From contig JADGEH010000015.1 in assembly GCA_016744475.1 (NCBI GenBank), positions 1-64,000 on the forward strand: a stretch of 64,000 nucleotides of DNA. Reading direction: 5' to 3'. The notes under the pieces are model-generated. The model made no database searches, was not told where the DNA came from, and saw only the letters and a list, made by a program, of their open reading frames with translations. The position numbers and the translations under genes were made by a program. Positions 1 through 64,000 of the stretch are shown here, in pieces; position 1 is the first letter of the stretch, and each line of letters begins with the position of its first letter. The DNA comes from Thiotrichales bacterium. GTDB taxonomy: Bacteria; Pseudomonadota; Gammaproteobacteria; Beggiatoales; Beggiatoaceae.

Positions 1-80
1 CTCGAACTCGGAAGTGAAACCACAGTACGCCGATGATAGTGTAGGGTCTCCCTATGCAAAAGTAGGTCATTGCCAGGGCT
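1..80 (+). rRNA. rrf: 5S ribosomal RNA, 3' part
   Basis: The window opens inside a 5S rRNA gene. The segment matches the remembered 3' two thirds of E. coli 5S rRNA, with landmarks GAACTCGGAAGTGAAAC, CGATGATAGTGTAGGGTCTCC and a closing TGCCAGG. The 5' part lies left of the window. The mature end is placed near base 80 by analogy with E. coli. A 16S-23S-5S operon presumably lies upstream. Confidence 0.93.
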
Positions 81-90
81 TTATACCTTA

Positions 91-125
91 AACCCTCTTC
101 AGATTTATCTGAAGAGGGTTTTTTT
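91..125 (+). terminator. Rho-independent terminator of the rRNA operon
   Basis: The stem AACCCTCTTCAGAT pairs with its complement ATCTGAAGAGGGTT across a very short loop and is followed by a run of T. It lies about 10 bp after the 5S gene, so it should end the rRNA transcript. Confidence 0.92.
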
Positions 126-202
126 ATGCCTCATCCTTTTCTTTGTTGATTTTCTTTTGTGCGTTGCAGCATAATGGGCGCTTCTTTTTTAGGAGACTTT
201 TT

Positions 203-1675
203 ATGCCTGACCTGCATATTTCACAAACCCAATTTTTTGGGCGTATTGTTAGCGATTGCATGGATAGTGCTCCGCCACAAGTTAATTCAGAGACTTCTTG
301 CCAAGAAGCTGTGCGCTTATTATGTAAACATAAAAGTTCAAGCATTATTGTCACAGATATGCAGAACAAGGTACTGGGCATTCTCACCGAGCATGATATT
401 GCTCATCGTTTAGCCTTTCAAATTGATGGTTCTATACCAGTAGGTAAGGTCATTAGTTCACCAATCATTAATATCTGTGAACATGATTATTTATTTCACG
501 GTATTGCAGTAATGCGTCGTTATGGCTTGCGACATTTACCTGTGTTGAACCGACAAGGTGAGTTAAAGGGGATTTTGCATCAACATGAAGCATTGGGAGA
601 GGCGATGCCGAAGTTGTTGAATTTGATTGAGCGCTTAACCCATGAAAGTAATATTGTGGGATTACGCCAAGTTAAAACGGCACAAGTTGAATTAGCTGAA
701 TCTTTATTTATAGATCGCATTCCCACACCAGAAATTCAATCTCTATTAACTCATATTAATAACGACATTTACCGTCGTATTTTAGAATGCAGCCTCAATG
801 GTATGGTGCAAGAAGGTTGGGGGGAACCTCCTGTGAAGTTTGATGTGATTATCATGGGTTCAGGGGGGCGTGGTGAAAGCTTTTTATTTCCTGATCAGGA
901 TAATGGTTTTATTTTTGAAGATTATCCTGATGAGCAACATCCTCAAGTTGATTATTTTTTTACTGAGTTAGCTACACGCATGTCACAAGCTTTAGATCAA
1001 ATTGGAATTCCTTTATGTAAAGGTTTTGTGATGGCTAGCAATCCTTTATGGCGTAAAAGTTTGACTCAGTGGAAACAGCAAGTGAATGGTTGGTTCAGTA
1101 AACCCAATACAAAAACTTTGCGTTTATCGGATATTTTTTTTGATTTTCGAGGCGTATACGGGCAGCGACAAATGTCTATTGAACTGCGCCAGTATTTAAT
1201 TCAATCAGTAAAAAAACATTATCGTTTTCTACAGGAAATGCATCGTGTGCAGACTGATCATGGTGTGGCTTTAGGTTTATTTGGACGACTCAGCACAGAT
1301 CGCACACCAGGGCCTCATCAAGGCCAATTGAACCTGAAATATCATGGTTTATTACCCCTAGTAGAAGCTGTTCGTTTATTAGCTTTACGCGAAGGTTTAA
1401 TGCACATTTCTACTTTGCGCCGGATCGAAGCGCTGCATGAAAAATTGATATTAGATAATAATGAGCAAGATTATCTGGTGGGGGCTTTTCATTTACTGAC
1501 TCGTTTGATATTACGTCAGCAATTGAATGATTTTAGAGCTAATGCAATTGTAGGGCCTTATGTCCCTTTGCAAGCACTGTCTAAACGAGAAAAAACTTTA
1601 TTAGTTGATAGTCTTAAAGCTATTCAGCGATTGCGTGAGCGAGTACGCAGCGAATTCACTGCAGATATTTTTTGA
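203..1675 (+). CDS. CBS-domain / DUF294 nucleotidyltransferase-like signalling protein
   Basis: A 490-residue protein. A tandem CBS pair occupies roughly residues 20-135 (motifs such as GILTEHDIAHRL and GILHQHEALGEAM). It is followed by a DUF294 nucleotidyltransferase-like domain with GSGGRGESFLFPDQDNG, the GlnD-like G-S-G...DxDN active-site pattern, and then a C-terminal helical DUF294_C region. Family members often also carry an N-terminal cyclic-nucleotide-binding domain; it is absent here. The start is the ATG at 203 because AGGAGA lies six bases upstream; the open frame extends further but without a ribosome site. The likely role is sensing adenine nucleotides and modifying or regulating a partner, which is inferred from the family. 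It is flanked by terminators on both sides, so it is probably monocistronic. Confidence 0.8.
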   Translation: MPDLHISQTQFFGRIVSDCMDSAPPQVNSETSCQEAVRLLCKHKSSSIIVTDMQNKVLGILTEHDIAHRLAFQIDGSIPVGKVISSPIINICEHDYLFHGIAVMRRYGLRHLPVLNRQGELKGILHQHEALGEAMPKLLNLIERLTHESNIVGLRQVKTAQVELAESLFIDRIPTPEIQSLLTHINNDIYRRILECSLNGMVQEGWGEPPVKFDVIIMGSGGRGESFLFPDQDNGFIFEDYPDEQHPQVDYFFTELATRMSQALDQIGIPLCKGFVMASNPLWRKSLTQWKQQVNGWFSKPNTKTLRLSDIFFDFRGVYGQRQMSIELRQYLIQSVKKHYRFLQEMHRVQTDHGVALGLFGRLSTDRTPGPHQGQLNLKYHGLLPLVEAVRLLALREGLMHISTLRRIEALHEKLILDNNEQDYLVGAFHLLTRLILRQQLNDFRANAIVGPYVPLQALSKREKTLLVDSLKAIQRLRERVRSEFTADIF

Positions 1676-1712
1676 TGAAAAGAGCATAAGCTTCTTTGTT
1701 GATATTGAATAG

Positions 1713-1741
1713 AAGCCATGTATTAAATACATGGCTTTTTT
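1713..1741 (+). terminator. Rho-independent terminator after the CBS/DUF294 gene
   Basis: The perfect stem GCCATGTAT / ATACATGGC with a TAA loop is followed by six T. It separates the plus-strand CBS gene from the converging ispH gene. On the minus strand the stem is not followed by a good T run, so it mainly serves the plus strand. Confidence 0.9.
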
Positions 1742-1759
1742 GCCCTCATCACGCATTGC

Positions 1760-2701
1760 TTAGTATTCAGTTTTATTCAGCAACGCCATTGGAATCTTAA
1801 AAGTCGTCTGTTCTTCAATACCGTTCATTTCTCGTACCTGAGTAGCACCCATTGCACGTAGATGTTGCAGCACACCTTGAACTAATACTTCAGGCGCTGA
1901 AGCTCCAGCGGTAATGCCAATAGAAGGATCTGTCTCTAACCATTCAGATTGAATGTCACTAGCATCTTCAATTAAATGAGCTGTAATACCCATTTGGCTG
2001 CCTAATTCACGCAGACGGTTAGAATTAGAACTATTGCGAGCACCGACGACTAATAGTAAATCAACCTGCTCTGTCAATTCACGCACGGCATTTTGGCGAT
2101 TTTGCGTCGCATAACAAATATCTTGTAAATCGGGCCCTTGTATATTTGGATAATGCTCACGCAAAGCATTGATCACTGCACGAGTATCATCAACACTCAA
2201 GGTGGTTTGTGTCACATAGGCCAGTTTATCGCAATCAATAATATGAAGCTGTTGCACTTCTTCAACACTACATAACACATGCACATGACCTTCTATTTGT
2301 CCTCTCGTACCTTCCACTTCTGGATGCCCTGCATGTCCAACAATGATGAGTTCAAAACCTTTTTGATGATAACGCTTGGCTTGATTGTGAACTTTGGTGA
2401 CCAAAGGGCAAGTGGCATCAATGGCTTGTAGTTGGCGAGTATGGGCTTGTTTGACAATAGTTTGTGCCACACCATGCGCACTAAAAATGCAAATTTTACC
2501 CTCTGGTACGTCATTCATATCTTCGACAAAAATAGCACCGCGTTGGCGTAAACCTTCAACCACATGGCGATTATGAACAATTTCATGAAAAACATAGACT
2601 GGGGCACCGTGAATCTCTAGTGCTCGTTCAACAATATCAATGGCACGCACCACACCAGCACAAAAACCGCGTGGTTGCGCCAAAGTGATGTTTATGCTCA
2701 T
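1760..2701 (-). CDS. ispH: 4-hydroxy-3-methylbut-2-enyl diphosphate reductase
   Basis: IspH (LytB) carries out the last step of the MEP isoprenoid pathway, reducing HMBPP to IPP and DMAPP with a [4Fe-4S] cluster. The 313-residue length is typical. The three cluster cysteines are visible in [12 protein letters not shown] (near residue 15), [11 protein letters not shown] (near 96) and [13 protein letters not shown] (near 197). The downstream E-x-T/N substrate motifs, including [11 protein letters not shown], are present. The start ATG overlaps the rfbB stop by four bases (ATGA), so the gene is translationally coupled to rfbB. The pairing with rfbB is not a standard arrangement I recall. The product is cytosolic. 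Confidence 0.97.
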
Positions 2702-3753
2702 TCAGCTAACCCTAAACGCTCACCGCGATAGCTGCCATCCATGACACGTTGGCACCAAGTATCGTGGCTTAAATACCATTCAATAGTTTTACGTAAGCCT
2801 GTTTCAAAAGTTTCTTCGGGTACCCAGCCTAATTCTTGTTGAATTTTGCTGGCATCGATAGCGTAACGCATGTCATGTCCAGGACGATCTTTGACAAAAT
2901 GAACCAGTGAACGATGAGGTTTATGGGTAGAACTCGGAAGTAATTCATCCAATGTGTCACATAAAGTATGCACGACATCCAGATTGGTTTTTTCATTGTG
3001 TCCACCGATGTTATAGGTTTCGCCTAAGCGACCTTCGCGTAGTACCAACCATAGTGCGCGAGCATGGTCATCAACATAAAGCCAATCGCGGATATTTTGA
3101 CCATTACCATACATCGGTAATGCTTTGCCTTCCTGCGCATTGAGAATCATCAGAGGGATGAGTTTTTCAGGAAATTGATAAGGGCCGTAATTATTTGAAC
3201 AATTAGTCGTGACGACTGGCAACCCGTAGGTGTGATGCCAAGCCCGCACTAAATGATCGGATGACGCTTTGCTGGCTGAATAAGGGGAATTAGGTTCATA
3301 AGCCATATCTTCTGTAAATAACCCATTTTCTCCCAAACTACCATACACTTCATCGGTCGAAACATGATGAAAGCGGAAATTCGCCTTGCCAGCAGCATCC
3401 AAGGTTTGCCAGTATTGCCGCGCTGTTTCCAATAGGTTGTAAGTACCAATAATGTTGGTCTGCATAAATTCCGCAGGCCCGTCAATGGAGCGATCAACAT
3501 GTGATTCTGCGGCCAAATGCATGATCGCATCTGGCTGATAACGTTGAAATACAGCACTCATGGCATCGCTATCAATAATATCGACCTGTTCAAAGTGATA
3601 ATTAGGATGTTGAGCAACACTGTCAAGTGAATCCAGATTGCCTGCGTAAGTCAATTTATCAACATTGATAATGGTGTTGTCAGTGGTGTTTAACAGCAGG
3701 CGAATGACGGCTGAGCCAATAAAGCCTGCACCGCCAGTAACAATAAGTTTCAA
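2698..3753 (-). CDS. rfbB: dTDP-glucose 4,6-dehydratase
   Basis: RfbB (RmlB) converts dTDP-glucose to dTDP-4-keto-6-deoxyglucose, the second step of dTDP-rhamnose and related deoxysugar synthesis for surface polysaccharide. It is an extended SDR protein of 351 residues. Visible landmarks are the nucleotide-binding [14 protein letters not shown], the dehydratase motif STDEVYGSL, the catalytic [15 protein letters not shown] (YxxxK) and the sugar-binding [16 protein letters not shown]. The best start is TTG at 3753, with GGAG eight bases upstream; the ATG nearby is out of frame. No rmlA, rmlC or rmlD lies next to it in this window. It is first in a two-gene operon with ispH. Confidence 0.95.
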
Positions 3754-4116
3754 GAGGTCATCTCCAGGTTTAAATCATAATATCCATGCACCGCATGGTA
3801 ACGTGATGGTAGAGACTGTTGCATGTTAAAGGGACAGGGCTGTTAAAACTTCGACAGTTCATGCAACAGGTGCGCTTGCGCTTTGAATCGCTATTATACG
3901 GATTATTGATCGATGTGACGCAGAAGCTTGCTTAAGATATTTGGCATAATCCATGCTCAAATGCCGGAAAAAGTTTTATAACATAGGACAGCCTGAATAT
4001 GTATGAACCCCATCACGCCCAGCACAGCCATTTTACAGCTTGGGCTGTCGCCTTGAACCCTTTCGGGCACATGCCGCTGGTGCGGATGTCGTACCGATAA
4101 ACGGTGGAGAATACTC
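3754..4116. other. Divergent intergenic region between rfbB and the sensor kinase
   Basis: This 363-bp stretch must hold the rfbB promoter (leftward) and the kinase promoter (rightward). I see no clear sigma-70 pair that I would commit to. It contains a short open frame at 3999-4100, listed separately. Confidence 0.6.
3999..4100 (+). CDS. Possible 33-residue leader ORF upstream of the sensor kinase
   Basis: ATG to TAA encodes 33 residues with a His-rich start (MYEPHHAQHSHF) and a basic end. AGGA lies about ten bases before the ATG. The frame ends 16 bp before the sensor-kinase ATG, so it could be a leader peptide or a small protein coupled to the kinase. There is no family recognition, and an open frame of this size can arise by chance. 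Confidence 0.28.
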   Translation: MYEPHHAQHSHFTAWAVALNPFGHMPLVRMSYR

Positions 4117-6420
4117 ATGTCTGAACAAACTCGCTGGAGTCAAATATTGCAGCCGCTATCCAGTGTTTGGAATACCCTCTCCCATGCTTTGGGTTTATCA
4201 CGTCTACAAGCGCTTATCAGCTTTCCATTCTTAGGGTTAATGCTCCTATTATTAAGTGCTGGTGTGATTATTTTATTGCAACAAAATAATCACCAGTTTC
4301 AATACTTAGAAAAACAAGTGATTCAACAGCAATTATCACAACAAGCAGATAAGCAAGCAGCACAATTAGAACAACAGATAAAACAAGCGCGTCTTGCTGT
4401 ACAACGATTGCACAGTCATATCAGTCAATTAGATAAAACAGTGCCAATGAATGAAGAACGCTTAACCTACATAAAACAGTTTATGCAACAAAACCTGCAT
4501 CAACAGCCTCATCAATTCAGCTACTACTATGCTTTTGAAAAAAAAACCGCACAGCAATACTTTAATGAAGAGGCTATGTTAGGTGTGATGTATAAAAATC
4601 ATCGTCGTTTGAAAATGCCCAATTATAACGAACCCAATACGATGCGTTTTAAGCTGTGGCGTGATTCACATTACTTGAAAAATGAACGGGAAGCTTGGTA
4701 TCACATTAATAAAACGAGTCCTGATATTCACGTTACCCCTATTTATTTTGATAAAAATTACACCAAAGCTGAAGTGTTCAGTGTCACCCAAGGGATTTAT
4801 CATAAACGTCAGTTTCAGGGAATGGTCGGCGTAGATATCTTGATCGACAGTTTCTTTGCGCAATTAGAAACGCATAAGATTGCGGCAACAGGCGGTGTTT
4901 TTCTAGTGGATTACATTGAAGGTTTACAGTTGACTCGCAGTGGTTTCAGTCAAGATGGAAAATATGGTCAAACCCGCTTATTAGCACCGCATGAGCGTAT
5001 GCAATACAACTTATATCGAGGAGATACAAAACAAGCAGAGCATTGGAAAGAAGTGCTGACAAATGCGGCTAACGGAATACCCATGATCGGTGCAGACGAA
5101 CAACCCTATTTAGTGTTTACCCGTCCACTTAAAAATCAACCTTGGACTATAGTGACCTATCAAGCATTAGATGAAGCCCAAGGGAGTATTGAAAGCCATC
5201 ATAGCTTACTCTGGGGAGTTGGCTTATTAAGTTTATTATTATTACTGGCTTGGATACTCTTTAGATATTTTACTTTACCTTTATGGCGTCTGCATCATGG
5301 GTTAGAAAAGTTAGCTGAAAACCCTCAATTACAATGGGGGGAGGTTTTATCTATTTCTGACAGTGGCTCACAAGAACTACAAGAACTTAATCATCAGATA
5401 TTGTATGTACTTAATAGTCAAACACAGCAAATTAAAACGCACCAAGAAAAAGTACAAAAATTTCAATCTGAACTGAGCGAAAGTGAAGAACGTGAAACGG
5501 GTATGGCCTCCTCTTTGGCAGAACAAACACGCCGTTTAAATAAAGTAGAACAAGAAAATGAAAAGTTTAAAACCTTTATACGTAAAGCAAGATTAAACTT
5601 ACAACAATTAAAGGTGCAAGCTCAACGTTTCAAAGCTCATGCGCAAAAATCTGAATTGAATGCTCAACAAGCAACGATGGAAGCAGGACATGCCAATCAA
5701 GCCAAAGCTCAATTTTTAGCGAATATGAGCCACGAATTACGCACACCCATGAATGCTATTATTGGCTACACAGAAATTTTGCAAGAAGATGCAGAAGATT
5801 TAGGGCATTTTGACTTTATTCCCGATTTACAAAAAATTCACGGTGCCAGTTATCACTTATTAGATTTGATTAATAATTTATTTGATTTATCAAAAATTGA
5901 ATCCAGTCAAATGGATTTATATCTGGAAAATTTTGACATCACACCCATGCTACAAGACGTAGCGAATACAGTTCAACCCTTGGTGGAAAAACAAGAAAAT
6001 GTTCTAAAACTAGAACTACAAGGGGCATTAGGCACCATGAATGCCGATATGACTAAAGTTCGGCAAAACTTACTGAATCTACTGAGCAATGCCAGTAAAT
6101 TTTCAAAACAGAGTGTGATCACCTTGTTTGCCACTCGTGAAACTCGTGAAAATATAGATTGGATTATTTTCAAAGTCAGTGATGAGGGCATTGGCATTAG
6201 TCCAGAACAGATGAGTAAATTATTTCAAGCCTTTACCCGTTTAGACGAAGCCGCTCCTTCGGGAGGGACATTTGGTGGTAGCGGTGTGGGACTCGCCTTG
6301 ACCAAGCAATTTTGCCAAATTATGGGAGGCGATATTGAAGTCAATAGCGAGCTAGGCAAAGGCAGTGTTTTTACTCTGTCCTTGCCCGCCGATGTCGCAT
6401 CAATATTACATATGTATTAA
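4117..6420 (+). CDS. Membrane sensor histidine kinase with Cache-type sensor domain
   Basis: A 767-residue hybrid-free kinase. TM1 is about residues 34-55. An extracytoplasmic sensor of about 300 residues follows; its tyrosine/tryptophan-rich pattern (YYAFEKKTAQQYF, REAWYHINKT, DILIDSFFAQL) resembles double-Cache domains. TM2 is about 365-387, then a HAMP-like segment and a long Gln/Glu-rich coiled coil (about 430-525). HisKA has NMSHELRTPMNAIIGYTEIL with phosphoacceptor His539. HATPase_c has an N box (LLNLLSNASKF), DEGIGIS (G1) and GSGVGLALT (G2). It ends right after the ATPase domain, so the response regulator must be encoded elsewhere. The start is supported by GGAG seven bases before the ATG. 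The ligand is unknown. Confidence 0.88.
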   Translation: MSEQTRWSQILQPLSSVWNTLSHALGLSRLQALISFPFLGLMLLLLSAGVIILLQQNNHQFQYLEKQVIQQQLSQQADKQAAQLEQQIKQARLAVQRLHSHISQLDKTVPMNEERLTYIKQFMQQNLHQQPHQFSYYYAFEKKTAQQYFNEEAMLGVMYKNHRRLKMPNYNEPNTMRFKLWRDSHYLKNEREAWYHINKTSPDIHVTPIYFDKNYTKAEVFSVTQGIYHKRQFQGMVGVDILIDSFFAQLETHKIAATGGVFLVDYIEGLQLTRSGFSQDGKYGQTRLLAPHERMQYNLYRGDTKQAEHWKEVLTNAANGIPMIGADEQPYLVFTRPLKNQPWTIVTYQALDEAQGSIESHHSLLWGVGLLSLLLLLAWILFRYFTLPLWRLHHGLEKLAENPQLQWGEVLSISDSGSQELQELNHQILYVLNSQTQQIKTHQEKVQKFQSELSESEERETGMASSLAEQTRRLNKVEQENEKFKTFIRKARLNLQQLKVQAQRFKAHAQKSELNAQQATMEAGHANQAKAQFLANMSHELRTPMNAIIGYTEILQEDAEDLGHFDFIPDLQKIHGASYHLLDLINNLFDLSKIESSQMDLYLENFDITPMLQDVANTVQPLVEKQENVLKLELQGALGTMNADMTKVRQNLLNLLSNASKFSKQSVITLFATRETRENIDWIIFKVSDEGIGISPEQMSKLFQAFTRLDEAAPSGGTFGGSGVGLALTKQFCQIMGGDIEVNSELGKGSVFTLSLPADVASILHMY

Positions 6421-6759
6421 CTGACGATATATTCTGAAAAAACAAAAGCGATTGATTTTTAACATAAAAAATACTATTTTTTGAAGTGTTGTGCTCTGTT
6501 ATAGATACAAGCTAACAGCCCATATATCAGTGCTAATGCATCGCTTAAAGCAGAAAAATGAAAGACAAAGCAAAGATGTTTTTCACCAAAATACACCCTC
6601 AGATACTTCTGACACTTGAAAAAAAATCGTATACAATGGCTACGCCTGACGTATAAAACTTGTGCGACAAGGTGTAATTAACATATTTGCTGTTTTACAG
6701 CTATTTTGCGTGCATGATGCAGATATGTGTGTATTTTTTCGTTTTTAGAGGTTATATCG
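6421..6759 (+). other. Long cold-shock gene leader region
   Basis: This 339-bp gap between the kinase and the cold-shock gene contains the csp promoter listed separately. The predicted 5' leader is about 115 nt, consistent with the long structured leaders of cspA-type genes. I see no strong terminator for the kinase gene. Confidence 0.6.
6609..6637 (+). promoter_or_regulatory. Sigma-70 promoter of the cold-shock gene
   Basis: A -35 of CTGACA (6609-6614) and a -10 of TACAAT (6632-6637) are separated by exactly 17 bp; each matches five of six consensus bases. Transcription would start near 6644. Confidence 0.72.
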
Positions 6760-6963
6760 ATGCAAACCGGAACCGTTAAATGGTTTAATGAGACTAAGGG
6801 CTTTGGCTTTATTGCACCACAAGGTGGTGGAGAAGATGTATTTGTACATTATTCAGTCATAAAAGGTACAGGATTTAAAGTCTTAAAAGAAAATCAAAGT
6901 GTACAATTTGAGTTTACCAAAGGTCCAAAAGGGCTTCAGGCCACTGTAGTTGAAGTCGTCTAA
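6760..6963 (+). CDS. CspA-family cold-shock protein
   Basis: A 67-residue single cold-shock domain, the standard length. RNP1 is KGFGFIAP and RNP2 is DVFVHYSVI; both are intact and [14 protein letters not shown] is the usual start. The product binds single-stranded nucleic acid, melting RNA structure or regulating translation. The start is the internal ATG preceded by AGAGG, not the upstream in-frame codon. It has its own promoter, a long leader and a strong terminator, so it is monocistronic. The CspA, CspD or CspE type cannot be assigned from sequence alone. Confidence 0.95.
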
Positions 6964-6994
6964 TTGGATTAGAAAACTTTATCTTAAGAGTCTT

Positions 6995-7022
6995 AAAAAA
7001 CCGCTGTTAGGCGGTTTTTTTT
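6995..7022 (+). terminator. Cold-shock gene terminator
   Basis: AAAAAACCGC-TGTTA-GGCGG plus eight T form a short strong GC hairpin with a U tract, 30 bp after the csp stop codon. Confidence 0.93.
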
Positions 7023-7035
7023 GTAAAACTCAATT

Positions 7036-7065
7036 AAAAAAGCCCGCATTTGCGGGTTTTTTTTT
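7036..7065 (+). terminator. Second tandem terminator
   Basis: The stem CCCGCA/TGCGGG with a TT loop has an A run before it and nine T after it. Placed 13 bp after the first terminator, it backs it up; the A run could also let it act on the opposite strand. Confidence 0.9.
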
Positions 7066-7139
7066 GAATGCAGATCAATCATGCTTTGATTGAGCAGAAA
7101 AATATCCTCTATTGTCACAACATTGAAGGCGTTTCATTC

Positions 7140-7883
7140 ATGTTAAAACTCATTATCGGATTAATAGGCAGTTTATTTCTTTTTCCTGTGTTCGCTTTGG
7201 AATGTGAACGCCTTAAACCCGCAGATAACCCCGATATTAGCTACCAATTGAGGGAAGCCGGTACACGTTGTGAAGGCTTTTATCGTTCCAATGTTGGCCA
7301 TGCTAACCTAGAAGTTGTCTCCTTGTTATATACGCCTTTGCAATATGATTTGAGTAAGGACAAAGCGCTGCATATTCGTTCACCAAAAATTAAAACATCA
7401 GCAGTGCTCATACAAGCTATCGGTATTCCGTTGAAATTGTATTACCGCATGGATGCTCAGATAGCACCCGGAAAAAGTTTACATTGGCCTTTAATGCTAC
7501 TTAAACAGGAAAAAATTCAGGCACGTAGCCTCGGACTCTTCGGACGTTTAGCGCATTCATCTAAAGTATTTGTACCATTACAGGTGCAGCGCGATGGAGA
7601 ACTGCAAAAACCAGTGTCTCAAACACTGACACTGAGCTTGCGTAGTTCTGTCGATGTTGAACAATTACGTTGGCGTTATGCTTCTGTGCGAGCTAACAAC
7701 TGTCACACTTGGCATGATTGGATAGAAGTATCACCGCCTTATGGTCGGCGTTTTCGTAGTGGGCGAGCGATGAATTTAACTCTACCCTCAATGAAGGGTC
7801 AGCAAATGTGTGTAGAAGTCGCGGCTCAATCGCGCAATGAAGAATGGCTCAAACAATTATTGCGTATTCAGTTAAATAATTGA
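7140..7883 (+). CDS. Secreted/periplasmic protein of unknown function
   Basis: A 247-residue protein. The N-terminus MLKLIIGLIGSLFLFPVFA is a clear signal peptide with probable cleavage after VFA. The mature part has scattered cysteines (near residues 21, 38, 191 and 221) that could form two disulfides. It is predicted mainly beta (VPLQVQRDGELQK, QTLTLSLRSSVDVEQLRW). I do not recognise the family. The ATG at 7140 was chosen because the upstream in-frame ATG begins inside the terminator's flank and would mask the signal peptide. It is convergent with the carrier gene that follows, 29 bp away. Confidence 0.7.
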   Translation: MLKLIIGLIGSLFLFPVFALECERLKPADNPDISYQLREAGTRCEGFYRSNVGHANLEVVSLLYTPLQYDLSKDKALHIRSPKIKTSAVLIQAIGIPLKLYYRMDAQIAPGKSLHWPLMLLKQEKIQARSLGLFGRLAHSSKVFVPLQVQRDGELQKPVSQTLTLSLRSSVDVEQLRWRYASVRANNCHTWHDWIEVSPPYGRRFRSGRAMNLTLPSMKGQQMCVEVAAQSRNEEWLKQLLRIQLNN

Positions 7884-7912
7884 GTTCTGTAAGATAAGAA
7901 GACCTTTCAAAC

Positions 7913-10669
7913 TTAATTGACCACGCCCAATAAAGCACGTACATCTTCTTCTTCGTACAACAAGTGCAAATGATTGAAGGATTTTTTTGCGGAATAATGC
8001 AATGCCGCTTTTAGTAAAGGATGGTTATATTGCATTAATTGTTCTCTGTAATTATCCACGTTCACGCCCAGTGCCTGGGTAAATAAATCCTGATGAATAT
8101 GTTCAATTTGTTCTATAGTGCTGGGGCGTTCTTCATAGTAACGCATGATGCGCTCAATTAAATATTTTTCCCCCGCATTTGACAGCACTTCTAAAGCATT
8201 GCCTTGATTGGCTTTGTTATCTGATAATAAGCCACGGCTAATTCTAAAATAAAATTCACGACTTTCATTGGCTAAATAAGTGAGTTCTGTCAATAAGGTA
8301 TATAAATAATGATTAGCCATTTCTTTTAAGATTTTTTCTACCAATGATTTGGTGGGTGAATCTGTTTCATGACAGCGGTATAGCATCAATAAAGCCGTGT
8401 GACGAACAAAAGCTTGAAAGGCAACATCTGCTTGCTGTTTTAATTGCTGGCGTTGCTCATGATTCAATAAAGTATAAGCTAAAGATAACACCTCAAAACG
8501 TTCATCTACCGCAATATCTTGGGTGAAAACTTCTTCAATTAAAGCTTCTTTGGCAGAAGTTAAACGTAAATGCAGTAACTCTTTACTTTCTTTGACTAAA
8601 ATACGGTCTTTTGCACCTAGCAAGCGGATGATAGGCTGCCAGTCATCCGGTGGGGAACAGTCCTTTAAAGCTTGTAATGCCACTATTTTCATTTCTTTGG
8701 AAGGAGAATCTAACGCTTTAATGAAATGATGTTTATAGAAATCCAAATGGCCTTTGAGCAAATTAATATAGGTTTTGAAGGCCGCTAATCGAATAGCTAG
8801 GTTTTGATGATCTAAAAAAGGTGTGACTAAAGCGCTATAACTCGATTTTTTCATCTCTCCTAAAGCTTGTAAATATAAAGCAAAATCAGATAATTCAGGA
8901 TGTTCCAGACGCACTAATAAACGGCCTTCCAATGCTATTTTATGAGGATAATGAGGGTTATTGTATAAGCATAAAAAAGTTTCAGTAAATACCTGTGGTC
9001 GGGGATGCAATAAAAACTTTTCAATCTTTTGACACAGTTCTTCACGACTTAAATCCTGTTGTCCCAAAGTCCGTATCATTAATCCTATCATTTGTGGATC
9101 ATGCTCTGTCTTCAGCGCACTGAGTACATAAGAAGCCACATTTTCAGCACCCGGCATGGCGGATAATGTTTCAATACAATAGCGCTTGATCTTGATGTTT
9201 TCAGTATGAGCCAGGAGCTGTCCCACCGGATGAATAAAGTGGCGCAGTTTGACAACACGAATCATTTCTAGTGCTGCAATGGTTTCTTGCGGATTGTCAC
9301 CATACAAATGTTCTTCAACATTTTTACTCAAACTGTCGAGTTTACCCACTTTGCCTTTGCTATTATGGGCAAATAGGTTTCTATTGAGTAAACCAAATAC
9401 CCCTTCATTGTAAGCAGCCCACTGCGGTAATGCGACGAAAAGACCAATAGCGGCAAAGATTAATGCGAGCAATGGCAAAAGAAACATTTGTGCGGGTTCA
9501 GATAAATGAACTTTAATCAACATTAACATCAAACTGGCTATCAATGTGGCAAGAGGAAAAGCAATGCCGTTGATGAATGCTTTGGTCATACCCCACATAT
9601 TGGGGGGGACAGCGTTAAATAATAAATTATTGGCTGGTGTGCGCAAGGCTCCACGCATTTCTTGATTCACAAATTGTGCTATCACGCCTGCCACAAATCC
9701 AAAACGAAATAATAACCCCATCGACACTAAAAACATTAAAACCGGGTGTAATAGATTACTAGCACCCACCCCCATTTTCATAATCAAGCGTGAAGTAACA
9801 AACAATTGCAAGATTAACCAAGCCAAATTTCCAAATACTTCATAAGTCGCAAAAAATGCGGCGCGTTCTTTCGTTTCTGGATATTCGCTGGGATAGATTA
9901 AAGCTTGATATTGATATTCTAATAACTTGCTTGAAATGACAAAGAACATGAGTCCTAATGCCATATAAAGCATTAATTTTGAATGAATGATAAAAAAGAA
10001 AGCACGTTGCATTTCTTGTAAGGGACTGGTCGTGCTGGTGCTGGCTTTTTTTTCATGTCCAGAACGAATCGGCGTGAGTTTCTTGCTGATCACACTGAGC
10101 AACATAAAGGCCACGGCATAGGCCAAAGACATGAATAAAATCAACCATTCAGGATTGTTGACGACTTTCAGTAGAAAGATCAACATCATCCCTCCCATCA
10201 TACCGCCGATGGGTAAACCAGCATTGATAACACCCGTGACACGTTTGAGTTGTACTGTATTGAAATAAGCCGCGATAACGCTGCCAATATGAATAGAAAT
10301 GAGGACGTAAAACAGAAAGAAACCAACAAAAAAGAGACCATATACCCAAGCATAAGGCAGAAAAAATAAAAAGCGTGCCAGCAGAGCAAACAACCCGCCC
10401 CCCGCTAAAAACACAGCTAAAATATGCAGGCCACTGAATTTCTTGGTGTAATTGGCATAAGCCAAGAGGCTAAACATAGCCGTCATGTCAATAAGAATGA
10501 ACATTTGCGGCAGAATTTCTCCGCCTAAATGTTCAATCAATAAGGTCATGCTAATACTACGGGCGATACTAGAGCCAAAGGCAAACACGAGCATCACTAA
10601 AAAAAAGTAACGCACGGCTTCCCATTCGTTGGCTTTAATGGAAAACAGACGATGGAGTAGGCGCGTCAT
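7913..10669 (-). CDS. ATP/ADP-translocase-like (Npt/TLC) carrier with C-terminal HEAT repeats
   Basis: A 918-residue membrane protein. The N-terminal 420 residues hold about 12 hydrophobic helices. The opening (ANEWEAVRYFFLVMLVFAFG) and later segments resemble the nucleotide transporter (TLC/Npt1) branch of the MFS fold known from Rickettsia, Chlamydia and plastids. Residues about 430-910 are a cytosolic helical solenoid with HEAT-like units (for example IAALEMIRVVKLRHFI, LAIRLAAFKTYINLL, EMKIVALQALKDC). Free-living bacteria have such MFS-HEAT proteins whose substrate is unknown; obligate parasites use the short form to import ATP. It is 12 bp downstream of a cyclic-nucleotide-binding gene on the same strand and is probably co-transcribed. 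The substrate is not inferable. Confidence 0.75.
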   Translation of the reverse strand: MTRLLHRLFSIKANEWEAVRYFFLVMLVFAFGSSIARSISMTLLIEHLGGEILPQMFILIDMTAMFSLLAYANYTKKFSGLHILAVFLAGGGLFALLARFLFFLPYAWVYGLFFVGFFLFYVLISIHIGSVIAAYFNTVQLKRVTGVINAGLPIGGMMGGMMLIFLLKVVNNPEWLILFMSLAYAVAFMLLSVISKKLTPIRSGHEKKASTSTTSPLQEMQRAFFFIIHSKLMLYMALGLMFFVISSKLLEYQYQALIYPSEYPETKERAAFFATYEVFGNLAWLILQLFVTSRLIMKMGVGASNLLHPVLMFLVSMGLLFRFGFVAGVIAQFVNQEMRGALRTPANNLLFNAVPPNMWGMTKAFINGIAFPLATLIASLMLMLIKVHLSEPAQMFLLPLLALIFAAIGLFVALPQWAAYNEGVFGLLNRNLFAHNSKGKVGKLDSLSKNVEEHLYGDNPQETIAALEMIRVVKLRHFIHPVGQLLAHTENIKIKRYCIETLSAMPGAENVASYVLSALKTEHDPQMIGLMIRTLGQQDLSREELCQKIEKFLLHPRPQVFTETFLCLYNNPHYPHKIALEGRLLVRLEHPELSDFALYLQALGEMKKSSYSALVTPFLDHQNLAIRLAAFKTYINLLKGHLDFYKHHFIKALDSPSKEMKIVALQALKDCSPPDDWQPIIRLLGAKDRILVKESKELLHLRLTSAKEALIEEVFTQDIAVDERFEVLSLAYTLLNHEQRQQLKQQADVAFQAFVRHTALLMLYRCHETDSPTKSLVEKILKEMANHYLYTLLTELTYLANESREFYFRISRGLLSDNKANQGNALEVLSNAGEKYLIERIMRYYEERPSTIEQIEHIHQDLFTQALGVNVDNYREQLMQYNHPLLKAALHYSAKKSFNHLHLLYEEEDVRALLGVVN

Positions 10670-10681
10670 GGTGAGGTAGGC

Positions 10682-11116
10682 TTAGAGATCACGGGTTTTC
10701 ATCATTTCCCGCATCCGTCGAATCAACACTTTAATAAAACCAAATGCAATGGCCGGATATTCATGAGCCAATTGCTCCATATCATTACGCTCAATGACTA
10801 AAAAAGCACATTGCCCTTCGCAACGTGCTGTAGCTGTGCGGGTTTCGGCATCAAATAAGGCCAATTCGCCTAAAAAATCATTTTCTCCCACGGTCACCAC
10901 ATGATGTTGTGTGCCATCGCGCTCTTGCAGAATTTGTACATTACCGGAGACAACGATAAACAACTTATCGCCAATATCTCCTTGATAAAATAAGGTATGT
11001 CTATCTTCATAGGCTTCTTCGGTCGCAATCGTGGAAATCATATAAATATCCTCCGTTTTAAGCGCTGAAAACAGCGGTAAACGGTTAAGAACAATGATTT
11101 TTTCCAGTGGGATCAT
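10682..11116 (-). CDS. Cyclic-nucleotide-binding (Crp-type) regulatory protein without DNA-binding domain
   Basis: 144 residues forming one cNMP-binding domain: NRLPLFSALKTEDIYMIS, FYQGDIGDKLFIVVSGNVQ, the phosphate-binding cassette FLGELALFDAETRTATARC, and a C helix. The GELALxxxxxRTATxRC cassette is intact, so it should bind cAMP, cGMP or a related ligand. No helix-turn-helix follows, so it is not a transcription factor. The position directly upstream of the MFS-HEAT carrier suggests a regulatory subunit for it; in relatives the two modules can be fused (recollection, not checked). Confidence 0.85.
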   Translation of the reverse strand: MIPLEKIIVLNRLPLFSALKTEDIYMISTIATEEAYEDRHTLFYQGDIGDKLFIVVSGNVQILQERDGTQHHVVTVGENDFLGELALFDAETRTATARCEGQCAFLVIERNDMEQLAHEYPAIAFGFIKVLIRRMREMMKTRDL

Positions 11117-11443
11117 GGCGGTTTAAGTACCTAAAAGAGTCAGCTCATCTGACAGAAGCGAGGGTATTGAGCAGATGTGACGATTTTACCGCTTTCTGTA
11201 ACACCTGGCAGGTTTTTAATGCACAGCTAATGCCGTTTTGTATCAGCATAGCCTTAGAGCCTATACGAAAATGGGATAATCGGCTGCAAACCCACCCTTT
11301 TGGTCAGGATTTCCGCTTTTTATCAACGAATAGCGCGCTATTCGCCTTAAAAAACCGAAAATCCTGCCTCAAAATGGCGAATTTTCGCTTCGATTCCCCA
11401 TCTTCGTATAGGCTCTTAATTGATGATTGTCATGCGATGTCAA
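11117..11443. other. Intergenic region containing a MITE
   Basis: The 327 bp between the cNMP-binding gene and the prenyltransferase gene are mostly occupied by the 159-bp foldback element listed separately. An open frame crossing this stretch is an artefact of the palindrome. Confidence 0.7.
11257..11415. mobile_element. Foldback MITE with terminal inverted repeats and TTA target duplication
   Basis: The left end GAGCCTATACGAAAATGGG and right end (read inverted) GAGCCTATACGAAGATGGGG form near-perfect terminal inverted repeats. TTA flanks both sides (11254-11256 and 11416-11418), a 3-bp target duplication. The interior continues to pair: CAGGATTTCCG against CAGGATTTTCG inverted, around a central GAATAGCGCGCTATTC. 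The whole 159 bp could therefore fold into one long hairpin. There is no transposase gene. Ends and a TNA-type duplication of this kind fit non-autonomous relatives of IS5-group (IS1031-like) elements; that assignment is from memory. Confidence 0.8.
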
Positions 11444-12352
11444 CTAAAGAAGGCTACCCATTGCCATCATCAGACACACCACCGCATGAGTGAGCAGCAC
11501 TAGCGGAATTGTCGGCAGCAGCTTGCCTTGCAGCACGTTGTGTACTGCTGCTAGGGCTGGTACCAGTGCCAACATGCCCCAGTGCATTCCGTCGGGTAAC
11601 GGTGCGAATAATATCAGCGCAAAGCCTAGCGCAAATAGCACTGCCAGCCCGTAGGGGGCATATTTTTCGCCCAAACGCACGGGGAGCGTATGCTTCCCAG
11701 CTCGACGATCAGCAAGGAGATCTGGCAGCGAGTTTACCCACAAAATCGCAGCGGTAAAAATCCCCACAATCACGCCCAGCCACCAGGCTGACACTGGAAT
11801 CTCACCCAGTTGAATCCATACCGTGCCAGCGACTGGCAGCACACCGAATGCCAACGCAATCGTGACATCCCCCAGACCACGGCAGGCTAAACACGGCGGC
11901 GCGGAATAAAACACCGCTAAAACGCCCCCCGCTAGGCCGATCCACAACAACGTGACTCCCGTCAGCCAGATCATCCATATACCGATGATGACTCCACCTA
12001 GCAGCAAGAATGCGCCTAGCCAAAATGTTTCGGCAGCGCTGAGTACATTGTTTTGAATAAAGCGGCTGCCGCCGGAGAATGGATAAATCCGCTCTTGGTT
12101 GCCATTATCGTTGTGGATGTCGTAGTAATCGTTTAGCACATTCGCGCCAGCGTGAAATAGGATCATGGCGAGCACGGTGAGCAAAGCCCATTCTTCCTTG
12201 AATACCGCCTCTTCGCTCCAGGCCAAAGCCAATGCGCAAAGAATGGAGAAGACTGAGGCGGTAAAAAACGCCGGACGGGTAGCAGCAAGCCATGTGAAAA
12301 AACGGTTTGGCAGAGTGGTTTGATGGTAAATATCTAAACTGGGTTCACGCAT
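11444..12352 (-). CDS. UbiA-family prenyltransferase (MenA-like)
   Basis: A 302-residue membrane prenyltransferase with about eight or nine hydrophobic helices. The two Asp-rich motifs of the UbiA family are present: NVLNDYYDIHNDNGNQE (near residue 65) and SLPDLLADRRAGKHTLPVRLG (near 190), which bind Mg2+-prenyl diphosphate. The pattern NDYYD...PFSGGSRFIQ resembles 1,4-dihydroxy-2-naphthoate polyprenyltransferases more than UbiA, so a quinone or other prenylated lipid is the likely product. The start is the ATG at 12352, preceded by a strong GGAGGAAAC site; the open frame extends upstream without one. No other quinone genes are adjacent. Substrate assignment is inference. Confidence 0.82.
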   Translation of the reverse strand: MREPSLDIYHQTTLPNRFFTWLAATRPAFFTASVFSILCALALAWSEEAVFKEEWALLTVLAMILFHAGANVLNDYYDIHNDNGNQERIYPFSGGSRFIQNNVLSAAETFWLGAFLLLGGVIIGIWMIWLTGVTLLWIGLAGGVLAVFYSAPPCLACRGLGDVTIALAFGVLPVAGTVWIQLGEIPVSAWWLGVIVGIFTAAILWVNSLPDLLADRRAGKHTLPVRLGEKYAPYGLAVLFALGFALILFAPLPDGMHWGMLALVPALAAVHNVLQGKLLPTIPLVLLTHAVVCLMMAMGSLL

Positions 12353-13000
12353 TCTTTGTTTCCTCCGTAAAACCCACAGAGTAACGTATCTTAGCGGAGA
12401 AATCAGTTGACCTATATCTTTAAGTTCAACTCTTTCTTGCCTCTGGCACTTTGCGTGGAAACAAAATAATGGCTTTGATGGCGCAGAGTGCCCATTGTTG
12501 TTCATGGGTGGCACACTGGTGTCAAAATCAAGAGTATAGATAAATAACATCAGTTGTATTAATTAGTTCTATTTGGATTGAACTCTTAAATATAATTAAA
12601 ATAACTCAAGGGGCATAAAAGAACATCCAGTATTTAAAGGGAGCGTAGGCAACATCAATAATTTAGTGTTATCCCTAAAATTCTGCAAATCAGGTAAGTG
12701 GGCTGTATTTGGGTGGCACGACACATCTGATGTCTTCTATTTACCTTCACATGTTGCTGCTACGGTCGCTTTTTTTCCCATCACTATACGTCTAATCATT
12801 GTCTCTTGATAACACTATCCATGCGGGTCTAAACCCTTTTCAGGGGGCGCGCCACCGTCCAAAGTAGAAGCCAGTATTGGAATAGTGACTTATAGGTTTT
12901 ATGTCAAAACATAGGGCTTTTGAAGTTGTCTATTGAAGTTTAATATGGATAATCAATATATACCATTCTATTCATTCACTACTCTTAAATAGCCCAAAAA
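12353..13000. other. Divergent intergenic region
   Basis: These 648 bp lie between the leftward prenyltransferase and the rightward aminotransferase-synthase locus, so promoters for both should be here. I see no convincing gene. There are scattered imperfect inverted repeats (for example GTAGGCAACAT near 12647 against ATGTTGCTGCTAC near 12753), but no element I can name. Confidence 0.5.
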
Positions 13001-14362
13001 ATGACCCAACAAGCTGATTCTAATGTTTTTTATGCTCAAGGCTGGAAAACAGATTACCTCCATGCTGAATATGGTGAAGGGATTTATCTTTATGATCATC
13101 AAGGCCAGCAGTATTTGGATGCGATTGGAGGTACGCACTGCATTACAATTGGTTATGGGGTGGATGAAATTGCCCAAGCAATGGTAGAGCAAGCTAATAA
13201 AGTATCCTTTACCCACAAAGTAAAATTTACCAGTGATGCGCAAGAAGAGTTAGCCACATTGATTGCGGATATGGCACCTGATGAGCTTCGGCATGTTTTA
13301 TTTGTGACAGGTGGATCAACGGCTAATGAAATGGCGATGCAATTAGCTCATTATTACCATATTGCTCGAGGCAAACCCAGTAAATACCGTGTCATTGGAC
13401 GTTGGCATAGTTATCATGGACGCACAACAGCCACCCTTTCCATGTCTGGCAGTTTGTTCGCTCGACGTAGTGATATGTTGCACTATCAACATGATTTCCC
13501 TCATATCCAAGCGCCGCATTGCTATCAATGTCCTTATCAGCATGTAAATCCAGAATGTGAATTAACCTGTGCCACTGAATTAGCCAGAACCATCGAACAG
13601 GAAGGTGCCGATACGATTTCCGCCTTCATTGCCGAACCCATTGTCGGTGGAGCCGGTAGTGCAATTACGCCCCCTCCTGGATATTATGAAAAAATACGTG
13701 AAATTTGTGACACTTACGATATTTTATTCATCGCAGAAGAAGTCATCACTGGATTTGGGCGTACAGGAAAAAACTTTGGCATCCAGCACTGGGATGTATC
13801 GCCGGATTTAATCACTTCAGCCAAAGGTTTAAGTAGTGGTTATGCCCCAATGGGCTGTGTCATTTTACGTGAAAATGTGGCAGAAACATTTTTTGCCAGT
13901 CAACGCAAAGGTGTTCCCACTTTTGTCACCTATTCAGGGCATCCCATCAGTTGTGCCGCAGCCCTAGCAGTACAAAAATATATACAGCAAAATCAGCTTA
14001 TTGAGCAATGTCAGCAACGTGGTGACTACTTAAAACAAGCTTTAAGTCAATTAGCCTATAGTCAAGAGCTGATGGGGGATGTACGGGGTAAAGGCTTGTT
14101 ATTAGGTGTGGAATTTGTGCAAAACAAAGGCACCCACCAGCCTTTGCCACGTCAACAACAATTTACTGAAACTTTAGTTAAAACAGCCTTTGACAATGGT
14201 TTGATCTTGCGTGGTCGCCCAGGTACGGGCACAAGCCTCGACGGAGATCATATTTTGTTGTCCCCTCCCTTTGTGATTTCTGAAACAGAATGTGATGAAT
14301 TAGTTGAACGATTAGCCAGCAGCATCAAACAAACCTGCAAGCTAACGGGTCTTTCCTCTTAA
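13001..14362 (+). CDS. Class III PLP-dependent aminotransferase
   Basis: 453 residues, fold type I, omega-aminotransferase family. Landmarks are FVTGGSTANEMAMQLA (cofactor phosphate site), YHGRTTATLSMSG, FIAEPIVGGAG, AEEVITGFGRTG and SAKGLSSGYAPMG, where the lysine forms the Schiff base. The usual Asp that contacts the PLP ring nitrogen (normally ADEV) is Glu here. A Cys cluster (HCYQCPYQHVNPECELTC) sits in the middle and could bind metal or be structural. No strong ribosome site precedes the ATG. It is the first of three co-directional genes with 46-bp and 91-bp gaps leading into the FAAL-PKS-C synthase. In that context it may make or consume an amine for the product, which is inference. Confidence 0.85.
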   Translation: MTQQADSNVFYAQGWKTDYLHAEYGEGIYLYDHQGQQYLDAIGGTHCITIGYGVDEIAQAMVEQANKVSFTHKVKFTSDAQEELATLIADMAPDELRHVLFVTGGSTANEMAMQLAHYYHIARGKPSKYRVIGRWHSYHGRTTATLSMSGSLFARRSDMLHYQHDFPHIQAPHCYQCPYQHVNPECELTCATELARTIEQEGADTISAFIAEPIVGGAGSAITPPPGYYEKIREICDTYDILFIAEEVITGFGRTGKNFGIQHWDVSPDLITSAKGLSSGYAPMGCVILRENVAETFFASQRKGVPTFVTYSGHPISCAAALAVQKYIQQNQLIEQCQQRGDYLKQALSQLAYSQELMGDVRGKGLLLGVEFVQNKGTHQPLPRQQQFTETLVKTAFDNGLILRGRPGTGTSLDGDHILLSPPFVISETECDELVERLASSIKQTCKLTGLSS

Positions 14363-14408
14363 ACTAAGCACCATTCAAGTATTCCTTCCCCCTGACTGAG
14401 AAATAACT

Positions 14409-16445
14409 ATGTTAATTAATAGCATTGCATTAATAGCTATTCTATTTTATGGCTACCTAGAACTAAGAAAAACTAAGCACTTACAAATGCGAGATGAGCT
14501 TCAGCAAAAAACCGCGCCCGATACTGCAATGTCTCAACGTATGAAAGGTTTATTTAAGGATGTAGAACAAAAAAGCCAAGCTCAGCAGACATCCCAGTTT
14601 CAAAAAGACACGCAACGAAACTTTCTATTGTCTATTGTGTCTCTCTTGTTGACGGGTTTAGCACAACTATTCCCCGTACTTTACCCTCTGAATATTTTAG
14701 CGGCTATTTTATTAATTTATGCCAGTCGTATTATTCATATTAATGCTTTTAGAGTATTAAAACGGGGTAAGATCAATGTCAATGCATTAATGACGATAAC
14801 TTTAACGACTTTATTATTAACACAGCAATTTTTTATTGCCAGTGTCATATTTATTGTCATCGGTGTGGCCTTTAGCATTACAGATCGTATTGCTTATAAG
14901 ACTAAACAACAATTCACCCGTATTTTTGATCAACATCCTGACTATGTATCGGTTTTAAAGGAAGGCGAAGAAGTCAAAATGGCTTTTGATGAGTTGCAAG
15001 TAGATGATAGAGTCATTGTTCATGCGGGAGAAATGATCCCCGCAGATGGTGTGATCACAGAAGGTCATGCAACGGTGGATCAACACTTATTAACAGGTGA
15101 GGCTCAACCTATTGAAAAAGCTACGGGAGATGGCGTTTTTTCTTCCACATTAATGCTGTCGGGTAAAATACAATTTAAAGTACAAAAAGCCGGGGCAGAT
15201 ACCACGGTTGCCAAAATCAAAGATGTACTGAAAGAAACTATTGAGTTTAAATCTACAGTACAACTACGCGGTGAAACTTTTTCTGAACGCTTAGTTAAGC
15301 CCATCATTGTTGCTAGTGGCATCGCTTATCCTTTAGTGGGTTTTCCGGGTGCTCTAGCCGTCTTAAATACTCATCCTAAAAATAAAACAATGGTGTTATC
15401 CCCGATCACCATGATGAATTACTTAAATATTGCATCCCAGCAGGGCATTTTAGTTAAAGATGGGCAATCTTTAGAGCTGTTAAGCAAAGTCGATACATTA
15501 GTTTTTGATAAAACGGGAACATTGACGGAAGAACAGCCACATGTGGCTAATATTCATTGCTGTGCAGACTGGGATGAAAATAGGCTGTTAAGTTATGCAG
15601 CCGCAGCAGAATATAAGCAAACCCATCCTTTAGCCAGAGCTATTTTACAAGAAGCTACACAGCGTCAATTAGATATTCCCACCTCTGTCAATAGTGAATG
15701 CCATTTGGGCTATGGTTTAATGGTTGAAATGGATCATCAAGTTTTTCATATTGGTAGTGAGCGTTTCATGCGACAAGAAAATATTGATATTCCTGAAAAT
15801 ATTCAACACCAGCAACAACAAGCACAAGAAGCAGGTTATAGTTTAGTGATGCTGGCAGTGGATAAACAACTGGCTGGGGCTATTGAGTTGCGTCCTACTT
15901 TACGTCCAGGCATTAAAGAGCTGATTCATTCCATAAAACAAAAACACAATATTAAACACACCTATATCATATCGGGTGATCATGAAATACCTACTCAGAA
16001 GTTAGCTCAAGAACTAAACATTGATCATTATTTTGCAGAAGTGTTACCTCAAGATAAAGCCGATAAAATAAAACAGCTTCAAGATCAAGGTTGTTTTGTT
16101 TGTTATGTAGGGGATGGCATTAACGATGCGATTGCTTTAAAAACGGCGCAAGTGTCAGTGTCTATGCAAGGTGCTTCTACTGTAGCGACAGATACCGCGC
16201 AAATTATTTTAATGCATTCTGGGCTTAAGCAGCTTTCTCACTTATTTGATCTCGCCAAAAGCTTTAATAAAAACATGAACATTACTTTTGGAATCTTATT
16301 GCTGCCTTCATTAATTGGTTTAACGGGTGCGTTCTTATTTGGCTTTGATATTGTCAATACTGTGTTTATTAATATGACAGGTCTGGCTTTAGGACTTGGC
16401 AATGCAGTGCGGCCTGTATTTCAATATAAAAATGCCGTGAAATAA
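14409..16445 (+). CDS. P-type ATPase (HAD-IC type) lacking the CPC metal-binding motif
   Basis: 678 residues. The cytoplasmic core is intact: LLTGEAQPIEK (actuator TGE), DKTGTLT with phosphorylated Asp367, KQTHPLARAIL (the HP motif typical of P1B pumps) and VGDGINDAIAL. The layout (three or four helices before the actuator, two between actuator and DKTG, two at the end) is P1B-like. The CPC/SPC motif that should precede the DKTG domain is missing: the stretch GFPGALAVLNTHPKNK and VLSPITMMNYL replaces CPCALGLATP. There is also no N-terminal HMA or Cys-rich domain. The exported substrate is therefore unclear; it could be an altered metal, a metallophore or a lipid. Its place between the aminotransferase and the synthase suggests a role with their product. 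Confidence 0.82.
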   Translation: MLINSIALIAILFYGYLELRKTKHLQMRDELQQKTAPDTAMSQRMKGLFKDVEQKSQAQQTSQFQKDTQRNFLLSIVSLLLTGLAQLFPVLYPLNILAAILLIYASRIIHINAFRVLKRGKINVNALMTITLTTLLLTQQFFIASVIFIVIGVAFSITDRIAYKTKQQFTRIFDQHPDYVSVLKEGEEVKMAFDELQVDDRVIVHAGEMIPADGVITEGHATVDQHLLTGEAQPIEKATGDGVFSSTLMLSGKIQFKVQKAGADTTVAKIKDVLKETIEFKSTVQLRGETFSERLVKPIIVASGIAYPLVGFPGALAVLNTHPKNKTMVLSPITMMNYLNIASQQGILVKDGQSLELLSKVDTLVFDKTGTLTEEQPHVANIHCCADWDENRLLSYAAAAEYKQTHPLARAILQEATQRQLDIPTSVNSECHLGYGLMVEMDHQVFHIGSERFMRQENIDIPENIQHQQQQAQEAGYSLVMLAVDKQLAGAIELRPTLRPGIKELIHSIKQKHNIKHTYIISGDHEIPTQKLAQELNIDHYFAEVLPQDKADKIKQLQDQGCFVCYVGDGINDAIALKTAQVSVSMQGASTVATDTAQIILMHSGLKQLSHLFDLAKSFNKNMNITFGILLLPSLIGLTGAFLFGFDIVNTVFINMTGLALGLGNAVRPVFQYKNAVK

Positions 16446-16536
16446 ACCAAATGTTTTCATCCGTTTTATATCACCTGCGTCAGGTGAGTTCTTTTAATTT
16501 CTCTAATACCCTTTGCAACAAGTCTAATGTCTAATA

Positions 16537-19500
16537 ATGAAACCTAACTTATCTTCTTTTCGTCCTGCCACCCTATTAGAACTGCTTCGTCACCGTGCTC
16601 AACATCAGCCCCAAAAACAGGCTTACTCCTTTTTGGTGGATGGCGAGCATGAGCAGGATCGTCGTACTTATGGTGATTTAGACCGTCAAGCGCGAGTGAT
16701 TGCCGCGCAATTGCAAACTTTATGTGAACCTGGCGACCGTGTTTTGCTGTTGTATCCCGCAGGCGTGGAATACATTGCCGCATTTTTTGGCTGTTTGTAT
16801 GCGGGTGTAGTGGGCATTCCTGCGTATCCCCCACGCCGTAATCGCTCTGATATTCGTTTGCAGGCCATAGCTGGTGATGCAGGCACGCGCATTATCCTGA
16901 CTCAAACTGATATTTTTGTGCATTTGGACAAAAAACTGGAATATGTCCAGGAACTGAAGACTTTTAATTGGATAGCGACCGACCAGCTTGAGCAACATCT
17001 CGCTGATGATTGGCAAGAACCCAATAATATCAAGCCGGATACGTTGGCTTTTTTGCAATACACCTCTGGCTCAACAGGCACACCCAAAGGTGTGATGGTT
17101 ACGCACGGTAATCTGATTCATAACTCTGAACACATGGCAACGGTGTGGTTCTCTGATGCTACACCTGACGATAGCATGGTGACTTGGTTACCGATCTTCC
17201 ATGATATGGGCTTGATTTTTGGTGTGTTACAACCCTTGTATCATGGCTTTCCTTGTTACTTAATGGCTCCGGCTGCCTTTGTGCAACGGCCTTTGCGTTG
17301 GTTGCAAGCGATGTCTAAATACCGTGCCACTCACAGTGGTGCCCCTAATTTCGCCTATGATTTAGCCGTCGAAAAAATCACTCCAAAACAACGTGAACAA
17401 CTGGATTTAAGCCACTGGCGCATGAGCTTAAATGGTGCAGAACCGGTACGCGCTGATACGTTTAAACACTTTTACGAATACTTCAAACACGCAGGCTTAC
17501 GTGAAACTACACTGTGTCATGGCTATGGTTTAGCTGAAGCTACACTGGTTGTTGGTGGAGCACGCATACAAGAATCCACCGAAGCCTATTATGTACACAA
17601 TGCAGAACTGGAAAAACACCATGCCGTTGCTGCCCCCGAAGGCGAGGGCTTATCTTTAATCAGTTGGGGTTTTCCTGCCGAGGATGCGCGTGTTGCCATC
17701 ATAAATCCCGACACTTTATGTGAATGTAAACCCGCAGAAGTGGGAGAAATTTGGGTAAAAAGCCCTAGCGTGGCGATGGGCTATTGGCTGCGCGAAGATG
17801 CCACTAAAGAGACTTTCCAAGCTTATATGACCGACACTCAAGAAGGGCCCTTTTTGCGTACTGGTGATTTAGGTTTTCAGCGTGAAGATGGACACTTGTT
17901 TGTGACCGGACGTTTGAAAGACGTGGTGATCATTCACGGCGGCAATCATTATCCTCAAGACATTGAATATACGGTAGAAAAAGCCCATCCTGATCTACGT
18001 CTCGCAGGCGGTGCGGCGTTTACCGTCACCGTGGCTGGTAAAGAACAATTAGTCATTGCCCAAGAAGTTGAACGCACAGCAATGAAGACCATGAATGCAG
18101 ACGACATCATGGGCGCGATTCGCCAAGCTGTTTCCTTAGAACACGAAGTGCCAGTGTATGCCATTGTGCTGTTGCGCCCTGCTGCCGTGCCAAAAACTTC
18201 CAGCGGCAAAATCCAGCGCCGTGGTTGTCGCCAGGAATATTTAGAGGGGACGCTGAAAGTGATTGCCGAGTGGCGGCAATCTTCCGAACCAACGATGGTT
18301 CGTTCTGATAGGACGGGTCATCGTGACGTATCAGTGAACAAAGCTGAGTTGCAGAACTGGCTGCTAGACACTTTGCAGCAACGTTTGAAAATACCTGCTG
18401 CGCAAATCGATCTGGGTGAGCCGCTGGCGCGTTATGGCTTAGATTCCATGACCGCCGTAGCGATGTCTGGCGATTTGGCGAGCTGGCTAAACCGCCCTCT
18501 GCCTAGCACTTTACTGTACGACTATCCTAGCCTCAACGAATTAATGGACTACATTCTCGGCGAAGAGGTTGATAGTAGGGCAGGCCAGCAGAGCGCCATC
18601 CGCCCAGTGCAAAACAATGAACCCATCGCTATCATCGGCCTAGGTTGTAGCTTCCCCGGTGCAGTCGGTGCACAAGCTTTTTGGGATTTACTCAGCCAAG
18701 GTACAGACGCAATTCGAGAGGTGCCTGAATCACGTTGGTCGCTAGACGAATTTTATGATCCCGATCCCAACAAAGCAGGCAAAATAAGCACGCGCTTTGG
18801 CGGTTTTCTCGAAGATGATCAAGTGTTTGAATTTGATCCGCAGTTCTTTGGAATGGCTCCACGCGAAGCTGAACGTGTAGACCCTCAACAACGCCTGCTG
18901 CTCAATACGACCTGGCAAGCCTTAGAACATGCGGGCATAGCTCCCGACTCCTTGGCGGGCAGCTTTACGGGGGTCTTTATTGGCATCAGCTTGAATGATT
19001 TCACCCGTGTACAAGAACAATATAGCCTTACGCCTGATACCTACACGGGCACAGGCAGCGCTTTTTCCATTGCGGCCAATCGCCTGTCTTACACTTTCGA
19101 TTTTCGCGGCCCAAGTGTTGCTATAGACACCGCGTGCTCTTCTTCCTTAGTGGCTATCCATCAAGCCTGCCAAGCCTTAAAACAGGGCGAAGCCAGTTTA
19201 GCGCTGGCGGGCGGTGTCAATCTCATTCTAACGCCTGATCTCAGCATGACTTTCTCCAAAGCCGGTATGCTCGCTCCCGACGGACGCTGCAAAACCTTCG
19301 ATGCCAGCGCAGATGGCTATGTACGCGGCGAAGGTTGTGGGGTATTGGTGCTCAAACGTTTAAGCGATGCCGAACGCGACAATGATCGCATTCTTGCCGT
19401 GATCAAAGGCTCGGCGGTGAATCAGGACGGGCGCAGCAACGGCTTGACCGCACCGAATGCTTTGTCACAACAAGCTGTACTGCATCAAGCGATGGATAAT

Positions 19501-22500
19501 GCGGGCGTATCGCCTACTGAAATAAACTATATTGAGGCGCACGGCACAGGCACAGCACTGGGCGATCCGATAGAAATGGCGGCTTTGAAGGCGGTATTGG
19601 GCAAGGGAGATACGCCTTGTTGGGTGGGTTCGGTGAAAACCAATATCGGACATCTGGAAGCCGCCGCAGGTGCGGCAGGCGTGATGAAAACTGTGCTGGC
19701 GATGCAACATCAACACATTCCGCCGCATTTGCATCTGCAATCCTTAAATCCGCATATCCATATTGATGACAGTCGTTTGCAAGTACCGACGCAGGCACAA
19801 GTCTGGGAAAAACCCTGCGCGGGCGTGAGTTCTTTTGGCTTTGGCGGAACAAATGCGCATCTGATTCTTGCGCCTTATGAGGATGCAGAGCACCAAGGGC
19901 TACATTCCCATGCCGAGACAGATGCTCTTCAAATACTCACATTATCAGCAAAAAATCTTCAAGCTCTGAATGAGTTGCGCGAAAGCTTTGCGGATTACCT
20001 GGCACAAACCCGCAATACTTGGGCGGACATCGCCTATAGCGCTAACACCGGGCGCAATCATTTTAAATACCGCCAAGTTGTGCTTGCGCCTACCGCCAAT
20101 CTGGCTTCACAAGCATTGGAAAAAGCCCCGCTAAAAGAATGGTCAGCGCCCCCCAAAGTAGCCTTTTTGTTCACTGGACAAGGAGCGCAATATGTGGGCA
20201 TGGGGCGCGAACTGTACGCAACACAACCCGTGTTTAAGCAGGCTTTGGATGAATGTGCCGCGATTCTAAAAACGCATCAAATAGATGTGTTGTCAGTGTT
20301 ATTTGCCGAACAAGACTCACCTGATGCGGCATTGCATCAGACGCGCAATACCCAGCCTGCCATGTTTGCACTGCAATATGCTTTAGCTCAATTGTGGCAA
20401 TCCTGGGGCATCACAGCGGATGCAGTGCTGGGGCACAGCGTCGGACAGTATGCAGCGGCTTGCGTCGCAGGTGTGCTGAGCGTGGAGGAGGGGCTGCGCT
20501 TGATCGCAGCACGCGGGCGTTTGATGCAGGCGTTGCCGCCAGAAGGCGCGATGTTGGCAGTGGCTTGCGACCTGGAGACCTTAACGCCTTGGCTGGCAGG
20601 CAAAGAAGACAACATATCTTTGGCGGCACACAACGGGCCGCAAAGTCTGGTCGTGTCAGGCGACAAAAGCACCTTAGAAGACATTGCAAAACGCTGCGAA
20701 ACCCAAGACATTAAGCATAAATACTTGCAAGTGTCACACGCTTTCCATTCGCCGCTAATGGATGCCATGTTGGATGATTTCCATGCTGTAGCAGCACAGT
20801 GCCACCTGCAAACGCCTCACATGGCATTAGCAGACAATGTGGGTGGCGGCTTGGCGGGAGATGATGTGCTCACGCCTGATTATTGGTGTCGCCATGTTCG
20901 CCAGCCCGTGCAATTTCTTGCCAACATGGACGCTTTGCAGGACATGGGTTGCAATGTTTTCGTGGAAATAGGCCCCCGCCCTGTGTTGCTGGGAATGGGG
21001 CAGCAATGCTTAAGTGCCGTGAATCATTTATGGCTGCCCAGTCTGCAAGAAGATCAGCCGCAAGCGCTATTGACTGCGGTGGCCCAGCTTTATCAACGGG
21101 GGGTAGACATTAATTGGACAGCGTTTTACGCGACGCTAAAAGCGGCGCGTGTCGATCTACCGACTTATCCGCTGCAAACCCAGCGCTGCTGGCCTCAGCC
21201 ACAAGCGCCGCGTGTGTCCTCAGCGCGTCACACACATCCGATTTTAGGTGCTCGTTTAGAGTCGCCAGCATTACGCAATACGTCCGTGTTCCAAGCGGAC
21301 ATCAGCGCAGAACATCCCGCCTTTTTAGTCGATCATCAAGTCTTTGACACCGTAGTGCTACCTGGAGCCGCGTATCTGGATTTGGCTTTGAGCGCCGTCC
21401 GTGCAACAACACCAACCGATGTACTGACTTTGCAAAATGTGATGTTCAAACAAGCTTTGGTGTTGCCGGACAATACGGCTGTAAAAGTGCAAACCTTATT
21501 ATCGAGTGATGGAACGTTTGAAATTTACAGCCAAGACGACGCAGGCGAGTGGTCATTACATGCACAAGGTGAAATATCCCCTGTAGGGTGGAATAGCGAT
21601 GACGTACTCCACCCGCCCATGCCACCCATCCAAGCTACTTTTGCTGAAGTAGAACATCTGGATGTTGCGCAACACTATCAACAATTCCGTACCCGCCATA
21701 TTGATTATGGAGAGGCATTTCAAGGCATCCAAAGCCTGCAATGCCTAGGTTCGCAAGTCTGGGCAGCGCTACGCTTGCCTCAATCTGACAATGGACAATA
21801 CGCACTGCATCCTGTTTTGCTCGATGCGGCTTTTCAAGCGATAGCTGCCGCTTTCCCAAAAGCGTGCGCAGAAGCCACTTATATCCCTGTTGGCCTAGAA
21901 AACTTGTACTGGCAAGCACCACTCACCGACCCAGTGTATTGCTTGATTGATGTGGATGACCGTGAGCAACCCCGCTTGTTTTATGCAGATGTGTATTTAT
22001 GGGATCAGCAAGGTCAGCCGCTCGCCGCTTTACAAACACTTAAATTGCTATCAGTTCGTGCAGATGTCCTGGGCACGCAAGAGTCGCTCAATGATTGCTT
22101 GTATCAAGTGGAATGGCAGCCGCAGGCGAGTAGAGGCTTGCCACCGCAATTTATCCCCGATGCCAGACTGCTTCGCGATCAAGTCATCGAACATGCCACG
22201 CACACCGTACAGACCAGCACCTTACAATTTAAGCAATCACCCTTGCTGGACATAGAACAGAACAGCAAAGCATCCTCTGATGATGCGCTTATCAGTTTGA
22301 ATGAATTGGATTTTTATAAAGAATTACTGCCTCAAATTGAGCAAGCCAGCGGTGCTTTTGTGCGCTTGGCTTTAGAAAAACTCGGTTGGCAGCCCAGTGC
22401 AGGCGAATGGATAGTGGTCGAAAACTTGCGCCAGCAATTGGGCGTGATCGATGCGCATCAACGTTTGTTTGCACGTTTGCTGGACATACTGGCAGAAGAT

Positions 22501-25500
22501 GGCGTGCTGCGTGCGATGCCAGCGGGTTATGAAGTGCTCAGCCCTCTCAGCAGCGAGCAAGACCCCGTGGCTTTGTTAGATGAGTTACAAGGCCGCTATA
22601 CGCCAGCTCATGCGCAATTGACGCTATTATCTCGTTGTGGTGCCGAACTGGCAGAGGTCTTAAGCGGCACAACCGATCCGTTGCAATTACTGTTTCCCGA
22701 AGGCGATCTGGATACGGCGACACATCTTTACCGCAACACGCCGTTTGCGCTGTATTTAAATGATCTGGCACAAAGTACGGTGCGCAACATTGTGACGAAG
22801 TTGCCTGCGGGTCGTCTGTTGCGCGTGTTGGAGATCGGTGCGGGCACGGGCGGCACGACAGCGCATTTGTTGCCCGTGCTGCCTGCACAACAATGCCATT
22901 ACGTATTCACCGACCTTTCTACAAGCTTCTTCACCCAGGCGAAGGCGCATTTTAAAGACTATTCTTTTGTTGAATATCAGCGCTTGAATATTGAACAAAA
23001 CCCTGAATCACAAGGTTTTATTGCACATGATTTTGACTTGATTGTTGCCGCTAATGTGATTCACGCCACGGCTGATTTAGAACAAAGCCTGCAACATATT
23101 CAGGAATTGTTGCGCCCTGGCGGTCTGTTATTGCTGTGGGAAGTCACTTCAAAGCAACGTTGGCTGGATTTAATTTTTGGTCTCACCGACGGTTGGTGGC
23201 GCTTTACTGATACAGATTTACGCCCGAATTATGCGCTGTTATCCCCTGTGCAATGGCAAAAACTGCTGATGCAACAAGGTTTTTTTAACACGGCCTTATT
23301 ATCTCCCGATCACTTAAGCCCAGGCTTAAATGTGCAGCAAACCCTCATTACTGCACGAATGGATGATCAAATGCTGCAAGCCGTTGATGAATGTTGGTTG
23401 CTGTTTGCGGATTCTTGCGGCATTGCGGCACAAGTGGCACAGCTTTTACGCCAAGCAGGGGGGCGTGCGGTGTTGGTGAAATCTGCCTCCACATATCAGC
23501 GACTCAGCCCCGATGAATTTCAAATCCAAGTCGAACAAGCAGAAGATTATCAACGTTTATTCAATGAGTGTGATGCAGATTTGACCCACGTTTTGCACTT
23601 GTGGAGCTTATTAAATGCACCTGCCCACACATTGGATGAAGCCGGTTTACAAGCCGCTTTGTATAACGGTTGCTTAAGCAGTGTGTATCTATTGCAAGCC
23701 TTATTGCAGCAACAACGCACGCCAAACGTATGGTTGATAACACAACAAGCGCGTGCTGAAGGTGTGGCGCAATCCGCGTTATGGGGTATGGGGCAAGTGG
23801 TGCCCTTGGAACATCCTGAATTTAATGCCAAGCGCCTCGATTTAACGGCAGAGCAAACAACGCAACACAGCGCATCCCGTTTATTTGAAGAAGTGCTGAC
23901 CAACACCGACACAGAACAACAAATCGCCTTAAATAATCGAGGGCGTTTTGTGGCTCGTTTGCAGCCATATCCCGCTGAAAAACCACCTATTCCACGTTTT
24001 AACTCAAAAGCGACCTATTTAATCACAGGCGGTCTGGGTGCTTTAGGCTTATTGTTGGCGGAATGGATGAGCCAACATGGGGCGCGTTATTTCGTGCTGA
24101 CAGGCCGTCGTGGCGCAACACCTGAAGCCCAACCACAGCTTGACGCACTGGCACAAGCAGGCGTGCGGATTAAAGTGATGCAAGCTGATGTGACTCGCTT
24201 AGAACACATGCAAGCCGTGTTTAATGATTTAGCAGACTTACCGCCATTGCGCGGTGTCATCCACAGTGCAGGCGTTTTAGCCGACGGCGTTATCGCCAGC
24301 CAAGATGCCCAGCGTTTCCAACAAGTGCTGGCACCGAAAGTACAAGGCGGCTGGCATTTGCATCAACTTACGCAAGACAAAGAACTGGACTTCTTCTGGT
24401 TATTCTCCTCTGCTGCCGCATTATTGGGTTCTCAAGCCCAAGCCAATCATGCGGCGGCTAATGCATTTTTAGACGGTCTAGCCGCGTATCGCCGCAGCAT
24501 GGGCTTGCCCGGTTTGAGCATCAACTGGGGCGTGTGGAGTGACATCGGTGCAGGAAGCACAGCAGAAAGTCTGATGGCGGGGCGCGGCATTGGCAGTATC
24601 ACACCCGCGCAAGGGGTGCGTTTACTGCCTACGCTATTTGCCGCTCAAACGGCACAAATCGGCGTTGTGCCACTAGATTGGGCGACGTTTATGAAACACG
24701 AAGGACGCGCCAATCCTTTTTTCAATGCTTTTGCAATACAGCAAGAAGAAACGGATACCGAAACGTGGTTAGACAAGCTAAACAATTTGGAGGCGAAAAA
24801 CCAGCTTGAAGCCTTGCAACATGACTTACAACAGCAAGTTGTACAAGTATTAGCATTGGATGCACATTCCACCATAGACATTGAACAAAGCTTTCTCAGT
24901 TTAGGCATGGATTCTTTAACTTCTATGGAGTTTCGCAACCATTTGCAGGCTCATTTGCACTGTCACCTACCTACCACAGTGATTTTTGAACAAGCCAATA
25001 TCGAGCGTTTAGCTGTCTTTTTACAAGATAAGGTCTTGCAGACACAAAACACTGCTGAGCCTTTACCACTTAAAACCTTACAACAACATCTACATCCCGC
25101 TCCCAAAGGTGCTCAACTACCGCTGGCTTTTTCACAATTACGTTTTTGGTTGAATTATCAACGTCACCCCAATGATTGTATATATAACACTTTTAATAGT
25201 TTCAAAATAACCGGGGAATTGTCGATAGAACGCTTGCAACAAGCATTCAATGTTTTGATCAAACGTCATGCCGTGTTACGCACTCGGTTTCAAGCAGAAC
25301 ATGATAGAACCTTACAAATCATTGAAGCCGACAAGAAAATCCCCCTCGTTGTAGAATCACTGGAACACTTGTCCAGCACAGAAAAAGACAATGTTCTAAA
25401 GCAACACACTCAATATGAAAATACTACGCCATTTGATTTAAGTGCAGGTATTGTATTGCGTTTACACCTGTTCTGCCTGTCAGAACAAGAGCATATGCTG

Positions 25501-26439
25501 ACTGTATCAGGGCATCACATTGTATTGGATATGTGGTCTTTAATGCGTTTGCTACAGGAATTGAATCAAACCTATACTCAATTAATCAATGAAAAACCGC
25601 TCGCTGAACACTCACCTACAGTACAACTAGCCGATGTAGCTTATTGGCAACATCAATCATTAAATACCGAAAAACGCGCTATTCGCCAAGCCTATTGGCA
25701 AACCCTGCTGCACAATGAACCCGCACTCTTAACGCTACCGACTGATTATCCTCGCCTTGAAAAGCCTGATCAGCAAGTCAACACACATTGGCAAATACTG
25801 CCATCGACTATGCTCAAAGACTTACAGGCACTAGCACGTCAGCAACAGAGCACATTATTTAATGTATTGCTCACCACCTATGCCACGCTTTTATGGCGTT
25901 ATAGCGGGCAACAAGATTTTATGATGGGATGCCCTGTATCGAATCGTGATGGTGTTCAATTAGATGAAATTATGGGGTGCCTTGCCACGGTATTGTTAAT
26001 ACGTGTGCATATCAAACCACACGAAGCTTTTGCAGATTTTCTACAAAGAATGCAAACCCAAGTTGTTTCTGCATTGGAACATCAAGATGTGCCTTTTGAG
26101 CAATTGCAACCTGAACGTGATCTCAATGCGCAGCCGTTATTTGGTACCTTTATGAATTTTTTATCTCAGTTGGTACAGACTAAACATCACAGTCACCAGG
26201 CGCTTAACATTACACTGCATTCTCTTGGCGGTTCTGTCATGCGAGTAGATTTTGGTTTAGGGATTCGGCAAGAAAAAGAGGCTTTGCACTTTGGCTGGCG
26301 TTATAAACAGGCTTTATTCAAAGCGGATACGATTGAACAGAGAGCCGCATATTTTCAACAAGTCTTACAACAGGTCTTGAATGATGTGGAAATATCCTTA
26401 GCGGATTTATCCTCAAAGGAAGAGACACTCCCCGCTTAA
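16537..26439 (+). CDS. FAAL-PKS-condensation megasynthase
   Basis: 3300 residues. Domains in order: FAAL loading domain (1-590; YTSGSTGTPKGVMVTH), ACP1 (605-685; Ser637 in LDSM), KS (705-1130; Cys867 in DTACSSS, EAHGTGT, KTNIGH), AT (1206-1510; Ser1301 in GHSVG, HAFHSP indicating malonyl), DH (1566-1860; His1600, Asp1763), C-methyltransferase (2075-2260; LEIGAGTGGTT), KR (2490-2670; ITGGLGALG), ACP2 (2755-2835; Ser2793) and a terminal condensation domain (2855-3290; HH2993-2994 and Asp2998 in HHIVLDMWS). It would activate a free fatty acid as acyl-AMP, extend it by one malonyl unit, alpha-methylate it, reduce and dehydrate it, then condense it with an amine or alcohol. No A, T, TE or reductase domain follows. 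The KR catalytic Tyr is His2638 (SQAQANHAAANAF), so reduction is uncertain. A weak hairpin (CACCTG-CGT-CAGGTG) lies in the 91-bp leader. Confidence 0.93.
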   Translation: MKPNLSSFRPATLLELLRHRAQHQPQKQAYSFLVDGEHEQDRRTYGDLDRQARVIAAQLQTLCEPGDRVLLLYPAGVEYIAAFFGCLYAGVVGIPAYPPRRNRSDIRLQAIAGDAGTRIILTQTDIFVHLDKKLEYVQELKTFNWIATDQLEQHLADDWQEPNNIKPDTLAFLQYTSGSTGTPKGVMVTHGNLIHNSEHMATVWFSDATPDDSMVTWLPIFHDMGLIFGVLQPLYHGFPCYLMAPAAFVQRPLRWLQAMSKYRATHSGAPNFAYDLAVEKITPKQREQLDLSHWRMSLNGAEPVRADTFKHFYEYFKHAGLRETTLCHGYGLAEATLVVGGARIQESTEAYYVHNAELEKHHAVAAPEGEGLSLISWGFPAEDARVAIINPDTLCECKPAEVGEIWVKSPSVAMGYWLREDATKETFQAYMTDTQEGPFLRTGDLGFQREDGHLFVTGRLKDVVIIHGGNHYPQDIEYTVEKAHPDLRLAGGAAFTVTVAGKEQLVIAQEVERTAMKTMNADDIMGAIRQAVSLEHEVPVYAIVLLRPAAVPKTSSGKIQRRGCRQEYLEGTLKVIAEWRQSSEPTMVRSDRTGHRDVSVNKAELQNWLLDTLQQRLKIPAAQIDLGEPLARYGLDSMTAVAMSGDLASWLNRPLPSTLLYDYPSLNELMDYILGEEVDSRAGQQSAIRPVQNNEPIAIIGLGCSFPGAVGAQAFWDLLSQGTDAIREVPESRWSLDEFYDPDPNKAGKISTRFGGFLEDDQVFEFDPQFFGMAPREAERVDPQQRLLLNTTWQALEHAGIAPDSLAGSFTGVFIGISLNDFTRVQEQYSLTPDTYTGTGSAFSIAANRLSYTFDFRGPSVAIDTACSSSLVAIHQACQALKQGEASLALAGGVNLILTPDLSMTFSKAGMLAPDGRCKTFDASADGYVRGEGCGVLVLKRLSDAERDNDRILAVIKGSAVNQDGRSNGLTAPNALSQQAVLHQAMDNAGVSPTEINYIEAHGTGTALGDPIEMAALKAVLGKGDTPCWVGSVKTNIGHLEAAAGAAGVMKTVLAMQHQHIPPHLHLQSLNPHIHIDDSRLQVPTQAQVWEKPCAGVSSFGFGGTNAHLILAPYEDAEHQGLHSHAETDALQILTLSAKNLQALNELRESFADYLAQTRNTWADIAYSANTGRNHFKYRQVVLAPTANLASQALEKAPLKEWSAPPKVAFLFTGQGAQYVGMGRELYATQPVFKQALDECAAILKTHQIDVLSVLFAEQDSPDAALHQTRNTQPAMFALQYALAQLWQSWGITADAVLGHSVGQYAAACVAGVLSVEEGLRLIAARGRLMQALPPEGAMLAVACDLETLTPWLAGKEDNISLAAHNGPQSLVVSGDKSTLEDIAKRCETQDIKHKYLQVSHAFHSPLMDAMLDDFHAVAAQCHLQTPHMALADNVGGGLAGDDVLTPDYWCRHVRQPVQFLANMDALQDMGCNVFVEIGPRPVLLGMGQQCLSAVNHLWLPSLQEDQPQALLTAVAQLYQRGVDINWTAFYATLKAARVDLPTYPLQTQRCWPQPQAPRVSSARHTHPILGARLESPALRNTSVFQADISAEHPAFLVDHQVFDTVVLPGAAYLDLALSAVRATTPTDVLTLQNVMFKQALVLPDNTAVKVQTLLSSDGTFEIYSQDDAGEWSLHAQGEISPVGWNSDDVLHPPMPPIQATFAEVEHLDVAQHYQQFRTRHIDYGEAFQGIQSLQCLGSQVWAALRLPQSDNGQYALHPVLLDAAFQAIAAAFPKACAEATYIPVGLENLYWQAPLTDPVYCLIDVDDREQPRLFYADVYLWDQQGQPLAALQTLKLLSVRADVLGTQESLNDCLYQVEWQPQASRGLPPQFIPDARLLRDQVIEHATHTVQTSTLQFKQSPLLDIEQNSKASSDDALISLNELDFYKELLPQIEQASGAFVRLALEKLGWQPSAGEWIVVENLRQQLGVIDAHQRLFARLLDILAEDGVLRAMPAGYEVLSPLSSEQDPVALLDELQGRYTPAHAQLTLLSRCGAELAEVLSGTTDPLQLLFPEGDLDTATHLYRNTPFALYLNDLAQSTVRNIVTKLPAGRLLRVLEIGAGTGGTTAHLLPVLPAQQCHYVFTDLSTSFFTQAKAHFKDYSFVEYQRLNIEQNPESQGFIAHDFDLIVAANVIHATADLEQSLQHIQELLRPGGLLLLWEVTSKQRWLDLIFGLTDGWWRFTDTDLRPNYALLSPVQWQKLLMQQGFFNTALLSPDHLSPGLNVQQTLITARMDDQMLQAVDECWLLFADSCGIAAQVAQLLRQAGGRAVLVKSASTYQRLSPDEFQIQVEQAEDYQRLFNECDADLTHVLHLWSLLNAPAHTLDEAGLQAALYNGCLSSVYLLQALLQQQRTPNVWLITQQARAEGVAQSALWGMGQVVPLEHPEFNAKRLDLTAEQTTQHSASRLFEEVLTNTDTEQQIALNNRGRFVARLQPYPAEKPPIPRFNSKATYLITGGLGALGLLLAEWMSQHGARYFVLTGRRGATPEAQPQLDALAQAGVRIKVMQADVTRLEHMQAVFNDLADLPPLRGVIHSAGVLADGVIASQDAQRFQQVLAPKVQGGWHLHQLTQDKELDFFWLFSSAAALLGSQAQANHAAANAFLDGLAAYRRSMGLPGLSINWGVWSDIGAGSTAESLMAGRGIGSITPAQGVRLLPTLFAAQTAQIGVVPLDWATFMKHEGRANPFFNAFAIQQEETDTETWLDKLNNLEAKNQLEALQHDLQQQVVQVLALDAHSTIDIEQSFLSLGMDSLTSMEFRNHLQAHLHCHLPTTVIFEQANIERLAVFLQDKVLQTQNTAEPLPLKTLQQHLHPAPKGAQLPLAFSQLRFWLNYQRHPNDCIYNTFNSFKITGELSIERLQQAFNVLIKRHAVLRTRFQAEHDRTLQIIEADKKIPLVVESLEHLSSTEKDNVLKQHTQYENTTPFDLSAGIVLRLHLFCLSEQEHMLTVSGHHIVLDMWSLMRLLQELNQTYTQLINEKPLAEHSPTVQLADVAYWQHQSLNTEKRAIRQAYWQTLLHNEPALLTLPTDYPRLEKPDQQVNTHWQILPSTMLKDLQALARQQQSTLFNVLLTTYATLLWRYSGQQDFMMGCPVSNRDGVQLDEIMGCLATVLLIRVHIKPHEAFADFLQRMQTQVVSALEHQDVPFEQLQPERDLNAQPLFGTFMNFLSQLVQTKHHSHQALNITLHSLGGSVMRVDFGLGIRQEKEALHFGWRYKQALFKADTIEQRAAYFQQVLQQVLNDVEISLADLSSKEETLPA

Positions 26440-26829
26440 ATCTCAAGCCTTTTTTCTTAAATGAATGGTCGTGTCTCCCTGCGGGGCAAAACGTTGCGGC
26501 GAATGGGTTACAATCTGGGTTAAATATTAGACTGGTTGCGAGGGTAGGGTAGTAAGAATTATTTGAGACTAGGTGAGATGAGACAGAACTAGATGAAATT
26601 TACAAGTTGCTGATTTACTTTAGAATCAGTGCTGGACGAGTGGTTCTGTTTATTTGAGATTCCAGCCTAGATTGACTTAGTTTATTTTGCTATGGATTGC
26701 GGTAAACCAACGGTTTTAGTGGGTTCTGTCAGGGTAGCTTAATTTTGCGTGGTCAATATGTTGTTGTGAGTAAACAACCCGGTAAACAACCAGTAAACAA
26801 CTTATTATACTTACGCAACTAAGTTGCGT
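26440..26829. other. Host-prophage junction region
   Basis: This 390-bp stretch lies between the synthase stop and the prophage mor gene. The left end of the prophage should be inside it; transposable phages begin with 5'-TG, and the TG at 26759 followed by phased GTAAACAAC repeats is my preferred candidate. GTTCTGT/ACAGAAC motifs occur at about 26583, 26643 and 26725 in mixed orientation and could be part of the end as well, in which case the boundary lies further left. A short palindrome (ACGCAACT-A-AGTTGCGT) ends at the mor stop. Confidence 0.5.
26770..26801. repeat. Phased GTAAACAAC repeats, candidate transposase-binding sites
   Basis: GTAAACAAC occurs three times (26770-26778, 26782-26790, 26793-26801), spaced 12 and 11 bp, so all copies face the same side of the helix. 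A variant GGTAAACCAAC lies at 26701-26711. The position is the expected left terminus of the prophage. Mu ends carry several transposase-binding repeats, so this is the natural reading; operators are the alternative. Confidence 0.55.
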
Positions 26830-27165
26830 TTATAACAAACTTCCCTGGCGCTTCTTCAGCCACAACTTAGCTTGTTCGCTGATGATGGTGCGAATCCAAC
26901 GTTCTGATAGATCGTATTTTATAGCCAGCGCGTGGTGGTTGCTACCGTCAAATTCCTTGTAAATGTGCATATCTCTGATTTGATTATGCAGACTATCCCC
27001 TTTAGGAAAATAATCTTGCGTCCCGCCTAACGCATGATCACATATAGATAGTAACACCTTGATAGACGTATCAACGGGGTCACTGATTTCTTCGGTTAAC
27101 GCCAGTTCAATAGCCTCATAGACATCAACTAATCGCGCAGGCCACTTAGCTTTATCCTGTTGCAT
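26830..27165 (-). CDS. Mor-family middle-operon transcription activator
   Basis: 111 residues. The Mor/C family signature is visible: an N-terminal dimerisation part, YFPKGDSLHNQIRDMHIYKEFDGSNHHALAIKYDLSERWIRTIISEQ, where the last part is the helix-turn-helix. (It is quoted here in overlapping pieces: YFPKGDSLHNQIRD, then FDGSNHHALAIKYDLSERWI.) Mor activates the middle promoter in Mu, leading to late gene expression. It is the last gene of the leftward early operon, three bases after dnaB and with an AAGGAG site. In Mu, mor also ends the early transcript, but there the late genes follow directly; here they lie at the other side of the early block. Confidence 0.85.
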   Translation of the reverse strand: MQQDKAKWPARLVDVYEAIELALTEEISDPVDTSIKVLLSICDHALGGTQDYFPKGDSLHNQIRDMHIYKEFDGSNHHALAIKYDLSERWIRTIISEQAKLWLKKRQGSLL

Positions 27166-27168
27166 CGC

Positions 27169-28533
27169 TTACTCCTTATTATCCACGTCATCAAACCGCG
27201 TGTATTGCCCCTGAAACCGCAGCATCACAGTCCCTAACGCGCCGTTACGCTGCTTGGCTGTGATCAGTTCAGCCAAACCCTTGGCTTCTGAATCTGGGTT
27301 ATACACCTCGTCTCGGTAAATAAACAAAATGACATCCGCATCTTGTTCAATCGCCCCTGAGTCGCGCAAATCAGCCATTTTAGGCCGCTTATTTTCACGG
27401 TTTTCAACGCCGCGATTCAGTTGTGATAGCGCTATCACAGGCGTGTCCAATTCCTTAGCCAAAGCCTTAAGGTCTCTGGATATTTCAGAGACCTCCTCAT
27501 TGCGATTGTCTTTGCTGCTACCTCGCATCAGTTGCAGATAATCCACCACAATCAGCCCTAAATGCCCGTGTTCTTGCTGAACCCGCCGCGCTCTAGCGCG
27601 TAAATCCATTGAAGACAATCCCCCTGTGTCATCAAATAACAACAAATCATTGCCGTTGTGTTGATCAGATTGACTGATAGCCGCTGTTAATCGAGGCCAG
27701 TCGTCGTCATCCAGAGCACCATCGCGCAGCTTCTTTAAATTCAGACGGCCCAGTAAAGACAGAAAACGAAAACCCAACTGCTCAGCAGGCATTTCCAGGC
27801 TAAAAAACAGCACTGGTTTTTGTGTGGCGACCACTGCATTAAACGCGAATTGCAGTACCAAGGCCGTTTTTCCCATACTGGGCCGCGCCGCCAAAATAAT
27901 CATGTCGCTGCGTTGCCAACCCCCCAGAATGTCGTCTAATGCCGAAAAGCCCGTTGACACCCCCGACGGCCCGTCATTGTTAAAGGCTTCATCAATACGA
28001 TCTACAGTTTGAGCCAGCACCATTTTCAACGGTACCGCAGCGCGGGCTTGATGCCGTGAACCCAACGCCATCGTCCATTTTTGGGCTTGATCCAATAGCT
28101 CTCTGATAGGTCGTCCGTTTTGCTCCCAGGCTAAATTGGCAGTGTCAGTGCCCACCTGCACTAAGCCACGTTTTAAGGCGTTTTCTCGAACAATCTGAGC
28201 ATAGGTTTTGGCATTCGCCGCCGACGGGGTGTCTTTGGCAATAGTGCCGATATAGGCCAACCCTCCCACTAAGTCGAGTTTCCCCTTATTCTCTAAAAAC
28301 TCAGATAACGTAATCACGTCAGCCGGTTGGTTGTTGCTGAGCAACGCTTGTATAGCGCGGTACAAAAGCTGGTGGTCGCGACGATAAAAGTCGCCGCCGC
28401 TGGCATCCAGAATATCCGACACCACGGCAAACGCCTGGTTATTCAGTAGCAGTCCGCCCAGCACAGACTGCTCAGCCTCTATCGAATGGGGCGGGATTTT
28501 AAGACATTCCAGTTCAGCAGCGGCGGCGGTCAT
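27169..28533 (-). CDS. dnaB: Replicative DNA helicase, DnaB family
   Basis: 454 residues, complete and of bacterial DnaB length. The N-terminal domain begins with PHSIEAEQSVLGGLLLNN. The RecA-like domain has ARPSMGKTALVLQFA (Walker A), LIVVDYLQLMRG (Walker B), QLNRGVENRENKRPKMADLR and an Arg finger region near FIYRDEVYN. It unwinds DNA at the fork as a hexamer. Phage Mu recruits the host DnaB for replicative transposition, so an encoded copy in the early operon is noteworthy. The start overlaps the preceding gene's stop by ATGA. No separate loader or primase gene is seen. Confidence 0.95.
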   Translation of the reverse strand: MTAAAAELECLKIPPHSIEAEQSVLGGLLLNNQAFAVVSDILDASGGDFYRRDHQLLYRAIQALLSNNQPADVITLSEFLENKGKLDLVGGLAYIGTIAKDTPSAANAKTYAQIVRENALKRGLVQVGTDTANLAWEQNGRPIRELLDQAQKWTMALGSRHQARAAVPLKMVLAQTVDRIDEAFNNDGPSGVSTGFSALDDILGGWQRSDMIILAARPSMGKTALVLQFAFNAVVATQKPVLFFSLEMPAEQLGFRFLSLLGRLNLKKLRDGALDDDDWPRLTAAISQSDQHNGNDLLLFDDTGGLSSMDLRARARRVQQEHGHLGLIVVDYLQLMRGSSKDNRNEEVSEISRDLKALAKELDTPVIALSQLNRGVENRENKRPKMADLRDSGAIEQDADVILFIYRDEVYNPDSEAKGLAELITAKQRNGALGTVMLRFQGQYTRFDDVDNKE

Positions 28534-28793
28534 TCCGTATCCTCTTCATCCATATCTTCTTCGGGGGGGGGTAACAAATGCTCGACCAATGACACCAGCG
28601 CCTGTACAGCGCTGACCGCATCATCTATTTCAAACTCGCATCTATTGTCTCCAATAGCTGAGCGGATTCGACGCACACCCATTTCCCAACGATCCTTTCT
28701 GACTATCGCGCCATCATCTCGTACCTCGTAATCGTCTGGGTCTTTATCTCTGAATTCAGGCTGTATAAAATCCCTTAAAGTGGCTTGTTTCAT
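28530..28793 (-). CDS. Hypothetical early phage protein
   Basis: 87 residues, unrecognised. A charged N-terminal half (RDFIQPEFRDKDPDDYEVRDDGAIV fragments) precedes an amphipathic helix (DAVSAVQALVSLVEHLL) and a very acidic tail (PPPEEDMDEEDTE). GGAGTGAG precedes the ATG. The stop overlaps the dnaB start, so translation is coupled. An accessory role for the helicase is possible but is only suggested by position. Confidence 0.7.
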   Translation of the reverse strand: MKQATLRDFIQPEFRDKDPDDYEVRDDGAIVRKDRWEMGVRRIRSAIGDNRCEFEIDDAVSAVQALVSLVEHLLPPPEEDMDEEDTE

Positions 28794-28796
28794 TGC

Positions 28797-29015
28797 TCAC
28801 TCCACTGTGATGCTATGAATGTGTAGATGCGATTTAGGTTCAGCGTCATATAAAACAATAACTTCACCTGTTTGATGCTCAACCCCAAAATCCATAAGAT
28901 TATCGACGAGGCTATTGATCAGAGCTTCATCGGTTAGAGTCGGGTCTTTCCAAAACTCAGCGGCCTCAGGATCGTTATCTATTAGCCACTGGCGAGCCTG
29001 ATCCCCGTTAATCAT
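28797..29015 (-). CDS. Hypothetical early phage protein
   Basis: 72 residues starting MINGDQARQWLIDNDPEAA, acidic throughout and ending HLHIHSITVE. I chose the ATG at 29015, which overlaps the end of the upstream gene, over a GTG five codons earlier. No family is recognised. It sits three bases before the next gene in the early operon. Confidence 0.65.
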   Translation of the reverse strand: MINGDQARQWLIDNDPEAAEFWKDPTLTDEALINSLVDNLMDFGVEHQTGEVIVLYDAEPKSHLHIHSITVE

Positions 29016-29655
29016 TGCTCTGTTCCACACTCAAGCTACTAAAATTCAAAGAAATCTGCTGCATTTCCTTCTCATCAGATTCCACCCGCTGATACACCCG
29101 CACCTGCAATTTAGACGATTGCACAAACAGCGTGTCCTTGATGTGCTGAGACATTGTTTGCAGTATCGCGTGCTCAAACTGAGTACTCGCTATCTCTTTT
29201 AATTTGTTAATACTGGCACGCCCTTTATCATCTAAGGCGGTGGCTTTTTGTAGCAACTGAGTCGTATCTTGATCGCGCTGTCCAGTGGCCTGCCACTGCT
29301 CGAATAATTCACGCGCAAAGGCGAGGTCATCACCACTAATGGTCTCGCTATCTTGTTGTTGAAGCAGCACCTTTATCGTGCTTTGACTGTCAGTGATGGA
29401 CGGAATAATGCTGTCCGTCGCTTCGTGCCCTCGCAACTGAGTCGCCCATTGATGGTGCGCTTTTAGGCGGTTTAAAACGGAGGCTTTTAGCTCGCGCAGA
29501 CGTTGCTGCTCATGCTTGAATTCTTGCGCAATGTCTGCGCATAGTTCATCGCGTGCCTGCATAATTTGAGCGTGGACGTGTTGCTGCGTAGCAGGTGGTT
29601 GTGGTGCGCGCAGCGCCGTATCTTTTCCTTTGCTAAATAAGTGAAAAATGTTCAT
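29008..29655 (-). CDS. Hypothetical early phage coiled-coil protein
   Basis: 215 residues, strongly helical, with Gln- and Glu-rich heptads (DIAQEFKHEQQRLRELKASV; DDKGRASINKLKEIASTQF). The N-terminus MNIFHLFSKGKDT is basic. No enzymatic motif is seen. It overlaps both neighbours by a few codons, as is usual in this operon. Function unknown. Confidence 0.7.
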   Translation of the reverse strand: MNIFHLFSKGKDTALRAPQPPATQQHVHAQIMQARDELCADIAQEFKHEQQRLRELKASVLNRLKAHHQWATQLRGHEATDSIIPSITDSQSTIKVLLQQQDSETISGDDLAFARELFEQWQATGQRDQDTTQLLQKATALDDKGRASINKLKEIASTQFEHAILQTMSQHIKDTLFVQSSKLQVRVYQRVESDEKEMQQISLNFSSLSVEQSND

Positions 29656-30010
29656 TTTTGTATTCCTTGTATAGTGCTTTAATCCGCTGAGGGGAAAACC
29701 CCATGTCTAACAAACCCCGAACAGTGATCCAGGTGTCCTGATATGCCGCCTGCATGTTTACCGACGTGTCGTAAAACAAACGGGTATTTAACCGCTCTCT
29801 CGACAGGGCGGCATTCCAGGCCATTAAGCGCACTCGGCGCAATCGTGCCCAGCGATGCCGCTTGAGCCAGCCCGTTTTCCAGCCGTGTGCATAAAACGCA
29901 TCGGCACCGACAGATAAAACGGGGTTTTCATTCAGTTTTTTGCCCATTTCGTGGGCTACTAATCCAGACATGTGTCCGAGGTTAAATGACTGTTGCTCTG
30001 AGCTATCCAT
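29633..30010 (-). CDS. Hypothetical early phage protein
   Basis: 125 residues. An acidic N-terminus (MDSSEQQSFNLGHMSG) is followed by a very basic patch (GWLKRHRWARLRRVRLMAW) and a helical C-terminus (LLDMGFSPQRIKALYKEYKN). The basic patch suggests nucleic-acid contact, but no family is recognised. It lies between gemA and the coiled-coil gene and overlaps the latter by 23 bp. Confidence 0.68.
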   Translation of the reverse strand: MDSSEQQSFNLGHMSGLVAHEMGKKLNENPVLSVGADAFYAHGWKTGWLKRHRWARLRRVRLMAWNAALSRERLNTRLFYDTSVNMQAAYQDTWITVRGLLDMGFSPQRIKALYKEYKNEHFSLI

Positions 30011-30012
30011 GA

Positions 30013-30456
30013 TTAAACCTGCTGCTGCGACCAGCGTCGCAACCCTGTGATGACTTGCGTGGCCTGATAGCGGGTGAGAAACCGCACGTTATCGACACCT
30101 GTTGTGCGCTTTGAAAATGCCTGTAATCGCACATCATCCAAGCCTTCATGCCAGCCCTGTTGAGTGGCTAACTGCTCAATAGTGCTCAATTGTTGAGTGG
30201 TGGGGCGCGTGGCGGTTTGCCCGCCCTTGGCTTTCGCTTGAGGGACATAAATATTTGCCCCCAATCTTTTTAAGTGCCAACAAAAGGTGCTTAATTCGCC
30301 GTCCGTCATCTCACTGCGCGATGACTTGCCGCAAAAATCCTTCTGGCGTTCGAGGCGAAAATCCTTGTCCCACCCCAATTGTCGAGAGGCTTTCTCTATC
30401 AAGCCCATGAGTAAGTGCCGATCAGATTTAGTCTTTTCAGATTTAGTCTTTTTCAT
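30013..30456 (-). CDS. gemA: GemA-like regulatory protein (DUF1018)
   Basis: 147 residues. The first half (DRHLLMGLIEKASRQLGWD ... MTDGELSTFCWHLKRLGA) and the ending (LTRYQATQVITGLRRWSQQ) match the GemA/gp16 family of Mu-like phages, which affects host supercoiling and gene expression through gyrase. The ATG at 30456 was chosen because GGAG precedes it by seven bases and it overlaps the upstream stop; a longer reading has no ribosome site. A tandem KTKSEKTKSD repeat begins the protein. Confidence 0.8.
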   Translation of the reverse strand: MKKTKSEKTKSDRHLLMGLIEKASRQLGWDKDFRLERQKDFCGKSSRSEMTDGELSTFCWHLKRLGANIYVPQAKAKGGQTATRPTTQQLSTIEQLATQQGWHEGLDDVRLQAFSKRTTGVDNVRFLTRYQATQVITGLRRWSQQQV

Positions 30457-30670
30457 TGCGTTGCTCCAAAATTCGGCAGCCCGTGCAATCGTCGCGGGGA
30501 CACTGCATACAGACTGCATTGGCATCATTGTGTTGCGCGATTAACTCAACTAACGCAGTGTATTGCCGTTGTTTAGTCGGAGAGGGATAACGCCCGTTGC
30601 GCAATAACGAGGCGGTGGTCTTAGACACACCTAAGACCGCGCCAATAGCCTTTAGACTGAGGTTAGTCAC
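30443..30670 (-). CDS. Small HTH protein with a four-cysteine motif
   Basis: 75 residues. The N-terminal half is a helix-turn-helix: SLKAIGAVLGVSKTTASLLR. The C-terminal half has CMQCPRDDCTGC (C-x2-C-x4-C-x2-C), a pattern that could bind zinc or an Fe-S cluster. It begins inside the end of the MuB gene and ends inside the gemA start. It could be a small phage regulator; the ligand is undetermined. Confidence 0.72.
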   Translation of the reverse strand: MTNLSLKAIGAVLGVSKTTASLLRNGRYPSPTKQRQYTALVELIAQHNDANAVCMQCPRDDCTGCRILEQRNEKD

Positions 30671-31379
30671 GACTATTCGCCATCCACAGTATGGCGGTAT
30701 CCAGGATGGCTTTGTTTAGCGTGGCAGCCCCATCAATCTTCATCAGGCGCAAACACTCGTCACGCAGTTCAACCCCTTCACCCCAATTCCCTTTCCGGCA
30801 ACCCTTCCAAAACTGTTCTGCCAGTGGTACCAGTTGTTTTGCTTCGCCAAAGGCCGGCTTGAAAATATTCACGTAAGTGTCGGCTTTATCGAGCGCCTTT
30901 AGTTTTAGTCGCTTAGCACCAATACGCCGCCCCAATTGCAGCAGCAGCGCCTTGGTGCGAGCCGCAGTAAATTGCTGGCTATATAACTCAGTCCCCACCA
31001 GAATCACCGCCCAGTGGCATTCGTCAGACAGATAACGCAGCAGTTCCAGCCCCGCCCATTTCAGCTTATTAGCTTCGTCCACTACCAAGACCCGTCGCGT
31101 CTTTTCTGTGTTCATCAGAGCATCCAGAAAATATCGCGTACTGCCTTCAACCCCAGCCCCTTTAGCAATAGCCCGTAACAATTGCGCCTGAGTCATATTG
31201 TGGTAACACGCCACGCGCACTGCGCCCAGCGTCTCAACTAATGCGAACCCAGCGGCGGTTTTACCCGTCCCTGTACCGCCCGTGATTTCCCCAATCGCCT
31301 GCTGATTACAATCACGTACCTGCTCAGCCAGACTGAGCGCATCCCGCACCACTTTAGTTTTTTGAAACGTAAGGCTCAT
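30663..31379 (-). CDS. MuB-like transposition target-selection ATPase
   Basis: 238 residues, AAA+ ATPase. Walker A is GEITGGTGTGKTAAGF, Walker B is RRVLVVDEANKLKWAG, and the sensor-like VILVGTELYSQQF follows. Together with MuA it activates the transposase and brings target DNA. The short C-terminus and absence of the long Mu N-terminal HTH part are usual for this wider family. The gene has GGGAGAGG before its ATG and overlaps the preceding small gene. Confidence 0.9.
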   Translation of the reverse strand: MSLTFQKTKVVRDALSLAEQVRDCNQQAIGEITGGTGTGKTAAGFALVETLGAVRVACYHNMTQAQLLRAIAKGAGVEGSTRYFLDALMNTEKTRRVLVVDEANKLKWAGLELLRYLSDECHWAVILVGTELYSQQFTAARTKALLLQLGRRIGAKRLKLKALDKADTYVNIFKPAFGEAKQLVPLAEQFWKGCRKGNWGEGVELRDECLRLMKIDGAATLNKAILDTAILWMANSRD

Positions 31380-31753
31380 TGTTCCTCTCCCAATACGTGC
31401 AAAGCCGCGCTGGCAAACGCCTGCGCGGTGGCGTGGTCATAAGCGGCGGACAAAAAATGTCGCAACAGACGGATGTCAGCCGTGTCGGTGATGGCATCAA
31501 TCAGCGCTTTAAGCTGCGCTTTATTACCACTTTCCATCAGTCCATCGTGGAGCACCATAGCAGCGCTTTCACCAGGCTCACTCATCTGCTGAGGCTGGAC
31601 ATTAGACTGAAATCCATTCATCAGAACCGAAGAAAATGGACGGGGAGTACATTGAAACGGGTTGAACACCCTTTCACTGTGATGCGAGCCATTCTTATCC
31701 GTACTTTGATTAGTATTCGTATCTGAATCGCGTTTCTTCTTAACATTACTCAT
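31376..31753 (-). CDS. Hypothetical phage protein between the MuA and MuB genes
   Basis: 125 residues. A polar Ser/Asn-rich N-terminus (MSNVKKKRDSDTNTNQSTDK) looks disordered. The C-terminal 70 residues are helical (KAQLKALIDAITDTADIRLL; FASAALHVLGEEQ). AGGAGA precedes the ATG. Coupled by ATGA overlap to the MuB gene, so a transposition accessory role is possible. No known family. Confidence 0.72.
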   Translation of the reverse strand: MSNVKKKRDSDTNTNQSTDKNGSHHSERVFNPFQCTPRPFSSVLMNGFQSNVQPQQMSEPGESAAMVLHDGLMESGNKAQLKALIDAITDTADIRLLRHFLSAAYDHATAQAFASAALHVLGEEQ

Positions 31754-31764
31754 TGTGCTATCTC

Positions 31765-33855
31765 CTATTCATCACCAAAAATCAGTCGAGCGGCGCGTTC
31801 TTCCTCAGTCTCTTCTGTGTCAAAACGTCTAACGTGCTCGACAGAGGTGGCCTGCTGTGCGTCGTCTAATATCCGCTGCACACCCGACTCCAGTGCCGCT
31901 TGCTTCGCTTTCAGCATCGCTTTGGACTCTGCTGAAGGTGTCACCAAACTGGCTTTTTGTTGTGCGCGTTCCACGGTGTCATTGACACCCGCTAACCGAC
32001 CGCGCACACCGACTAACTCATCCTGCTCAAAAGTCTGAACTTGACCCTGCATGTTATCGACGACTTTTTTCAGTACACCCTTGCGCCGACTGGCTTCAGC
32101 AGCCCCCGCCGCCTCCAATAAACCAAACGTCTGGTCGGGCAGTGCTGCACATAAAAATGTGCCGTCCAAATTAAAAACGAAAAGACAAACCGGGTTATGT
32201 TTGGGGTAACGAACATGAACTTCTTGCTGCAAGCCCACCAACTCATCGGCATACCAATCCGTGCCTTTGAACTGAATCACGCCACGCTTGACTCGGCGGG
32301 TATCCTGTTCAGCAAATCCCAGCAACAACACATCAGGGTCTACGCGAATCGGAGTCCAATCCGACGCTAAAAACGCATCAATACTCTCTGCGGGAGATGT
32401 CCCTGCTAACAACCCAGACTGCGCGGTGCCGTGATAATCTGCCAGACTACCTGCCAAAAAATCTTGCAACTCCGTGAATGGAATCGGCTTCGGTGCTTGC
32501 CCTAAACTGTGTGATTTTTTGGACATCCTATTGCCTGCTTGCCAGGCCGGATGCCATCCTAACCAGTAACGCAAATTACCAAAGCCGCCTTCAATCAACT
32601 TAGCGCGTGGGCGATACGGTACCGAGCGAATCAGAGTGCCCGCATCAGGATTCAAGCTATCCAATTCAACGTGAATCTTGTTACCCGTCAAATAAGCCAG
32701 CTCACTCCACGCCCCCAGCATATCCTCCCATTTGTATTCCGATCCGTTATCCAGATAGAGGCGTAAAGGCATGCCAAACGGCGCTTGATCCGCCATTTCA
32801 GAAAACGACAGCGCTACATGCTCACGCCGTACTCCGGTACCTTGTGGACACAAATACAACGAGACAAAAAACCAATTAGTCGCTGCATCCATCCAGGCGA
32901 TCATCCGAGCGTAGGCTGTGCTGCCGTCTTCACGTAACACCGGAATATCCGCAGGGCTAATATCCCCAAACACCAAATCCCCCGGTAACAAATGTCCGCG
33001 TGTGCGAGTAATAGACGGTAAATACTGGTCGTACACGAGTTTCGCATCCCGTGCGCTGGCAGCCACCAATGAATAGCGCCGTTCAGCCGAAATAAACTTA
33101 CGTGGCATTTTTAACTTCAACACCGCCTTCACCTGTGCCGCCTCTAGTCCCAGGTCTGCTAGATGTTGTCCTAATTTTGCCGTGGCTTGCAGCCACACCT
33201 GACGCTCTGATTTACCGCCCGATGCCCAAAGACCGCGTACCCACTGCAACATCTGCTCGCTCAATGTGGCTATCATCTCCGGTGGCACCTGCGAACCCTT
33301 TAACAGCCGTTCAAACTCAGCGCTCACCAACACCCGTGCTTGGCCTTCATCACCACGTTTTTTCGGCATCAAACCTTCAAGGCCGTTTTCTCGATAAGCT
33401 TTTTCCCAGCGGTACAGCGTCGCCACCGACTCCCCGGTATGTTCGCAAATCAATGATGCCGCCGCCCGTCTCCCTCTGGAGCGCGGGGGTAACTTCAATA
33501 ACGGCTGAATCACCTCCAAACGTTGTTGCGCGATCTGAACCCGTTTCGTCTTACCCGCATCCACACTGCTCGGTAGTAACAAACCCGCCTGTGTCTCACG
33601 GGGCGTTGACCGCCCTTCCAGCGGTTTAAACTGATCGTGCCATTGCGCTTGCGCCCAGTCCGGTAAGCTGTTCAGTGCGATGTGCCACTGTTGCCCACCT
33701 TGCCCACCTTGGGCGCACGGCAACGCTTCTGCGGTATAACGTTGGCGACGGATGCCCTTGTGTATCGCCTGAACAGTCACACCCAATAATTCAGCCGCCT
33801 GTGCAACGCTCAGCCAATCACGTTGTGGCTGTACTGCTATCGCTGTTGCTGGCAT
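31765..33855 (-). CDS. MuA-type DDE transposase
   Basis: 696 residues. An N-terminal Mu-type DNA-binding domain (DWLSVAQAAELLGVTVQAIH) is followed by helical end-binding domains (a second HTH at CEHTGESVATLYRWEKAY). The RNase H-like DDE core has VFGDISPADIPV (first Asp, about residue 294), LRLYLDNGSEYKW (second Asp, about 370) and LIEGGFGNLRYW (Glu, about 422), then the MuA beta-barrel and a C-terminal tail for MuB contact. It cuts and joins phage ends during integration and replicative transposition. The ATG at 33855 is chosen because AAGGAGG precedes it; the frame is open further upstream. Confidence 0.95.
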   Translation of the reverse strand: MPATAIAVQPQRDWLSVAQAAELLGVTVQAIHKGIRRQRYTAEALPCAQGGQGGQQWHIALNSLPDWAQAQWHDQFKPLEGRSTPRETQAGLLLPSSVDAGKTKRVQIAQQRLEVIQPLLKLPPRSRGRRAAASLICEHTGESVATLYRWEKAYRENGLEGLMPKKRGDEGQARVLVSAEFERLLKGSQVPPEMIATLSEQMLQWVRGLWASGGKSERQVWLQATAKLGQHLADLGLEAAQVKAVLKLKMPRKFISAERRYSLVAASARDAKLVYDQYLPSITRTRGHLLPGDLVFGDISPADIPVLREDGSTAYARMIAWMDAATNWFFVSLYLCPQGTGVRREHVALSFSEMADQAPFGMPLRLYLDNGSEYKWEDMLGAWSELAYLTGNKIHVELDSLNPDAGTLIRSVPYRPRAKLIEGGFGNLRYWLGWHPAWQAGNRMSKKSHSLGQAPKPIPFTELQDFLAGSLADYHGTAQSGLLAGTSPAESIDAFLASDWTPIRVDPDVLLLGFAEQDTRRVKRGVIQFKGTDWYADELVGLQQEVHVRYPKHNPVCLFVFNLDGTFLCAALPDQTFGLLEAAGAAEASRRKGVLKKVVDNMQGQVQTFEQDELVGVRGRLAGVNDTVERAQQKASLVTPSAESKAMLKAKQAALESGVQRILDDAQQATSVEHVRRFDTEETEEERAARLIFGDE

Positions 33856-33865
33856 CGCGGCCTCC

Positions 33866-34060
33866 TTACGCCGCGTTGCGTCGTATATAATATTCGCGCC
33901 AATAGACATAATCGCAGGCGCGATAGCCGTCGCGCTTCACCGCCTGTGTGAAGTCCTCCACATTGACGCGCAGTACTGTTTCAGCCCATTCACGTAACGA
34001 GCGGCGAATGTAGTGATACGTGACCGGATAGTGGTCCGCATCCAAGCGTGTGGCGCTCAT
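33866..34060 (-). CDS. Small hypothetical early phage protein
   Basis: 64 residues, basic, aromatic-rich (YPVTYHYIRRSLREWAETV; ACDYVYWREYYIRRNAA). It starts four bases inside the preceding gene (ATGA) and ends ten bases before the transposase ATG. No family recognised. Confidence 0.65.
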   Translation of the reverse strand: MSATRLDADHYPVTYHYIRRSLREWAETVLRVNVEDFTQAVKRDGYRACDYVYWREYYIRRNAA

Positions 34061-34248
34061 AAATCCCCCAGTTCATCAAATTCACGCTGTGTCATCTGGG
34101 TTTTTTCTATCGTCAGCGTGATACGTGCGTCACAGGCGTACTCGACATCATTGACCAGACATTCGCCCAGTGCTTCCGCAGGCACTACATAGCTGCTCAT
34201 GTCCGGTATATTGACGTGGTAAAAGGTGAGGTTTTCACCGGTATTCAT
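34057..34248 (-). CDS. Small hypothetical early phage protein
   Basis: 63 residues (TFYHVNIPDMSSYVVPAEAL ... EKTQMTQREFDELGDL). The initiation site is CGGGAGATTTAATATG, nearly identical to that of the HTH gene at 36914. It overlaps the next gene by ATGA. Unrecognised. Confidence 0.65.
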   Translation of the reverse strand: MNTGENLTFYHVNIPDMSSYVVPAEALGECLVNDVEYACDARITLTIEKTQMTQREFDELGDL

Positions 34249-34249
34249 A

Positions 34250-34456
34250 TTAAATCTCCCGTTTTGGAGTCAGAAATAAACAGCGAATCACTTCGCCTGC
34301 CCATTCCGCTTGAATTAAAGTCAAATCCCCAGGGGGCAGCCCATAAACGTATTCATAAGCGGGCGTGGGTTGGGCGCTGGCAGGGCATGTGCCCTGCAAC
34401 AAACCCATCGCCTGTGTTTGACTCGCTATAACTAGCGTTAAATAAATAATATTCAT
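34250..34456 (-). CDS. Small hypothetical phage protein with hydrophobic N-terminus
   Basis: 68 residues. MNIIYLTLVIASQTQAMG could be a weak signal or anchor sequence; the rest is mixed. AGGA precedes the ATG, and a second ATG lies one codon pair away. Function unknown. It lies one base from the next gene's start. Confidence 0.5.
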   Translation of the reverse strand: MNIIYLTLVIASQTQAMGLLQGTCPASAQPTPAYEYVYGLPPGDLTLIQAEWAGEVIRCLFLTPKREI

Positions 34457-34527
34457 TCATCGTCCTACCCCATCACGACAGCGCATCACGTTGGGCGTGT
34501 CCTCGCAGTCGTGGTGGCGGGTTGTGT

Positions 34528-34797
34528 TTAAATAAAAGCGATTAAAAACGGTTTACATTGACGTATCGCGCCATCCAACAGCGCCAAACCCGCTTTTAGC
34601 GCCCCCACGCCCATTAACACCTCGTTCAGAGGCACTGAAGGAACAGCGGCGGGGGCGGGAGTGGATAACCCCGCTTGCAGCAACACCTCGACTTCTTGTT
34701 GCAGCGTGCGGTTGTTTTTCGCCGCACGAGCGCGGATGGCTTGATCCATATCAGCGGAAAAACGCACCGTTCTGGATGTGGTGGTCGGCTCTGTCAT
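34528..34797 (-). CDS. Arc-family ribbon-helix-helix DNA-binding protein
   Basis: 89 residues. SRTVRFSADMDQAIRARAAK followed by NNRTLQQEVEVLLQAGL is the Arc/MetJ-type ribbon-helix-helix pattern. The remaining Pro/Ala-rich linker and hydrophobic helix have no assignment. The start at 34797 overlaps the preceding stop (ATGA) and has AGGAG eight bases upstream. Probably a phage regulator of early transcription. Confidence 0.75.
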   Translation of the reverse strand: MTEPTTTSRTVRFSADMDQAIRARAAKNNRTLQQEVEVLLQAGLSTPAPAAVPSVPLNEVLMGVGALKAGLALLDGAIRQCKPFLIAFI

Positions 34798-35072
34798 GCG
34801 GCTAACTCCTGATTTTCTATCGCGTTTAACCAATTCTGTTGGTACGTATCAGCCGCTTCTTTAGACAATTTAAGCGCGGCTTGCAGGGCTTTATTCGCTG
34901 CGCGAACCCCCTCCAGCGTTTGTTGACTTTCATGGAGTTGATGGAGGGCATCAGACAACTGCCGCCGCAAATTGTTCATCACCTCTTGGTTCTGCCATAA
35001 GCGCTGCTGACAAGCTGCATTCAACAACACCTGTTCTTTATAAGACGTTTGATAATCCTGTAATTCACTCAT
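34794..35072 (-). CDS. Hypothetical coiled-coil phage protein
   Basis: 92 residues forming a nearly continuous helix (NNLRRQLSDALHQLHESQQT; NKALQAALKLSKEAADTYQQ). Its first nine residues, MSELQDYQT, are identical to those of the next gene upstream, and the DNA matches over about 27 bp, so the start region was duplicated. Function unknown. Confidence 0.65.
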   Translation of the reverse strand: MSELQDYQTSYKEQVLLNAACQQRLWQNQEVMNNLRRQLSDALHQLHESQQTLEGVRAANKALQAALKLSKEAADTYQQNWLNAIENQELAA

Positions 35073-35667
35073 GGGCTGTCTCCAGTAAAGCAGTCAACAT
35101 ATCAAGAACTCGCCTCGCCTCAATCGGTGCGTCGTTCATCTCGAAAATGGTTTCGGTACTCCACGCACTTTCTGCGTGATTGGTCTCCTGCATCATTCGG
35201 TTATTTAACGCCAACATCCGCTCCAGCGCCGCAAACGCCTGTTCGTTTATTTCAAATATCTCGTGCTCAACCGCAGGCACCCAATCGCATTTTTCCGCTA
35301 ATGCGTTGAACCAGCACCAGCTACGCTCCCCAGACTCCGCCATTTCGTAAGCGATGTCGGCTGTGGTTGTCATGAGCGTGCTGATATCTTGCTCTTCAGT
35401 GATGTAGGGGGTTATCGTCCGGTCAAAAATACGGGCGATTTTGCGTGCCTCTTGCCATGCGCTGTACCATATTTTCCGCGCGTCAAGATATTGGTAACTA
35501 GGGGCGTGACGTTCAATGGTGAGGTGTCTGTCCATTCCGTTGGAGGTGAGCGTTTTCCACCACGGAGCCTGTAGCGTCAGGGTTAGGCATATGCATGTGC
35601 CATCACGGTGCGTGCTGGCTGTGCAAGCGATGGGGTCTTGCGTTTGATAATCCTGTAACTCGCTCAT
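35065..35667 (-). CDS. Hypothetical early phage protein
   Basis: 200 residues, unrecognised. After the shared MSELQDYQT start there is a beta-like stretch (CICLTLTLQAPWW) and then helical, Glu-rich segments (AWQEARKIARIFDRTITPYI; EHEIFEINEQAFAALERML). It overlaps the rha gene end by ATGA. GGAG lies ten bases before the ATG. Confidence 0.65.
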   Translation of the reverse strand: MSELQDYQTQDPIACTASTHRDGTCICLTLTLQAPWWKTLTSNGMDRHLTIERHAPSYQYLDARKIWYSAWQEARKIARIFDRTITPYITEEQDISTLMTTTADIAYEMAESGERSWCWFNALAEKCDWVPAVEHEIFEINEQAFAALERMLALNNRMMQETNHAESAWSTETIFEMNDAPIEARRVLDMLTALLETAHE

Positions 35668-36254
35668 TGCATCGCTCCCAAATCTAATGGCAGTTGTTGC
35701 GCAGCGTGTTCAGCGGGTAACAAACCACAGGCGCGTAAGCGGCGCTTGCGCAACCCAATCGTATCCTTGCCGACCCCCAAGACACGGCCTATCTCAGGGC
35801 GGGTGAGATGGGCTTGCTCACATTGCAATAATTTCGCGTAATCCGGGCGGGCGGCTAACAACTCCTCTACCACCGCGTCATAGTGCTCACGCGAGACCAG
35901 TTGTGCCGACGGTGCCGACGGGCGTAACTGCGCTTCTAATTGGTTAAACGCCGTGATGTAAGACTCCTTCAGCAACGCCGCCCGTTTTCCGGTAAAGCCC
36001 ATCACCAAGAAAATGAAGCCGTCTTTGGTGAGGCGGTACATAGGGCGTGCTTCATTTTTTTTGTCGATGTAATCAACGGCCTCAAAATTGAGGCGCTTAA
36101 ACCCTTCTGATACTTCAATTTTTTCAATGTCGCGAATAACGTTGTAATGCTGCTTGCTAAAAAAGGCCGCGACTTCCAGCGACGTGGTGGTCGCGTGGCC
36201 TTGGTGTAGCACCACATGCGGTGCGGTGTGTAAGTTGACGGGTAAGGTGCTCAT
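35664..36254 (-). CDS. Rha-family phage regulatory protein
   Basis: 196 residues. The N-terminal part (TTTSLEVAAFFSKQHYNVIR ... YRLTKDGFIFLVMGFTGKRA ... ESYITAFNQLE) is the Rha/pRha domain common in phage regulators. The C-terminal part carries a second HTH-like segment (RPEIGRVLGVGKDTIGLRKR). Rha proteins influence lysogeny in hosts lacking IHF. The ATG at 36254 is chosen over an earlier in-frame start because GGAG is eight bases upstream and it overlaps the preceding stop by ATGA. Confidence 0.85.
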   Translation of the reverse strand: MSTLPVNLHTAPHVVLHQGHATTTSLEVAAFFSKQHYNVIRDIEKIEVSEGFKRLNFEAVDYIDKKNEARPMYRLTKDGFIFLVMGFTGKRAALLKESYITAFNQLEAQLRPSAPSAQLVSREHYDAVVEELLAARPDYAKLLQCEQAHLTRPEIGRVLGVGKDTIGLRKRRLRACGLLPAEHAAQQLPLDLGAMQ

Positions 36255-36517
36255 GCCGCTTCTCCTTGTTCTGATGCGTGTTGCCACGCATTAATCGCTT
36301 TCCGTAGGCGCTGAGACGTTAATTGCAGATGAAGCTGGACAGCGATATGTGAGTCTTTGCCTTTGGTGTTATCCAATAAATTCATAAATAGATGAGCGTG
36401 GCACAGTTCTATCGCCGCTAATCTGGTGGAAAAATCATCTGAACTGTTCAAAACATCACTTAATGCGTCACTCAGCGTTTGAACGGCTTGAGTATCTGCT
36501 TCATAAAGTCCGCTCAT
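36251..36517 (-). CDS. Hypothetical early phage protein
   Basis: 88 residues, helical (QAVQTLSDALSDVLNSSDDF; RLAAIELCHAHLFMNLL), ending ASEQGEAA. Both its start and its stop lie in copies of the same 17-base junction (GGAGAAGCGGCATGAGC). Unrecognised. Confidence 0.65.
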   Translation of the reverse strand: MSGLYEADTQAVQTLSDALSDVLNSSDDFSTRLAAIELCHAHLFMNLLDNTKGKDSHIAVQLHLQLTSQRLRKAINAWQHASEQGEAA

Positions 36518-37608
36518 GCCGCTTCTCCCATCAAGGCCACGCGAGACCCGCTGCGTGTCGCAAATAATGCGGTCAAGCTGCGCTGGGTTGCGGCGAGGGC
36601 GGGGTCGGTAGGCGGTGCCAGGCTTGCGCCCACTCGAATTGAATCGCAGGCGACACCGGACGCTGGATAATCCGGCTCACGGTTTTTAGAATGAATCGGG
36701 TCTGTGTACCCGTAGGCGTGCCGTCTGCCCCGGCGTAACGGCGAATAACGTTGCTGACGTTTTGTGGGATAACGTGTGCGTACCCCGGTTGTCGGCGGAT
36801 AAACCGGGCGACTTCGCTTTGCGTCCATCCCCGTTCCAGCAGCAGGCGGTTGACCTCCCGTATTGACTGTGGGGGTGTGGCAGCAGGCGGGTTTTTTTTG
36901 ACGTTGACTGCCATATAAAATCTCCCGAATGACAGGGGTTAAAAGAGGGGTGGAAGGGGCTTGTTCAGAACGAGTAACGCCTAGCCGTTCAGACATCACC
37001 GCGAAATCATTGGTATCGCTATCCAGGCTGATGCGTTGTAACGCTGTACGGCAACGTGTCCGATAATCCGTGTTAGCCGCGTCGGCTTCAGACATTTTTT
37101 TGTCCCCTAGACGCCGTAAAAAATCGCCCATCCCATCGTTGCTCTGGTCTGCAACCGCGTCAGCCCCTGCGTAGAAATCATCATTGCCTGTACGGATGTT
37201 TATACGACGAAGGCTGGCTGGCTGGTAGGCTGCGATAACGGCTAGACGGTAAGAGAACTTTATTTCGGCGGGTAGTGAACGCGCCGCCATTGCCGTAGCT
37301 TGGTCATGGGGAGTCACGTTGGAGTCTGTAGATTGTTTAGCCTCTGGCACTGCGCTATCATGAGAGACAGGAGGTAAGCCCAAAACAGCACGACCTGCGT
37401 CGGTGAGGCGATGCGTTTTACCTTCATCTTTGAGATACGACGAACAATGGCGCAGTTCAATGAGATCACGATCTTGCAGCGCTTTGGTCGTTTTGTGGTG
37501 AGGGAATCGGGGTTGAATTTCATTTTTAAAATGAACGCGGAATTCATCTCGATGCAAATAATATTGCAAACCTTGAATCATCCGTTCTGTGAGTGCTTGT
37601 TTGTTCAT
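36514..37608 (-). CDS. Hypothetical protein, first gene of the leftward early operon
   Basis: 364 residues if the frame is read through. The first 240 look like a real protein: an N-terminal winged-helix-like part (LTERMIQGLQYYLHRDEF; KALQDRDLIELRHCSSYL; HRLTDAGRAVLGL), then a Ser/Asp-rich region (LRRLGDKKMSEADAANTDYR). The last 120 residues overlap the HTH gene at 36573-36914 in another frame and have a composition (Arg/Pro/Tyr/Ser) that looks like out-of-frame translation, yet no stop interrupts them and the end forms a clean ATGA junction. AAGGAAG precedes the ATG. It may be a regulator; the true C-terminus is uncertain. Confidence 0.6.
   Translation of the reverse strand: MNKQALTERMIQGLQYYLHRDEFRVHFKNEIQPRFPHHKTTKALQDRDLIELRHCSSYLKDEGKTHRLTDAGRAVLGLPPVSHDSAVPEAKQSTDSNVTPHDQATAMAARSLPAEIKFSYRLAVIAAYQPASLRRINIRTGNDDFYAGADAVADQSNDGMGDFLRRLGDKKMSEADAANTDYRTRCRTALQRISLDSDTNDFAVMSERLGVTRSEQAPSTPLLTPVIREILYGSQRQKKPACCHTPTVNTGGQPPAAGTGMDAKRSRPVYPPTTGVRTRYPTKRQQRYSPLRRGRRHAYGYTDPIHSKNREPDYPASGVACDSIRVGASLAPPTDPALAATQRSLTALFATRSGSRVALMGEAA
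36573..36914 (-). CDS. HTH protein nested in another reading frame
   Basis: 113 residues. SIREVNRLLLERGWTQSEVA followed by RFIRRQPGYAHVIPQNVSNV is a helix-turn-helix pattern. A strong initiation site (CGGGAGATTTTATATG) precedes the ATG and is shared with the gene starting at 34248, which argues that it is translated. It lies entirely within the 3' part of the longer frame 36514-37608, in a different frame. Probably a phage regulator. Confidence 0.65.
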   Translation of the reverse strand: MAVNVKKNPPAATPPQSIREVNRLLLERGWTQSEVARFIRRQPGYAHVIPQNVSNVIRRYAGADGTPTGTQTRFILKTVSRIIQRPVSPAIQFEWAQAWHRLPTPPSPQPSAA

Positions 37609-37626
37609 GATGCTTCCTTATGTTTA

Positions 37627-37653
37627 ACGCCGACGGCAATCGGCGTTTTTTTT
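37627..37653. promoter_or_regulatory. Hairpin with T run in the early leader
   Basis: ACGCCGA-CGGCAA-TCGGCGT followed by T8 looks like a terminator on the plus strand, where there is no gene to end. On the minus strand it lies in the leader of the early operon, immediately upstream of its first ribosome site, and could influence early translation or block antisense transcription into the switch. Confidence 0.5.
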
Positions 37654-37681
37654 GGGTTAAAGTGATTAAAAGTGATTCAGT
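37652..37681. promoter_or_regulatory. Operator cluster 1, three phased repeats
   Basis: TTGGGTTAAA, GTGATTAAAA and GTGATTCAGT follow each other at 10-bp spacing and match the four repeats of cluster 2 (consensus GTGRTTNAA). The cluster lies just upstream of the leftward early operon, where the early promoter should be, so repressor binding here would silence lytic genes. Confidence 0.65.
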
Positions 37682-37935
37682 ACAGCGTAAAAAAATCACC
37701 GCTCTGTCGCCAGCGGCGCGGCTGCCGCTGTCTCAAGGGACACCGAAAACCCTCGGCTAGACTGTTATTAGAGGTCGTAGGTTCCGCGTGATGCGTCAAC
37801 ATCACCGCTCTGCGCTACAGGAGCTAACGCATAACTCTAACGACCACAACGCGACAGACAACGCTGTGTGTTTTATCGGTTTTAAGTTGTAAAACGGCGG
37901 AGTTCAGTCCGCTTTTACTGACTCAGGAGTGAACC
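37682..37935. other. Non-coding stretch of the switch region, possible structured RNA
   Basis: This 254-bp gap (327 bp including cluster 1 and the hairpin) holds no gene. It has several short stems: CAGCGGC/GCCGCTG (37711-37730), TGTC/GACA shortly after, and GTGATG/CATCAC near 37788. A 12-base direct repeat ATCACCGCTCTG occurs near 37695 and 37801. This may be a structured leader of the following small gene, or promoter DNA. Confidence 0.4.
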
Positions 37936-38121
37936 ATGAGCGACATTGATTTATTGATGACAAAATACAAAAAACTCATATCAACCAATGACATAACAGA
38001 AGCTAATCACTTCATGGCATCTGGTTGGGATTTGTTAAAAATACTGACCACTGTGGAGCAAGGTAAAGATGAGCAAGCGTTGTATATACTGGGTTCAACC
38101 TTGCCCGAAGCTAAAAAATAG
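37936..38121 (+). CDS. Small switch-region protein, paralogue A
   Basis: 61 residues: MSDIDLLMTKYKKLI, then ITEANHFMASGWDLLKIL and a hydrophilic tail. AGGAG precedes the ATG. The central segment aligns with the product of the facing gene at 38122-38262 (ANQLLAADFVLLHIF), so the two are probably diverged copies. Its stop codon directly abuts the stop of that gene. Function unknown; the position between the two operator clusters suggests a role in the lysis-lysogeny decision. Confidence 0.7.
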   Translation: MSDIDLLMTKYKKLISTNDITEANHFMASGWDLLKILTTVEQGKDEQALYILGSTLPEAKK

Positions 38122-38262
38122 CTATTTGTATCGCCCCAGCAAATACTCACAGCCATCGGTTTTTTCAAAAATGTGAAGTAATACGAAATCAGCGGCCAGT
38201 AACTGATTGGCGTCTTTGATTGTTTTTACCATTTGCAAAAAAGAAATGTCTTTCAGTGCCAT
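38122..38262 (-). CDS. Small switch-region protein, paralogue B
   Basis: 46 residues: MALKDISFLQMVKTIKDANQ, then LLAADFVLLHIFEKTDGC and EYLLGRYK. It uses ordinary codons and AGGTAA lies upstream of the ATG. It matches paralogue A in the pattern ANxxxAxxxxLLxIxE/T...(E)YxLG. The gene converges on paralogue A with no base between the two stop codons. It was found by reading the minus strand of an apparently empty gap. Confidence 0.6.
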   Translation of the reverse strand: MALKDISFLQMVKTIKDANQLLAADFVLLHIFEKTDGCEYLLGRYK

Positions 38263-38290
38263 GAGGCTTACCTGCTGTTTTAAGTGCTGT

Positions 38291-38330
38291 GTGGTTCAAC
38301 GTGGTTGAATGTGGTTAAAAGTGATTCAAC
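38291..38330. promoter_or_regulatory. Operator cluster 2, four tandem 10-bp repeats
   Basis: GTGGTTCAAC, GTGGTTGAAT, GTGGTTAAAA and GTGATTCAAC run head to tail with exact 10-bp periodicity, one helical turn each. They lie 45 bp upstream of the repressor gene, just before a possible -35 (TTGGTG). The phage repressor or transposase enhancer binding (as in Mu) are the likely users. Confidence 0.7.
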
Positions 38331-38375
38331 TTGGTGAGGATTCTAGTACATAAACTATTTACTAGCAACTAAAAA

Positions 38376-38810
38376 ATGTACCAAATGACAAAAAAAGATT
38401 TACCAGAGCAAGTAATTGCTCGTATGAAGAAAGCTTACGGTGTTGAGCAAAGCCTTGAATTAGCTAAGAAATTAGGCGTTTCAAAGCAAGCTGTTTACAA
38501 CTGGTATCAGTCAAAAAAAGGGGTGCCCGTAGAATATGCGCAAAAATGTAAAGAGGATTGTGAGATTAGTCTTGATTTTCTGTACTACGGTGAAGAAATG
38601 GGGGTTTATGAAGCCACCAATGGGCGCAAAGTGGATACCAACATGCTGTCGCAACGCACTATGAATTTGACTAATACGCAGCGTTTAGCTGTTGCTAAAA
38701 TGCTAGAAGGTTTAGAAGACTTAATTGAACAGTTTGAGTCAGAAAACAAAAAAACAGATTTAATCAAAGAGATGGCATCGCGATTGGCTGAATTGGAGAG
38801 GGAAAAATGA
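38376..38810 (+). CDS. CI-like phage repressor (helix-turn-helix)
   Basis: 144 residues. The N-terminal domain SLELAKKLGVSKQAVYNWYQ with SKKGVPVEYAQKCKED is a phage CI-type helix-turn-helix (Bac_CI_repr-like). The C-terminal half is helical and may oligomerise (NTQRLAVAKMLEGLEDLIEQ). There is no peptidase domain, so induction would not be by self-cleavage. There is little ribosome-site signal; a second ATG three codons in is an alternative start. It is transcribed away from the early operon, next to operator cluster 2. Confidence 0.82.
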   Translation: MYQMTKKDLPEQVIARMKKAYGVEQSLELAKKLGVSKQAVYNWYQSKKGVPVEYAQKCKEDCEISLDFLYYGEEMGVYEATNGRKVDTNMLSQRTMNLTNTQRLAVAKMLEGLEDLIEQFESENKKTDLIKEMASRLAELEREK

Positions 38811-39004
38811 CAACAGACGAATGGGTAGAGATGGTTCGCGCTACACGGGATACGGACTATCCGTCACACCTCAGTTACGCTGATATAGCCAGTGTTTTGC
38901 GGGGCGTTTTGGATGTCCTGTTAGCGGGTGATGAGCCGCAAACGGTGGCTGCATTGGCATCAGCCATCGACACGCTGGAAAATATGACCAACGTGGTTCA
39001 TTAG
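38807..39004 (+). CDS. Small hypothetical protein coupled to the repressor
   Basis: 65 residues, acidic, with TTDEWVEMVRATRD and LSYADIASVLRGVLDVLLAG. It overlaps the repressor stop by ATGA with GGAG in the repressor's last codons, so it is made together with the repressor. A modulator of the repressor is possible. No family recognised. Confidence 0.65.
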   Translation: MTTDEWVEMVRATRDTDYPSHLSYADIASVLRGVLDVLLAGDEPQTVAALASAIDTLENMTNVVH

Positions 39005-39008
39005 CCTC

Positions 39009-39031
39009 GTTCCCAAGTGCCACTTGGGAAC
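39009..39031. repeat. Dispersed palindrome, left copy
   Basis: GTTCCCAAGTG-C-CACTTGGGAAC is a perfect 11-bp stem. A near copy lies at 39724-39746, and each is preceded by GCCTC. A 7-bp hairpin GGCGTAT/ATACGCC follows at 39052-39077. The two palindromes bracket an accessory island. Confidence 0.75.
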
Positions 39032-39078
39032 AAAATGAAGAAAGCAAGTAGGGCGTATCAGCGCAGCGTCATACGCCG

Positions 39079-39534
39079 TTATGACTCGAAAACCAAACCC
39101 CGCCGCGCACAGGCTTGTTTAAGCGTAAGGGTTTGCCCGCCCACCGCAATCGGCATCTCTAATGAGATGCCTGCATTGGGGTCAACACAACGCAAGAGTT
39201 CATCCAGCATCAATAACAAAACGCCTGCTTCTTCAGGCGTTTGGGTATGGTGTATGAGTTCATGCACCAAATCCAAACGCACAAAATCCAACCAATCATT
39301 TTCATGTTTATCTAGGAATGCCGCTAATGAAAAAACATCAGGATGCTCAGCATCAGCTTGAGCAGCAGCCACCTTACTTATCCGCTGGTTTGACCAGCTT
39401 CCAACAATTGTATCCGCAGGTAGCGTCTTTGGCGTTGCGGGTGGAGGCTTCTCCGCTGACCTTTGGTGCAACGCAAACGTATCATTATTCACTGGAACAT
39501 CTCCCAGGGCAGTATTGTCCTTGCCCTCATGCAA
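39079..39534 (-). CDS. Hypothetical accessory protein, possible 5' truncated
   Basis: 151 residues. The C-terminal 90 look like a folded helical protein (FSLAAFLDKHENDWLDFVRL; EEAGVLLLMLDELLRCVDP; GQTLTLKQACARRGL). It contains HELIHH, which matches the HExxH zinc-peptidase pattern, but no third ligand is obvious. The N-terminal 60 residues lie antisense to the gene at 39327-39701 and have no ribosome site, so the true start may have been lost. Unrecognised. Confidence 0.42.
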   Translation of the reverse strand: MHEGKDNTALGDVPVNNDTFALHQRSAEKPPPATPKTLPADTIVGSWSNQRISKVAAAQADAEHPDVFSLAAFLDKHENDWLDFVRLDLVHELIHHTQTPEEAGVLLLMLDELLRCVDPNAGISLEMPIAVGGQTLTLKQACARRGLVFES

Positions 39535-39701
39535 ATTGTGTAGGGGGCGGTTTCGATATAGGCAGATTTCTGGCTGAACTGATTGATGCAGGTGCGACAG
39601 AAGGTGAAAGTGAACTGCATCGGTGCATCGGGCAAAGCACAGCAGGACAGCTTTGTCATTACAGCTTTAAGGCAACGGCTAAACTGACCTACAAGCCTTA
39701 A
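39327..39701 (+). CDS. Hypothetical Cys-containing accessory protein
   Basis: 124 residues. The second half looks genuine: PGQYCPCPHANCVGGG, FDIGRFLAELIDAG, HRCIGQSTAGQLCHYSFKAT. Five cysteines could bind metal. AGGA lies about 11 bases before the ATG. Its 5' 200 bp overlap the opposite-strand frame 39079-39534. The gene is inside the palindrome-bracketed island. Function unknown. Confidence 0.45.
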   Translation: MKKHQDAQHQLEQQPPYLSAGLTSFQQLYPQVASLALRVEASPLTFGATQTYHYSLEHLPGQYCPCPHANCVGGGFDIGRFLAELIDAGATEGESELHRCIGQSTAGQLCHYSFKATAKLTYKP

Positions 39702-39723
39702 CCAGGCCACAACGGCTTGCCTC

Positions 39724-39746
39724 GTTCCCAAGTGGCACTGGGAAAC
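39724..39746. repeat. Dispersed palindrome, right copy
   Basis: GTTCCCAAGTG-G-CACTGGGAAAC is an imperfect copy of the 39009 palindrome in the same orientation, again preceded by GCCTC. The copies are 715 bp apart. Confidence 0.7.
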
Positions 39747-39823
39747 AAGATTATTCTACCCTAGGTTTCAAAAACGCCCGTCTCTCCGGGCTGTCACGCC
39801 TGACGCTGCGGCGTTCCTTTGGC

Positions 39824-40084
39824 TTACACCACGGGTTTCAAAATGCCGTTCTTGCGACCCAATACCAACCATTCTTCATCGGTCATTTCAAGCGGCGTGC
39901 CTTTGAAGGCGGCTAGGTCAGCACCGACACCTAAACCAATATCCAAACATTCCCCCGCCGTATACGTGGTGCCGCCGGGACTGTCTGCGCTACGGGCTTG
40001 AGCCGCTTTGTTCAGGGTTCTGATGCCGCTTTCGGCAACAAAGGCTGCGTCGTTTAAATAGTCCGTTACAAATTGTATATCCAT
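39824..40084 (-). CDS. Small hypothetical phage protein
   Basis: 86 residues: MDIQFVTDYLNDAAFVAESG ... TPLEMTDEEWLVLGRKNGIL. The ATG at 40084 has GAGG eight bases upstream; the frame extends further without support. It is transcribed leftwards, opposite to the late operon that starts 150 bp away. Unrecognised. Confidence 0.6.
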   Translation of the reverse strand: MDIQFVTDYLNDAAFVAESGIRTLNKAAQARSADSPGGTTYTAGECLDIGLGVGADLAAFKGTPLEMTDEEWLVLGRKNGILKPVV

Positions 40085-40236
40085 CAGTTTGACCTCATTC
40101 AATGTGAGTGTTAGCGTGTAAAAAGAGTGCATTCTGCACCGCCCCTCCCGCCTGATGTCAGTGAATCACTTCATTTTTCCTTGAGTGCCCACCTCCTTAA
40201 AATGTCCTTTAAATATTGATTTTTAGGACACTGCCA

Positions 40237-40578
40237 ATGGATGTTGCTCAAGCTGTAGCACAGCTCCCCCCTCAAATGATCATATTATTGATCGTGCTAG
40301 TCGTCGCATGGAATGCGGCGATGGTGGCGTTGCTGCGCTGGATGTTTGCACGAGTGTTGCGGCATTCTGAGCAACGCCTGATCCATATTGAAAAACTGCT
40401 GGAAGACAGTGCTGCGGATAATGCCCGTCAAGACCGCGAGCTGAATGGTTTGCGTGAGGAGATGTTGCGTGACTTCGTTCGCCGTGAGGATTTCCTGCGG
40501 CAAATTGAAAAAACAGACAGTCGCTATCAAAGTTTAGATGCGAAGCTGGATGCCCTGTTGATGCGGGAGCCTCGCTAA
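40237..40578 (+). CDS. DUF2730-like membrane protein, first late gene
   Basis: 113 residues. One transmembrane helix (MIILLIVLVVAWNAAMVALL) is followed by a coiled coil (HIEKLLEDSAADNARQDREL). Size, topology and position directly before DUF3486 match the DUF2730 proteins of Mu-like phages. AGGA lies eight bases before the chosen ATG. The stop overlaps the next start (TAATG). It may be part of the lysis or head-start region; function unknown in the family. Confidence 0.7.
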   Translation: MDVAQAVAQLPPQMIILLIVLVVAWNAAMVALLRWMFARVLRHSEQRLIHIEKLLEDSAADNARQDRELNGLREEMLRDFVRREDFLRQIEKTDSRYQSLDAKLDALLMREPR

Positions 40579-41252
40579 TGGGAGCGCGTGATTGGTTGCA
40601 CCAAGTGCCTCAGTTAGAAGAAGAGGTGCGGGCTTTATTTATCCGTTACAACTTTCAGGAATATCGAGAGCTGACCGAAGAAATTCACGCGTTGTTTGAG
40701 CGTGAAGGCGTGTCCATCCGGCCTTCTTTGCCGAGTGTGCATCGCCTGGGAAAAAGATTTGAGGCGCGTCAGAATGCCTTGCGCGATTTACGTGAAGAGG
40801 CTAAGGCGGCGAACGCTGAGACCGGCGATGATGCCGCCGATATTAACGATTATATTTTGCGTCTGATTCTGCTCAAAGGTTACGAATTTTTAGATGTCGC
40901 CCAGCTAAAAGACGGCCCAGTAGCGGTTAAAGATTATGCGGCCTTTGGTCGTATGTTGTCTGACATTTCCCGTGCTCAAACTGATGTCAAACGCCTGCGT
41001 GATGCGCAGCGTCAACAGGCTGAACAAGCGGCACAGGACGTTGATGAGCGATTGCAAGCGGCTGGTGCCGCACTAGCAGAGCGTTTAGACAACGTTTTAG
41101 CGCCGCATTTGTCCCGATTATCTGAGACGCGGCGTAAGGCGATCACAGCGGACGTGCTGGAAACAGTGCAAGCCAAAGATGGCAGTTATCACGTTTTAAC
41201 CGACGATTATGCCGCGCAGATTCGTGAAAAAATCCTAGGGATTGCGCAGTGA
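40578..41252 (+). CDS. DUF3486 protein (Mu gp27-like), probable small terminase
   Basis: 224 residues. The N-terminal part (LPSVHRLGKRFEARQNALRD preceded by a helical region) and the later LILLKGYEFLDVAQ resemble DUF3486, the Mu gp27 family that sits before the large terminase and is thought to be the small terminase subunit. A long helical segment (QRQQAEQAAQDVDERLQAAG) follows. It overlaps the terminase GTG start. Confidence 0.8.
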   Translation: MGARDWLHQVPQLEEEVRALFIRYNFQEYRELTEEIHALFEREGVSIRPSLPSVHRLGKRFEARQNALRDLREEAKAANAETGDDAADINDYILRLILLKGYEFLDVAQLKDGPVAVKDYAAFGRMLSDISRAQTDVKRLRDAQRQQAEQAAQDVDERLQAAGAALAERLDNVLAPHLSRLSETRRKAITADVLETVQAKDGSYHVLTDDYAAQIREKILGIAQ

Positions 41253-42067
41253 GCCAAGCGCATTCGTTTCAGCTACGCCAGGAAATTGCAGCAGTACTGT
41301 TGTCGTATCAGCAACGCTGGATAGCCGATGTTGCCGACGTTAAGATTATTGAAAAATCCCGTCGTATTGGGATGTCTTGGGCAGAAGCGGCGGATAGCGC
41401 ACTGTATGCGGCGACGGCATCCGGTCAGGACGTGTGGTACATCGGTTACAACGAGGATATGGCGCGGGAATTTATTGAGGATGTCGCGTTTTGGGCGACC
41501 TTCTACTCACTGACCGCAGGTGAGGTGCAACTGTCTATCTTTAAAGACGAAGATAAAGATATTTTGATCTTTACCGTGCGCTTCGCCAGTGGTCACAAGG
41601 TTAAAGCGCTGTCGTCTCGACCATCTAATTTACGCGGCAAACAAGGGCGCGTGATTATTGACGAAGCGGCCTTCCATCCTGATTTGGAAGGGCTTATCAA
41701 GGCTGCGATGGCCTTGCTGATGTGGGGCGGAAAAGTTCGCATCATCAGTACCCACAACGGGGAAATGAACCCGTTTAATGATTTGGTCAATGATTGTCGT
41801 GCAGGGCGCAAGTCTTATTCCCTGCACCGTGTGACGTTTCGTGACGCACTGGACGAAGGTCTGTATCAACGCATCTGTCAATCCACGGGCAAGGTCTGGA
41901 CACCTGAAGGACAAGCCCAGTGGGTGCAAGAGATTTATGATTATTACGGCGACCACGCCGCTGAGGAGTTGGACGTGATACCCAGTTCTGGCTCTGGCGT
42001 GTGGTTGCCTCGCGCGCTGATTGAGGCGCGGATGGTGAAGTGTGAAGTCGTGGAGGTGACGGAGTGA
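41249..42067 (+). CDS. Terminase large subunit, ATPase half (split gene)
   Basis: 272 residues from a GTG start overlapping the preceding stop. It is the ATPase domain of a Mu gp28-type terminase: IIEKSRRIGMSWAEAAD (Walker A-like), GRVIIDEAAFHPDLEG (Walker B with catalytic Glu), RIISTHNGEMNPFNDL (coupling motif). The protein stops after VWLPRALIEARMVK, where intact relatives continue directly into the nuclease domain. The nuclease half lies at 42378-43160 in a different frame, separated by a two-gene insertion. It may work as a two-protein terminase. Confidence 0.88.
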   Translation: MSQAHSFQLRQEIAAVLLSYQQRWIADVADVKIIEKSRRIGMSWAEAADSALYAATASGQDVWYIGYNEDMAREFIEDVAFWATFYSLTAGEVQLSIFKDEDKDILIFTVRFASGHKVKALSSRPSNLRGKQGRVIIDEAAFHPDLEGLIKAAMALLMWGGKVRIISTHNGEMNPFNDLVNDCRAGRKSYSLHRVTFRDALDEGLYQRICQSTGKVWTPEGQAQWVQEIYDYYGDHAAEELDVIPSSGSGVWLPRALIEARMVKCEVVEVTE

Positions 42068-42285
42068 ATGTGGCTTTATCTTTTGCGGGGCGTAAATCGC
42101 GTCCCAAGCCTGCTGCTGGCGACGTAAAAACCTCGCGGTACGGCGTTTTTGTCAGACAGCAAGCCACATGCGATGGTTGTTCCGTGGTCAGCCGTGGTCA
42201 CCCTGTTTATGAATGGGTGCGTACAGGCGATGCACCGCCGGAATTTTCAGGCCGCCCTGTCATCAAATACAGATTAAAAGTGTAA
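42064..42285 (+). CDS. Small hypothetical protein inserted within the terminase gene
   Basis: 73 residues from a GTG start overlapping the terminase ATPase stop, with GGAGGTGACGGA upstream. A basic N-terminus (AGRKSRPKPAAGDVKTSRYG) precedes ATCDGCSVVSRGHPVYEW. A CxxC pair is present. No family recognised. It is the first gene of the cassette that divides the terminase. Confidence 0.6.
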   Translation: MNVALSFAGRKSRPKPAAGDVKTSRYGVFVRQQATCDGCSVVSRGHPVYEWVRTGDAPPEFSGRPVIKYRLKV

Positions 42286-42288
42286 ATA

Positions 42289-42381
42289 ATGCTCGACTAT
42301 TGTAAACACGCCTTCATGCTGATTGGTATCGTACACGTCATTTGCGTGATAGTTGAATTAATTCAGGCTTTTATCGCATGA
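42289..42381 (+). CDS. Tiny single-pass membrane peptide within the terminase insertion
   Basis: 30 residues: MLDYCKHAFMLIGIVHVICV then IVELIQAFIA, hydrophobic nearly throughout. It begins three bases after the preceding stop and its TGA overlaps the ATG of the terminase nuclease half (ATGA), a textbook coupling arrangement. No ribosome site of its own. It could be a small holin-like or toxin-like peptide, or simply a translational bridge. Confidence 0.4.
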   Translation: MLDYCKHAFMLIGIVHVICVIVELIQAFIA

Positions 42382-43160
42382 AGGTCTTTGACTCGCTGAG
42401 AAAAAACCTGTTCAGCAGGGCGCATAATCAAACCACTATAGGCCATGAAGGCCGTCCGCTGATTATCCGCCTGTCGTTGCCGGATGCCTTTACACATCGA
42501 TCCCCCGCCTACCGCAAGGCGTGGTGCGATGATTTCTGTGCTGATCACCTCTTGTCGCTGGTCACGTTTTTACAAAAACTCGGTCATCAGCTCAGCTTCG
42601 GTATGGACTTTGGGCTGACGGGGGATTTGTCAGTGTTGTGGCTGTTGGCTGAATTACAGGGGCTAGAACTCTACACCCCACTGGTGTTGGAGATGAAGAA
42701 TGTCCCGTTTGAGCAACAACAGCAGATTCTATTTTTTATCCTAGACCGCTTAAAAGGTTTTCATGCCGGGGCGATTGATGCCCGTGGCAACGGACAAGTC
42801 TTAGCGCAAACCACGCAGCAACGCTATGGCGAGCGGGTGGAGCAGGTGATGTTATCGCGCAAATGGTATCTGGAAGAAATGCCTCGCGTGAAAGCGCACT
42901 TTGAAGATGCACTGCTGATATTGCCCAAAGATGCGGATATTTTAAGTGATATTCGCATGGTCAAAATGGATAAAGGTGTAGCTAAGGTGCCGAATAATGC
43001 GCGGGTTAAAGGGCGACACGGGGACAGCGCCGTGGCGCTCGCCCTGGCCTGTTATGCCGCCAAAATGGACACCGTGGTGTATGCCTATGAAGCGGTGCGT
43101 AATACGGATAATGAACAGCATTCACGCTGGGCGCGTGGCGCTGCACGTTGGAGACGTTAA
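42378..43160 (+). CDS. Terminase large subunit, nuclease half (split gene)
   Basis: 260 residues. The RNase H-like nuclease domain of Mu gp28-type terminases: FGMDFGLTGDLSVLWLLAEL (first catalytic Asp), AGAIDARGNGQVLAQ (second Asp) and KGRHGDSAVALALACYA (third Asp near the end). The first 25 residues do not resemble the family, which picks up at RPLIIRLSLPDAF. A stop codon 24 bases before the ATG excludes a longer reading. The end overlaps the portal start (TAATG). Confidence 0.87.
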   Translation: MKVFDSLRKNLFSRAHNQTTIGHEGRPLIIRLSLPDAFTHRSPAYRKAWCDDFCADHLLSLVTFLQKLGHQLSFGMDFGLTGDLSVLWLLAELQGLELYTPLVLEMKNVPFEQQQQILFFILDRLKGFHAGAIDARGNGQVLAQTTQQRYGERVEQVMLSRKWYLEEMPRVKAHFEDALLILPKDADILSDIRMVKMDKGVAKVPNNARVKGRHGDSAVALALACYAAKMDTVVYAYEAVRNTDNEQHSRWARGAARWRR

Positions 43161-44641
43161 TGCTCAAATCAATTAAAACATGGTTAAAGCCTAGCAAAAA
43201 AGACCTCAGCACAACGCTCGCCGCGCCTAATGTCTATGTGCGCTCGCCTTGGCGTGATGAAATCGGTGATTTAAGCCCGACTTATCTGGCTGAGCTTTTA
43301 CGTGCTGCGGTGGATGGCGATGCTGAGCGTTACTTAACGCTGGCTGAAGAGATTGAAGAACATTATCTGCACTATCGTTCTGTGTTAGATACGCGCAAAC
43401 GCGCCGTGTCGGGGCTTAAACCGATTGTCGAAGCCTTTTCTGATGATAAGCACGATGTTGAATTAGCTGATCAAGTCCGTGCCTTAGTGCGTCGTCCTGG
43501 CTTTCGGGCTTTGCTAAAAGGCGCATTGGATGCCATTGCCAAAGGCTATTCGGTCACAGAAATTGTCTGGGAACAAAAAGGCCAATGGATTCCGCACACC
43601 CATTGGCGTGACCCGCGTTTTTTTCGCTATGACCAAGACACCAGTAGCGAGCTACGCTTGATTGATGAGCAGGACATGGCCTTCGGTATTCCGCTGGCGT
43701 CGAATCGCTTTATTGTGCATCAGCCGCAGCTTAAATCAGGCCTGCAAATCCGTGCAGGCTTGGCGCGTGTCGCCGCCTTTGCCTATATGTGCAGTAGCTT
43801 CACGATTTCTGACTGGATGACCTTTGCCGATGTGTACGGAATGCCGATTCGCATGGGCAAGTACGGCACCACCGCCACGCCTGATGACATCAAGGTATTA
43901 AAGGCCGCAGTGCGCGACATCGGCAGTGATGCCGCAGCGGTGTTTCCTGATTCGATGAAGTTGGAATTTGAGCAGGTGGCAAATTCAGCCAGCAATGTGG
44001 ATTTCTTCAAAACCCTGGCAGAATTTTGGAATCAACAGGTTTCTAAGCTGGTTCTGGGGCAGGTGCGTACCGCTGACCAAAGCAGCGCAGGGCTGGCAAC
44101 GGCGTCGGAAACCGACAAAATGGACGCGGTGCGTTCTGACATCCAAGAGGAAGATGTTGCCGATTTATGCGAGACGCTGAACCGCGATTACATTATTCCT
44201 TATATAACGCTTAATTTTGGCGAACAGGAAAACTATCCTGTATTGGGTTTGCAACTGCCAGACCGCCGTAATGTGCCTGTCTTGGTGGATGCGCTATCCA
44301 AATTAGTGCCTTTGGGTTTGCAAGTGCAGCAATCGGAAGTACGCGACCTGTTGGGGCTGGCTGATCCTGATGCTGGTGCGGATTTGCTGCAAGCGCCACA
44401 GGCACCAGCCATGCAGCGTGCCTTAAATCGCCAGTTCACACCGCCTACGCAAACTGATCAACGCTTACAGCAAATTGTAGAACCGCTGGTGCAGCCTGTG
44501 TTGGATATAGATGCCACAGGCTACGCCGATTTCTTGCGTCAGCTTGAGGATTTAGAGCTAAACAGTGATGAACTGGCTGTGGAATTAGCCGCGCAAACGA
44601 CGCTGGCTAGAGCTAGGGGTTATGGCGAGGGGAAAGGGTAA
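43160..44641 (+). CDS. Portal protein (DUF935, Mu gp29-like)
   Basis: 493 residues. DUF935 landmarks are AEEIEEHYLHYRSVLDTRKR, KGYSVTEIVWEQ, FIVHQPQLKSG, WMTFADVYGMPIRMGKYG and the C-terminal FAEF-like wing (VDFFKTLAEFWNQQVSKLVL). It forms the dodecameric DNA portal at the capsid vertex. The ATG at 43160, with GGAGACG before it, is preferred to an in-frame one four codons earlier. Confidence 0.92.
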   Translation: MLKSIKTWLKPSKKDLSTTLAAPNVYVRSPWRDEIGDLSPTYLAELLRAAVDGDAERYLTLAEEIEEHYLHYRSVLDTRKRAVSGLKPIVEAFSDDKHDVELADQVRALVRRPGFRALLKGALDAIAKGYSVTEIVWEQKGQWIPHTHWRDPRFFRYDQDTSSELRLIDEQDMAFGIPLASNRFIVHQPQLKSGLQIRAGLARVAAFAYMCSSFTISDWMTFADVYGMPIRMGKYGTTATPDDIKVLKAAVRDIGSDAAAVFPDSMKLEFEQVANSASNVDFFKTLAEFWNQQVSKLVLGQVRTADQSSAGLATASETDKMDAVRSDIQEEDVADLCETLNRDYIIPYITLNFGEQENYPVLGLQLPDRRNVPVLVDALSKLVPLGLQVQQSEVRDLLGLADPDAGADLLQAPQAPAMQRALNRQFTPPTQTDQRLQQIVEPLVQPVLDIDATGYADFLRQLEDLELNSDELAVELAAQTTLARARGYGEGKG

Positions 44642-44674
44642 TCAGCGCGTGGGAACGAGACTAAGGAGTGTAAC

Positions 44675-45043
44675 GTGAGCGTAAGCACAAAAGGGGTAGG
44701 TGGGTTTGGATTCTATGTTTCTAATGAAGAAGAAACACGATTGACGAACCTTCACAGTTCAGAGCTTTCTTATTATGATGATAATGATGAAGTGAATGAT
44801 GTTGAATTAGGGGAATGGTTAATACAAAAATTACCTAAAGATCAATATGAATACCACTCTGTTTGTGAGTACGACGATCCACAGGGGTTCATTTTGGTTG
44901 TTAGTCGCTCGGTGGCCGAGGCTTGTTTGCGTGGCGAACAAACAGCACCTAATATCGAGCCACTAAAAACATTACTCAAACAGTTTATGGTTAAAACTGA
45001 AAATGATAAGCCGCAGCTATTTCATGAAGTTTATGAGTTTTAG
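44675..45043 (+). CDS. Hypothetical accessory (moron-like) protein
   Basis: 122 residues from a GTG start with AAGGAGTGTAAC upstream. It is acidic (ELSYYDDNDEVNDVELGEW) and unrecognised. Its base composition is clearly more AT-rich than its neighbours, and GTGGGAACGAG just upstream resembles half of the dispersed palindrome at 39009. It interrupts the usual portal-MuF order, so it looks like a recently added cargo gene. Confidence 0.65.
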   Translation: MSVSTKGVGGFGFYVSNEEETRLTNLHSSELSYYDDNDEVNDVELGEWLIQKLPKDQYEYHSVCEYDDPQGFILVVSRSVAEACLRGEQTAPNIEPLKTLLKQFMVKTENDKPQLFHEVYEF

Positions 45044-45055
45044 TTATCTTTCATT

Positions 45056-46402
45056 ATGCCTCGCATAGACTACCCACCCCGCCCCGGCTTCGTTTTCCCC
45101 ACGGAACCCCCTAAAGCGGTCTTGGATTATATCCAGTCCAAAAGCGACAAATCCTCTTTTGACTGGCGTGATATGTTTCGTGAGGAGCATGTGGGCGCGT
45201 TCACCGTGGCAAAAGCCACTGATGCTAATGTGCGCAATGCGATTCGTGAAGAAGTTGAAAAGGCGATTAAAGACGGCATCCCCTTCAGTCAGTTCAAAAA
45301 AAATCTACAACCACGTCTGCAAAAATTAGGCTGGTGGGGCGTGCAAGAAGTCGTAGACCCCAAAACGGGGGAAGTGATGCTGGCGCAGCTCGGCAGTCCG
45401 AGTCGCCTAAAAAAAATCTTTTATACCAATCAACAGCAAGCCTATAAAGCTGGGCAGTGGCTACGCATTGTCGAAGGTAAAGCCACTCATCCCTACCTTT
45501 TATACTTATTAGGCCCCTCTGAAAACCACCGCGAAGAACATGTCTTCTGGCATGGCTTTCTATTGCCCATAGACCATCCTTGGTGGGCGACCCACATGCC
45601 GATGAACGGCTGGGGTTGCAAATGCCATGTGCGCCAAGTGACTCGCCGTGAAGCTGAAAAGCTCAAAGATGATGGGGTGGTGATACCTGAGCAAGAGATT
45701 GGTGATGATGGCTTACCTACGGGTCGCTTAACTAAAAAGCGTGTGCCTGTGACCACAGAACCGCCTGCGGATGTTTTGAAACCGTGGGAAGATACACGCA
45801 ATGGGCGGACAATATTAGTGCCTGAAGGCATTGATCCTGGGTTTGATTACAATCCCGGCCAACACCGTTTGCAGGCACAAGTGTCCGCATTAAATGAGTC
45901 TAAAGGTTTGCAGGGTAGCGACGCACTGAAACAAACCTTAGTCATTGCAGAGAACAATTTGCGTTATCGTTTCACTGAAAAAGCCTACGTCATTAACCCT
46001 GCCACCGGAGCCATCGCAGCCGAGCGTGCGGGTGATGTGAACAGCGTGTCTTTAGCGGATGTGGCGTTGAGTCAGCAAGTGGTGACGCATAATCACCCGG
46101 ATACCGGCGGCACATTTTCGGATGCCGATTGGCAGTTGGCGATTCATAACGATGTGGCGGAATTACGCGCAGTGGATAAAGACTTTCGTTATCAATTGCA
46201 GCCTGGTGATGCAGGATGGCCTGCGCCGTCTGTGTTAGATGCAACAATGGCTGAACTGTGGGTAACGATTCATAAAAAATGGTTGGGTGATTATCGAAAA
46301 GGGCTTATCACGCGAGAAGATGCCTTAGCGATGGCGTATCATGAGCTATACGAAAAAACCGCTAAAACACTTAACTTAAACTATCAACGTGAGGCGTGGT
46401 AA
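45056..46402 (+). CDS. MuF-type minor head protein with C-terminal JAMM-like domain
   Basis: 448 residues. Residues about 50-210 are the phage Mu gp30/F (SPP1 gp7) head-morphogenesis domain: FYTNQQQAYKAGQW and the conserved end NGWGCKCHVRQVT. A linker follows. Residues about 300-430 form a second domain with VVTHNHPDTGGTFSDAD, which fits the JAMM/MPN metallopeptidase signature H-x-H-x7-S-x2-D exactly (H345, H347, S355, D358). MuF proteins elsewhere carry toxin or enzyme tails delivered with DNA. The upstream Glu expected in a JAMM site cannot be fixed from sequence alone (a candidate is in AAERAG). No clear ribosome site precedes the ATG. Confidence 0.82.
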   Translation: MPRIDYPPRPGFVFPTEPPKAVLDYIQSKSDKSSFDWRDMFREEHVGAFTVAKATDANVRNAIREEVEKAIKDGIPFSQFKKNLQPRLQKLGWWGVQEVVDPKTGEVMLAQLGSPSRLKKIFYTNQQQAYKAGQWLRIVEGKATHPYLLYLLGPSENHREEHVFWHGFLLPIDHPWWATHMPMNGWGCKCHVRQVTRREAEKLKDDGVVIPEQEIGDDGLPTGRLTKKRVPVTTEPPADVLKPWEDTRNGRTILVPEGIDPGFDYNPGQHRLQAQVSALNESKGLQGSDALKQTLVIAENNLRYRFTEKAYVINPATGAIAAERAGDVNSVSLADVALSQQVVTHNHPDTGGTFSDADWQLAIHNDVAELRAVDKDFRYQLQPGDAGWPAPSVLDATMAELWVTIHKKWLGDYRKGLITREDALAMAYHELYEKTAKTLNLNYQREAW

Positions 46403-46671
46403 TGGACGCATTAGAATATGCTCGGCGGGTGGGCTTACTGCCTAACCGTTCAGAACCCAACGCAACGCCACGCCCTGACAGCATTTTTGCAACAGGTGTG
46501 ATCAGCCCGGTGTGCCATCTCTGCGCTCACTACGACGATGAACACGGACGCGCCTGTGAAGCCTTCCCCTATCCTACCTTAATCCCTGATGCCATTTGGT
46601 TTGGTGATAACCCGCATACCCAAGCCTTCCCTGGTGACAACGGCGTGCGCTTTAAGCGGCTTTCTCAATAA
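46402..46671 (+). CDS. Small hypothetical protein with CxxC
   Basis: 89 residues: MDALEYARRVGLLPNRSEP ... SPVCHLCAHYDDEHGRACEA ... FPGDNGVRFKRLSQ. Three Cys and several His suggest a metal site. It overlaps the MuF stop (TAATG). Unrecognised; position suggests a head-associated or DNA-entry accessory. Confidence 0.65.
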   Translation: MDALEYARRVGLLPNRSEPNATPRPDSIFATGVISPVCHLCAHYDDEHGRACEAFPYPTLIPDAIWFGDNPHTQAFPGDNGVRFKRLSQ

Positions 46672-46845
46672 TCCCTTATTGCCCTTCTTGGCTGTTTTTT
46701 TGTCAGATGAATGGAAAGCTATCACCCTCACGCCGCCAAGCGAAATTAAACCTATTTTAAACCCCTTCCTGAGCGTTAAATAAACAGCGTTTCACTGATT
46801 CTCTTCATTTACCTGTCCCGTGCCTGCTCGCATACACTGCGAACC

Positions 46846-47859
46846 ATGAATACAGCACTAGCACCAGCACTTTCCCTTAATTATGCACTGAACCACTCGC
46901 AACCCGATTGGTTGTTATTGGTGCCTGCGGGTCATTTCACTGGACGTGATGGACGCCAGTTCTCCAATCCTCAACCGGATGCAGTGATTGCGCGGTTCCG
47001 TAAATCCGGCGTTCCGTTGCCGATTGATTTTGAACACGCATCAGAAATCAAAGCGCCCAAGGGTGAACGCGCTGATGCCGCGGGTTTTATCATGGCTTTG
47101 GAAAACCGCCATGGTGAGGTGTGGGGGCAAGTGGCCTGGAATGCTGAAGGCCAGCGTGTCATTGATGCTAAATCCTACAAATTTTATAGCCCCGCGTTTT
47201 ACCACCGCAAAGGTGAAGTGCTCGCCATGTCTAGTGTTGGTTTAACCAACAAGCCAAATTTGGATGTCCCTGCGCTGAACGCGCAAGAACCAGAGGATAA
47301 CGATATGCCAATTCCTGCCGCCGTGTGTATTGCACTCGGCCTGCAAGCTGAAGCCAGCGATGATGCGGTGCTCACCGCGATTAACCAACTGAAAGATGAC
47401 AAGCAAACAGCGCTAAACCGCGCTGAACAGCCGCCATCGCCCGATGCATTTATGCCGCTTGAAAAGCACAACGAGATATTAAAGGTGGCGTTAAACCGCG
47501 CTGAAACCGCAGAACAAGCAGAAGCCGAGCGCACGAAAAAAGATTTTGAGAACCAGCGCGATGCATTGCTGGAAAAAATCCCACCCGCAGAGCGTAACGA
47601 CTGGATGGCACTGTGTCGCCAAGACAGCGATTTAACCACCTTGGAAAAAGTGGCGAATAGCTACGCGGCCTTGTCTACACCCATTGTGTCTAATGGCAAA
47701 CCCGCTACTAACAGCACTGCTGCAACCGTGCCTGATGTGCCTTTGCCTGCGGGTTATGCGTGGGAAAAAGGCAGTGATGAGTTGCACCAAAAAGCACTCA
47801 ATCACATGCAGCAACATCAAAGCACTTATGAAGAAGCTATTTTGAGCTTGGGAGTTTAA
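46846..47859 (+). CDS. Mu I-type head maturation protease and scaffold
   Basis: 337 residues. The N-terminal half is the Mu gpI protease domain (LLLVPAGHFTGRDGR; PIDFEHASEIKAPKGERADA; AYGF-equivalent SYKFYSPAFYHRKGEV). The C-terminal half is helical and Glu/Lys-rich (LNRAETAEQAEAERTKKDFE), the scaffold part (Z-like), ending in a tail typical for prohead assembly. No ribosome site is obvious; a 174-bp gap before it may hold a promoter. Confidence 0.88.
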   Translation: MNTALAPALSLNYALNHSQPDWLLLVPAGHFTGRDGRQFSNPQPDAVIARFRKSGVPLPIDFEHASEIKAPKGERADAAGFIMALENRHGEVWGQVAWNAEGQRVIDAKSYKFYSPAFYHRKGEVLAMSSVGLTNKPNLDVPALNAQEPEDNDMPIPAAVCIALGLQAEASDDAVLTAINQLKDDKQTALNRAEQPPSPDAFMPLEKHNEILKVALNRAETAEQAEAERTKKDFENQRDALLEKIPPAERNDWMALCRQDSDLTTLEKVANSYAALSTPIVSNGKPATNSTAATVPDVPLPAGYAWEKGSDELHQKALNHMQQHQSTYEEAILSLGV

Positions 47860-47861
47860 TA

Positions 47862-48212
47862 ATGAGCCAAGGTCTCAATGGAAAAGCTTTATTGACTGAA
47901 AGCGTCAAACTCACCGCCACTGTGGCTGAATTTGCAGCCATCAACAAAAGCACAGGCGACGTACCTGCTGCGGGTGAACGCTGTGACGGCGTGGTGCAAA
48001 CCGCAGGCGTTGCTGATGATGTCGTGCCTATGGTGTCTTTGGGTACAACTACAGTGGTGGCCGGCGGTGTGATTGCCAATGGTGCAGCACTGGAAGTCGA
48101 GACGGCTGGCAAATTTGTGACGCATTCAGCAGGCGTTAAAACTGCCGTGGCGCGACAAGCGGCGGCGGCTGATGGCGATGAATTGCTGGTGTTTTTAATC
48201 CCTAACGCCTAA
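47862..48212 (+). CDS. DUF2190-like capsid decoration protein
   Basis: 116 residues, Ala/Val-rich beta protein (TATVAEFAAINKSTGDVPAA; GGVIANGAALEVETAGKFV). Size and place between protease and capsid match DUF2190 or lambda gpD-like decoration proteins. It starts three bases after the protease stop. Confidence 0.78.
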   Translation: MSQGLNGKALLTESVKLTATVAEFAAINKSTGDVPAAGERCDGVVQTAGVADDVVPMVSLGTTTVVAGGVIANGAALEVETAGKFVTHSAGVKTAVARQAAAADGDELLVFLIPNA

Positions 48213-48235
48213 GCGCAAACCGAGGAATTTTTCTT

Positions 48236-49204
48236 ATGCCGATGAATACAAGCGGTCACGCAGCAGGCGTTGATCGCATTATGACCCATCATGCCCGTGG
48301 CTATCAGTCACAAATGGGCGTGTATATCTACACTCAGTTGTTTCCCGTGGTGGATATTCCAGACCGCGTGAATAACAACGTCGTGGTGTTTGATGATCAG
48401 CATTTTGTCATGGGTGCAGATGATGGTGATGACGATCTGCGAGCGCCCGGTGCAAACGTGAACACCTTGCACACGGAATACGAGACCACGCCTATTGGCT
48501 ATGACCAATATGCCCGTGCTGCCAAGATTCCGTTTGAGAACCAAGAGGCCGCCCAACAAGGGCCGCGCATTGATATGCGCCTGCGTACCTTAAGCCAGGT
48601 GTTGGAGCGTTTTGAGTTTCGCAAAGAAATTAAAACCGCAGAACTGGCGCGGGCTACCAGTAGCTATGCAGTCAGTAATCGCACGGCTTTATCAGGTACT
48701 GACTTGTGGAGCGATGATGCCAGCAAGCCTAAAGTGCTGATTCAAGATGCTGCCAACACCATTCGTCGTGCTACCGGCATTCCGCAGAAAAACCTGAAGC
48801 TGGAAATGGGACACGAAGTGTTTAATGCACTCAGCGTGCATCCGACTATTACCGCGCATTTTTCTTACACTGGGCGTGAATCTGTCACGCCTGAAATGCT
48901 GGCGAAATACTTTGATATTGGTGGCGTAGTGGTGGGTGAGGCGATTCGCAAAACCAAAAAAGGCCAAGCGGGTACGGACATCTGGGGCAAAGATGCGATT
49001 TTATTTTATACCCCGCCTACAGCCATGCAGGAGCAAGAGCAGCCCAGCTTTGGTTATACCTATCGCCATCGTGGTTATCCGTTGGTGCGCCCTTGGCGCT
49101 ATGACGAAGATGATGAAAGCTGGAAGGCCAATGTGCTAGACGAATGCCGTCCTTATGTGACAGGCATGGGCGCTGGCTTTTTGATTCAAACCGCAGTGGC
49201 ATAA
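48236..49204 (+). CDS. Major capsid protein (Mu gpT-like)
   Basis: 322 residues. The HK97-fold family of Mu T/D3112-type capsids: VDRIMTHHARGYQSQMGVY, a beta-rich middle, GHEVFNALSVHPTITAHFSY and IWGKDAILFYTPPTAMQEQ. The order protease, decoration, capsid confirms it. GAGG precedes the ATG. Confidence 0.9.
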   Translation: MPMNTSGHAAGVDRIMTHHARGYQSQMGVYIYTQLFPVVDIPDRVNNNVVVFDDQHFVMGADDGDDDLRAPGANVNTLHTEYETTPIGYDQYARAAKIPFENQEAAQQGPRIDMRLRTLSQVLERFEFRKEIKTAELARATSSYAVSNRTALSGTDLWSDDASKPKVLIQDAANTIRRATGIPQKNLKLEMGHEVFNALSVHPTITAHFSYTGRESVTPEMLAKYFDIGGVVVGEAIRKTKKGQAGTDIWGKDAILFYTPPTAMQEQEQPSFGYTYRHRGYPLVRPWRYDEDDESWKANVLDECRPYVTGMGAGFLIQTAVA

Positions 49205-49207
49205 ACC

Positions 49208-49609
49208 ATGTCCTATCTCACCCTGGCAGAATTAACCGACTACGGTGCCGATGAACTCACCGATGTCGATACTGATTTAGCGCAACGCTGGTTGACCGCT
49301 TCTTCTGAATTGGTTGATCAACGCCTCGCGGGTGGCATTTATGACTATGTTTTGCCGTTAGAACCTGTACCAACATTAATCAAGCAAATTGTCGCTGACC
49401 TTGCCCGTGCGGGTATTGCGTCGGGCAACCGCATTTGGGAAGGCGAACGGCTAGAAGCGCTGGAGCGGCGTGAAAAACTCGCACACGGCCTGTTAGACAA
49501 GATTGCCAAAGGCGAAATTCAGTTAGGCGCGGCTTATTTTCAAACCGCTTCGGGTTTGGTCGATGGCAGCGAGATTTTAGTCAGTTCACGGCCTCGGAGA
49601 GGCTTCTAA
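49208..49609 (+). CDS. DUF1320 head-tail connector protein (Mu gp36-like)
   Basis: 133 residues: YLTLAELTDYGADELTDVD, a helical middle and ISSGL-like end (SGLVDGSEILVSSRPRRGF). This is the DUF1320/gp36 family that follows the capsid gene in Mu-like phages. It is coupled to the next gene by TAATG. Confidence 0.85.
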   Translation: MSYLTLAELTDYGADELTDVDTDLAQRWLTASSELVDQRLAGGIYDYVLPLEPVPTLIKQIVADLARAGIASGNRIWEGERLEALERREKLAHGLLDKIAKGEIQLGAAYFQTASGLVDGSEILVSSRPRRGF

Positions 49610-50064
49610 TGGCGGGTATTGGATTAGATTTAACCCTGGAAATGCGTCAGCTACAGGCGTTTTTAAACCGCGCTGCACAGTTAGATACGCCAGCGATGCT
49701 GCGCGTTTTAGGGACTGAGGTTGAAAGTCAAACGCGCCGCCGTATCACTGAAGAACAGGCATCTCCAGACGGCGAGCCGTGGGCTGCTTGGTCTACTGGA
49801 TACGCTGAAACGCGCAAAGGGAGTGGGAGTTTGTTGGCTGATACTTCGGCCCTCCTTAACTCCATTGCTAATCAAGATTTAAACGACGGACTCGCGGTAG
49901 GTACTAACTTGCAGTACGCAGCCATTCATCAATTCGGCGGATTAGACGGCATGGCTCCGGGCCCTGCTGGCATTCCAGAGCGGCCTTTCTTGGGTGTGTC
50001 TGCCGATAATCTCAACGATTTAGAACATCTGGCTCAAGTGTGGCTGGATGATGCGCTGAACTAA
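49609..50064 (+). CDS. Phage virion morphogenesis / tail completion protein (Mu gpG-like)
   Basis: 151 residues. Typical pattern of the tail-completion family: LRVLGTEVESQTRRRITEEQ, SPDGEPWAAWS, LQYAAIHQFGGLDG, PERPFLGVSADNL. It joins heads to tails. Starts on TAATG and ends on TAATG. Confidence 0.88.
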   Translation: MAGIGLDLTLEMRQLQAFLNRAAQLDTPAMLRVLGTEVESQTRRRITEEQASPDGEPWAAWSTGYAETRKGSGSLLADTSALLNSIANQDLNDGLAVGTNLQYAAIHQFGGLDGMAPGPAGIPERPFLGVSADNLNDLEHLAQVWLDDALN

Positions 50065-50888
50065 TGCCGATTGACTCCGCTCGTCCTTTAATCGTACAGA
50101 AATTACGCAACGCCACACCTGCGTTGCCGTTTCAACTGATACGCGGCACCTCCAATATCAAGGCCGTGCTGCGCCAGAGTTGGTCAAGCCCCGCTTGTTT
50201 TGTGTGGCGCTACGAGCGCAAGGCGACACCTGAAAGTTTGGATATGTCAGTAACCCGTCAAAGCGTCCAGATGCTTTACGCCGTGCTGACTGTGGTGGCG
50301 TTAGAAAAAGATGACGGCTCAGTGGAAGACCAGGCGGAACAATTGAGCGATTTAGTCATGCGGCAATTATTAGGCTGGCGACCTTACGGCGACGCGCCGT
50401 TATTGGATGCCGGAGGCCGCGCCTTAACTGAATTAGAGCGAAATCGCCTGCTCTGGCTAGACAGCTACGCGCTCGACCAGTGTGTGACTGCGGATACCGA
50501 TTTAGTGCAAGGCACGCCGCAAGAGTCCAATGTTGACACAGTGGCTTACGTCTGGGCAGTGGTGCCTGTAGCTATCAGTGGAGACCGCGTGGTAGTGGTC
50601 ACGGTGTTAGGTGCTGTTTACGCTGACCCTGCTCATGAAGAGGACGGGGAGTTGTCACCGGGCATCACCTTAAATGCCGCAGCGGCGGGGGATTCGGTGC
50701 GGATTCAAACCGCAGGCAACCGTTATTCTACCAGTTACACCTGGCCTCCCGGTACGGCGTTATATCTGGGGACTAACGGTACGCTCACGCCCACGCCCGC
50801 CGATACAGGTTGGTTGTGGAAGCTGGCAACGGTATTAACCGATAACACGATTTACTTTGAACCCGACACCCCTGTTTGGAGGGAATAA
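50064..50888 (+). CDS. Tail terminator-like protein with C-terminal beta domain
   Basis: 274 residues. The first 160 resemble the tail terminator (gpU/gp37-like) of siphoviruses: LIVQKLRNATPALPFQLIRG, YAVLTVVALEKDDGSVEDQA. Residues about 175-274 are an added beta domain (TALYLGTNGTLTPTPADTGW) similar to the end of the following gene. Terminator assignment rests on position and general pattern. Confidence 0.65.
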   Translation: MPIDSARPLIVQKLRNATPALPFQLIRGTSNIKAVLRQSWSSPACFVWRYERKATPESLDMSVTRQSVQMLYAVLTVVALEKDDGSVEDQAEQLSDLVMRQLLGWRPYGDAPLLDAGGRALTELERNRLLWLDSYALDQCVTADTDLVQGTPQESNVDTVAYVWAVVPVAISGDRVVVVTVLGAVYADPAHEEDGELSPGITLNAAAAGDSVRIQTAGNRYSTSYTWPPGTALYLGTNGTLTPTPADTGWLWKLATVLTDNTIYFEPDTPVWRE

Positions 50889-50890
50889 CG

Positions 50891-51400
50891 ATGGCTTGGA
50901 AGTTTTTGACCCTTGATGGTCTTAAGACAGTATTGCGTGAGGCGATTATCGCCAGCACTGGAGCTGCGGATGCGGGCAAAATTGCGGCGCTGGATGCGGC
51001 GGGCAAGTGGGATGCGTCCATGATGCCCACGGGCGTGGGAGCTGATACCAAGGCTTATCCTGCCAGCGAGAATTTGGCGGGCGGTGATTACGTCAATATT
51101 TTTGACGACGCGGGCACCTGGAAAATCCGCAAGGCGGATGGTTCTGACCCTGCAAAGTTTGCCAGCGGATTTGTGTTGGCAGCGGTCACTTCAGGCAGCA
51201 ACGATACGGTGTATTTTGAGGGTGACAATACGTCAGTGTCTGGATTGTCTCCAGGATTGGTGTGGTTGTCAGACGCGACACCAGGGGCTGTGGTGCAAAC
51301 GCCGCCTACCGCAGCAGGCAGCATTATTCAGGTGCTGGGAACCGCGACTTCCGCGACTTCAGTCAACACTGAAATAGCAGTAGCGATTGAGGTTGAATAA
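50891..51400 (+). CDS. Phage structural protein, beta-rich
   Basis: 169 residues. An Ala/Gly-rich start (LKTVLREAIIASTGAADAGK) precedes a beta domain (VWLSDATPGAVVQTPPTAAG; QVLGTATSATSVNTEIAVAI) that resembles the C-terminus of the preceding gene. Probably a virion surface or tail-tip component. Start chosen at the ATG 2 bp after the upstream stop; GGAGG is upstream. Confidence 0.62.
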   Translation: MAWKFLTLDGLKTVLREAIIASTGAADAGKIAALDAAGKWDASMMPTGVGADTKAYPASENLAGGDYVNIFDDAGTWKIRKADGSDPAKFASGFVLAAVTSGSNDTVYFEGDNTSVSGLSPGLVWLSDATPGAVVQTPPTAAGSIIQVLGTATSATSVNTEIAVAIEVE

Positions 51401-51999
51401 TGGCACGTTGGCTGGCTGCGTTTGATTCGTTGAAAGGCGCTTTAACGCCCCTTAAAAACCTGGTCTTGAATCTCTCCGCGCTGACTCAGCCGCGTGAGAT
51501 TCTGTTTCCTGACGCGGATATGCGGCTGTTGTCGCAGACCGAGGCGGATGGATTGACGGGGGGCGGGAATACTGCCCTGCACAACCATTCTGTGCAATCT
51601 ACCGAGGATAATTACGGGCAGCAAACGCACGCGATCTATTCCAGTAGTGCGACGTGGCACTCGTATTTTATAGCAGGGCAACGTGCGAGAGGCTCTAGCG
51701 CTGCTCCGTCGGCGGTTTTGACTAACGATAGATTGCTGACCGTTCAGGCCGCAGCCCACGACGGGACGGGGATGTTCAACGTTTTTTCGATACAGGTGTT
51801 TGCGGCTGAAAATCACACCACCAGTGCTCGTGGTGCGAAGGCTATTTTTTATCTGGTCAAAAACGGGGGCACCTCGTTAGTCCCTGTTTTTCAATTCAAC
51901 CCAGACGGCTCGGTGTCGATGCCTCAGTTGCCGACCAGCCCAACAGGGCTGGCAACGGGTTCTTTTTGGAATAACAACGGTGTTCCCAATATTGTGTAA
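51400..51999 (+). CDS. Hypothetical virion protein
   Basis: 199 residues: MARWLAAFDSLKGALTPLKN, SALTQPREILFPDADMRLLS, LHNHSVQSTEDNYGQQTH and a Gly/Pro ending (PTSPTGLATGSFWNNNG) often seen at the tips of phage fibres. No firm family. Coupled to the previous gene (TAATG). Confidence 0.6.
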   Translation: MARWLAAFDSLKGALTPLKNLVLNLSALTQPREILFPDADMRLLSQTEADGLTGGGNTALHNHSVQSTEDNYGQQTHAIYSSSATWHSYFIAGQRARGSSAAPSAVLTNDRLLTVQAAAHDGTGMFNVFSIQVFAAENHTTSARGAKAIFYLVKNGGTSLVPVFQFNPDGSVSMPQLPTSPTGLATGSFWNNNGVPNIV

Positions 52000-52055
52000 T
52001 TTGAAGATAAAAACGGCACTCGAAAATATCTATGCATTAAGTAAAGGAGAATGAA

Positions 52056-53228
52056 ATGAGCTGTGGGGTCTTTACAGGAAACACGCTGCTATTAGTAGCT
52101 GCACCTGCAACGTATGGGGACGTGCCTGCGGGTACGGGTACCGAATACGACGCGCTGCCGATTTTACAAGGTAGCACCATTGAATTAGCGGGGGACGATG
52201 AAACGCTCGATTATCTTCGCGGCAGTTTTACCCCGTCAGTGGATATTCCAGGGGGCGCGTATTGGACGCTAAAACTCGATATGCCTTTATACGGCGGCGG
52301 CGTGGATGGCACGTTGCAGCCGTTGCCCGCAGACAAAATATTACGAGCCAGTGGGATGGTTAAGCAAGACGCTTTTGTGGTGCCCATTGGTACAGGTATT
52401 ACAGGTGACTGGGCAGTCGGAGACGCTGTGGAAAATGCGTCTTCTACCGTGTTTGGTTATGTGGCAGGTGTGGATACGTCAGCCGCACCTCACTTGTTGC
52501 TGGTGTACAACGCGACACCAGGGAATGCTCCCGTCAGTGGGGATGCGATCACCGTCGCGCCGGGTGGTACAGCCACACTGAGTGCCGACCCCTATACCGC
52601 GTTTGTCTACGCCTACACCTCTGATTGTGATAGCACAGCCAACAATGCGTTGAAGTGGTTTTATCAAAATATCTTGTGCGTCGCCAGTGGCGCGCGGAGC
52701 AGTGTGGATTTCAGCTTTGAAGTGAACAAGACGGCAAAAATGACGGTCAATTTGACGGGGCTATATCAAGCGCCCGCTGATGCAACAAAGCCGTCAGATA
52801 AATTACCGCCAAATCTGGTGCCGCCCAATTGTGTCGGCATGGGATTAAAGCTGGGTAGTTACGCCCCAGCGGGTGTGGATAAACTGGAATTAAAACAAGA
52901 TGCGGATGTGCAGGTCATCGACGACTTAAATGCATCCGACGGCTACAGCGGCGTGGATATTGTGGGCAGAATGCCGATGTGCTCGTTTGAAATGGATGCG
53001 GCGGCGACACTGGTAGCACACGATCCTTTTGCCGCGTGGCAGGCTGGAACGACCACGCAATTGGTTGCCCGTCTGGGTTCGGTAGCGGGCAACAGATTCC
53101 ATCTGGTGTTGCCTAACGGACAGCCTCGTCGTCCTAAATTTGGTGACAAAAACAAGCGTCTACGCTACAGCCGTGAGTTTAAGTTGACGGGCGGCGTGGA
53201 CAACGAACTTTTCTTTTTTTACTACTGA
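52056..53228 (+). CDS. Tail tube protein (major tail protein)
   Basis: 390 residues with a strong AAGGAG site. Beta-rich throughout (SFTPSVDIPGGAYWTLKLDM; SSVDFSFEVNKTAKMTVNLT) and ending REFKLTGGVDNELFFFYY. Its location directly before the tail-assembly chaperones and tape measure is that of the siphoviral tail tube gene. No tail sheath gene is next to it. Confidence 0.78.
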   Translation: MSCGVFTGNTLLLVAAPATYGDVPAGTGTEYDALPILQGSTIELAGDDETLDYLRGSFTPSVDIPGGAYWTLKLDMPLYGGGVDGTLQPLPADKILRASGMVKQDAFVVPIGTGITGDWAVGDAVENASSTVFGYVAGVDTSAAPHLLLVYNATPGNAPVSGDAITVAPGGTATLSADPYTAFVYAYTSDCDSTANNALKWFYQNILCVASGARSSVDFSFEVNKTAKMTVNLTGLYQAPADATKPSDKLPPNLVPPNCVGMGLKLGSYAPAGVDKLELKQDADVQVIDDLNASDGYSGVDIVGRMPMCSFEMDAAATLVAHDPFAAWQAGTTTQLVARLGSVAGNRFHLVLPNGQPRRPKFGDKNKRLRYSREFKLTGGVDNELFFFYY

Positions 53229-53255
53229 TTTAACACTGATTTAAGGAGATGTATC

Positions 53256-53612
53256 GTGGCTTTTAAGCGCAAAAAAGATAGCCATTTTTCTGGCAAAGTA
53301 GAGTTTGAATGGTTTGACGAAAAAGCTGTTAAGCAGAAATCCGATTTCAGTATCACCTTTTCCCGTCCGACACAACAGATTGTTGAAACGGACGAGTTTA
53401 CCGAACTCACTCGGACTGAATTACTGGATCAATATTTTGTCTCTGCCGAGGGGATTGCGGATGAAAGTGGAGAGCCTATCAATGATAAAACAGAGCAACT
53501 AGAAGCTATCTACGAAATGCCTGAAGCGGCGGCGGCCGCGTGTGACTTGTTTTTTCGTGGAATACTGTCCCCTGGAAGCGGCAAGGGTCGAAAACCTTAC
53601 CGCAATCGGTAG
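53256..53612 (+). CDS. Tail assembly chaperone, short form
   Basis: 118 residues (KVEFEWFDEKAVKQKSDFSI ... EQLEAIYEMPEAAAAACDLF). It is acidic and sits between tail tube and tape measure like lambda gpG or Mu gp41. Its end overlaps the next frame by 71 bases, and a T6 run at 53550-53555 lies in the overlap, so some ribosomes probably shift to make a longer G-T type fusion. Confidence 0.78.
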   Translation: MAFKRKKDSHFSGKVEFEWFDEKAVKQKSDFSITFSRPTQQIVETDEFTELTRTELLDQYFVSAEGIADESGEPINDKTEQLEAIYEMPEAAAAACDLFFRGILSPGSGKGRKPYRNR

Positions 53613-53931
53613 GCATTGGGCAAAACCTAATCACACCGATAAAGAGAGCGTGGGTGCCCTGGCTGAAAATGCCGATGCCTGGGCTGATTTTCTGGACGGC
53701 CAGGGCGAACCTAAAGACTGCGAGGTGTTTCCAGAACACTGGGATATTTTAACCTCGTGGTTGAATCTGACTAAAGCGCGGCTGTGGCGTTACCCACCGC
53801 TGAGCGGTCTGCCACTGGGATTAGACTGGCCTCAAGTCCGCGCCCACCCGCATTGCCCCCCTGACGAACATCTCCCTTCCATCGTCATTATTGAACAAGC
53901 GGCTACCGACGCACTGCACGAGAAAAACTAA
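53542..53931 (+). CDS. Tail assembly chaperone, frameshift extension
   Basis: 129 codons open in the frame +1/-2 to the preceding gene (AKPNHTDKESVGALAENADA; WDILTSWLNLTKARLWRYPP). The nominal GTG start has no ribosome site, so expression as a fusion after a shift is more likely; the usable part would begin near the T6 run. Phage Mu is known to use a -2 shift at this place. It overlaps the tape-measure ATG. Confidence 0.7.
   Translation: MTCFFVEYCPLEAARVENLTAIGRHWAKPNHTDKESVGALAENADAWADFLDGQGEPKDCEVFPEHWDILTSWLNLTKARLWRYPPLSGLPLGLDWPQVRAHPHCPPDEHLPSIVIIEQAATDALHEKN
53550..53556 (+). other. Candidate programmed frameshift site (T6C)
   Basis: In the short chaperone frame the codons are TTT TTT CGT. 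A slip of two bases back (or one forward) gives TTC GTG, which is the frame of the extension. Both P- and A-site Phe tRNAs could re-pair on the T run. Confidence 0.5.
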
Positions 53932-56900
53932 TGTCTTCTGAAACCTTGACTGTTCGCGTTAGATTGCTGGCCGACGGCTCCGCGCTGATCGGCGAGACGC
54001 GGCTGTCTGCGCAAGAGCTGGAGAAGCTGCGCGACTCAGCCGATAGCGCTCAGTCTGGGTTTGACGATCTGAATGCGTCTAGTGACGATTTGGGTGGCTC
54101 GCTGGCGGATATGGCTGGGAGCGCTGTCAAGGCTGTTGCCGCTGTCGCCAGTATTGGTGCAGCGGGATCGGCCTGGGTGCAGTTCGATAGCGCAACACGC
54201 AACACGGCAAATCTGACGGGCAGTGCGCTCAAAGATATTAAAGCCCTCGCGCTCGAATCAGGCATTGCGATGGGGCGTTTTGCTGGGGATGCCTCGGCGG
54301 CGTTTGGTGTGGTGGGTTCTAAATCACCCAAATTGCTAGAAGATGCCGCTGCACTGAAAGGTGTTGCCGACGCTGTTTTTATGCTGACGGATGCTGATAG
54401 TGCTATGGGAGGTAGCTTATCTGACTCGGATACGGCGGGTGCTATCACAGGTATGCTCAACGCCTACTCTGTTGGTATAGATGAAGCCGTTGTTAAGGCC
54501 AATGTGTTTTCCAATGCCTTGGCAGCGGCTGCACAGGTGGGTTCGGTCAATATTTCAAACCTGAACGCCACTGTTGCAGGTGTCGGCACCACGTTTGCGA
54601 TGGCGAATATTCCGGCTGAAGAGTTGTTAGCGGTGTCCGAACTCCTGGGCGAAAAAAGTGACGCATTGCAAGGTTCCCAGGCCGCCACCTCCTTAAACTC
54701 AGTAACTATCGCGTTACAAACTGCCAGCGATAAATTTAAGCAGTACGGCATTTCTGGTGTTGATACCACTCTGAAAACAGAGGGTTTTGCAGCCGCGTTG
54801 AGAAAATTGTCTCCGATTATTGGAGATACGAATGCTTTAGTGGATATTTTTGGCAAAGACCACGCCAATGCGGTCACTATTCTGGTTAATAATACAGAGG
54901 CCATTGACGAGTATACGCGGAAAATATCAGGCACCAATACAGCCTACGATCAAGCTATTGCGGGTTCAAAGACGTTTAGCAAACAAGTCACGATTCTTGG
55001 CGCGAATCTTAAAAATATCGCGTCTGTGGCTATTGACGATTTTGTGGGAGACCACGCCGCCGCGTCTCTGGCTGTATTGAACGTCGGCCTTGCAGCAGTG
55101 GCTGAAAATATCGAGGTGTTCGAGGCTGTTGCCGTGGTTCTGGGCGTTCGCGCGTTAGCGCCTATGGCGGCTGGATTTACCACCAGTGCAGCTGCTGCTG
55201 TGAAAAATCAAGTGGCTCTGGTGACTCAAGCGGCGGCTGCCCGTCAAGCGGCGGCGGCGGGAACGGCTCGCGCTGCCACCAGCGCCCGTGCTCACGCGCA
55301 AGTCTCGGCGGCGGCACTGGCTGAAGCGCAGGCGCACCGTGCCAATTTAGCGCAGATGGCGATTTACGGCCCTGCACGCGCTAAAGCTGAGCGGGACGTG
55401 ACGGCTGCTGCGGCGGCTCATGCGGCGGCGACCAGTGCTGTGACGCTGGCTGAAAGTCGCGCGGCTGCTGCGATGGGCGCTACTACGGCAGCGGCTAGAT
55501 TGCAATCAGTGGCGCTGAGAGCGACAGCGGGGGCTGCTCGATTAGCCAGCGGTGCTTTAGCCTTGGTCGGCGGGCCTGTTGGAGCGGCGATTCTCGCTGG
55601 AATTGTTGCGTGGCAGTTGTATAAAAGTGAGGTGCTGGAGGTCAAAATCGCCGGGATTGCGATGACCGAGGCAGTCTTGGTGGGCATCGAGTATCTACGA
55701 TTTGGTTTTCAAGCTGCGTTTTCCTTTATTCACGAAAAAGGCGTGGATACATACGAGGCGTTAGCCAGTGGCTGGGCTTACGTGCAGGCCGCCTCAGACG
55801 TTGTTTTCGGCGCTATCAAAAACGCTTGGAACTCAATAATGTCAGGGCTGGCGAGCACGTTCAGTCGGTTTGCTCAAACCATTGCCGATAAAATGCCTAC
55901 CGCTCCAGGTACTACGGAACTTGCCAATCAACTGACGTTTTTATCCGGTTCACTGAGTGTTGCGGCTAAAGGTTTTGAGAATGCGGGCACCGCCAATACG
56001 AACTTCACTACTGCGTTAGCAGCACGGCAGTCAGTAGTGACAGAATCTATCGCTGGGATGCGCCAGTCTGTTGTAACGATTGACGAGTTGAAAACTTCTC
56101 GCGACGCAGCCATCGCAGGCGTTCGCACGGAAATGGGCGCGTTGGTAGACGCTGCGGGGCAAACTGCGGCGACAGCCGGTACCACAAAAGACCTGTCTGA
56201 TAAAGTTAAGGACTTAGAGACGGCGTTTAATGCCGGAGGAAGAGGTGCGAAGAATTTCGGCGAAGCAGCCAAAAAAGCGTCTGAGGAAGTGCTTAAGCTC
56301 CAACAGGCGCTGGACTGGGACGAAAAAACGCTGGGCATGGATGCAGCAGCAAAAGACGCGCTGAAATTTGAAGACGCGCTGCGACGCACTGGCAAATTCA
56401 GTGAAGACGAGATCAAGCGTCAAGGGGATATTTACGAAGCGCGTAAGCGGTCGCTCGAGCTTCGTAAAAAGGGGGTTGACTTGGCTGATCAAGAGGCCAA
56501 AAAATCTGCCAGCCGCCTAGCTGATCTAGAGAAGGAGGTCGGCTACCTGCAAATCGCTGATGAAAAAACCCGTGAACGCCAGAAATACCTAGACGAATTT
56601 ACCGAGGCCGATCAACAGCGTGCGGCGGATTTGTACGACCAGAAAGTCTCCCTGGAAGATCATAATGACTTAATTGAGAAGCAGCAGGGGCTTTGGAAAG
56701 GTGTCAGAGGCGAAATTCAAGGCACTCTGGCAGACTTTTTCTCTGGCACCGTGAGTATTGAAGACGGATTAAAGGGGTTGTCTAAGCATTTTAGAGGCAT
56801 GATCGCTGAACAGCAGTCAGCGCAATTGATGGCTAGCGCCGGAAACTTTTTTAATCCGGCTTCTGCATCCAGCGGCGGGATTTTATCAGGATTGAGTGGT

Positions 56901-59444
56901 GGTAGCGGCTCAATGTTGGATATGACTGGGTTGGGAAACTTAGTCTCCAGCGGTGCTGAAACTATCGGTGCCTCGTTGTTTAGCTCGTTTGGCGGCGCTG
57001 GCAGCGAACAAGCTGCAATGTTGGCAGCGCAGACGGCAGATTTTGGTGTTGACGGGCTGATGTCAACAATGGACTCGTTTACTGCTGGCACGTCTGCGCT
57101 CTCTAGCGTCCCGTGGGGACAGGTGGCAACGGGCATGATGTCGCTGGTTGAAGGCGACTGGACGGGTGTCGCCACTTCAGCTATTTCGGCGGCACTGATG
57201 TTCACGCCTGCCGCTCCGCTGGCTCCGTTTGTTGATCCCGTTGTTAGGCTAGTGGTGGGGGCGTTTGATAACGGGGAAACACGTCAGGGGGAGGCATTCG
57301 ATTGGCACAAAGGCACCGAGGACCCGCGGTTTGTGAGCGGGCCTAGCGGAGGCGCGTTTGCTGACGGGCTCGTTTCAGACGTGGTCGCTGATTACTCTAC
57401 CAATATTAATGAAATGTTGGAACGGCTCGGTTCTGAAATGGAGCTGGAGTATTTTCACGCAGGCGCCTCAACTAGCACAAAGGGGCGGGGTGGAACGCAT
57501 ATCGGCGGGAGATTAACGGGCGGGCTAGTTGTAGGGCAGACCTGGGATGAGGGGCAAAAAACAGGCGGCACGCAAACGCTGAACGCTGAGCAGTCTGCCC
57601 AGCAGTTATTAGGCGACGCCGAAAAACTGCGGCTCGAGGTTTTGCAAGTCGCCAGCGATCTGCCCGAATGGATTTCGGTCATATTAGCAGAGGTGGATAC
57701 TGAGGCGATGCCCTCTGCCGAGGTCGGCGGCATCTTGTCGTTGGTGGAGGCGTTGGGGGTGATGGATCAAAAAACAGGAGAGGTATCAGAAGCGTTTGAC
57801 TCTGGCTCTGCGTTCGGGGCGACGTTAATAGGGCTGATTGACAGTGCGGACGGGAGCGCTGCGTCAATGAGCAATATCGTCAGCAAAATGTTCGGACTGA
57901 AAAGCTCGTTTGAAGGTTTAGGGTTGTCCACAGACGGATTGACCGCTGATTTTATCAAGCAGGCTGGCGGGGTCGATCTATTGGCGACAAAAACAGCCGC
58001 TTATTACAGCCAGTTTTACAGTGCTGAGGAGCAGTTTGAGAAAACCTGGGGGGATATGTCGGCAAAAGTGGCCGATGGCTTTGCAGAGCTGGGAATTGCA
58101 GCGCCAAAAACCCGCGAAGAATTTAACGAGATTGTTAGCGGGCTGGATTTAACCTCCGAAAGTGGGCAAGAGACGTATCTTGAATTGATGAACCTTTATC
58201 CGGCGTTTGGGTTTATCCAGGATGCGTCAGAAGGTGCGCGGCAGAAATTAGAGGGGCTTAAAAACATTTCTGTATCCCCAGATCAGCGTGCTGCTAACGA
58301 TTGGGACGATTTAAACAACGAATTGATAGAGTTAGGGGTGGGCGGCATCCCATTAACCCGCGCAGGGCTGGCTGGATATACGGATTCACTCGACGAAACC
58401 AATATTGAGCACCAAAAAGCGATCACGATTTTAGACGGGCATAAATCGGCTATTGACGGATTTTATAGTGCCTTTGATACAGCGTTTGACGGATTAACCG
58501 AGATAGCGATAGCGCCTGCTGAGCGTGGTAAATCGGCATGGAATGATTTAAATGGGGAACTAGATTCTCTGGGGTTAGATGCGCTGCCCGCTACTCGTGC
58601 GGGACTAGCTGAATATAAAGACGGGCTTGATGAAAACAATGAAGCTCATCGTGACGGTGTGGCCCTGCTGTATAAAAACAAAGGTGTCATTGACGGGTAT
58701 TACAAAGAACTCGAAAAGACCGAACAAGATAGACTGAAAAAACTCGAAAAGGCTGAAGAAGCACGCTTTAAAAACGTCGCGAAAGCTGCTGAGGATGCCG
58801 CAAATGCGCAAACCAAGGCCATGGAGGATTTGCGCGAAGGCGCTAAAGGACTGTTGGATTATGTACGTGACTTGAGTTTGGGTGATACCAGTACGCTGAG
58901 TAATGCAGCGCGTTTTGCCCAGGCTCAAACACTGTATGAAGGCACGCTGAGCGCTGCACAACTGGGCGATCTTGACGCTATCAAAGACTTGCAGGGTATC
59001 ACCAGCACGTACCGCTCGCTGGCTAACGATTTTTACGGTGATTCTGATCGTTATCGTGAAGTGGAACTAGGCACTCGGCAAGATGTGGCGCGGGTGGCTG
59101 GCACTCGACTGGCAATGGACGATCAGGCGCTCGCTGACTATTTGGGCGTTCCACAGTTGGCTGAAGGTGGGGTGGTGTCTCAACCCACGCTGGTGCTGGT
59201 GGGTGAAGCAGGCCCCGAAGTGGTGACTCCGTTGAATCGTTCGGACGGTTCTAATGGGTTGGGCGAAGTTAAAGGTACCTTGACCGTGTTATTACGCGAA
59301 ATGCAAGAAAACAATCGTCTGTTGCGCAAAATCGCTGAAGACAATAATGATAATGCGGTACGTCAAAGACGTTCAACTCAGCTATCAGGGCAACAAGCTG
59401 TCGTGGCGGTGCAGTCTGCGAAAGTGGCAGTGGGGTACAACTGA
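53931..59444 (+). CDS. Tail tape measure protein
   Basis: 1837 residues, the largest phage gene. The N-terminal part is helical with an Ala-rich coiled coil (residues about 430-540). A tape-measure domain has VFSNALAAAAQVGSVNISNL and LLAVSELLGEKSDALQGSQA. Hydrophobic stretches near 540-580 may insert in the membrane. The C-terminal half has three repeats of about 80 residues (near 1366, 1453 and 1533; FAELG/ELGVGGIPLTRAGL/SLGLDALPATRAGL). The end has the LAEGGVVSQPTLVLVGEAGP motif typical of tape measures. At about 0.15 nm per residue a tail of roughly 275 nm would be expected (rule of thumb). Confidence 0.93.
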   Translation: MSSETLTVRVRLLADGSALIGETRLSAQELEKLRDSADSAQSGFDDLNASSDDLGGSLADMAGSAVKAVAAVASIGAAGSAWVQFDSATRNTANLTGSALKDIKALALESGIAMGRFAGDASAAFGVVGSKSPKLLEDAAALKGVADAVFMLTDADSAMGGSLSDSDTAGAITGMLNAYSVGIDEAVVKANVFSNALAAAAQVGSVNISNLNATVAGVGTTFAMANIPAEELLAVSELLGEKSDALQGSQAATSLNSVTIALQTASDKFKQYGISGVDTTLKTEGFAAALRKLSPIIGDTNALVDIFGKDHANAVTILVNNTEAIDEYTRKISGTNTAYDQAIAGSKTFSKQVTILGANLKNIASVAIDDFVGDHAAASLAVLNVGLAAVAENIEVFEAVAVVLGVRALAPMAAGFTTSAAAAVKNQVALVTQAAAARQAAAAGTARAATSARAHAQVSAAALAEAQAHRANLAQMAIYGPARAKAERDVTAAAAAHAAATSAVTLAESRAAAAMGATTAAARLQSVALRATAGAARLASGALALVGGPVGAAILAGIVAWQLYKSEVLEVKIAGIAMTEAVLVGIEYLRFGFQAAFSFIHEKGVDTYEALASGWAYVQAASDVVFGAIKNAWNSIMSGLASTFSRFAQTIADKMPTAPGTTELANQLTFLSGSLSVAAKGFENAGTANTNFTTALAARQSVVTESIAGMRQSVVTIDELKTSRDAAIAGVRTEMGALVDAAGQTAATAGTTKDLSDKVKDLETAFNAGGRGAKNFGEAAKKASEEVLKLQQALDWDEKTLGMDAAAKDALKFEDALRRTGKFSEDEIKRQGDIYEARKRSLELRKKGVDLADQEAKKSASRLADLEKEVGYLQIADEKTRERQKYLDEFTEADQQRAADLYDQKVSLEDHNDLIEKQQGLWKGVRGEIQGTLADFFSGTVSIEDGLKGLSKHFRGMIAEQQSAQLMASAGNFFNPASASSGGILSGLSGGSGSMLDMTGLGNLVSSGAETIGASLFSSFGGAGSEQAAMLAAQTADFGVDGLMSTMDSFTAGTSALSSVPWGQVATGMMSLVEGDWTGVATSAISAALMFTPAAPLAPFVDPVVRLVVGAFDNGETRQGEAFDWHKGTEDPRFVSGPSGGAFADGLVSDVVADYSTNINEMLERLGSEMELEYFHAGASTSTKGRGGTHIGGRLTGGLVVGQTWDEGQKTGGTQTLNAEQSAQQLLGDAEKLRLEVLQVASDLPEWISVILAEVDTEAMPSAEVGGILSLVEALGVMDQKTGEVSEAFDSGSAFGATLIGLIDSADGSAASMSNIVSKMFGLKSSFEGLGLSTDGLTADFIKQAGGVDLLATKTAAYYSQFYSAEEQFEKTWGDMSAKVADGFAELGIAAPKTREEFNEIVSGLDLTSESGQETYLELMNLYPAFGFIQDASEGARQKLEGLKNISVSPDQRAANDWDDLNNELIELGVGGIPLTRAGLAGYTDSLDETNIEHQKAITILDGHKSAIDGFYSAFDTAFDGLTEIAIAPAERGKSAWNDLNGELDSLGLDALPATRAGLAEYKDGLDENNEAHRDGVALLYKNKGVIDGYYKELEKTEQDRLKKLEKAEEARFKNVAKAAEDAANAQTKAMEDLREGAKGLLDYVRDLSLGDTSTLSNAARFAQAQTLYEGTLSAAQLGDLDAIKDLQGITSTYRSLANDFYGDSDRYREVELGTRQDVARVAGTRLAMDDQALADYLGVPQLAEGGVVSQPTLVLVGEAGPEVVTPLNRSDGSNGLGEVKGTLTVLLREMQENNRLLRKIAEDNNDNAVRQRRSTQLSGQQAVVAVQSAKVAVGYN

Positions 59445-61036
59445 TGGCGAAAACCACTTCAGAGTACCTGACCTGGTTACAAACCAACAATGCCGGAATG
59501 CTGTTGGTGGAGTTGAACTATCACGACGGTGTGAGCGAAAAAACCGTGTATTTAGGGACGCGCTCGTTTAAGTCTTTGCCCACTGACACCCCTGCGAACA
59601 CCGCGTATATGCCGTTGATTCGCAACGTGCCTGAGTTCAGTGCTGATATGAGCGGGGCGCTGAACGTTGGTAGCCTAGATATTAAGAACAACGGTGAGTT
59701 GGATGCCTTTGTTGGATTGTCGTTTGGCAATCGTCCTATTAAGTTGGGTTTGGGTGATCCTAGTTGGGCGCGGGATGATTTTATCTGGGCTAATTTTCGC
59801 ACCGCTCAAGAAGGTGTGACCTGCCCTGACCCCAACACGCTGCGCTTATTCTTCCACGATCAAATGAAGGTGCTCGACGCACCGATTCAAACCTCCCTGT
59901 TGCCAGACGGCAAACCCATCCCTTTGTGCTACGGCACGGTATTCAATGTCTCGCCTGCGTTTTTGGGTGAGGATATTGATGGCGCTCATTATCAAGTCAA
60001 CGACGGTAGCGTAGACGGTATCACGGTCAGAAGTGGCGGCCTATCTGTTGGTGGACTGTCTCTGGATTTACCTAATGGACAGTTTACGATTGACCCTGCA
60101 CCGACTGGAAAAGTGACCTGCGATGTAGTGAACACCACAGCCGGAGATTTGGTGGGGGAAATAGTTGAGGCGGTGCTGTTGCAAATGGGTGTGTTAAGTG
60201 GCTCGATGGATAGCAGCAGTTTTAGCGCGTTCAATACCGCTATCCCGTATTCCGCTGGAATTTATATTGACAAGCGTACCAATGCCCGACAAGCGATTAA
60301 AACTCTACTGGAATACAGCACCGATAAAGGGGCGTCGTCCTCGTCCTCTTTGGGCGTTCTCAGCGTGGACCTGGCGGGGCTATTTTATCTGTGGAGACCT
60401 CATAATCTCATTGGTTCGGAAAGTACGGCTTATGTGCATTATCAGGGGTTTGTTGCCAAGGACGGGCTGTCTATTGAGAACGTCACGCCGCCCATTGCGA
60501 GTGTGCGGCTGGGCTATCAGAAAAATTATACCGGACAAGATGAAGGCAGCGTTTTTGACGCGGTATCCGCAGATGATCGGAACCTATACGCCGCTGATTT
60601 TCAGTACGAAACAGGTGAGCAGGTTTTAACTCAGTGGAACGAAGCGCTGACATATCCTGTGGGTTACGATTCTGCGCTGGCAAATGCCGTAATCGCAAGG
60701 ACCGAGATTACACGGTTATTTGCTTTGCATTCTGCACCGCTGCTGCGGTATTCGCTGGATACGTTTTATCCGCCTGTCCTGCATAGATTGGGCGACAAAA
60801 TGCGTGTAACACACCCGCGATTGGGTTTCTCGGCAGGCGTTGATATGCAAATCGTCGGGTTCCAGTGGCAGCGGTTGACAGGAAAATGCCTTTATAAGTT
60901 ATCACCTATTGTGGACGTGGTCGGGTTCGTGTGCGACACGTACTACGAACAATCCGAGGCATTCACCATTAATACAGGTAAACCAATCTGCACAAATAGC
61001 GTCCCGTCACAGGGATTATTGGGGGTTTTATTATGA
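59444..61036 (+). CDS. Tail tip protein (distal tail/hub-like)
   Basis: 530 residues: SEYLTWLQTNNAGMLLVELN, KPIPLCYGTVFNVSPAFLG, FYLWRPHNLIGSESTAYVHY and LGDKMRVTHPRLGFSAGVDM. It resembles the first large tail-tip protein after the tape measure in B3-like phages, a baseplate hub precursor. It overlaps both neighbours (TGATG, ATGA). Confidence 0.65.
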   Translation: MAKTTSEYLTWLQTNNAGMLLVELNYHDGVSEKTVYLGTRSFKSLPTDTPANTAYMPLIRNVPEFSADMSGALNVGSLDIKNNGELDAFVGLSFGNRPIKLGLGDPSWARDDFIWANFRTAQEGVTCPDPNTLRLFFHDQMKVLDAPIQTSLLPDGKPIPLCYGTVFNVSPAFLGEDIDGAHYQVNDGSVDGITVRSGGLSVGGLSLDLPNGQFTIDPAPTGKVTCDVVNTTAGDLVGEIVEAVLLQMGVLSGSMDSSSFSAFNTAIPYSAGIYIDKRTNARQAIKTLLEYSTDKGASSSSSLGVLSVDLAGLFYLWRPHNLIGSESTAYVHYQGFVAKDGLSIENVTPPIASVRLGYQKNYTGQDEGSVFDAVSADDRNLYAADFQYETGEQVLTQWNEALTYPVGYDSALANAVIARTEITRLFALHSAPLLRYSLDTFYPPVLHRLGDKMRVTHPRLGFSAGVDMQIVGFQWQRLTGKCLYKLSPIVDVVGFVCDTYYEQSEAFTINTGKPICTNSVPSQGLLGVLL

Positions 61037-61620
61037 GTGTTCCAATCCTGGTTGAGGGGCAAGTAAAATATCTGAAGACTGTTTCAGGCGATGGATCGCT
61101 GGGTGATCCTTGGGTCGCTGCGCACGATACACCACGATTTATAGCGAACGAAAGCAATGTTGTTAGTGCGTATTTAGAAAACGGAGGGAGCAGGGCGCAA
61201 AACGTTGACGGCAGCGTTACTGCTGTGGAATTCAGCTATACACCACCTACAGGCCACGACTTTCTCTGTCAGAGAGCGATGATTTATATGGAAGACAGCA
61301 CTAATTTCGCGTCGGGCATTTTTGCAGGATTAGGCGGTGCGCTAACTAACGGCTGGCTCATGAAAATCAACGGGTTCAGTGCCTTTACAGCGCGTGACAA
61401 CGCTGAACTCGCAATACATATGTTCGACATCTCAGGTAACACCATTTTCGGTAAGGACAATCAAACGCTGATCGGGCGTTTTTCGTTTAACAAATTCACC
61501 AACGGCGGGGACGGGATCACCATTCGTGACGGCATGACAATATCGACTGTCGTGCAAGATGATCTGTCTGGATTAGACCGATTGAACGTTATGGTTCAAG
61601 GCGTCCTTTTGCCTATATAG
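61033..61620 (+). CDS. Hypothetical tail-tip protein
   Basis: 195 residues, beta-rich (VDGSVTAVEFSYTPPTGHDF; ITIRDGMTISTVVQDDLSGL). I do not recognise the family; position places it in the tail tip or fibre network. Starts on ATGA with the previous gene. Confidence 0.58.
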   Translation: MSVPILVEGQVKYLKTVSGDGSLGDPWVAAHDTPRFIANESNVVSAYLENGGSRAQNVDGSVTAVEFSYTPPTGHDFLCQRAMIYMEDSTNFASGIFAGLGGALTNGWLMKINGFSAFTARDNAELAIHMFDISGNTIFGKDNQTLIGRFSFNKFTNGGDGITIRDGMTISTVVQDDLSGLDRLNVMVQGVLLPI

Positions 61621-61627
61621 GTGATCT

Positions 61628-62509
61628 ATGAGCTTTAGAATTATTATGGAAAACATGGCTGATAGCGCCACGCTCAGCGCTGATCCTGATTTTGCCGCCG
61701 ACCTGTCGCTGACAGGCGCCGAAGAAGGCGTGGGGATACAGCGTTCTGAGCGCTGTTTTACGGCTCGGACTGTGGGCTTGCCTGCGGTGCAACGGATTTA
61801 CTTTTCGCTACCAGAGGCACGGGTGGTGGCTAATGACGGGTTTGTGTTGCAGGGCAATTTTAGCAGCGACGCGGTGATAAAAATATCGCTGTATCCCGGT
61901 GCGGTTCAGGCTGGCGAAACTATCCTCGACACTGAGCCTGAAGGCGTTTGGAAACTAATCCCTTGGGAGGACTTTTTGCCTTGGGGTAGTTTCGAGTGGG
62001 GAGCCAGCCAATTTACCCGGCAATTAGGCGTTGATCCGCAATTTACTCAGGCATTTACCGCTAACAATGACGGTGATATGTATCAGTCTGGCGTGATTGA
62101 AGTTTACGATGCGGCTAACCCAGCGGGATTTATTGATGTAAACAGGTTCTTTTTAGGCGCGTGGATTCAACCGCAGCGCGGCGCATCGTTTGGAGCCACG
62201 GTGAAGAACGTAGACGATAGTGAATTAGAGCCAGATGACGGCGCTGGCCTAAAAGGATTTGAGCGCGAGAAATATCGCAAAGTCACCTTTGATTTGAATG
62301 GGCTGAAAAATGCGGATTTTTCCGCACTGTGGGCTGGCTTTAATTATTGCGGAAAAACCAAGGAGATTTACGTGGATGTGCGACCCAATCAAATAGGCAC
62401 GCAGAAGACCATATGGGCACTACGCGGACATTTTGTGAGCGAGCCTGAATTTAACAAGGCGACTGTGAACCATTTTCGTACCCGTTTTGAAATCAGAGAG
62501 GTGAAGTGA
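61628..62509 (+). CDS. Hypothetical tail protein
   Basis: 293 residues (VQRIYFSLPEARVVANDGFV; GFIDVNRFFLGAWIQPQRGA; KYRKVTFDLNGLKNADFSAL). Beta-rich; probable tail-tip component. It overlaps the next gene by TGATG. Function not recognised. Confidence 0.58.
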   Translation: MSFRIIMENMADSATLSADPDFAADLSLTGAEEGVGIQRSERCFTARTVGLPAVQRIYFSLPEARVVANDGFVLQGNFSSDAVIKISLYPGAVQAGETILDTEPEGVWKLIPWEDFLPWGSFEWGASQFTRQLGVDPQFTQAFTANNDGDMYQSGVIEVYDAANPAGFIDVNRFFLGAWIQPQRGASFGATVKNVDDSELEPDDGAGLKGFEREKYRKVTFDLNGLKNADFSALWAGFNYCGKTKEIYVDVRPNQIGTQKTIWALRGHFVSEPEFNKATVNHFRTRFEIREVK

Positions 62510-64000
62510 TGTCCTGGACAAAAGAGAGTGGCAGCTTTGATGTGGGACTACCGTTATCTCAATCGCAATATTTACAGTCTGTCCCTAAATGGCGCCGCTA
62601 CACGGCGGCAATGGGGGACGAATTAGCGGCTGCAATAGGTGATTCTGACAGCCTGTCCGCACGGTTTTTGGCGTTAGAGGCTCTGGTAAATTACGCACCG
62701 TTCGGTTTGCAGGCAGGAATGCCAGCGACGTTCTTGGAAGCACCGGATGCTAACTGGTTGGAAGTTTTGGGTACTGAAGTCAATACGTTTGCTAAAACCG
62801 ATTATCCAAGCTTGTACAAGGCATTTGCACCTTATTTAACCAGTTGGACAGCCTTGGTGTCAGGTACCAACGAGGATATAAATGACGCGGTATTTAATGA
62901 TGGTCGGTACATCCTGGCAGGCTCCCAAAAAGGACTCTATGCGTTGGCGGGTACCACGACGTTGCAGAGTGCCAGCGTTAATCCTAACGGTGTTGTAAAA
63001 AGCCTTGCGGCAAATGGGTTGACGGGGGCATCGGCCTTGGTGGTTGGCGTGGGTTCTGCCGATTACGTGGGCACGACAAGCGGTCTGACATCAGGCGATA
63101 CGTGGTCTACTCAAAGTAGTGGGCAAGCCGATGCCAACGTGAATTGGTCTGAAGTGATTTATTGTGCGGGCAACATCAATAAATTTGTTTGTATCGGATT
63201 TAAAAAGACGGCCTCTAGCCCTGACACCTACGAGTCTTACATTCGTAGCAGCGCCGACGGCGTGACCTGGGCGCTAGAGAAAACACTAGCGGGGCGTTGG
63301 CAGTCCATCGCCTATAACGATCACTACGCCAGTAGTAATGAATTTGTGATAGTGGGCTGGCCTTTGTTGGGCGATAGTGTAGCGGCTGCACGTAAAGCCA
63401 GTACCCTAAACGGCACATGGGGTGCTCTGACTTTTGATAGCGAAGTGACTCCCTCTGTTTATTTGAATTCCGTGGCGTATTACGACGATGGAACGGCTCG
63501 CGGGTTTGCGGTGTGCGGATTGGCAGGTAAAGCGGGGGTCAAAGAGATTGGAGCCACTAATATCTCAGCGGCAACTGATGTGCCTGGGCTGCCTACACTG
63601 AACAAGGTGGTAGCGGATGCTGAAAACCAAGTGTTTTATGCTCTGGGTCAGCCCGTAAACGGCGTGGCTTATATCTATGAAGCGTCGCCTGCTCAGGCTG
63701 GCGTGCTGTGGGTGCCTGAATCCGTGGGCGCGTTTGCGCTGAATGGCTACGCAGTGGATTCAACCAATCAGCGGTTCGTGGTGGGGAATGGCGGGAAGGT
63801 TTTTGCGTTCACAGGTCAAACGGCCAGCACCTTTACTATCCCCTATCCCTACGGTTCAATCGCGCCCAGCCCGTATCGTGCGTTTGTATTAACCGAATCC
63901 GTTAGCGCGGATTTAGGCGCTGAAGAAGTCGTTGATGTTGATTTAACTAAGCTGGAATCGGGATGGCAGTTAGTGAAGTTGCTCGACACCAGCACTGATT
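62509..64000 (+). CDS. Tail fibre/receptor-binding protein, 5' part
   Basis: At least 497 codons, open to the edge of the window. After MSWTKESGSFDVGLPLSQSQ it becomes a repetitive beta protein with strands typical of beta-propellers. One canonical Asp-box (S-x-D-G-x-T-W; SADGVTWALEK) is visible near residue 248, with partial ones elsewhere (TSGDTW). Asp-boxes occur in sialidase-like propellers, so a glycan-binding or -cleaving fibre is plausible. The 3' end is outside the window. Confidence 0.72.
   Translation, partial: MSWTKESGSFDVGLPLSQSQYLQSVPKWRRYTAAMGDELAAAIGDSDSLSARFLALEALVNYAPFGLQAGMPATFLEAPDANWLEVLGTEVNTFAKTDYPSLYKAFAPYLTSWTALVSGTNEDINDAVFNDGRYILAGSQKGLYALAGTTTLQSASVNPNGVVKSLAANGLTGASALVVGVGSADYVGTTSGLTSGDTWSTQSSGQADANVNWSEVIYCAGNINKFVCIGFKKTASSPDTYESYIRSSADGVTWALEKTLAGRWQSIAYNDHYASSNEFVIVGWPLLGDSVAAARKASTLNGTWGALTFDSEVTPSVYLNSVAYYDDGTARGFAVCGLAGKAGVKEIGATNISAATDVPGLPTLNKVVADAENQVFYALGQPVNGVAYIYEASPAQAGVLWVPESVGAFALNGYAVDSTNQRFVVGNGGKVFAFTGQTASTFTIPYPYGSIAPSPYRAFVLTESVSADLGAEEVVDVDLTKLESGWQLVKLLDTSTD

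Follow-up and report, generated by a model that had tools for sequence, protein, structure and literature searches.

Three neighbouring genes in a genome of the Beggiatoaceae, coding for an aminotransferase, a P-type ATPase without the CPC motif and a large lipid-loading synthase, raise the question whether they form one biosynthetic unit and, if so, what this unit would make and move. The host is a relative of the giant sulfur bacteria, from a family that includes contigs labelled Thiomargarita and Thioploca. The window, i.e. the whole stretch of 64,000 nucleotides analysed here, lies on contig C147 (70,024 bp), part of a genome of 5.34 Mb. ORF calls reproduced exactly the three co-directional genes, their coordinates and the gaps of 46 bp (transaminase-ATPase) and 91 bp (ATPase-synthase) given in the initial annotation, all on the plus strand, and the identities proposed there for the three proteins are backed by Pfam and NCBIfam matches:

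13001..14362, plus strand: class-III (omega-type) PLP aminotransferase, 453 aa (Pfam, E 1.4e-90)
14409..16445, plus strand: CPC-less P1B-like P-type ATPase of the HPK clade, 678 aa (Pfam/NCBIfam, tree)
16537..26439, plus strand: FAAL-ACP-KS-AT-DH-MT-KR-ACP-C synthase, 3300 aa (Pfam/NCBIfam)

Upstream of the trio lies a divergent gene for a UbiA-type prenyltransferase. Downstream, on the opposite strand, an ORF of 454 aa reads as a replicative helicase (dnaB-like), followed by Mu-like prophage genes (DUF3164, GemA, AAA, Mu transposase C-terminal; window positions 29008-33909). Rfam and tRNA scans gave no match, and a plasmid search returned just short patches at 69-72%. As for the limits of a putative operon, no sigma-70 or terminator signal rose above chance level. 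The gap that precedes the synthase gene contains a terminator-like hairpin (16471-16487), and a single transcript is therefore not assured.

The chemistry to be expected depends on the synthase, for which the following domains were identified:

16570..18267, plus strand: FAAL domain, predicted to load a free fatty acid (Pfam, NCBIfam)
18358..18555, plus strand: first acyl carrier domain (Pfam PP-binding)
18619..19872, plus strand: ketosynthase, DTACSSS intact
20164..21081, plus strand: acyltransferase of the malonyl type, GHSVG and HAFH
21235..22065, plus strand: dehydratase domain, His/Asp kept, Asp in place of the motif Gly
22828..23130, plus strand: C-methyltransferase domain, SAM motif LEIGAGTG
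24010..24543, plus strand: ketoreductase domain, His2638 (24448-24450) in place of the catalytic Tyr
24802..25053, plus strand: second acyl carrier domain (Pfam PP-binding)
25117..26412, plus strand: C-terminal condensation domain, HHIVLDM at 25513-25533, no A-PCP thereafter

The succession of FAAL, ACP and KS, seen with both Pfam and NCBIfam, is that of a FAAL-loaded type I PKS. The best single-domain matches of the AMP ligase are fatty-acid--AMP ligase models of NCBIfam (PRK05850, 456 bits; FadD32, 407 bits), these and the other FAAL-model scores all being below the models' own cut-offs. The ketosynthase Cys, the AT motifs, the SAM motif of the MT domain, the His/Asp pair of the DH domain and the HHxxxD of the C domain are all intact. 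The KR domain reads QANHAAAN, with His at the site where all related synthases of the Beggiatoaceae that can be aligned there have Tyr. The FAAL-PKS-C make-up given by the initial annotation was confirmed, and the KR defect, absent from it, is to be added. The KR is probably inactive, and the exchange of its catalytic Tyr for His makes a beta-keto product probable; by its domains, the synthase would then probably release an alpha-methyl-beta-keto acyl chain. An Aminotran_3 domain, as in the AMT of iturin/mycosubtilin-type synthases, is not among the Pfam matches listed for the window synthase.

Where the chain goes would be decided at the C domain. Its motif is HHxxxDM instead of HHxxxDG, the Gly being absent and the first His kept. 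In carrier-dependent C domains, the Gly of HHxxxDG dominates. A departure from HHxxxDG is likewise seen in amide-forming C domains whose acceptors are free amines, as reported for fatty acid amides of gut bacteria; OaaC, which uses free small amines, is one of them (PMC13142362). The DHxxxDS-like motif of the tested free-amine C domains is not found in the window C domain, for which HHIVLDM is a partial fit to this group; together with the terminal position of the domain, it is circumstantial evidence for a free amine as acceptor. The nearest solved C domains are of the ordinary chain-elongating type (Txo1, E 6.8e-57), which would suit a C domain feeding an A-PCP module encoded elsewhere in the genome; the product would be a lipopeptide and the window would hold its starter part only. 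Hybrid lipopeptide starters of such type normally run on into A-PCP. Here, however, the protein ends at the C domain with no A-PCP gene adjoining, as judged from ORF calls and translations, the proteins of the two paralogous loci G000:C55 and G003:C30 likewise end at C, and no docking domain is among the Pfam matches listed at the synthase C terminus, so that we consider a split lipopeptide line unlikely.

The first of these paralogues is a second FAAL-PKS of the window genome (L059:9584-17794, G000:C55) with the iturin-like order FAAL-ACP-KS-AT-ACP-AMT-C, a protein that stops at C and carries no A-PCP. In genome G039, one synthase (L064:6137-15775) has two tandem FAAL-like domains ahead of the first KS; a KS-AT-DH-MT-KR-C protein on another contig (L065:723-8771) may continue it.

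The transaminase has omega-amine transaminases as its best PDB matches. At orthologue level (66-75% identity) it occurs in Beggiatoaceae only, and the enzyme or a close paralogue is present in just five of the 43 family genomes. A strict peptide-pattern scan of 84,980 species genomes detected none outside Beggiatoaceae, and a profile search of 369 genomes of the class gave only two distant matches. In the congeneric species G003, the transaminase (75% identity) belongs to a co-directional run of six genes separated by 14-58 bp: FAAL-ACP-KS, AT-MT-ACP-AMT-C, two O-methyltransferases, transaminase and ThDP enzyme. It follows the synthase of this run at a distance of 2.3 kb downstream. The initial annotation would have taken the grouping as accidental if relatives of the synthase did not occur next to similar aminotransferases or ATPases; this condition was checked and did not refute the grouping, since transaminase and FAAL-PKS-C synthase are linked at the G003 locus and transaminase and ATPase indirectly in two other genera (see below). 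No HPK ATPase is among the matches listed for G003. Between the window synthase and that of G003, the C domains show no more than a distant similarity (25% identity, 61.6 bits), and a common acceptor is therefore not assured. Two relatives of the ThDP enzyme in the window genome and G003 (C118, C159) were considered as cluster parts and discarded, as their surroundings differ.

With a KR lacking its Tyr, a beta-keto chain should be at hand, and the transaminase could act in trans on this carrier-bound chain to give a beta-amino (alpha-methyl) acyl chain that the C domain passes on. At the loci G000:C55 and G003:C30, the slot that the discrete enzyme would fill, from the last ACP to C, is occupied precisely by an Aminotran_3 domain. 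Yet the transaminase shares only 21-24% identity (40-59 bits) with the AMT domains of the paralogous synthases, and it occurs without any PKS in view at the G012 and G022 loci. The G003 synthase, moreover, carries an in-cis AMT alongside the discrete transaminase gene, which points to amine supply and argues against beta-amination in trans. We hold such amination, which with the split lipopeptide line is the main rival of our reading, to be improbable. The proposal of the initial annotation that the aminotransferase provides the amine for the C domain remains the best reading, strengthened by the PDB matches and the G003 linkage and weakened by the single occurrence of the trio.

Outside the window, the transaminase and the ATPase are connected indirectly, because contigs end between the two: in two other genera, relatives of each adjoin the same sulfotransferase. 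The transaminase gene overlaps the sulfotransferase gene in G022, and in G012 and G011 it is adjoined by remnants of that same sulfotransferase. A single cluster made up of the contig pieces of G012 and G022 was rejected, since the contig ends share no overlap. In G011, the transaminase, the ATPase and the sulfotransferase are present as decayed copies interrupted by stops and frame breaks (L057:8089-9370, L180:9025-10034), and the cluster seems to be degenerating there.

Of the three-gene system put forward initially, the pairs are partly seen again elsewhere. The trio as such was detected in no other genome searched, which makes it a lineage-specific combination and not a conserved system. 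In the literature searched (most subscription papers lie outside it), we found neither a P-type ATPase together with FAAL, PKS and aminotransferase nor a Beggiatoa with PKS and P-type ATPase, and neither the gene combination nor an HPK pump clade tied to sulfotransferases or biosynthetic genes was found described. That the three genes are neighbours by chance would agree with the restriction of the trio to the window genome, among those searched, and with the hairpin that divides ATPase from synthase. The small same-strand gaps and the recurrence, in other genera, of pairwise links of each gene to such clusters speak against this, and we regard chance as quite improbable; the three genes are probably one biosynthetic unit and their grouping is probably not accidental.

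What the ATPase contributes is less obvious. It matches Pfam E1-E2_ATPase (5e-32) and the heavy-metal P-type model TIGR01525 (404.7 bits, cut-off 346), contains the P1B core motifs DKTGT, TGE and GDGIND as well as the HP signature THPLA, and has CopA as its closest solved relative by sequence (E 6e-61). The CPC motif is absent: when aligned without gaps to a CPC-type ATPase from the window genome, the protein has PKN (323-325) at this position, no equivalent metal ligand of TM4 was found, and Pfam detects no HMA domain. The site in question is encoded as follows:

15372..15380, plus strand: codons of His322-Pro323-Lys324, the TM4 site that corresponds to CPC in metal-transporting P1B pumps (alignment)

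A maximum-likelihood tree built from 58 CPC-less ATPases puts the window protein into a supported clade of 13 rows (97/99), nested in one of 14 rows (100/99). H322, P323 and K324 are invariant across 12 aligned rows of this clade, HPK is present in 14 of 14 members, and most members are 44-58% identical to the window ATPase. Outside Beggiatoaceae, a search of 369 genomes from the class and 398 from the phylum found relatives, none of which has HPK; by these searches, the HPK clade is confined to the family. An AlphaFold model of the ATPase, built from 12 sequences, had a mean pLDDT of 65, with the TM3-TM4 stretch below 50, and was for this reason not used for fold search or site reading. Genomes of the Beggiatoaceae hold up to 30 P-type ATPase matches each.

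Sulfotransferases lie within 6 kb at 6 of 14 HPK-clade loci and at none of 44 loci of other CPC-less ATPases (P 7e-5), a count for which the queries were taken from HPK-clade loci, the clade having been noticed on part of the same neighbourhood data and its loci being related by descent. These genes belong to three Pfam families (L068:9825-10511, L069:5343-6798, L070:10817-11554, L077:14433-15116, L060:8070-8948, L066:4858-9861). An independent profile search of 43 genomes returned 41 Sulfotransfer_2 matches in total, five of them at four HPK-clade loci, the distance to the ATPase being 105 bp in one case and 172 bp in another. Non-clade ATPases have two matches within about 4 kb, both weak and fragmentary (G030:C363, G028:C176). 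Genes for PKS, NRPS or thioester reductases are near 6 of 14 HPK-clade loci compared with 1 of 44 outside, and near 5 of 13 with the window left out (P ~0.002). G012 has the row thioester reductase, ATPase (48%), ThDP enzyme and sulfotransferase, the last gene being the intact copy of the sulfotransferase whose remnants adjoin the transaminase; G008 has hydrolase, thioester reductase and sulfotransferase, and in G011 an ATPase fragment adjoins a sulfotransferase fragment. In the window itself, the six sulfotransferase query sequences matched no ORF.

Around CPC-less ATPases of other clades (loci L078-L116), SAM methyltransferases are often nearby (10 of 96 neighbouring proteins). In G031, the gene after one of these ATPases (L088:4225-9866) codes for a fusion of FAAL, ACP and class I/II aminotransferase (1113 aa); ATPase, FAAL and aminotransferase are neighbours here as well, in an independently composed set.

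Membership of the P1B family and the analogy to the mycobacterial isonitrile lipopeptide genes (PMC9147137) would allow for a metal pump, with a metal-binding lipid as product. The clade, however, has PKN/HPK in place of CPC throughout, the ATPase is without an HMA domain, and no metal-linked family is among the 25 commonest families of the 90 proteins neighbouring clade ATPases; nor is there a metal-handling gene, as expected of a metallophore cluster, among the identified neighbours of the window or clade loci. A metal pump thus appears very unlikely, and the metallophore analogy with mycobacterial ctp genes drawn in the initial annotation is weak for a pump without metal-site cysteines. One may conjecture that the lysines now present at the metal site would favour an anionic cargo. 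The HPK clade as a whole might then be a new functional class of P-type ATPases for the export or flipping of lipids, lipopeptides or comparable metabolites that are anionic and often sulfated, with these lysines binding the anion and the window pump serving a FAAL-PKS amide; we put this forward as a speculative and rather doubtful extension.

Our main reading, to which we assign a probability of about 0.45, is a lineage-specific lipid-amide cluster in which the transaminase would supply a free amine, the C domain would release the acyl chain onto it and the ATPase would move the product. The FAAL would adenylate a free fatty acid and load it onto the first ACP, KS and malonyl from the AT would provide one extension, and the MT one alpha-methyl group; because the KR lacks its Tyr, the beta-keto group would probably be kept and the DH would stay idle. 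The discrete omega-type transaminase may turn a carbonyl precursor into a small free amine, to which the terminal C domain would transfer the chain from the second ACP, releasing the amide, and the HPK-clade ATPase may carry this product, or an anionic derivative of it, across the inner membrane by export or flipping. Catalytic steps, amine, product and cargo are what we infer from the genes, their domain order and catalytic residues, and from the observed links of the transaminase with FAAL-PKS-C synthases and of the ATPase clade with biosynthetic and sulfotransferase genes. The single occurrence of the trio, the motif HHxxxDM instead of DHxxxDS and the hairpin at 16471-16487 count against a lipid amide.

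We know of no P-type ATPase dedicated to secondary-metabolite export. If the pump clade does move natural products, its members would be the first of this kind, and part of the abundant CPC-less pumps in genomes of the Beggiatoaceae would be given a role. The cluster is also a compact, testable case of a PKS chain that would be released onto a free amine from a partner transaminase.

Among known systems, the mycobacterial isonitrile lipopeptide region with ctpB also has lipid-loading biosynthetic genes near a P-type ATPase; CtpB has been described with a copper/silver binding motif (PMC9147137), which the window ATPase lacks. Among solved structures, the P1B ATPases CopA and ZntA come nearest to the window pump in sequence and share its HP signature and size, but the pump differs in having HPK/PKN for CPC and no HMA domain, and the clade genes lie by sulfotransferases and assembly-line enzymes, not by metal genes. 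The OaaA/OaaACP/OaaC fatty acid amide clusters of gut bacteria correspond to the proposed route, with an ACP-activated fatty acid that the C domain joins to a free amine, and the Oaa C motif, like that of the window, departs from HHxxxDG; the Oaa proteins are free-standing, without PKS extension and with a DHxxxDS motif, and the accessible part of the source describes no dedicated transaminase or P-type ATPase, unlike the window (PMC13142362). Starters of iturin/mycosubtilin and of the puwainaphycins (PMC4219810) share the order FAAL-ACP-KS-AT-...-ACP-...-C; the iturin-type AMT domain is also present in the paralogues G000:C55 and G003:C30, whereas the window synthase has DH-MT-KR in its place and no NRPS after C. 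The parts are thus familiar from iturin/puwainaphycin-type starters, fatty acid amide C domains and P1B-like pumps; the locus would be a new variant form of a FAAL-PKS lipid-amide cluster, and its ATPase clade is the more surprising part.

Follow-up and report, generated by a model that had tools for sequence, protein, structure and literature searches.

Phage Mu has a textbook DNA site, the Mu enhancer, that is shared by its repressor and its transposase; to our knowledge, little is apparently known of Mu-type enhancers in other transposable phages. The locus described here, within a 64,000-nucleotide stretch of DNA from a Thiotrichales bacterium (the window), raises the question of which protein reads a set of 10-bp direct repeats in a prophage switch region. 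The sequence-only reading of this DNA had described three and four copies of GTGRTTNAA with exact helical spacing, one group by the early promoter and one by the repressor gene, about 610 bp apart, and had predicted either looping mediated by the repressor or a Mu-like transposition enhancer.

The repeats lie in the switch region of a B3-organized prophage

On the contig that holds the window (C147, 70,024 bases), a Mu-type transposable prophage with B3-like organization extends from 26557 to contig position 66176, bounded by inverted end sequences (Table 1). A DDE transposase, a MuB-like ATPase and inverted end sites are all present, as in Mu-type elements, and the early operon is inverted relative to the late genes, with the repressor between them: the transposase, the ATPase and a DnaB-like helicase (recognized by eye) run leftward, and the repressor (38376–38810) and late genes run rightward. 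This gene order is that of phage B3, whose early operon has the opposite orientation to that of Mu (PMC5977238, excerpts). Both repeat clusters sit in the lysis–lysogeny switch of the prophage, with the array in this B3 layout ~11.7 kb from the left prophage end.

Three GTAAACAAC repeats with 11–12-bp spacing lie inside the left end, after the helicase operon (window 26768–26801), and one relative, L025, shares GACTAGGTGAGA with the left end of the window. Elsewhere in this genome, a 3.3-kb contig (L008, G000:C149), which is a fragment of another transposable phage, encodes a second MuA-like transposase, 38% identical.

Table 1. Features of the prophage and its switch region, in window coordinates unless stated otherwise
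Feature	Position	Strand	Remarks
Left prophage end AATTATTTGAGACT	26557..26570	+	Inverted copy AGTCTCAAATAATT at contig 66163-66176, beyond the window
MuB-like transposition ATPase	30663..31379	-	phrog_296
Mu-type DDE transposase (MuA)	31765..33909	-	phrog_310, Mu-transpos_C
MuA residues 29-103, winged-helix domain	33601..33825	-	Like Mu transposase I-alpha; candidate array reader
Left array	37652..37680	+	Three copies in 10-bp register, with 2, 0 and 1 mismatches in order
61-aa ORF	37936..38121	+	Between clusters, repressor strand
46-aa ORF	38122..38262	-	First reading frame downstream of candidate early promoter
Right array	38291..38329	+	Four exact in-phase 10-bp direct repeats GTGRTTNAAN
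Promoter-like site TTGCTA-17-TAGAAT	38340..38368	-	Candidate leftward early promoter, consensus match only
23-bp imperfect palindrome CTAGTACATAAACTATTTACTAG	38343..38365	.	Candidate repressor operator
Repressor gene, 144 aa	38376..38810	+	Phage_CI_repr (PF07022) HTH and predicted long C-terminal helix

Two clusters share one register and an 18-bp core

In the right cluster, exact GTGRTTNAA copies begin at 38291, 38301, 38311 and 38321, a spacing of exactly 10 bp. All three copies of the left cluster keep the 10-bp register, but only the copy at 37662 is exact; that at 37672 carries one mismatch and that at 37652 is wrong at two of the eight specified positions. The described count of three plus four copies is confirmed for the right cluster and in part for the left; the 10-bp spacing holds in both clusters, and the gap between them, measured from 37680 to 38291, is 610 bp. 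The clusters are further linked by an 18-bp core, GTGRTTAAAAGTGATTCA, of which each cluster has one copy, ~650 bp apart, and the window no other (0.10 expected at three mismatches or fewer); in the rest of the genome there is a further copy that differs at one position, and three more differ at two.

Across 600 strand-scans of Markov-shuffled 64-kb windows, a spacing-10 pair with at most one mismatch appeared three times, and neither a repeat triple with at most two mismatches nor a quadruple with at most four appeared at all. A strict triple scan of window positions 26557–64000 returned the right array as its sole find, and the array scored above 100 of 100 shuffles of the 118-bp switch stretch. 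Over a 310-bp stretch the simple 9-mer count (4) merely equaled the best of 12 shuffles, and a triple scan of the left region alone picked unrelated sequence instead of the left cluster, with 10 of 200 shuffles as good. Single GTGRTTNAA copies number 13 in the window (5.6 expected), five of them within the clusters and the others near chance. The four-copy right cluster and the weaker left cluster are real, and are not expected from shuffled sequence.

Fine structure of the switch

Read leftward from the repressor start, the switch begins with the promoter-like site, a palindrome over its spacer, the four-copy array and the 46-aa ORF. Beyond these come the oppositely oriented 61-aa ORF, a GC-rich segment that can fold and contains terminator-like sites, and finally the left cluster, followed by a further leftward ORF. 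The repeats are thus located beside the repressor gene and the candidate early promoter, as in the Mu-type enhancer layout. The leftward early promoter and its transcription start are presumed to lie at the promoter-like site, of which one was found and 1.9 were expected, a count not above the shuffle mean. The palindrome spans the −35/−10 spacer of this site and is separate from the array; shuffles gave one as good in 5 of 300 cases for a 47-bp stretch, 17 of 300 for 114 bp and 4 of 60 for 158 bp. No match to the IHF consensus WATCAANNNNTTR was found in or near the clusters, IHF sites being degenerate.

The GC-rich stretch between the clusters (37690–37935) is foldable on both strands (folding z about −2.4 for + and −2.2 for −), with two terminator-like sites, one leftward at 37718–37697, immediately ahead of the left cluster, and the other rightward at 37626–37647; it may represent a small RNA or an attenuator acting on the early operon. 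Comparison of the inter-cluster stretch with Rfam gave no family at the gathering threshold and weak, chance-level matches only. The 46-aa (−) and 61-aa (+) ORFs are convergent; homology of the two was rejected on the basis of BLASTP, which gave no alignment, and the 61-aa ORF had no match in 94 other related genomes.

The repressor and the transposase N-terminus

Among PDB sequences the repressor matches 186 CI best (2FJR, E = 0.051), and only over its first 95 residues; a 186-type C-terminal oligomerization domain was not recognized in the 144-aa protein, and its C-terminal region was modeled as one helix (block pLDDT 54–77). No close repressor relatives were found in viral contigs, genome contigs or phage records: matches at E ≤ 0.001 came from 3 of 95 relatives (its own genome, G010 and G029), the same three were returned from 42 family genomes at 1e-4, and at 1e-5 its own was the only one of 369 class genomes. 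The two family relatives of the repressor, L003 and L002, have palindromes upstream of their genes, a 25-bp palindrome present three times in L003 and a shorter one in L002. At the other CI-type repressor loci (L036, L069, L061, L045, L040, L046 and L060), palindromes around the start of the repressor do not exceed chance level; L060 has one above-chance palindrome, but far from that start.

The N-terminus of the transposase was modeled with a mean pLDDT of 74 and blocks above 90 in the domain. The best VIA structural match was the enhancer-binding domain of Mu transposase (1TNS, Z = 7.7, rmsd 2.9, 72 aligned; Foldseek E-value 0.033), followed by BldC–DNA (Z = 7.3), the Mu repressor DNA-binding domain (7.1) and Pukovnik Xis (7.0), all below the Z of 8 under which, the tool warns, a match can reflect just a common arrangement; it calls the range of the 1TNS score common for models without clear matches. 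The transposase N-terminus of the window thus models as the Mu enhancer-binding fold, and a common fold does not imply a common target. By sequence, it is a distant member (30 bits) of the majority class, class C. Massive length variation of the N-terminal subdomain has been described among MuA homologues (PMC3362531, excerpts).

Arrays in related prophages

Through the transposase, 85 loci were gathered (63 from genomes and 22 from viral contigs). The triple pattern occurs in 1 of 95 related genomes, that of the window itself, and in one viral contig, L011, where no repressor is beside it and its neighbors are a lysozyme-like gene on one side and a retroelement-type reverse transcriptase gene on the other (both assigned by eye). 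This unrelated viral contig (L011/L015, 1490–1531) displays tandem GTGGTTCAAA and CGGACGGTTT repeats with a 10-bp period.

A strict scan of the 85 loci gave 24 arrays in 19 loci, compared with one in all from one shuffle of each. By eye, L023, L024/L095, L026, L099 and L074 were called as having switch arrays and L025, L085, L050, L029 and L076 as having probable end sites, with some of the remaining arrays judged to be coding or host repeats. Tandem 10-bp repeats resembling phage left-end (transposase) sites are located at L025 8076–8105, L085 162–191, L050 192, L029 8008 and L076 8022. The start of MuA is complete in 63 loci; some 9-mer cluster occurs in 29 of these, against none in one shuffle of each, and 12 of the 29 were counted as repressor-proximal arrays. 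At the five-copy threshold the window has no 9-mer cluster. For conservation in related prophages, a point raised by the sequence-only reading, the outcome is divided: the exact motif is absent, but a similar arrangement is present in several relatives.

The array unit is AAGYSGGRM in L021, L086, L099, L023 and L026, AATYGGAAC-like in L010, L024, L025 and L087, and of the AASTTKCACC type in L027, L030 and L085. L010, L025 and L087 also have two clusters each, ~113–115 bp apart, so the window is not alone in this layout. In class A and B relatives the array is directly beside the early promoter, between the repressor and the early gene, and in L027, L030 and L085 (class D) it is located not at the early promoter but between the repressor gene's 3′ end and a second leftward gene. 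Except in L074, which has its array downstream of the repressor gene, no array was seen beside the repressor in class C relatives. As the scans flag neither Mu's own enhancer nor B3, D3112 or B23, the absence of an array, including in class C, is weak evidence.

Early-promoter palindromes are clear in L087 and L021 (1 and 9 of 300 shuffles as good, respectively) and marginal in L024 (20 of 300). A palindrome over the early promoter was rejected as a general rule, with L010, L023, L025, L026, L086 and L099 at chance level, and the palindrome argument therefore rests on class D and the window.

The array unit varies with the transposase N-terminus

Sorting the loci by array unit or by sequence class of the transposase N-terminus gives the same three groups. 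Over 12 loci whose array adjoins the repressor gene, unit similarity followed that of the MuA N-terminus (r = 0.78; partial r = 0.57 given the repressor HTH, 0 of 2000 permutations) and, taken alone, that of the repressor HTH (r = 0.66), which fell to −0.08 given the MuA N-terminus (1538 of 2000 permutations); these 12 loci form three clusters and were hand-chosen, with units partly picked by eye and permutations that leave shared ancestry in. Machine-picked 9-mers gave 0.49 for the MuA N-terminus (2 of 1000) versus −0.08 for the repressor HTH, and the MuA N-terminus result held when each class was left out in turn, although without class A the repressor term rose to 0.32 (50 of 1000). Because they belong to neighboring genes, the MuA N-terminus and the repressor HTH are themselves correlated (r = 0.87), and linkage could mimic specificity. 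Left out of the comparison are the window, L074, L095 (which duplicates L024) and two loci whose contigs are too short, L022 and L084; L087 (4 copies, equal to its best shuffle) was added by eye.

The transposases of L085 and L021 have cores that are 89% identical over 656 aa, whereas their N-termini belong to different classes (35% over 37 aa) and their arrays differ, so the catalytic core does not explain the array unit. Similarly, L022 (107–2212) and L087 (1287–3395) have cores that are 97% identical and N-termini that are 44% identical, the L022 contig stopping before the switch. Both pairs are natural domain swaps of the transposase N-terminus.

The converse is seen in class D. L027, L030 and L085 all have an array of five copies with spacings of 14, 18, 14 and 22–24, while their early-promoter palindromes differ (GAGAACTTTAGTTCTC, GTGTCCAAATGGACAC and TGTCCACGAACGTGGACA, with 2, 2 and 1 of 100 shuffles as good, respectively) and their repressors are 85–93% identical in the C-parts and only 44–59% in the HTHs. 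The repressor HTH and the promoter-spacer palindrome change together as the array stays constant. These comparisons suggest that, in the 12 relatives, the array unit tracks the N-terminal domain of the transposase and not the repressor HTH.

Discussion

The explanation we tentatively favor, with a confidence somewhat short of even, is that the transposase reads an enhancer-like array head-to-tail and that the palindrome is the repressor operator. The clusters would then be a switch-proximal direct-repeat element of a B3-organized Mu-type transposable prophage, analogous to the internal transposition enhancer of Mu. We infer that the array is bound by the winged-helix domain of MuA (residues about 29–103), one domain per 10-bp turn, and that this binding would aid transposition. 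BldC and excisionase-type proteins, likewise winged helices, bind direct repeats about one helix turn apart in head-to-tail fashion (PMC5859096 and PMC7498355, excerpts); the proposed reader differs in being a DDE transposase domain, no separate excisionase having been recognized. The four-copy cluster would be the main element and the left cluster a weaker second leg, available to the transposase for bridging or bending. The main target of the CI-type repressor would be the palindrome at 38343–38365, over the −35/−10 spacer of the leftward early promoter, as its presumed operator; this separate palindrome and the class D relatives suggest that operator and enhancer may be split in the window. 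Of the two outcomes predicted originally, the relatives favor the enhancer, and looping by the 38376 repressor gained no specific support; its family is CI-type, L002 and L003 have palindromic sites, and the window has its own promoter palindrome.

The Mu enhancer is located about 1 kb from the left end and contains an IHF site. In the window, by contrast, the early operon is inverted and the array is far more distant from the left end (~11.7 kb), clean 10-bp tandems replace the degenerate Mu sites that the same scan does not flag, the repressor is CI-type and not a homologue of the transposase N-terminus, and the operator appears separate from the array. The likeness to the Mu enhancer (internal activation sequence, O1–O2) lies in an element by the repressor gene of a Mu-type phage and in a transposase N-terminal winged helix of the Mu-enhancer-binding fold (PMC3362531 and PMC5977238, excerpts). 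The Pseudomonas phages B3 and Fc02 likewise have a leftward early operon with rightward repressor and late genes, and the 61-aa ORF, small and on the repressor strand upstream of the repressor, recalls olg1 of Fc02; unlike the window, B3 shows no tandem array in its 85-bp intergenic region. The enhancer reading is weakened because the window alone carries the motif, without a close relative, because most transposases of class C, its distant class, showed no comparable array, and because class A and B arrays adjoin the early promoter, as an operator would. The disparity in distance from the left end, the lack of an IHF consensus near the region and the unremarkable Z for 1TNS weaken it further.

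The clusters could instead be operator arrays of the 38376 repressor, bound cooperatively as direct repeats, although we consider this less likely than the enhancer. On this account, repressor bound at about +4 to +42 would block the leftward early promoter and regulate its own gene and, by analogy with 186 CI, might also reach the left cluster across the 610-bp gap by looping or bridging. The array does occupy the repressor–early intergenic stretch, adjoining the candidate early promoter; class A and B arrays lie between repressor and early gene, with the unit correlated with the HTH when that is considered alone, and class C transposases mostly showed no such array. The best PDB match is to 186 CI, which acts through distal sites and makes loops in vitro (PMC8053113, excerpts), the two separated clusters suggest bridging, and the predicted long C-terminal helix could oligomerize. 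However, the HTH correlation vanishes once the MuA N-terminus is accounted for, the class D array is constant while the repressor HTH and promoter palindrome change, and the CI-type relatives L002 and L003 have palindromic sites; unlike 186 CI, moreover, the 144-aa protein has no recognized 186-type C-terminal domain and the window sites are direct repeats.

It is unlikely that the array is read by another small protein, such as a Ner-, CII- or excisionase-like early regulator of the phage or a host response regulator. Excisionase/Cox/Apl-type proteins do bind 10–11-bp direct repeats between early promoters, as for 186 Apl (PMC7498355, excerpts). The B3 early operon includes annotated CII-like and HTH genes, and the window's includes small ORFs, one of which (36573–36914) has a weak HTH match, but no CII, Ner or excisionase family was recognized among the early ORFs scanned, and such a reader does not predict tracking with the MuA N-terminus in relatives. 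Finally, a functionless microrepeat arising from chance or slippage is very improbable. Such tandems do arise elsewhere, as the GTGGTTCAAA repeat of the retroelement-bearing viral contig L011 illustrates, and the exact motif is found in no relative; against this stand four diverged in-phase copies and a second cluster sharing the 18-bp core, placed exactly in the switch, and the absence of such triples from all 600 shuffled strand-scans.

Returning to the enhancer-like array read by the transposase, we would extend it to the clade with a little more reserve: operator and enhancer functions, which overlap in Mu, may be split here between an early-promoter palindrome for the CI-type repressor and a switch-proximal array for the transposase, with the MuA N-terminus and the array forming an exchangeable lock-and-key module on different cores. 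The window would then have its own version, GTGRTTNAA, far from both ends of a B3-type inverted genome, a proposal put forward just as guardedly. No matched pairs of array and N-terminus were described in the titles and abstract openings of published work on transposable-phage operators and enhancers, a body of work mostly without subscription papers. If the lock-and-key account is true, the enhancer of an uncharacterized Mu-like phage would be findable by sequence and its reader predictable, partner specificity would be testable through natural domain swaps such as L085/L021, and control of transposition would be separable from control of lysogeny.
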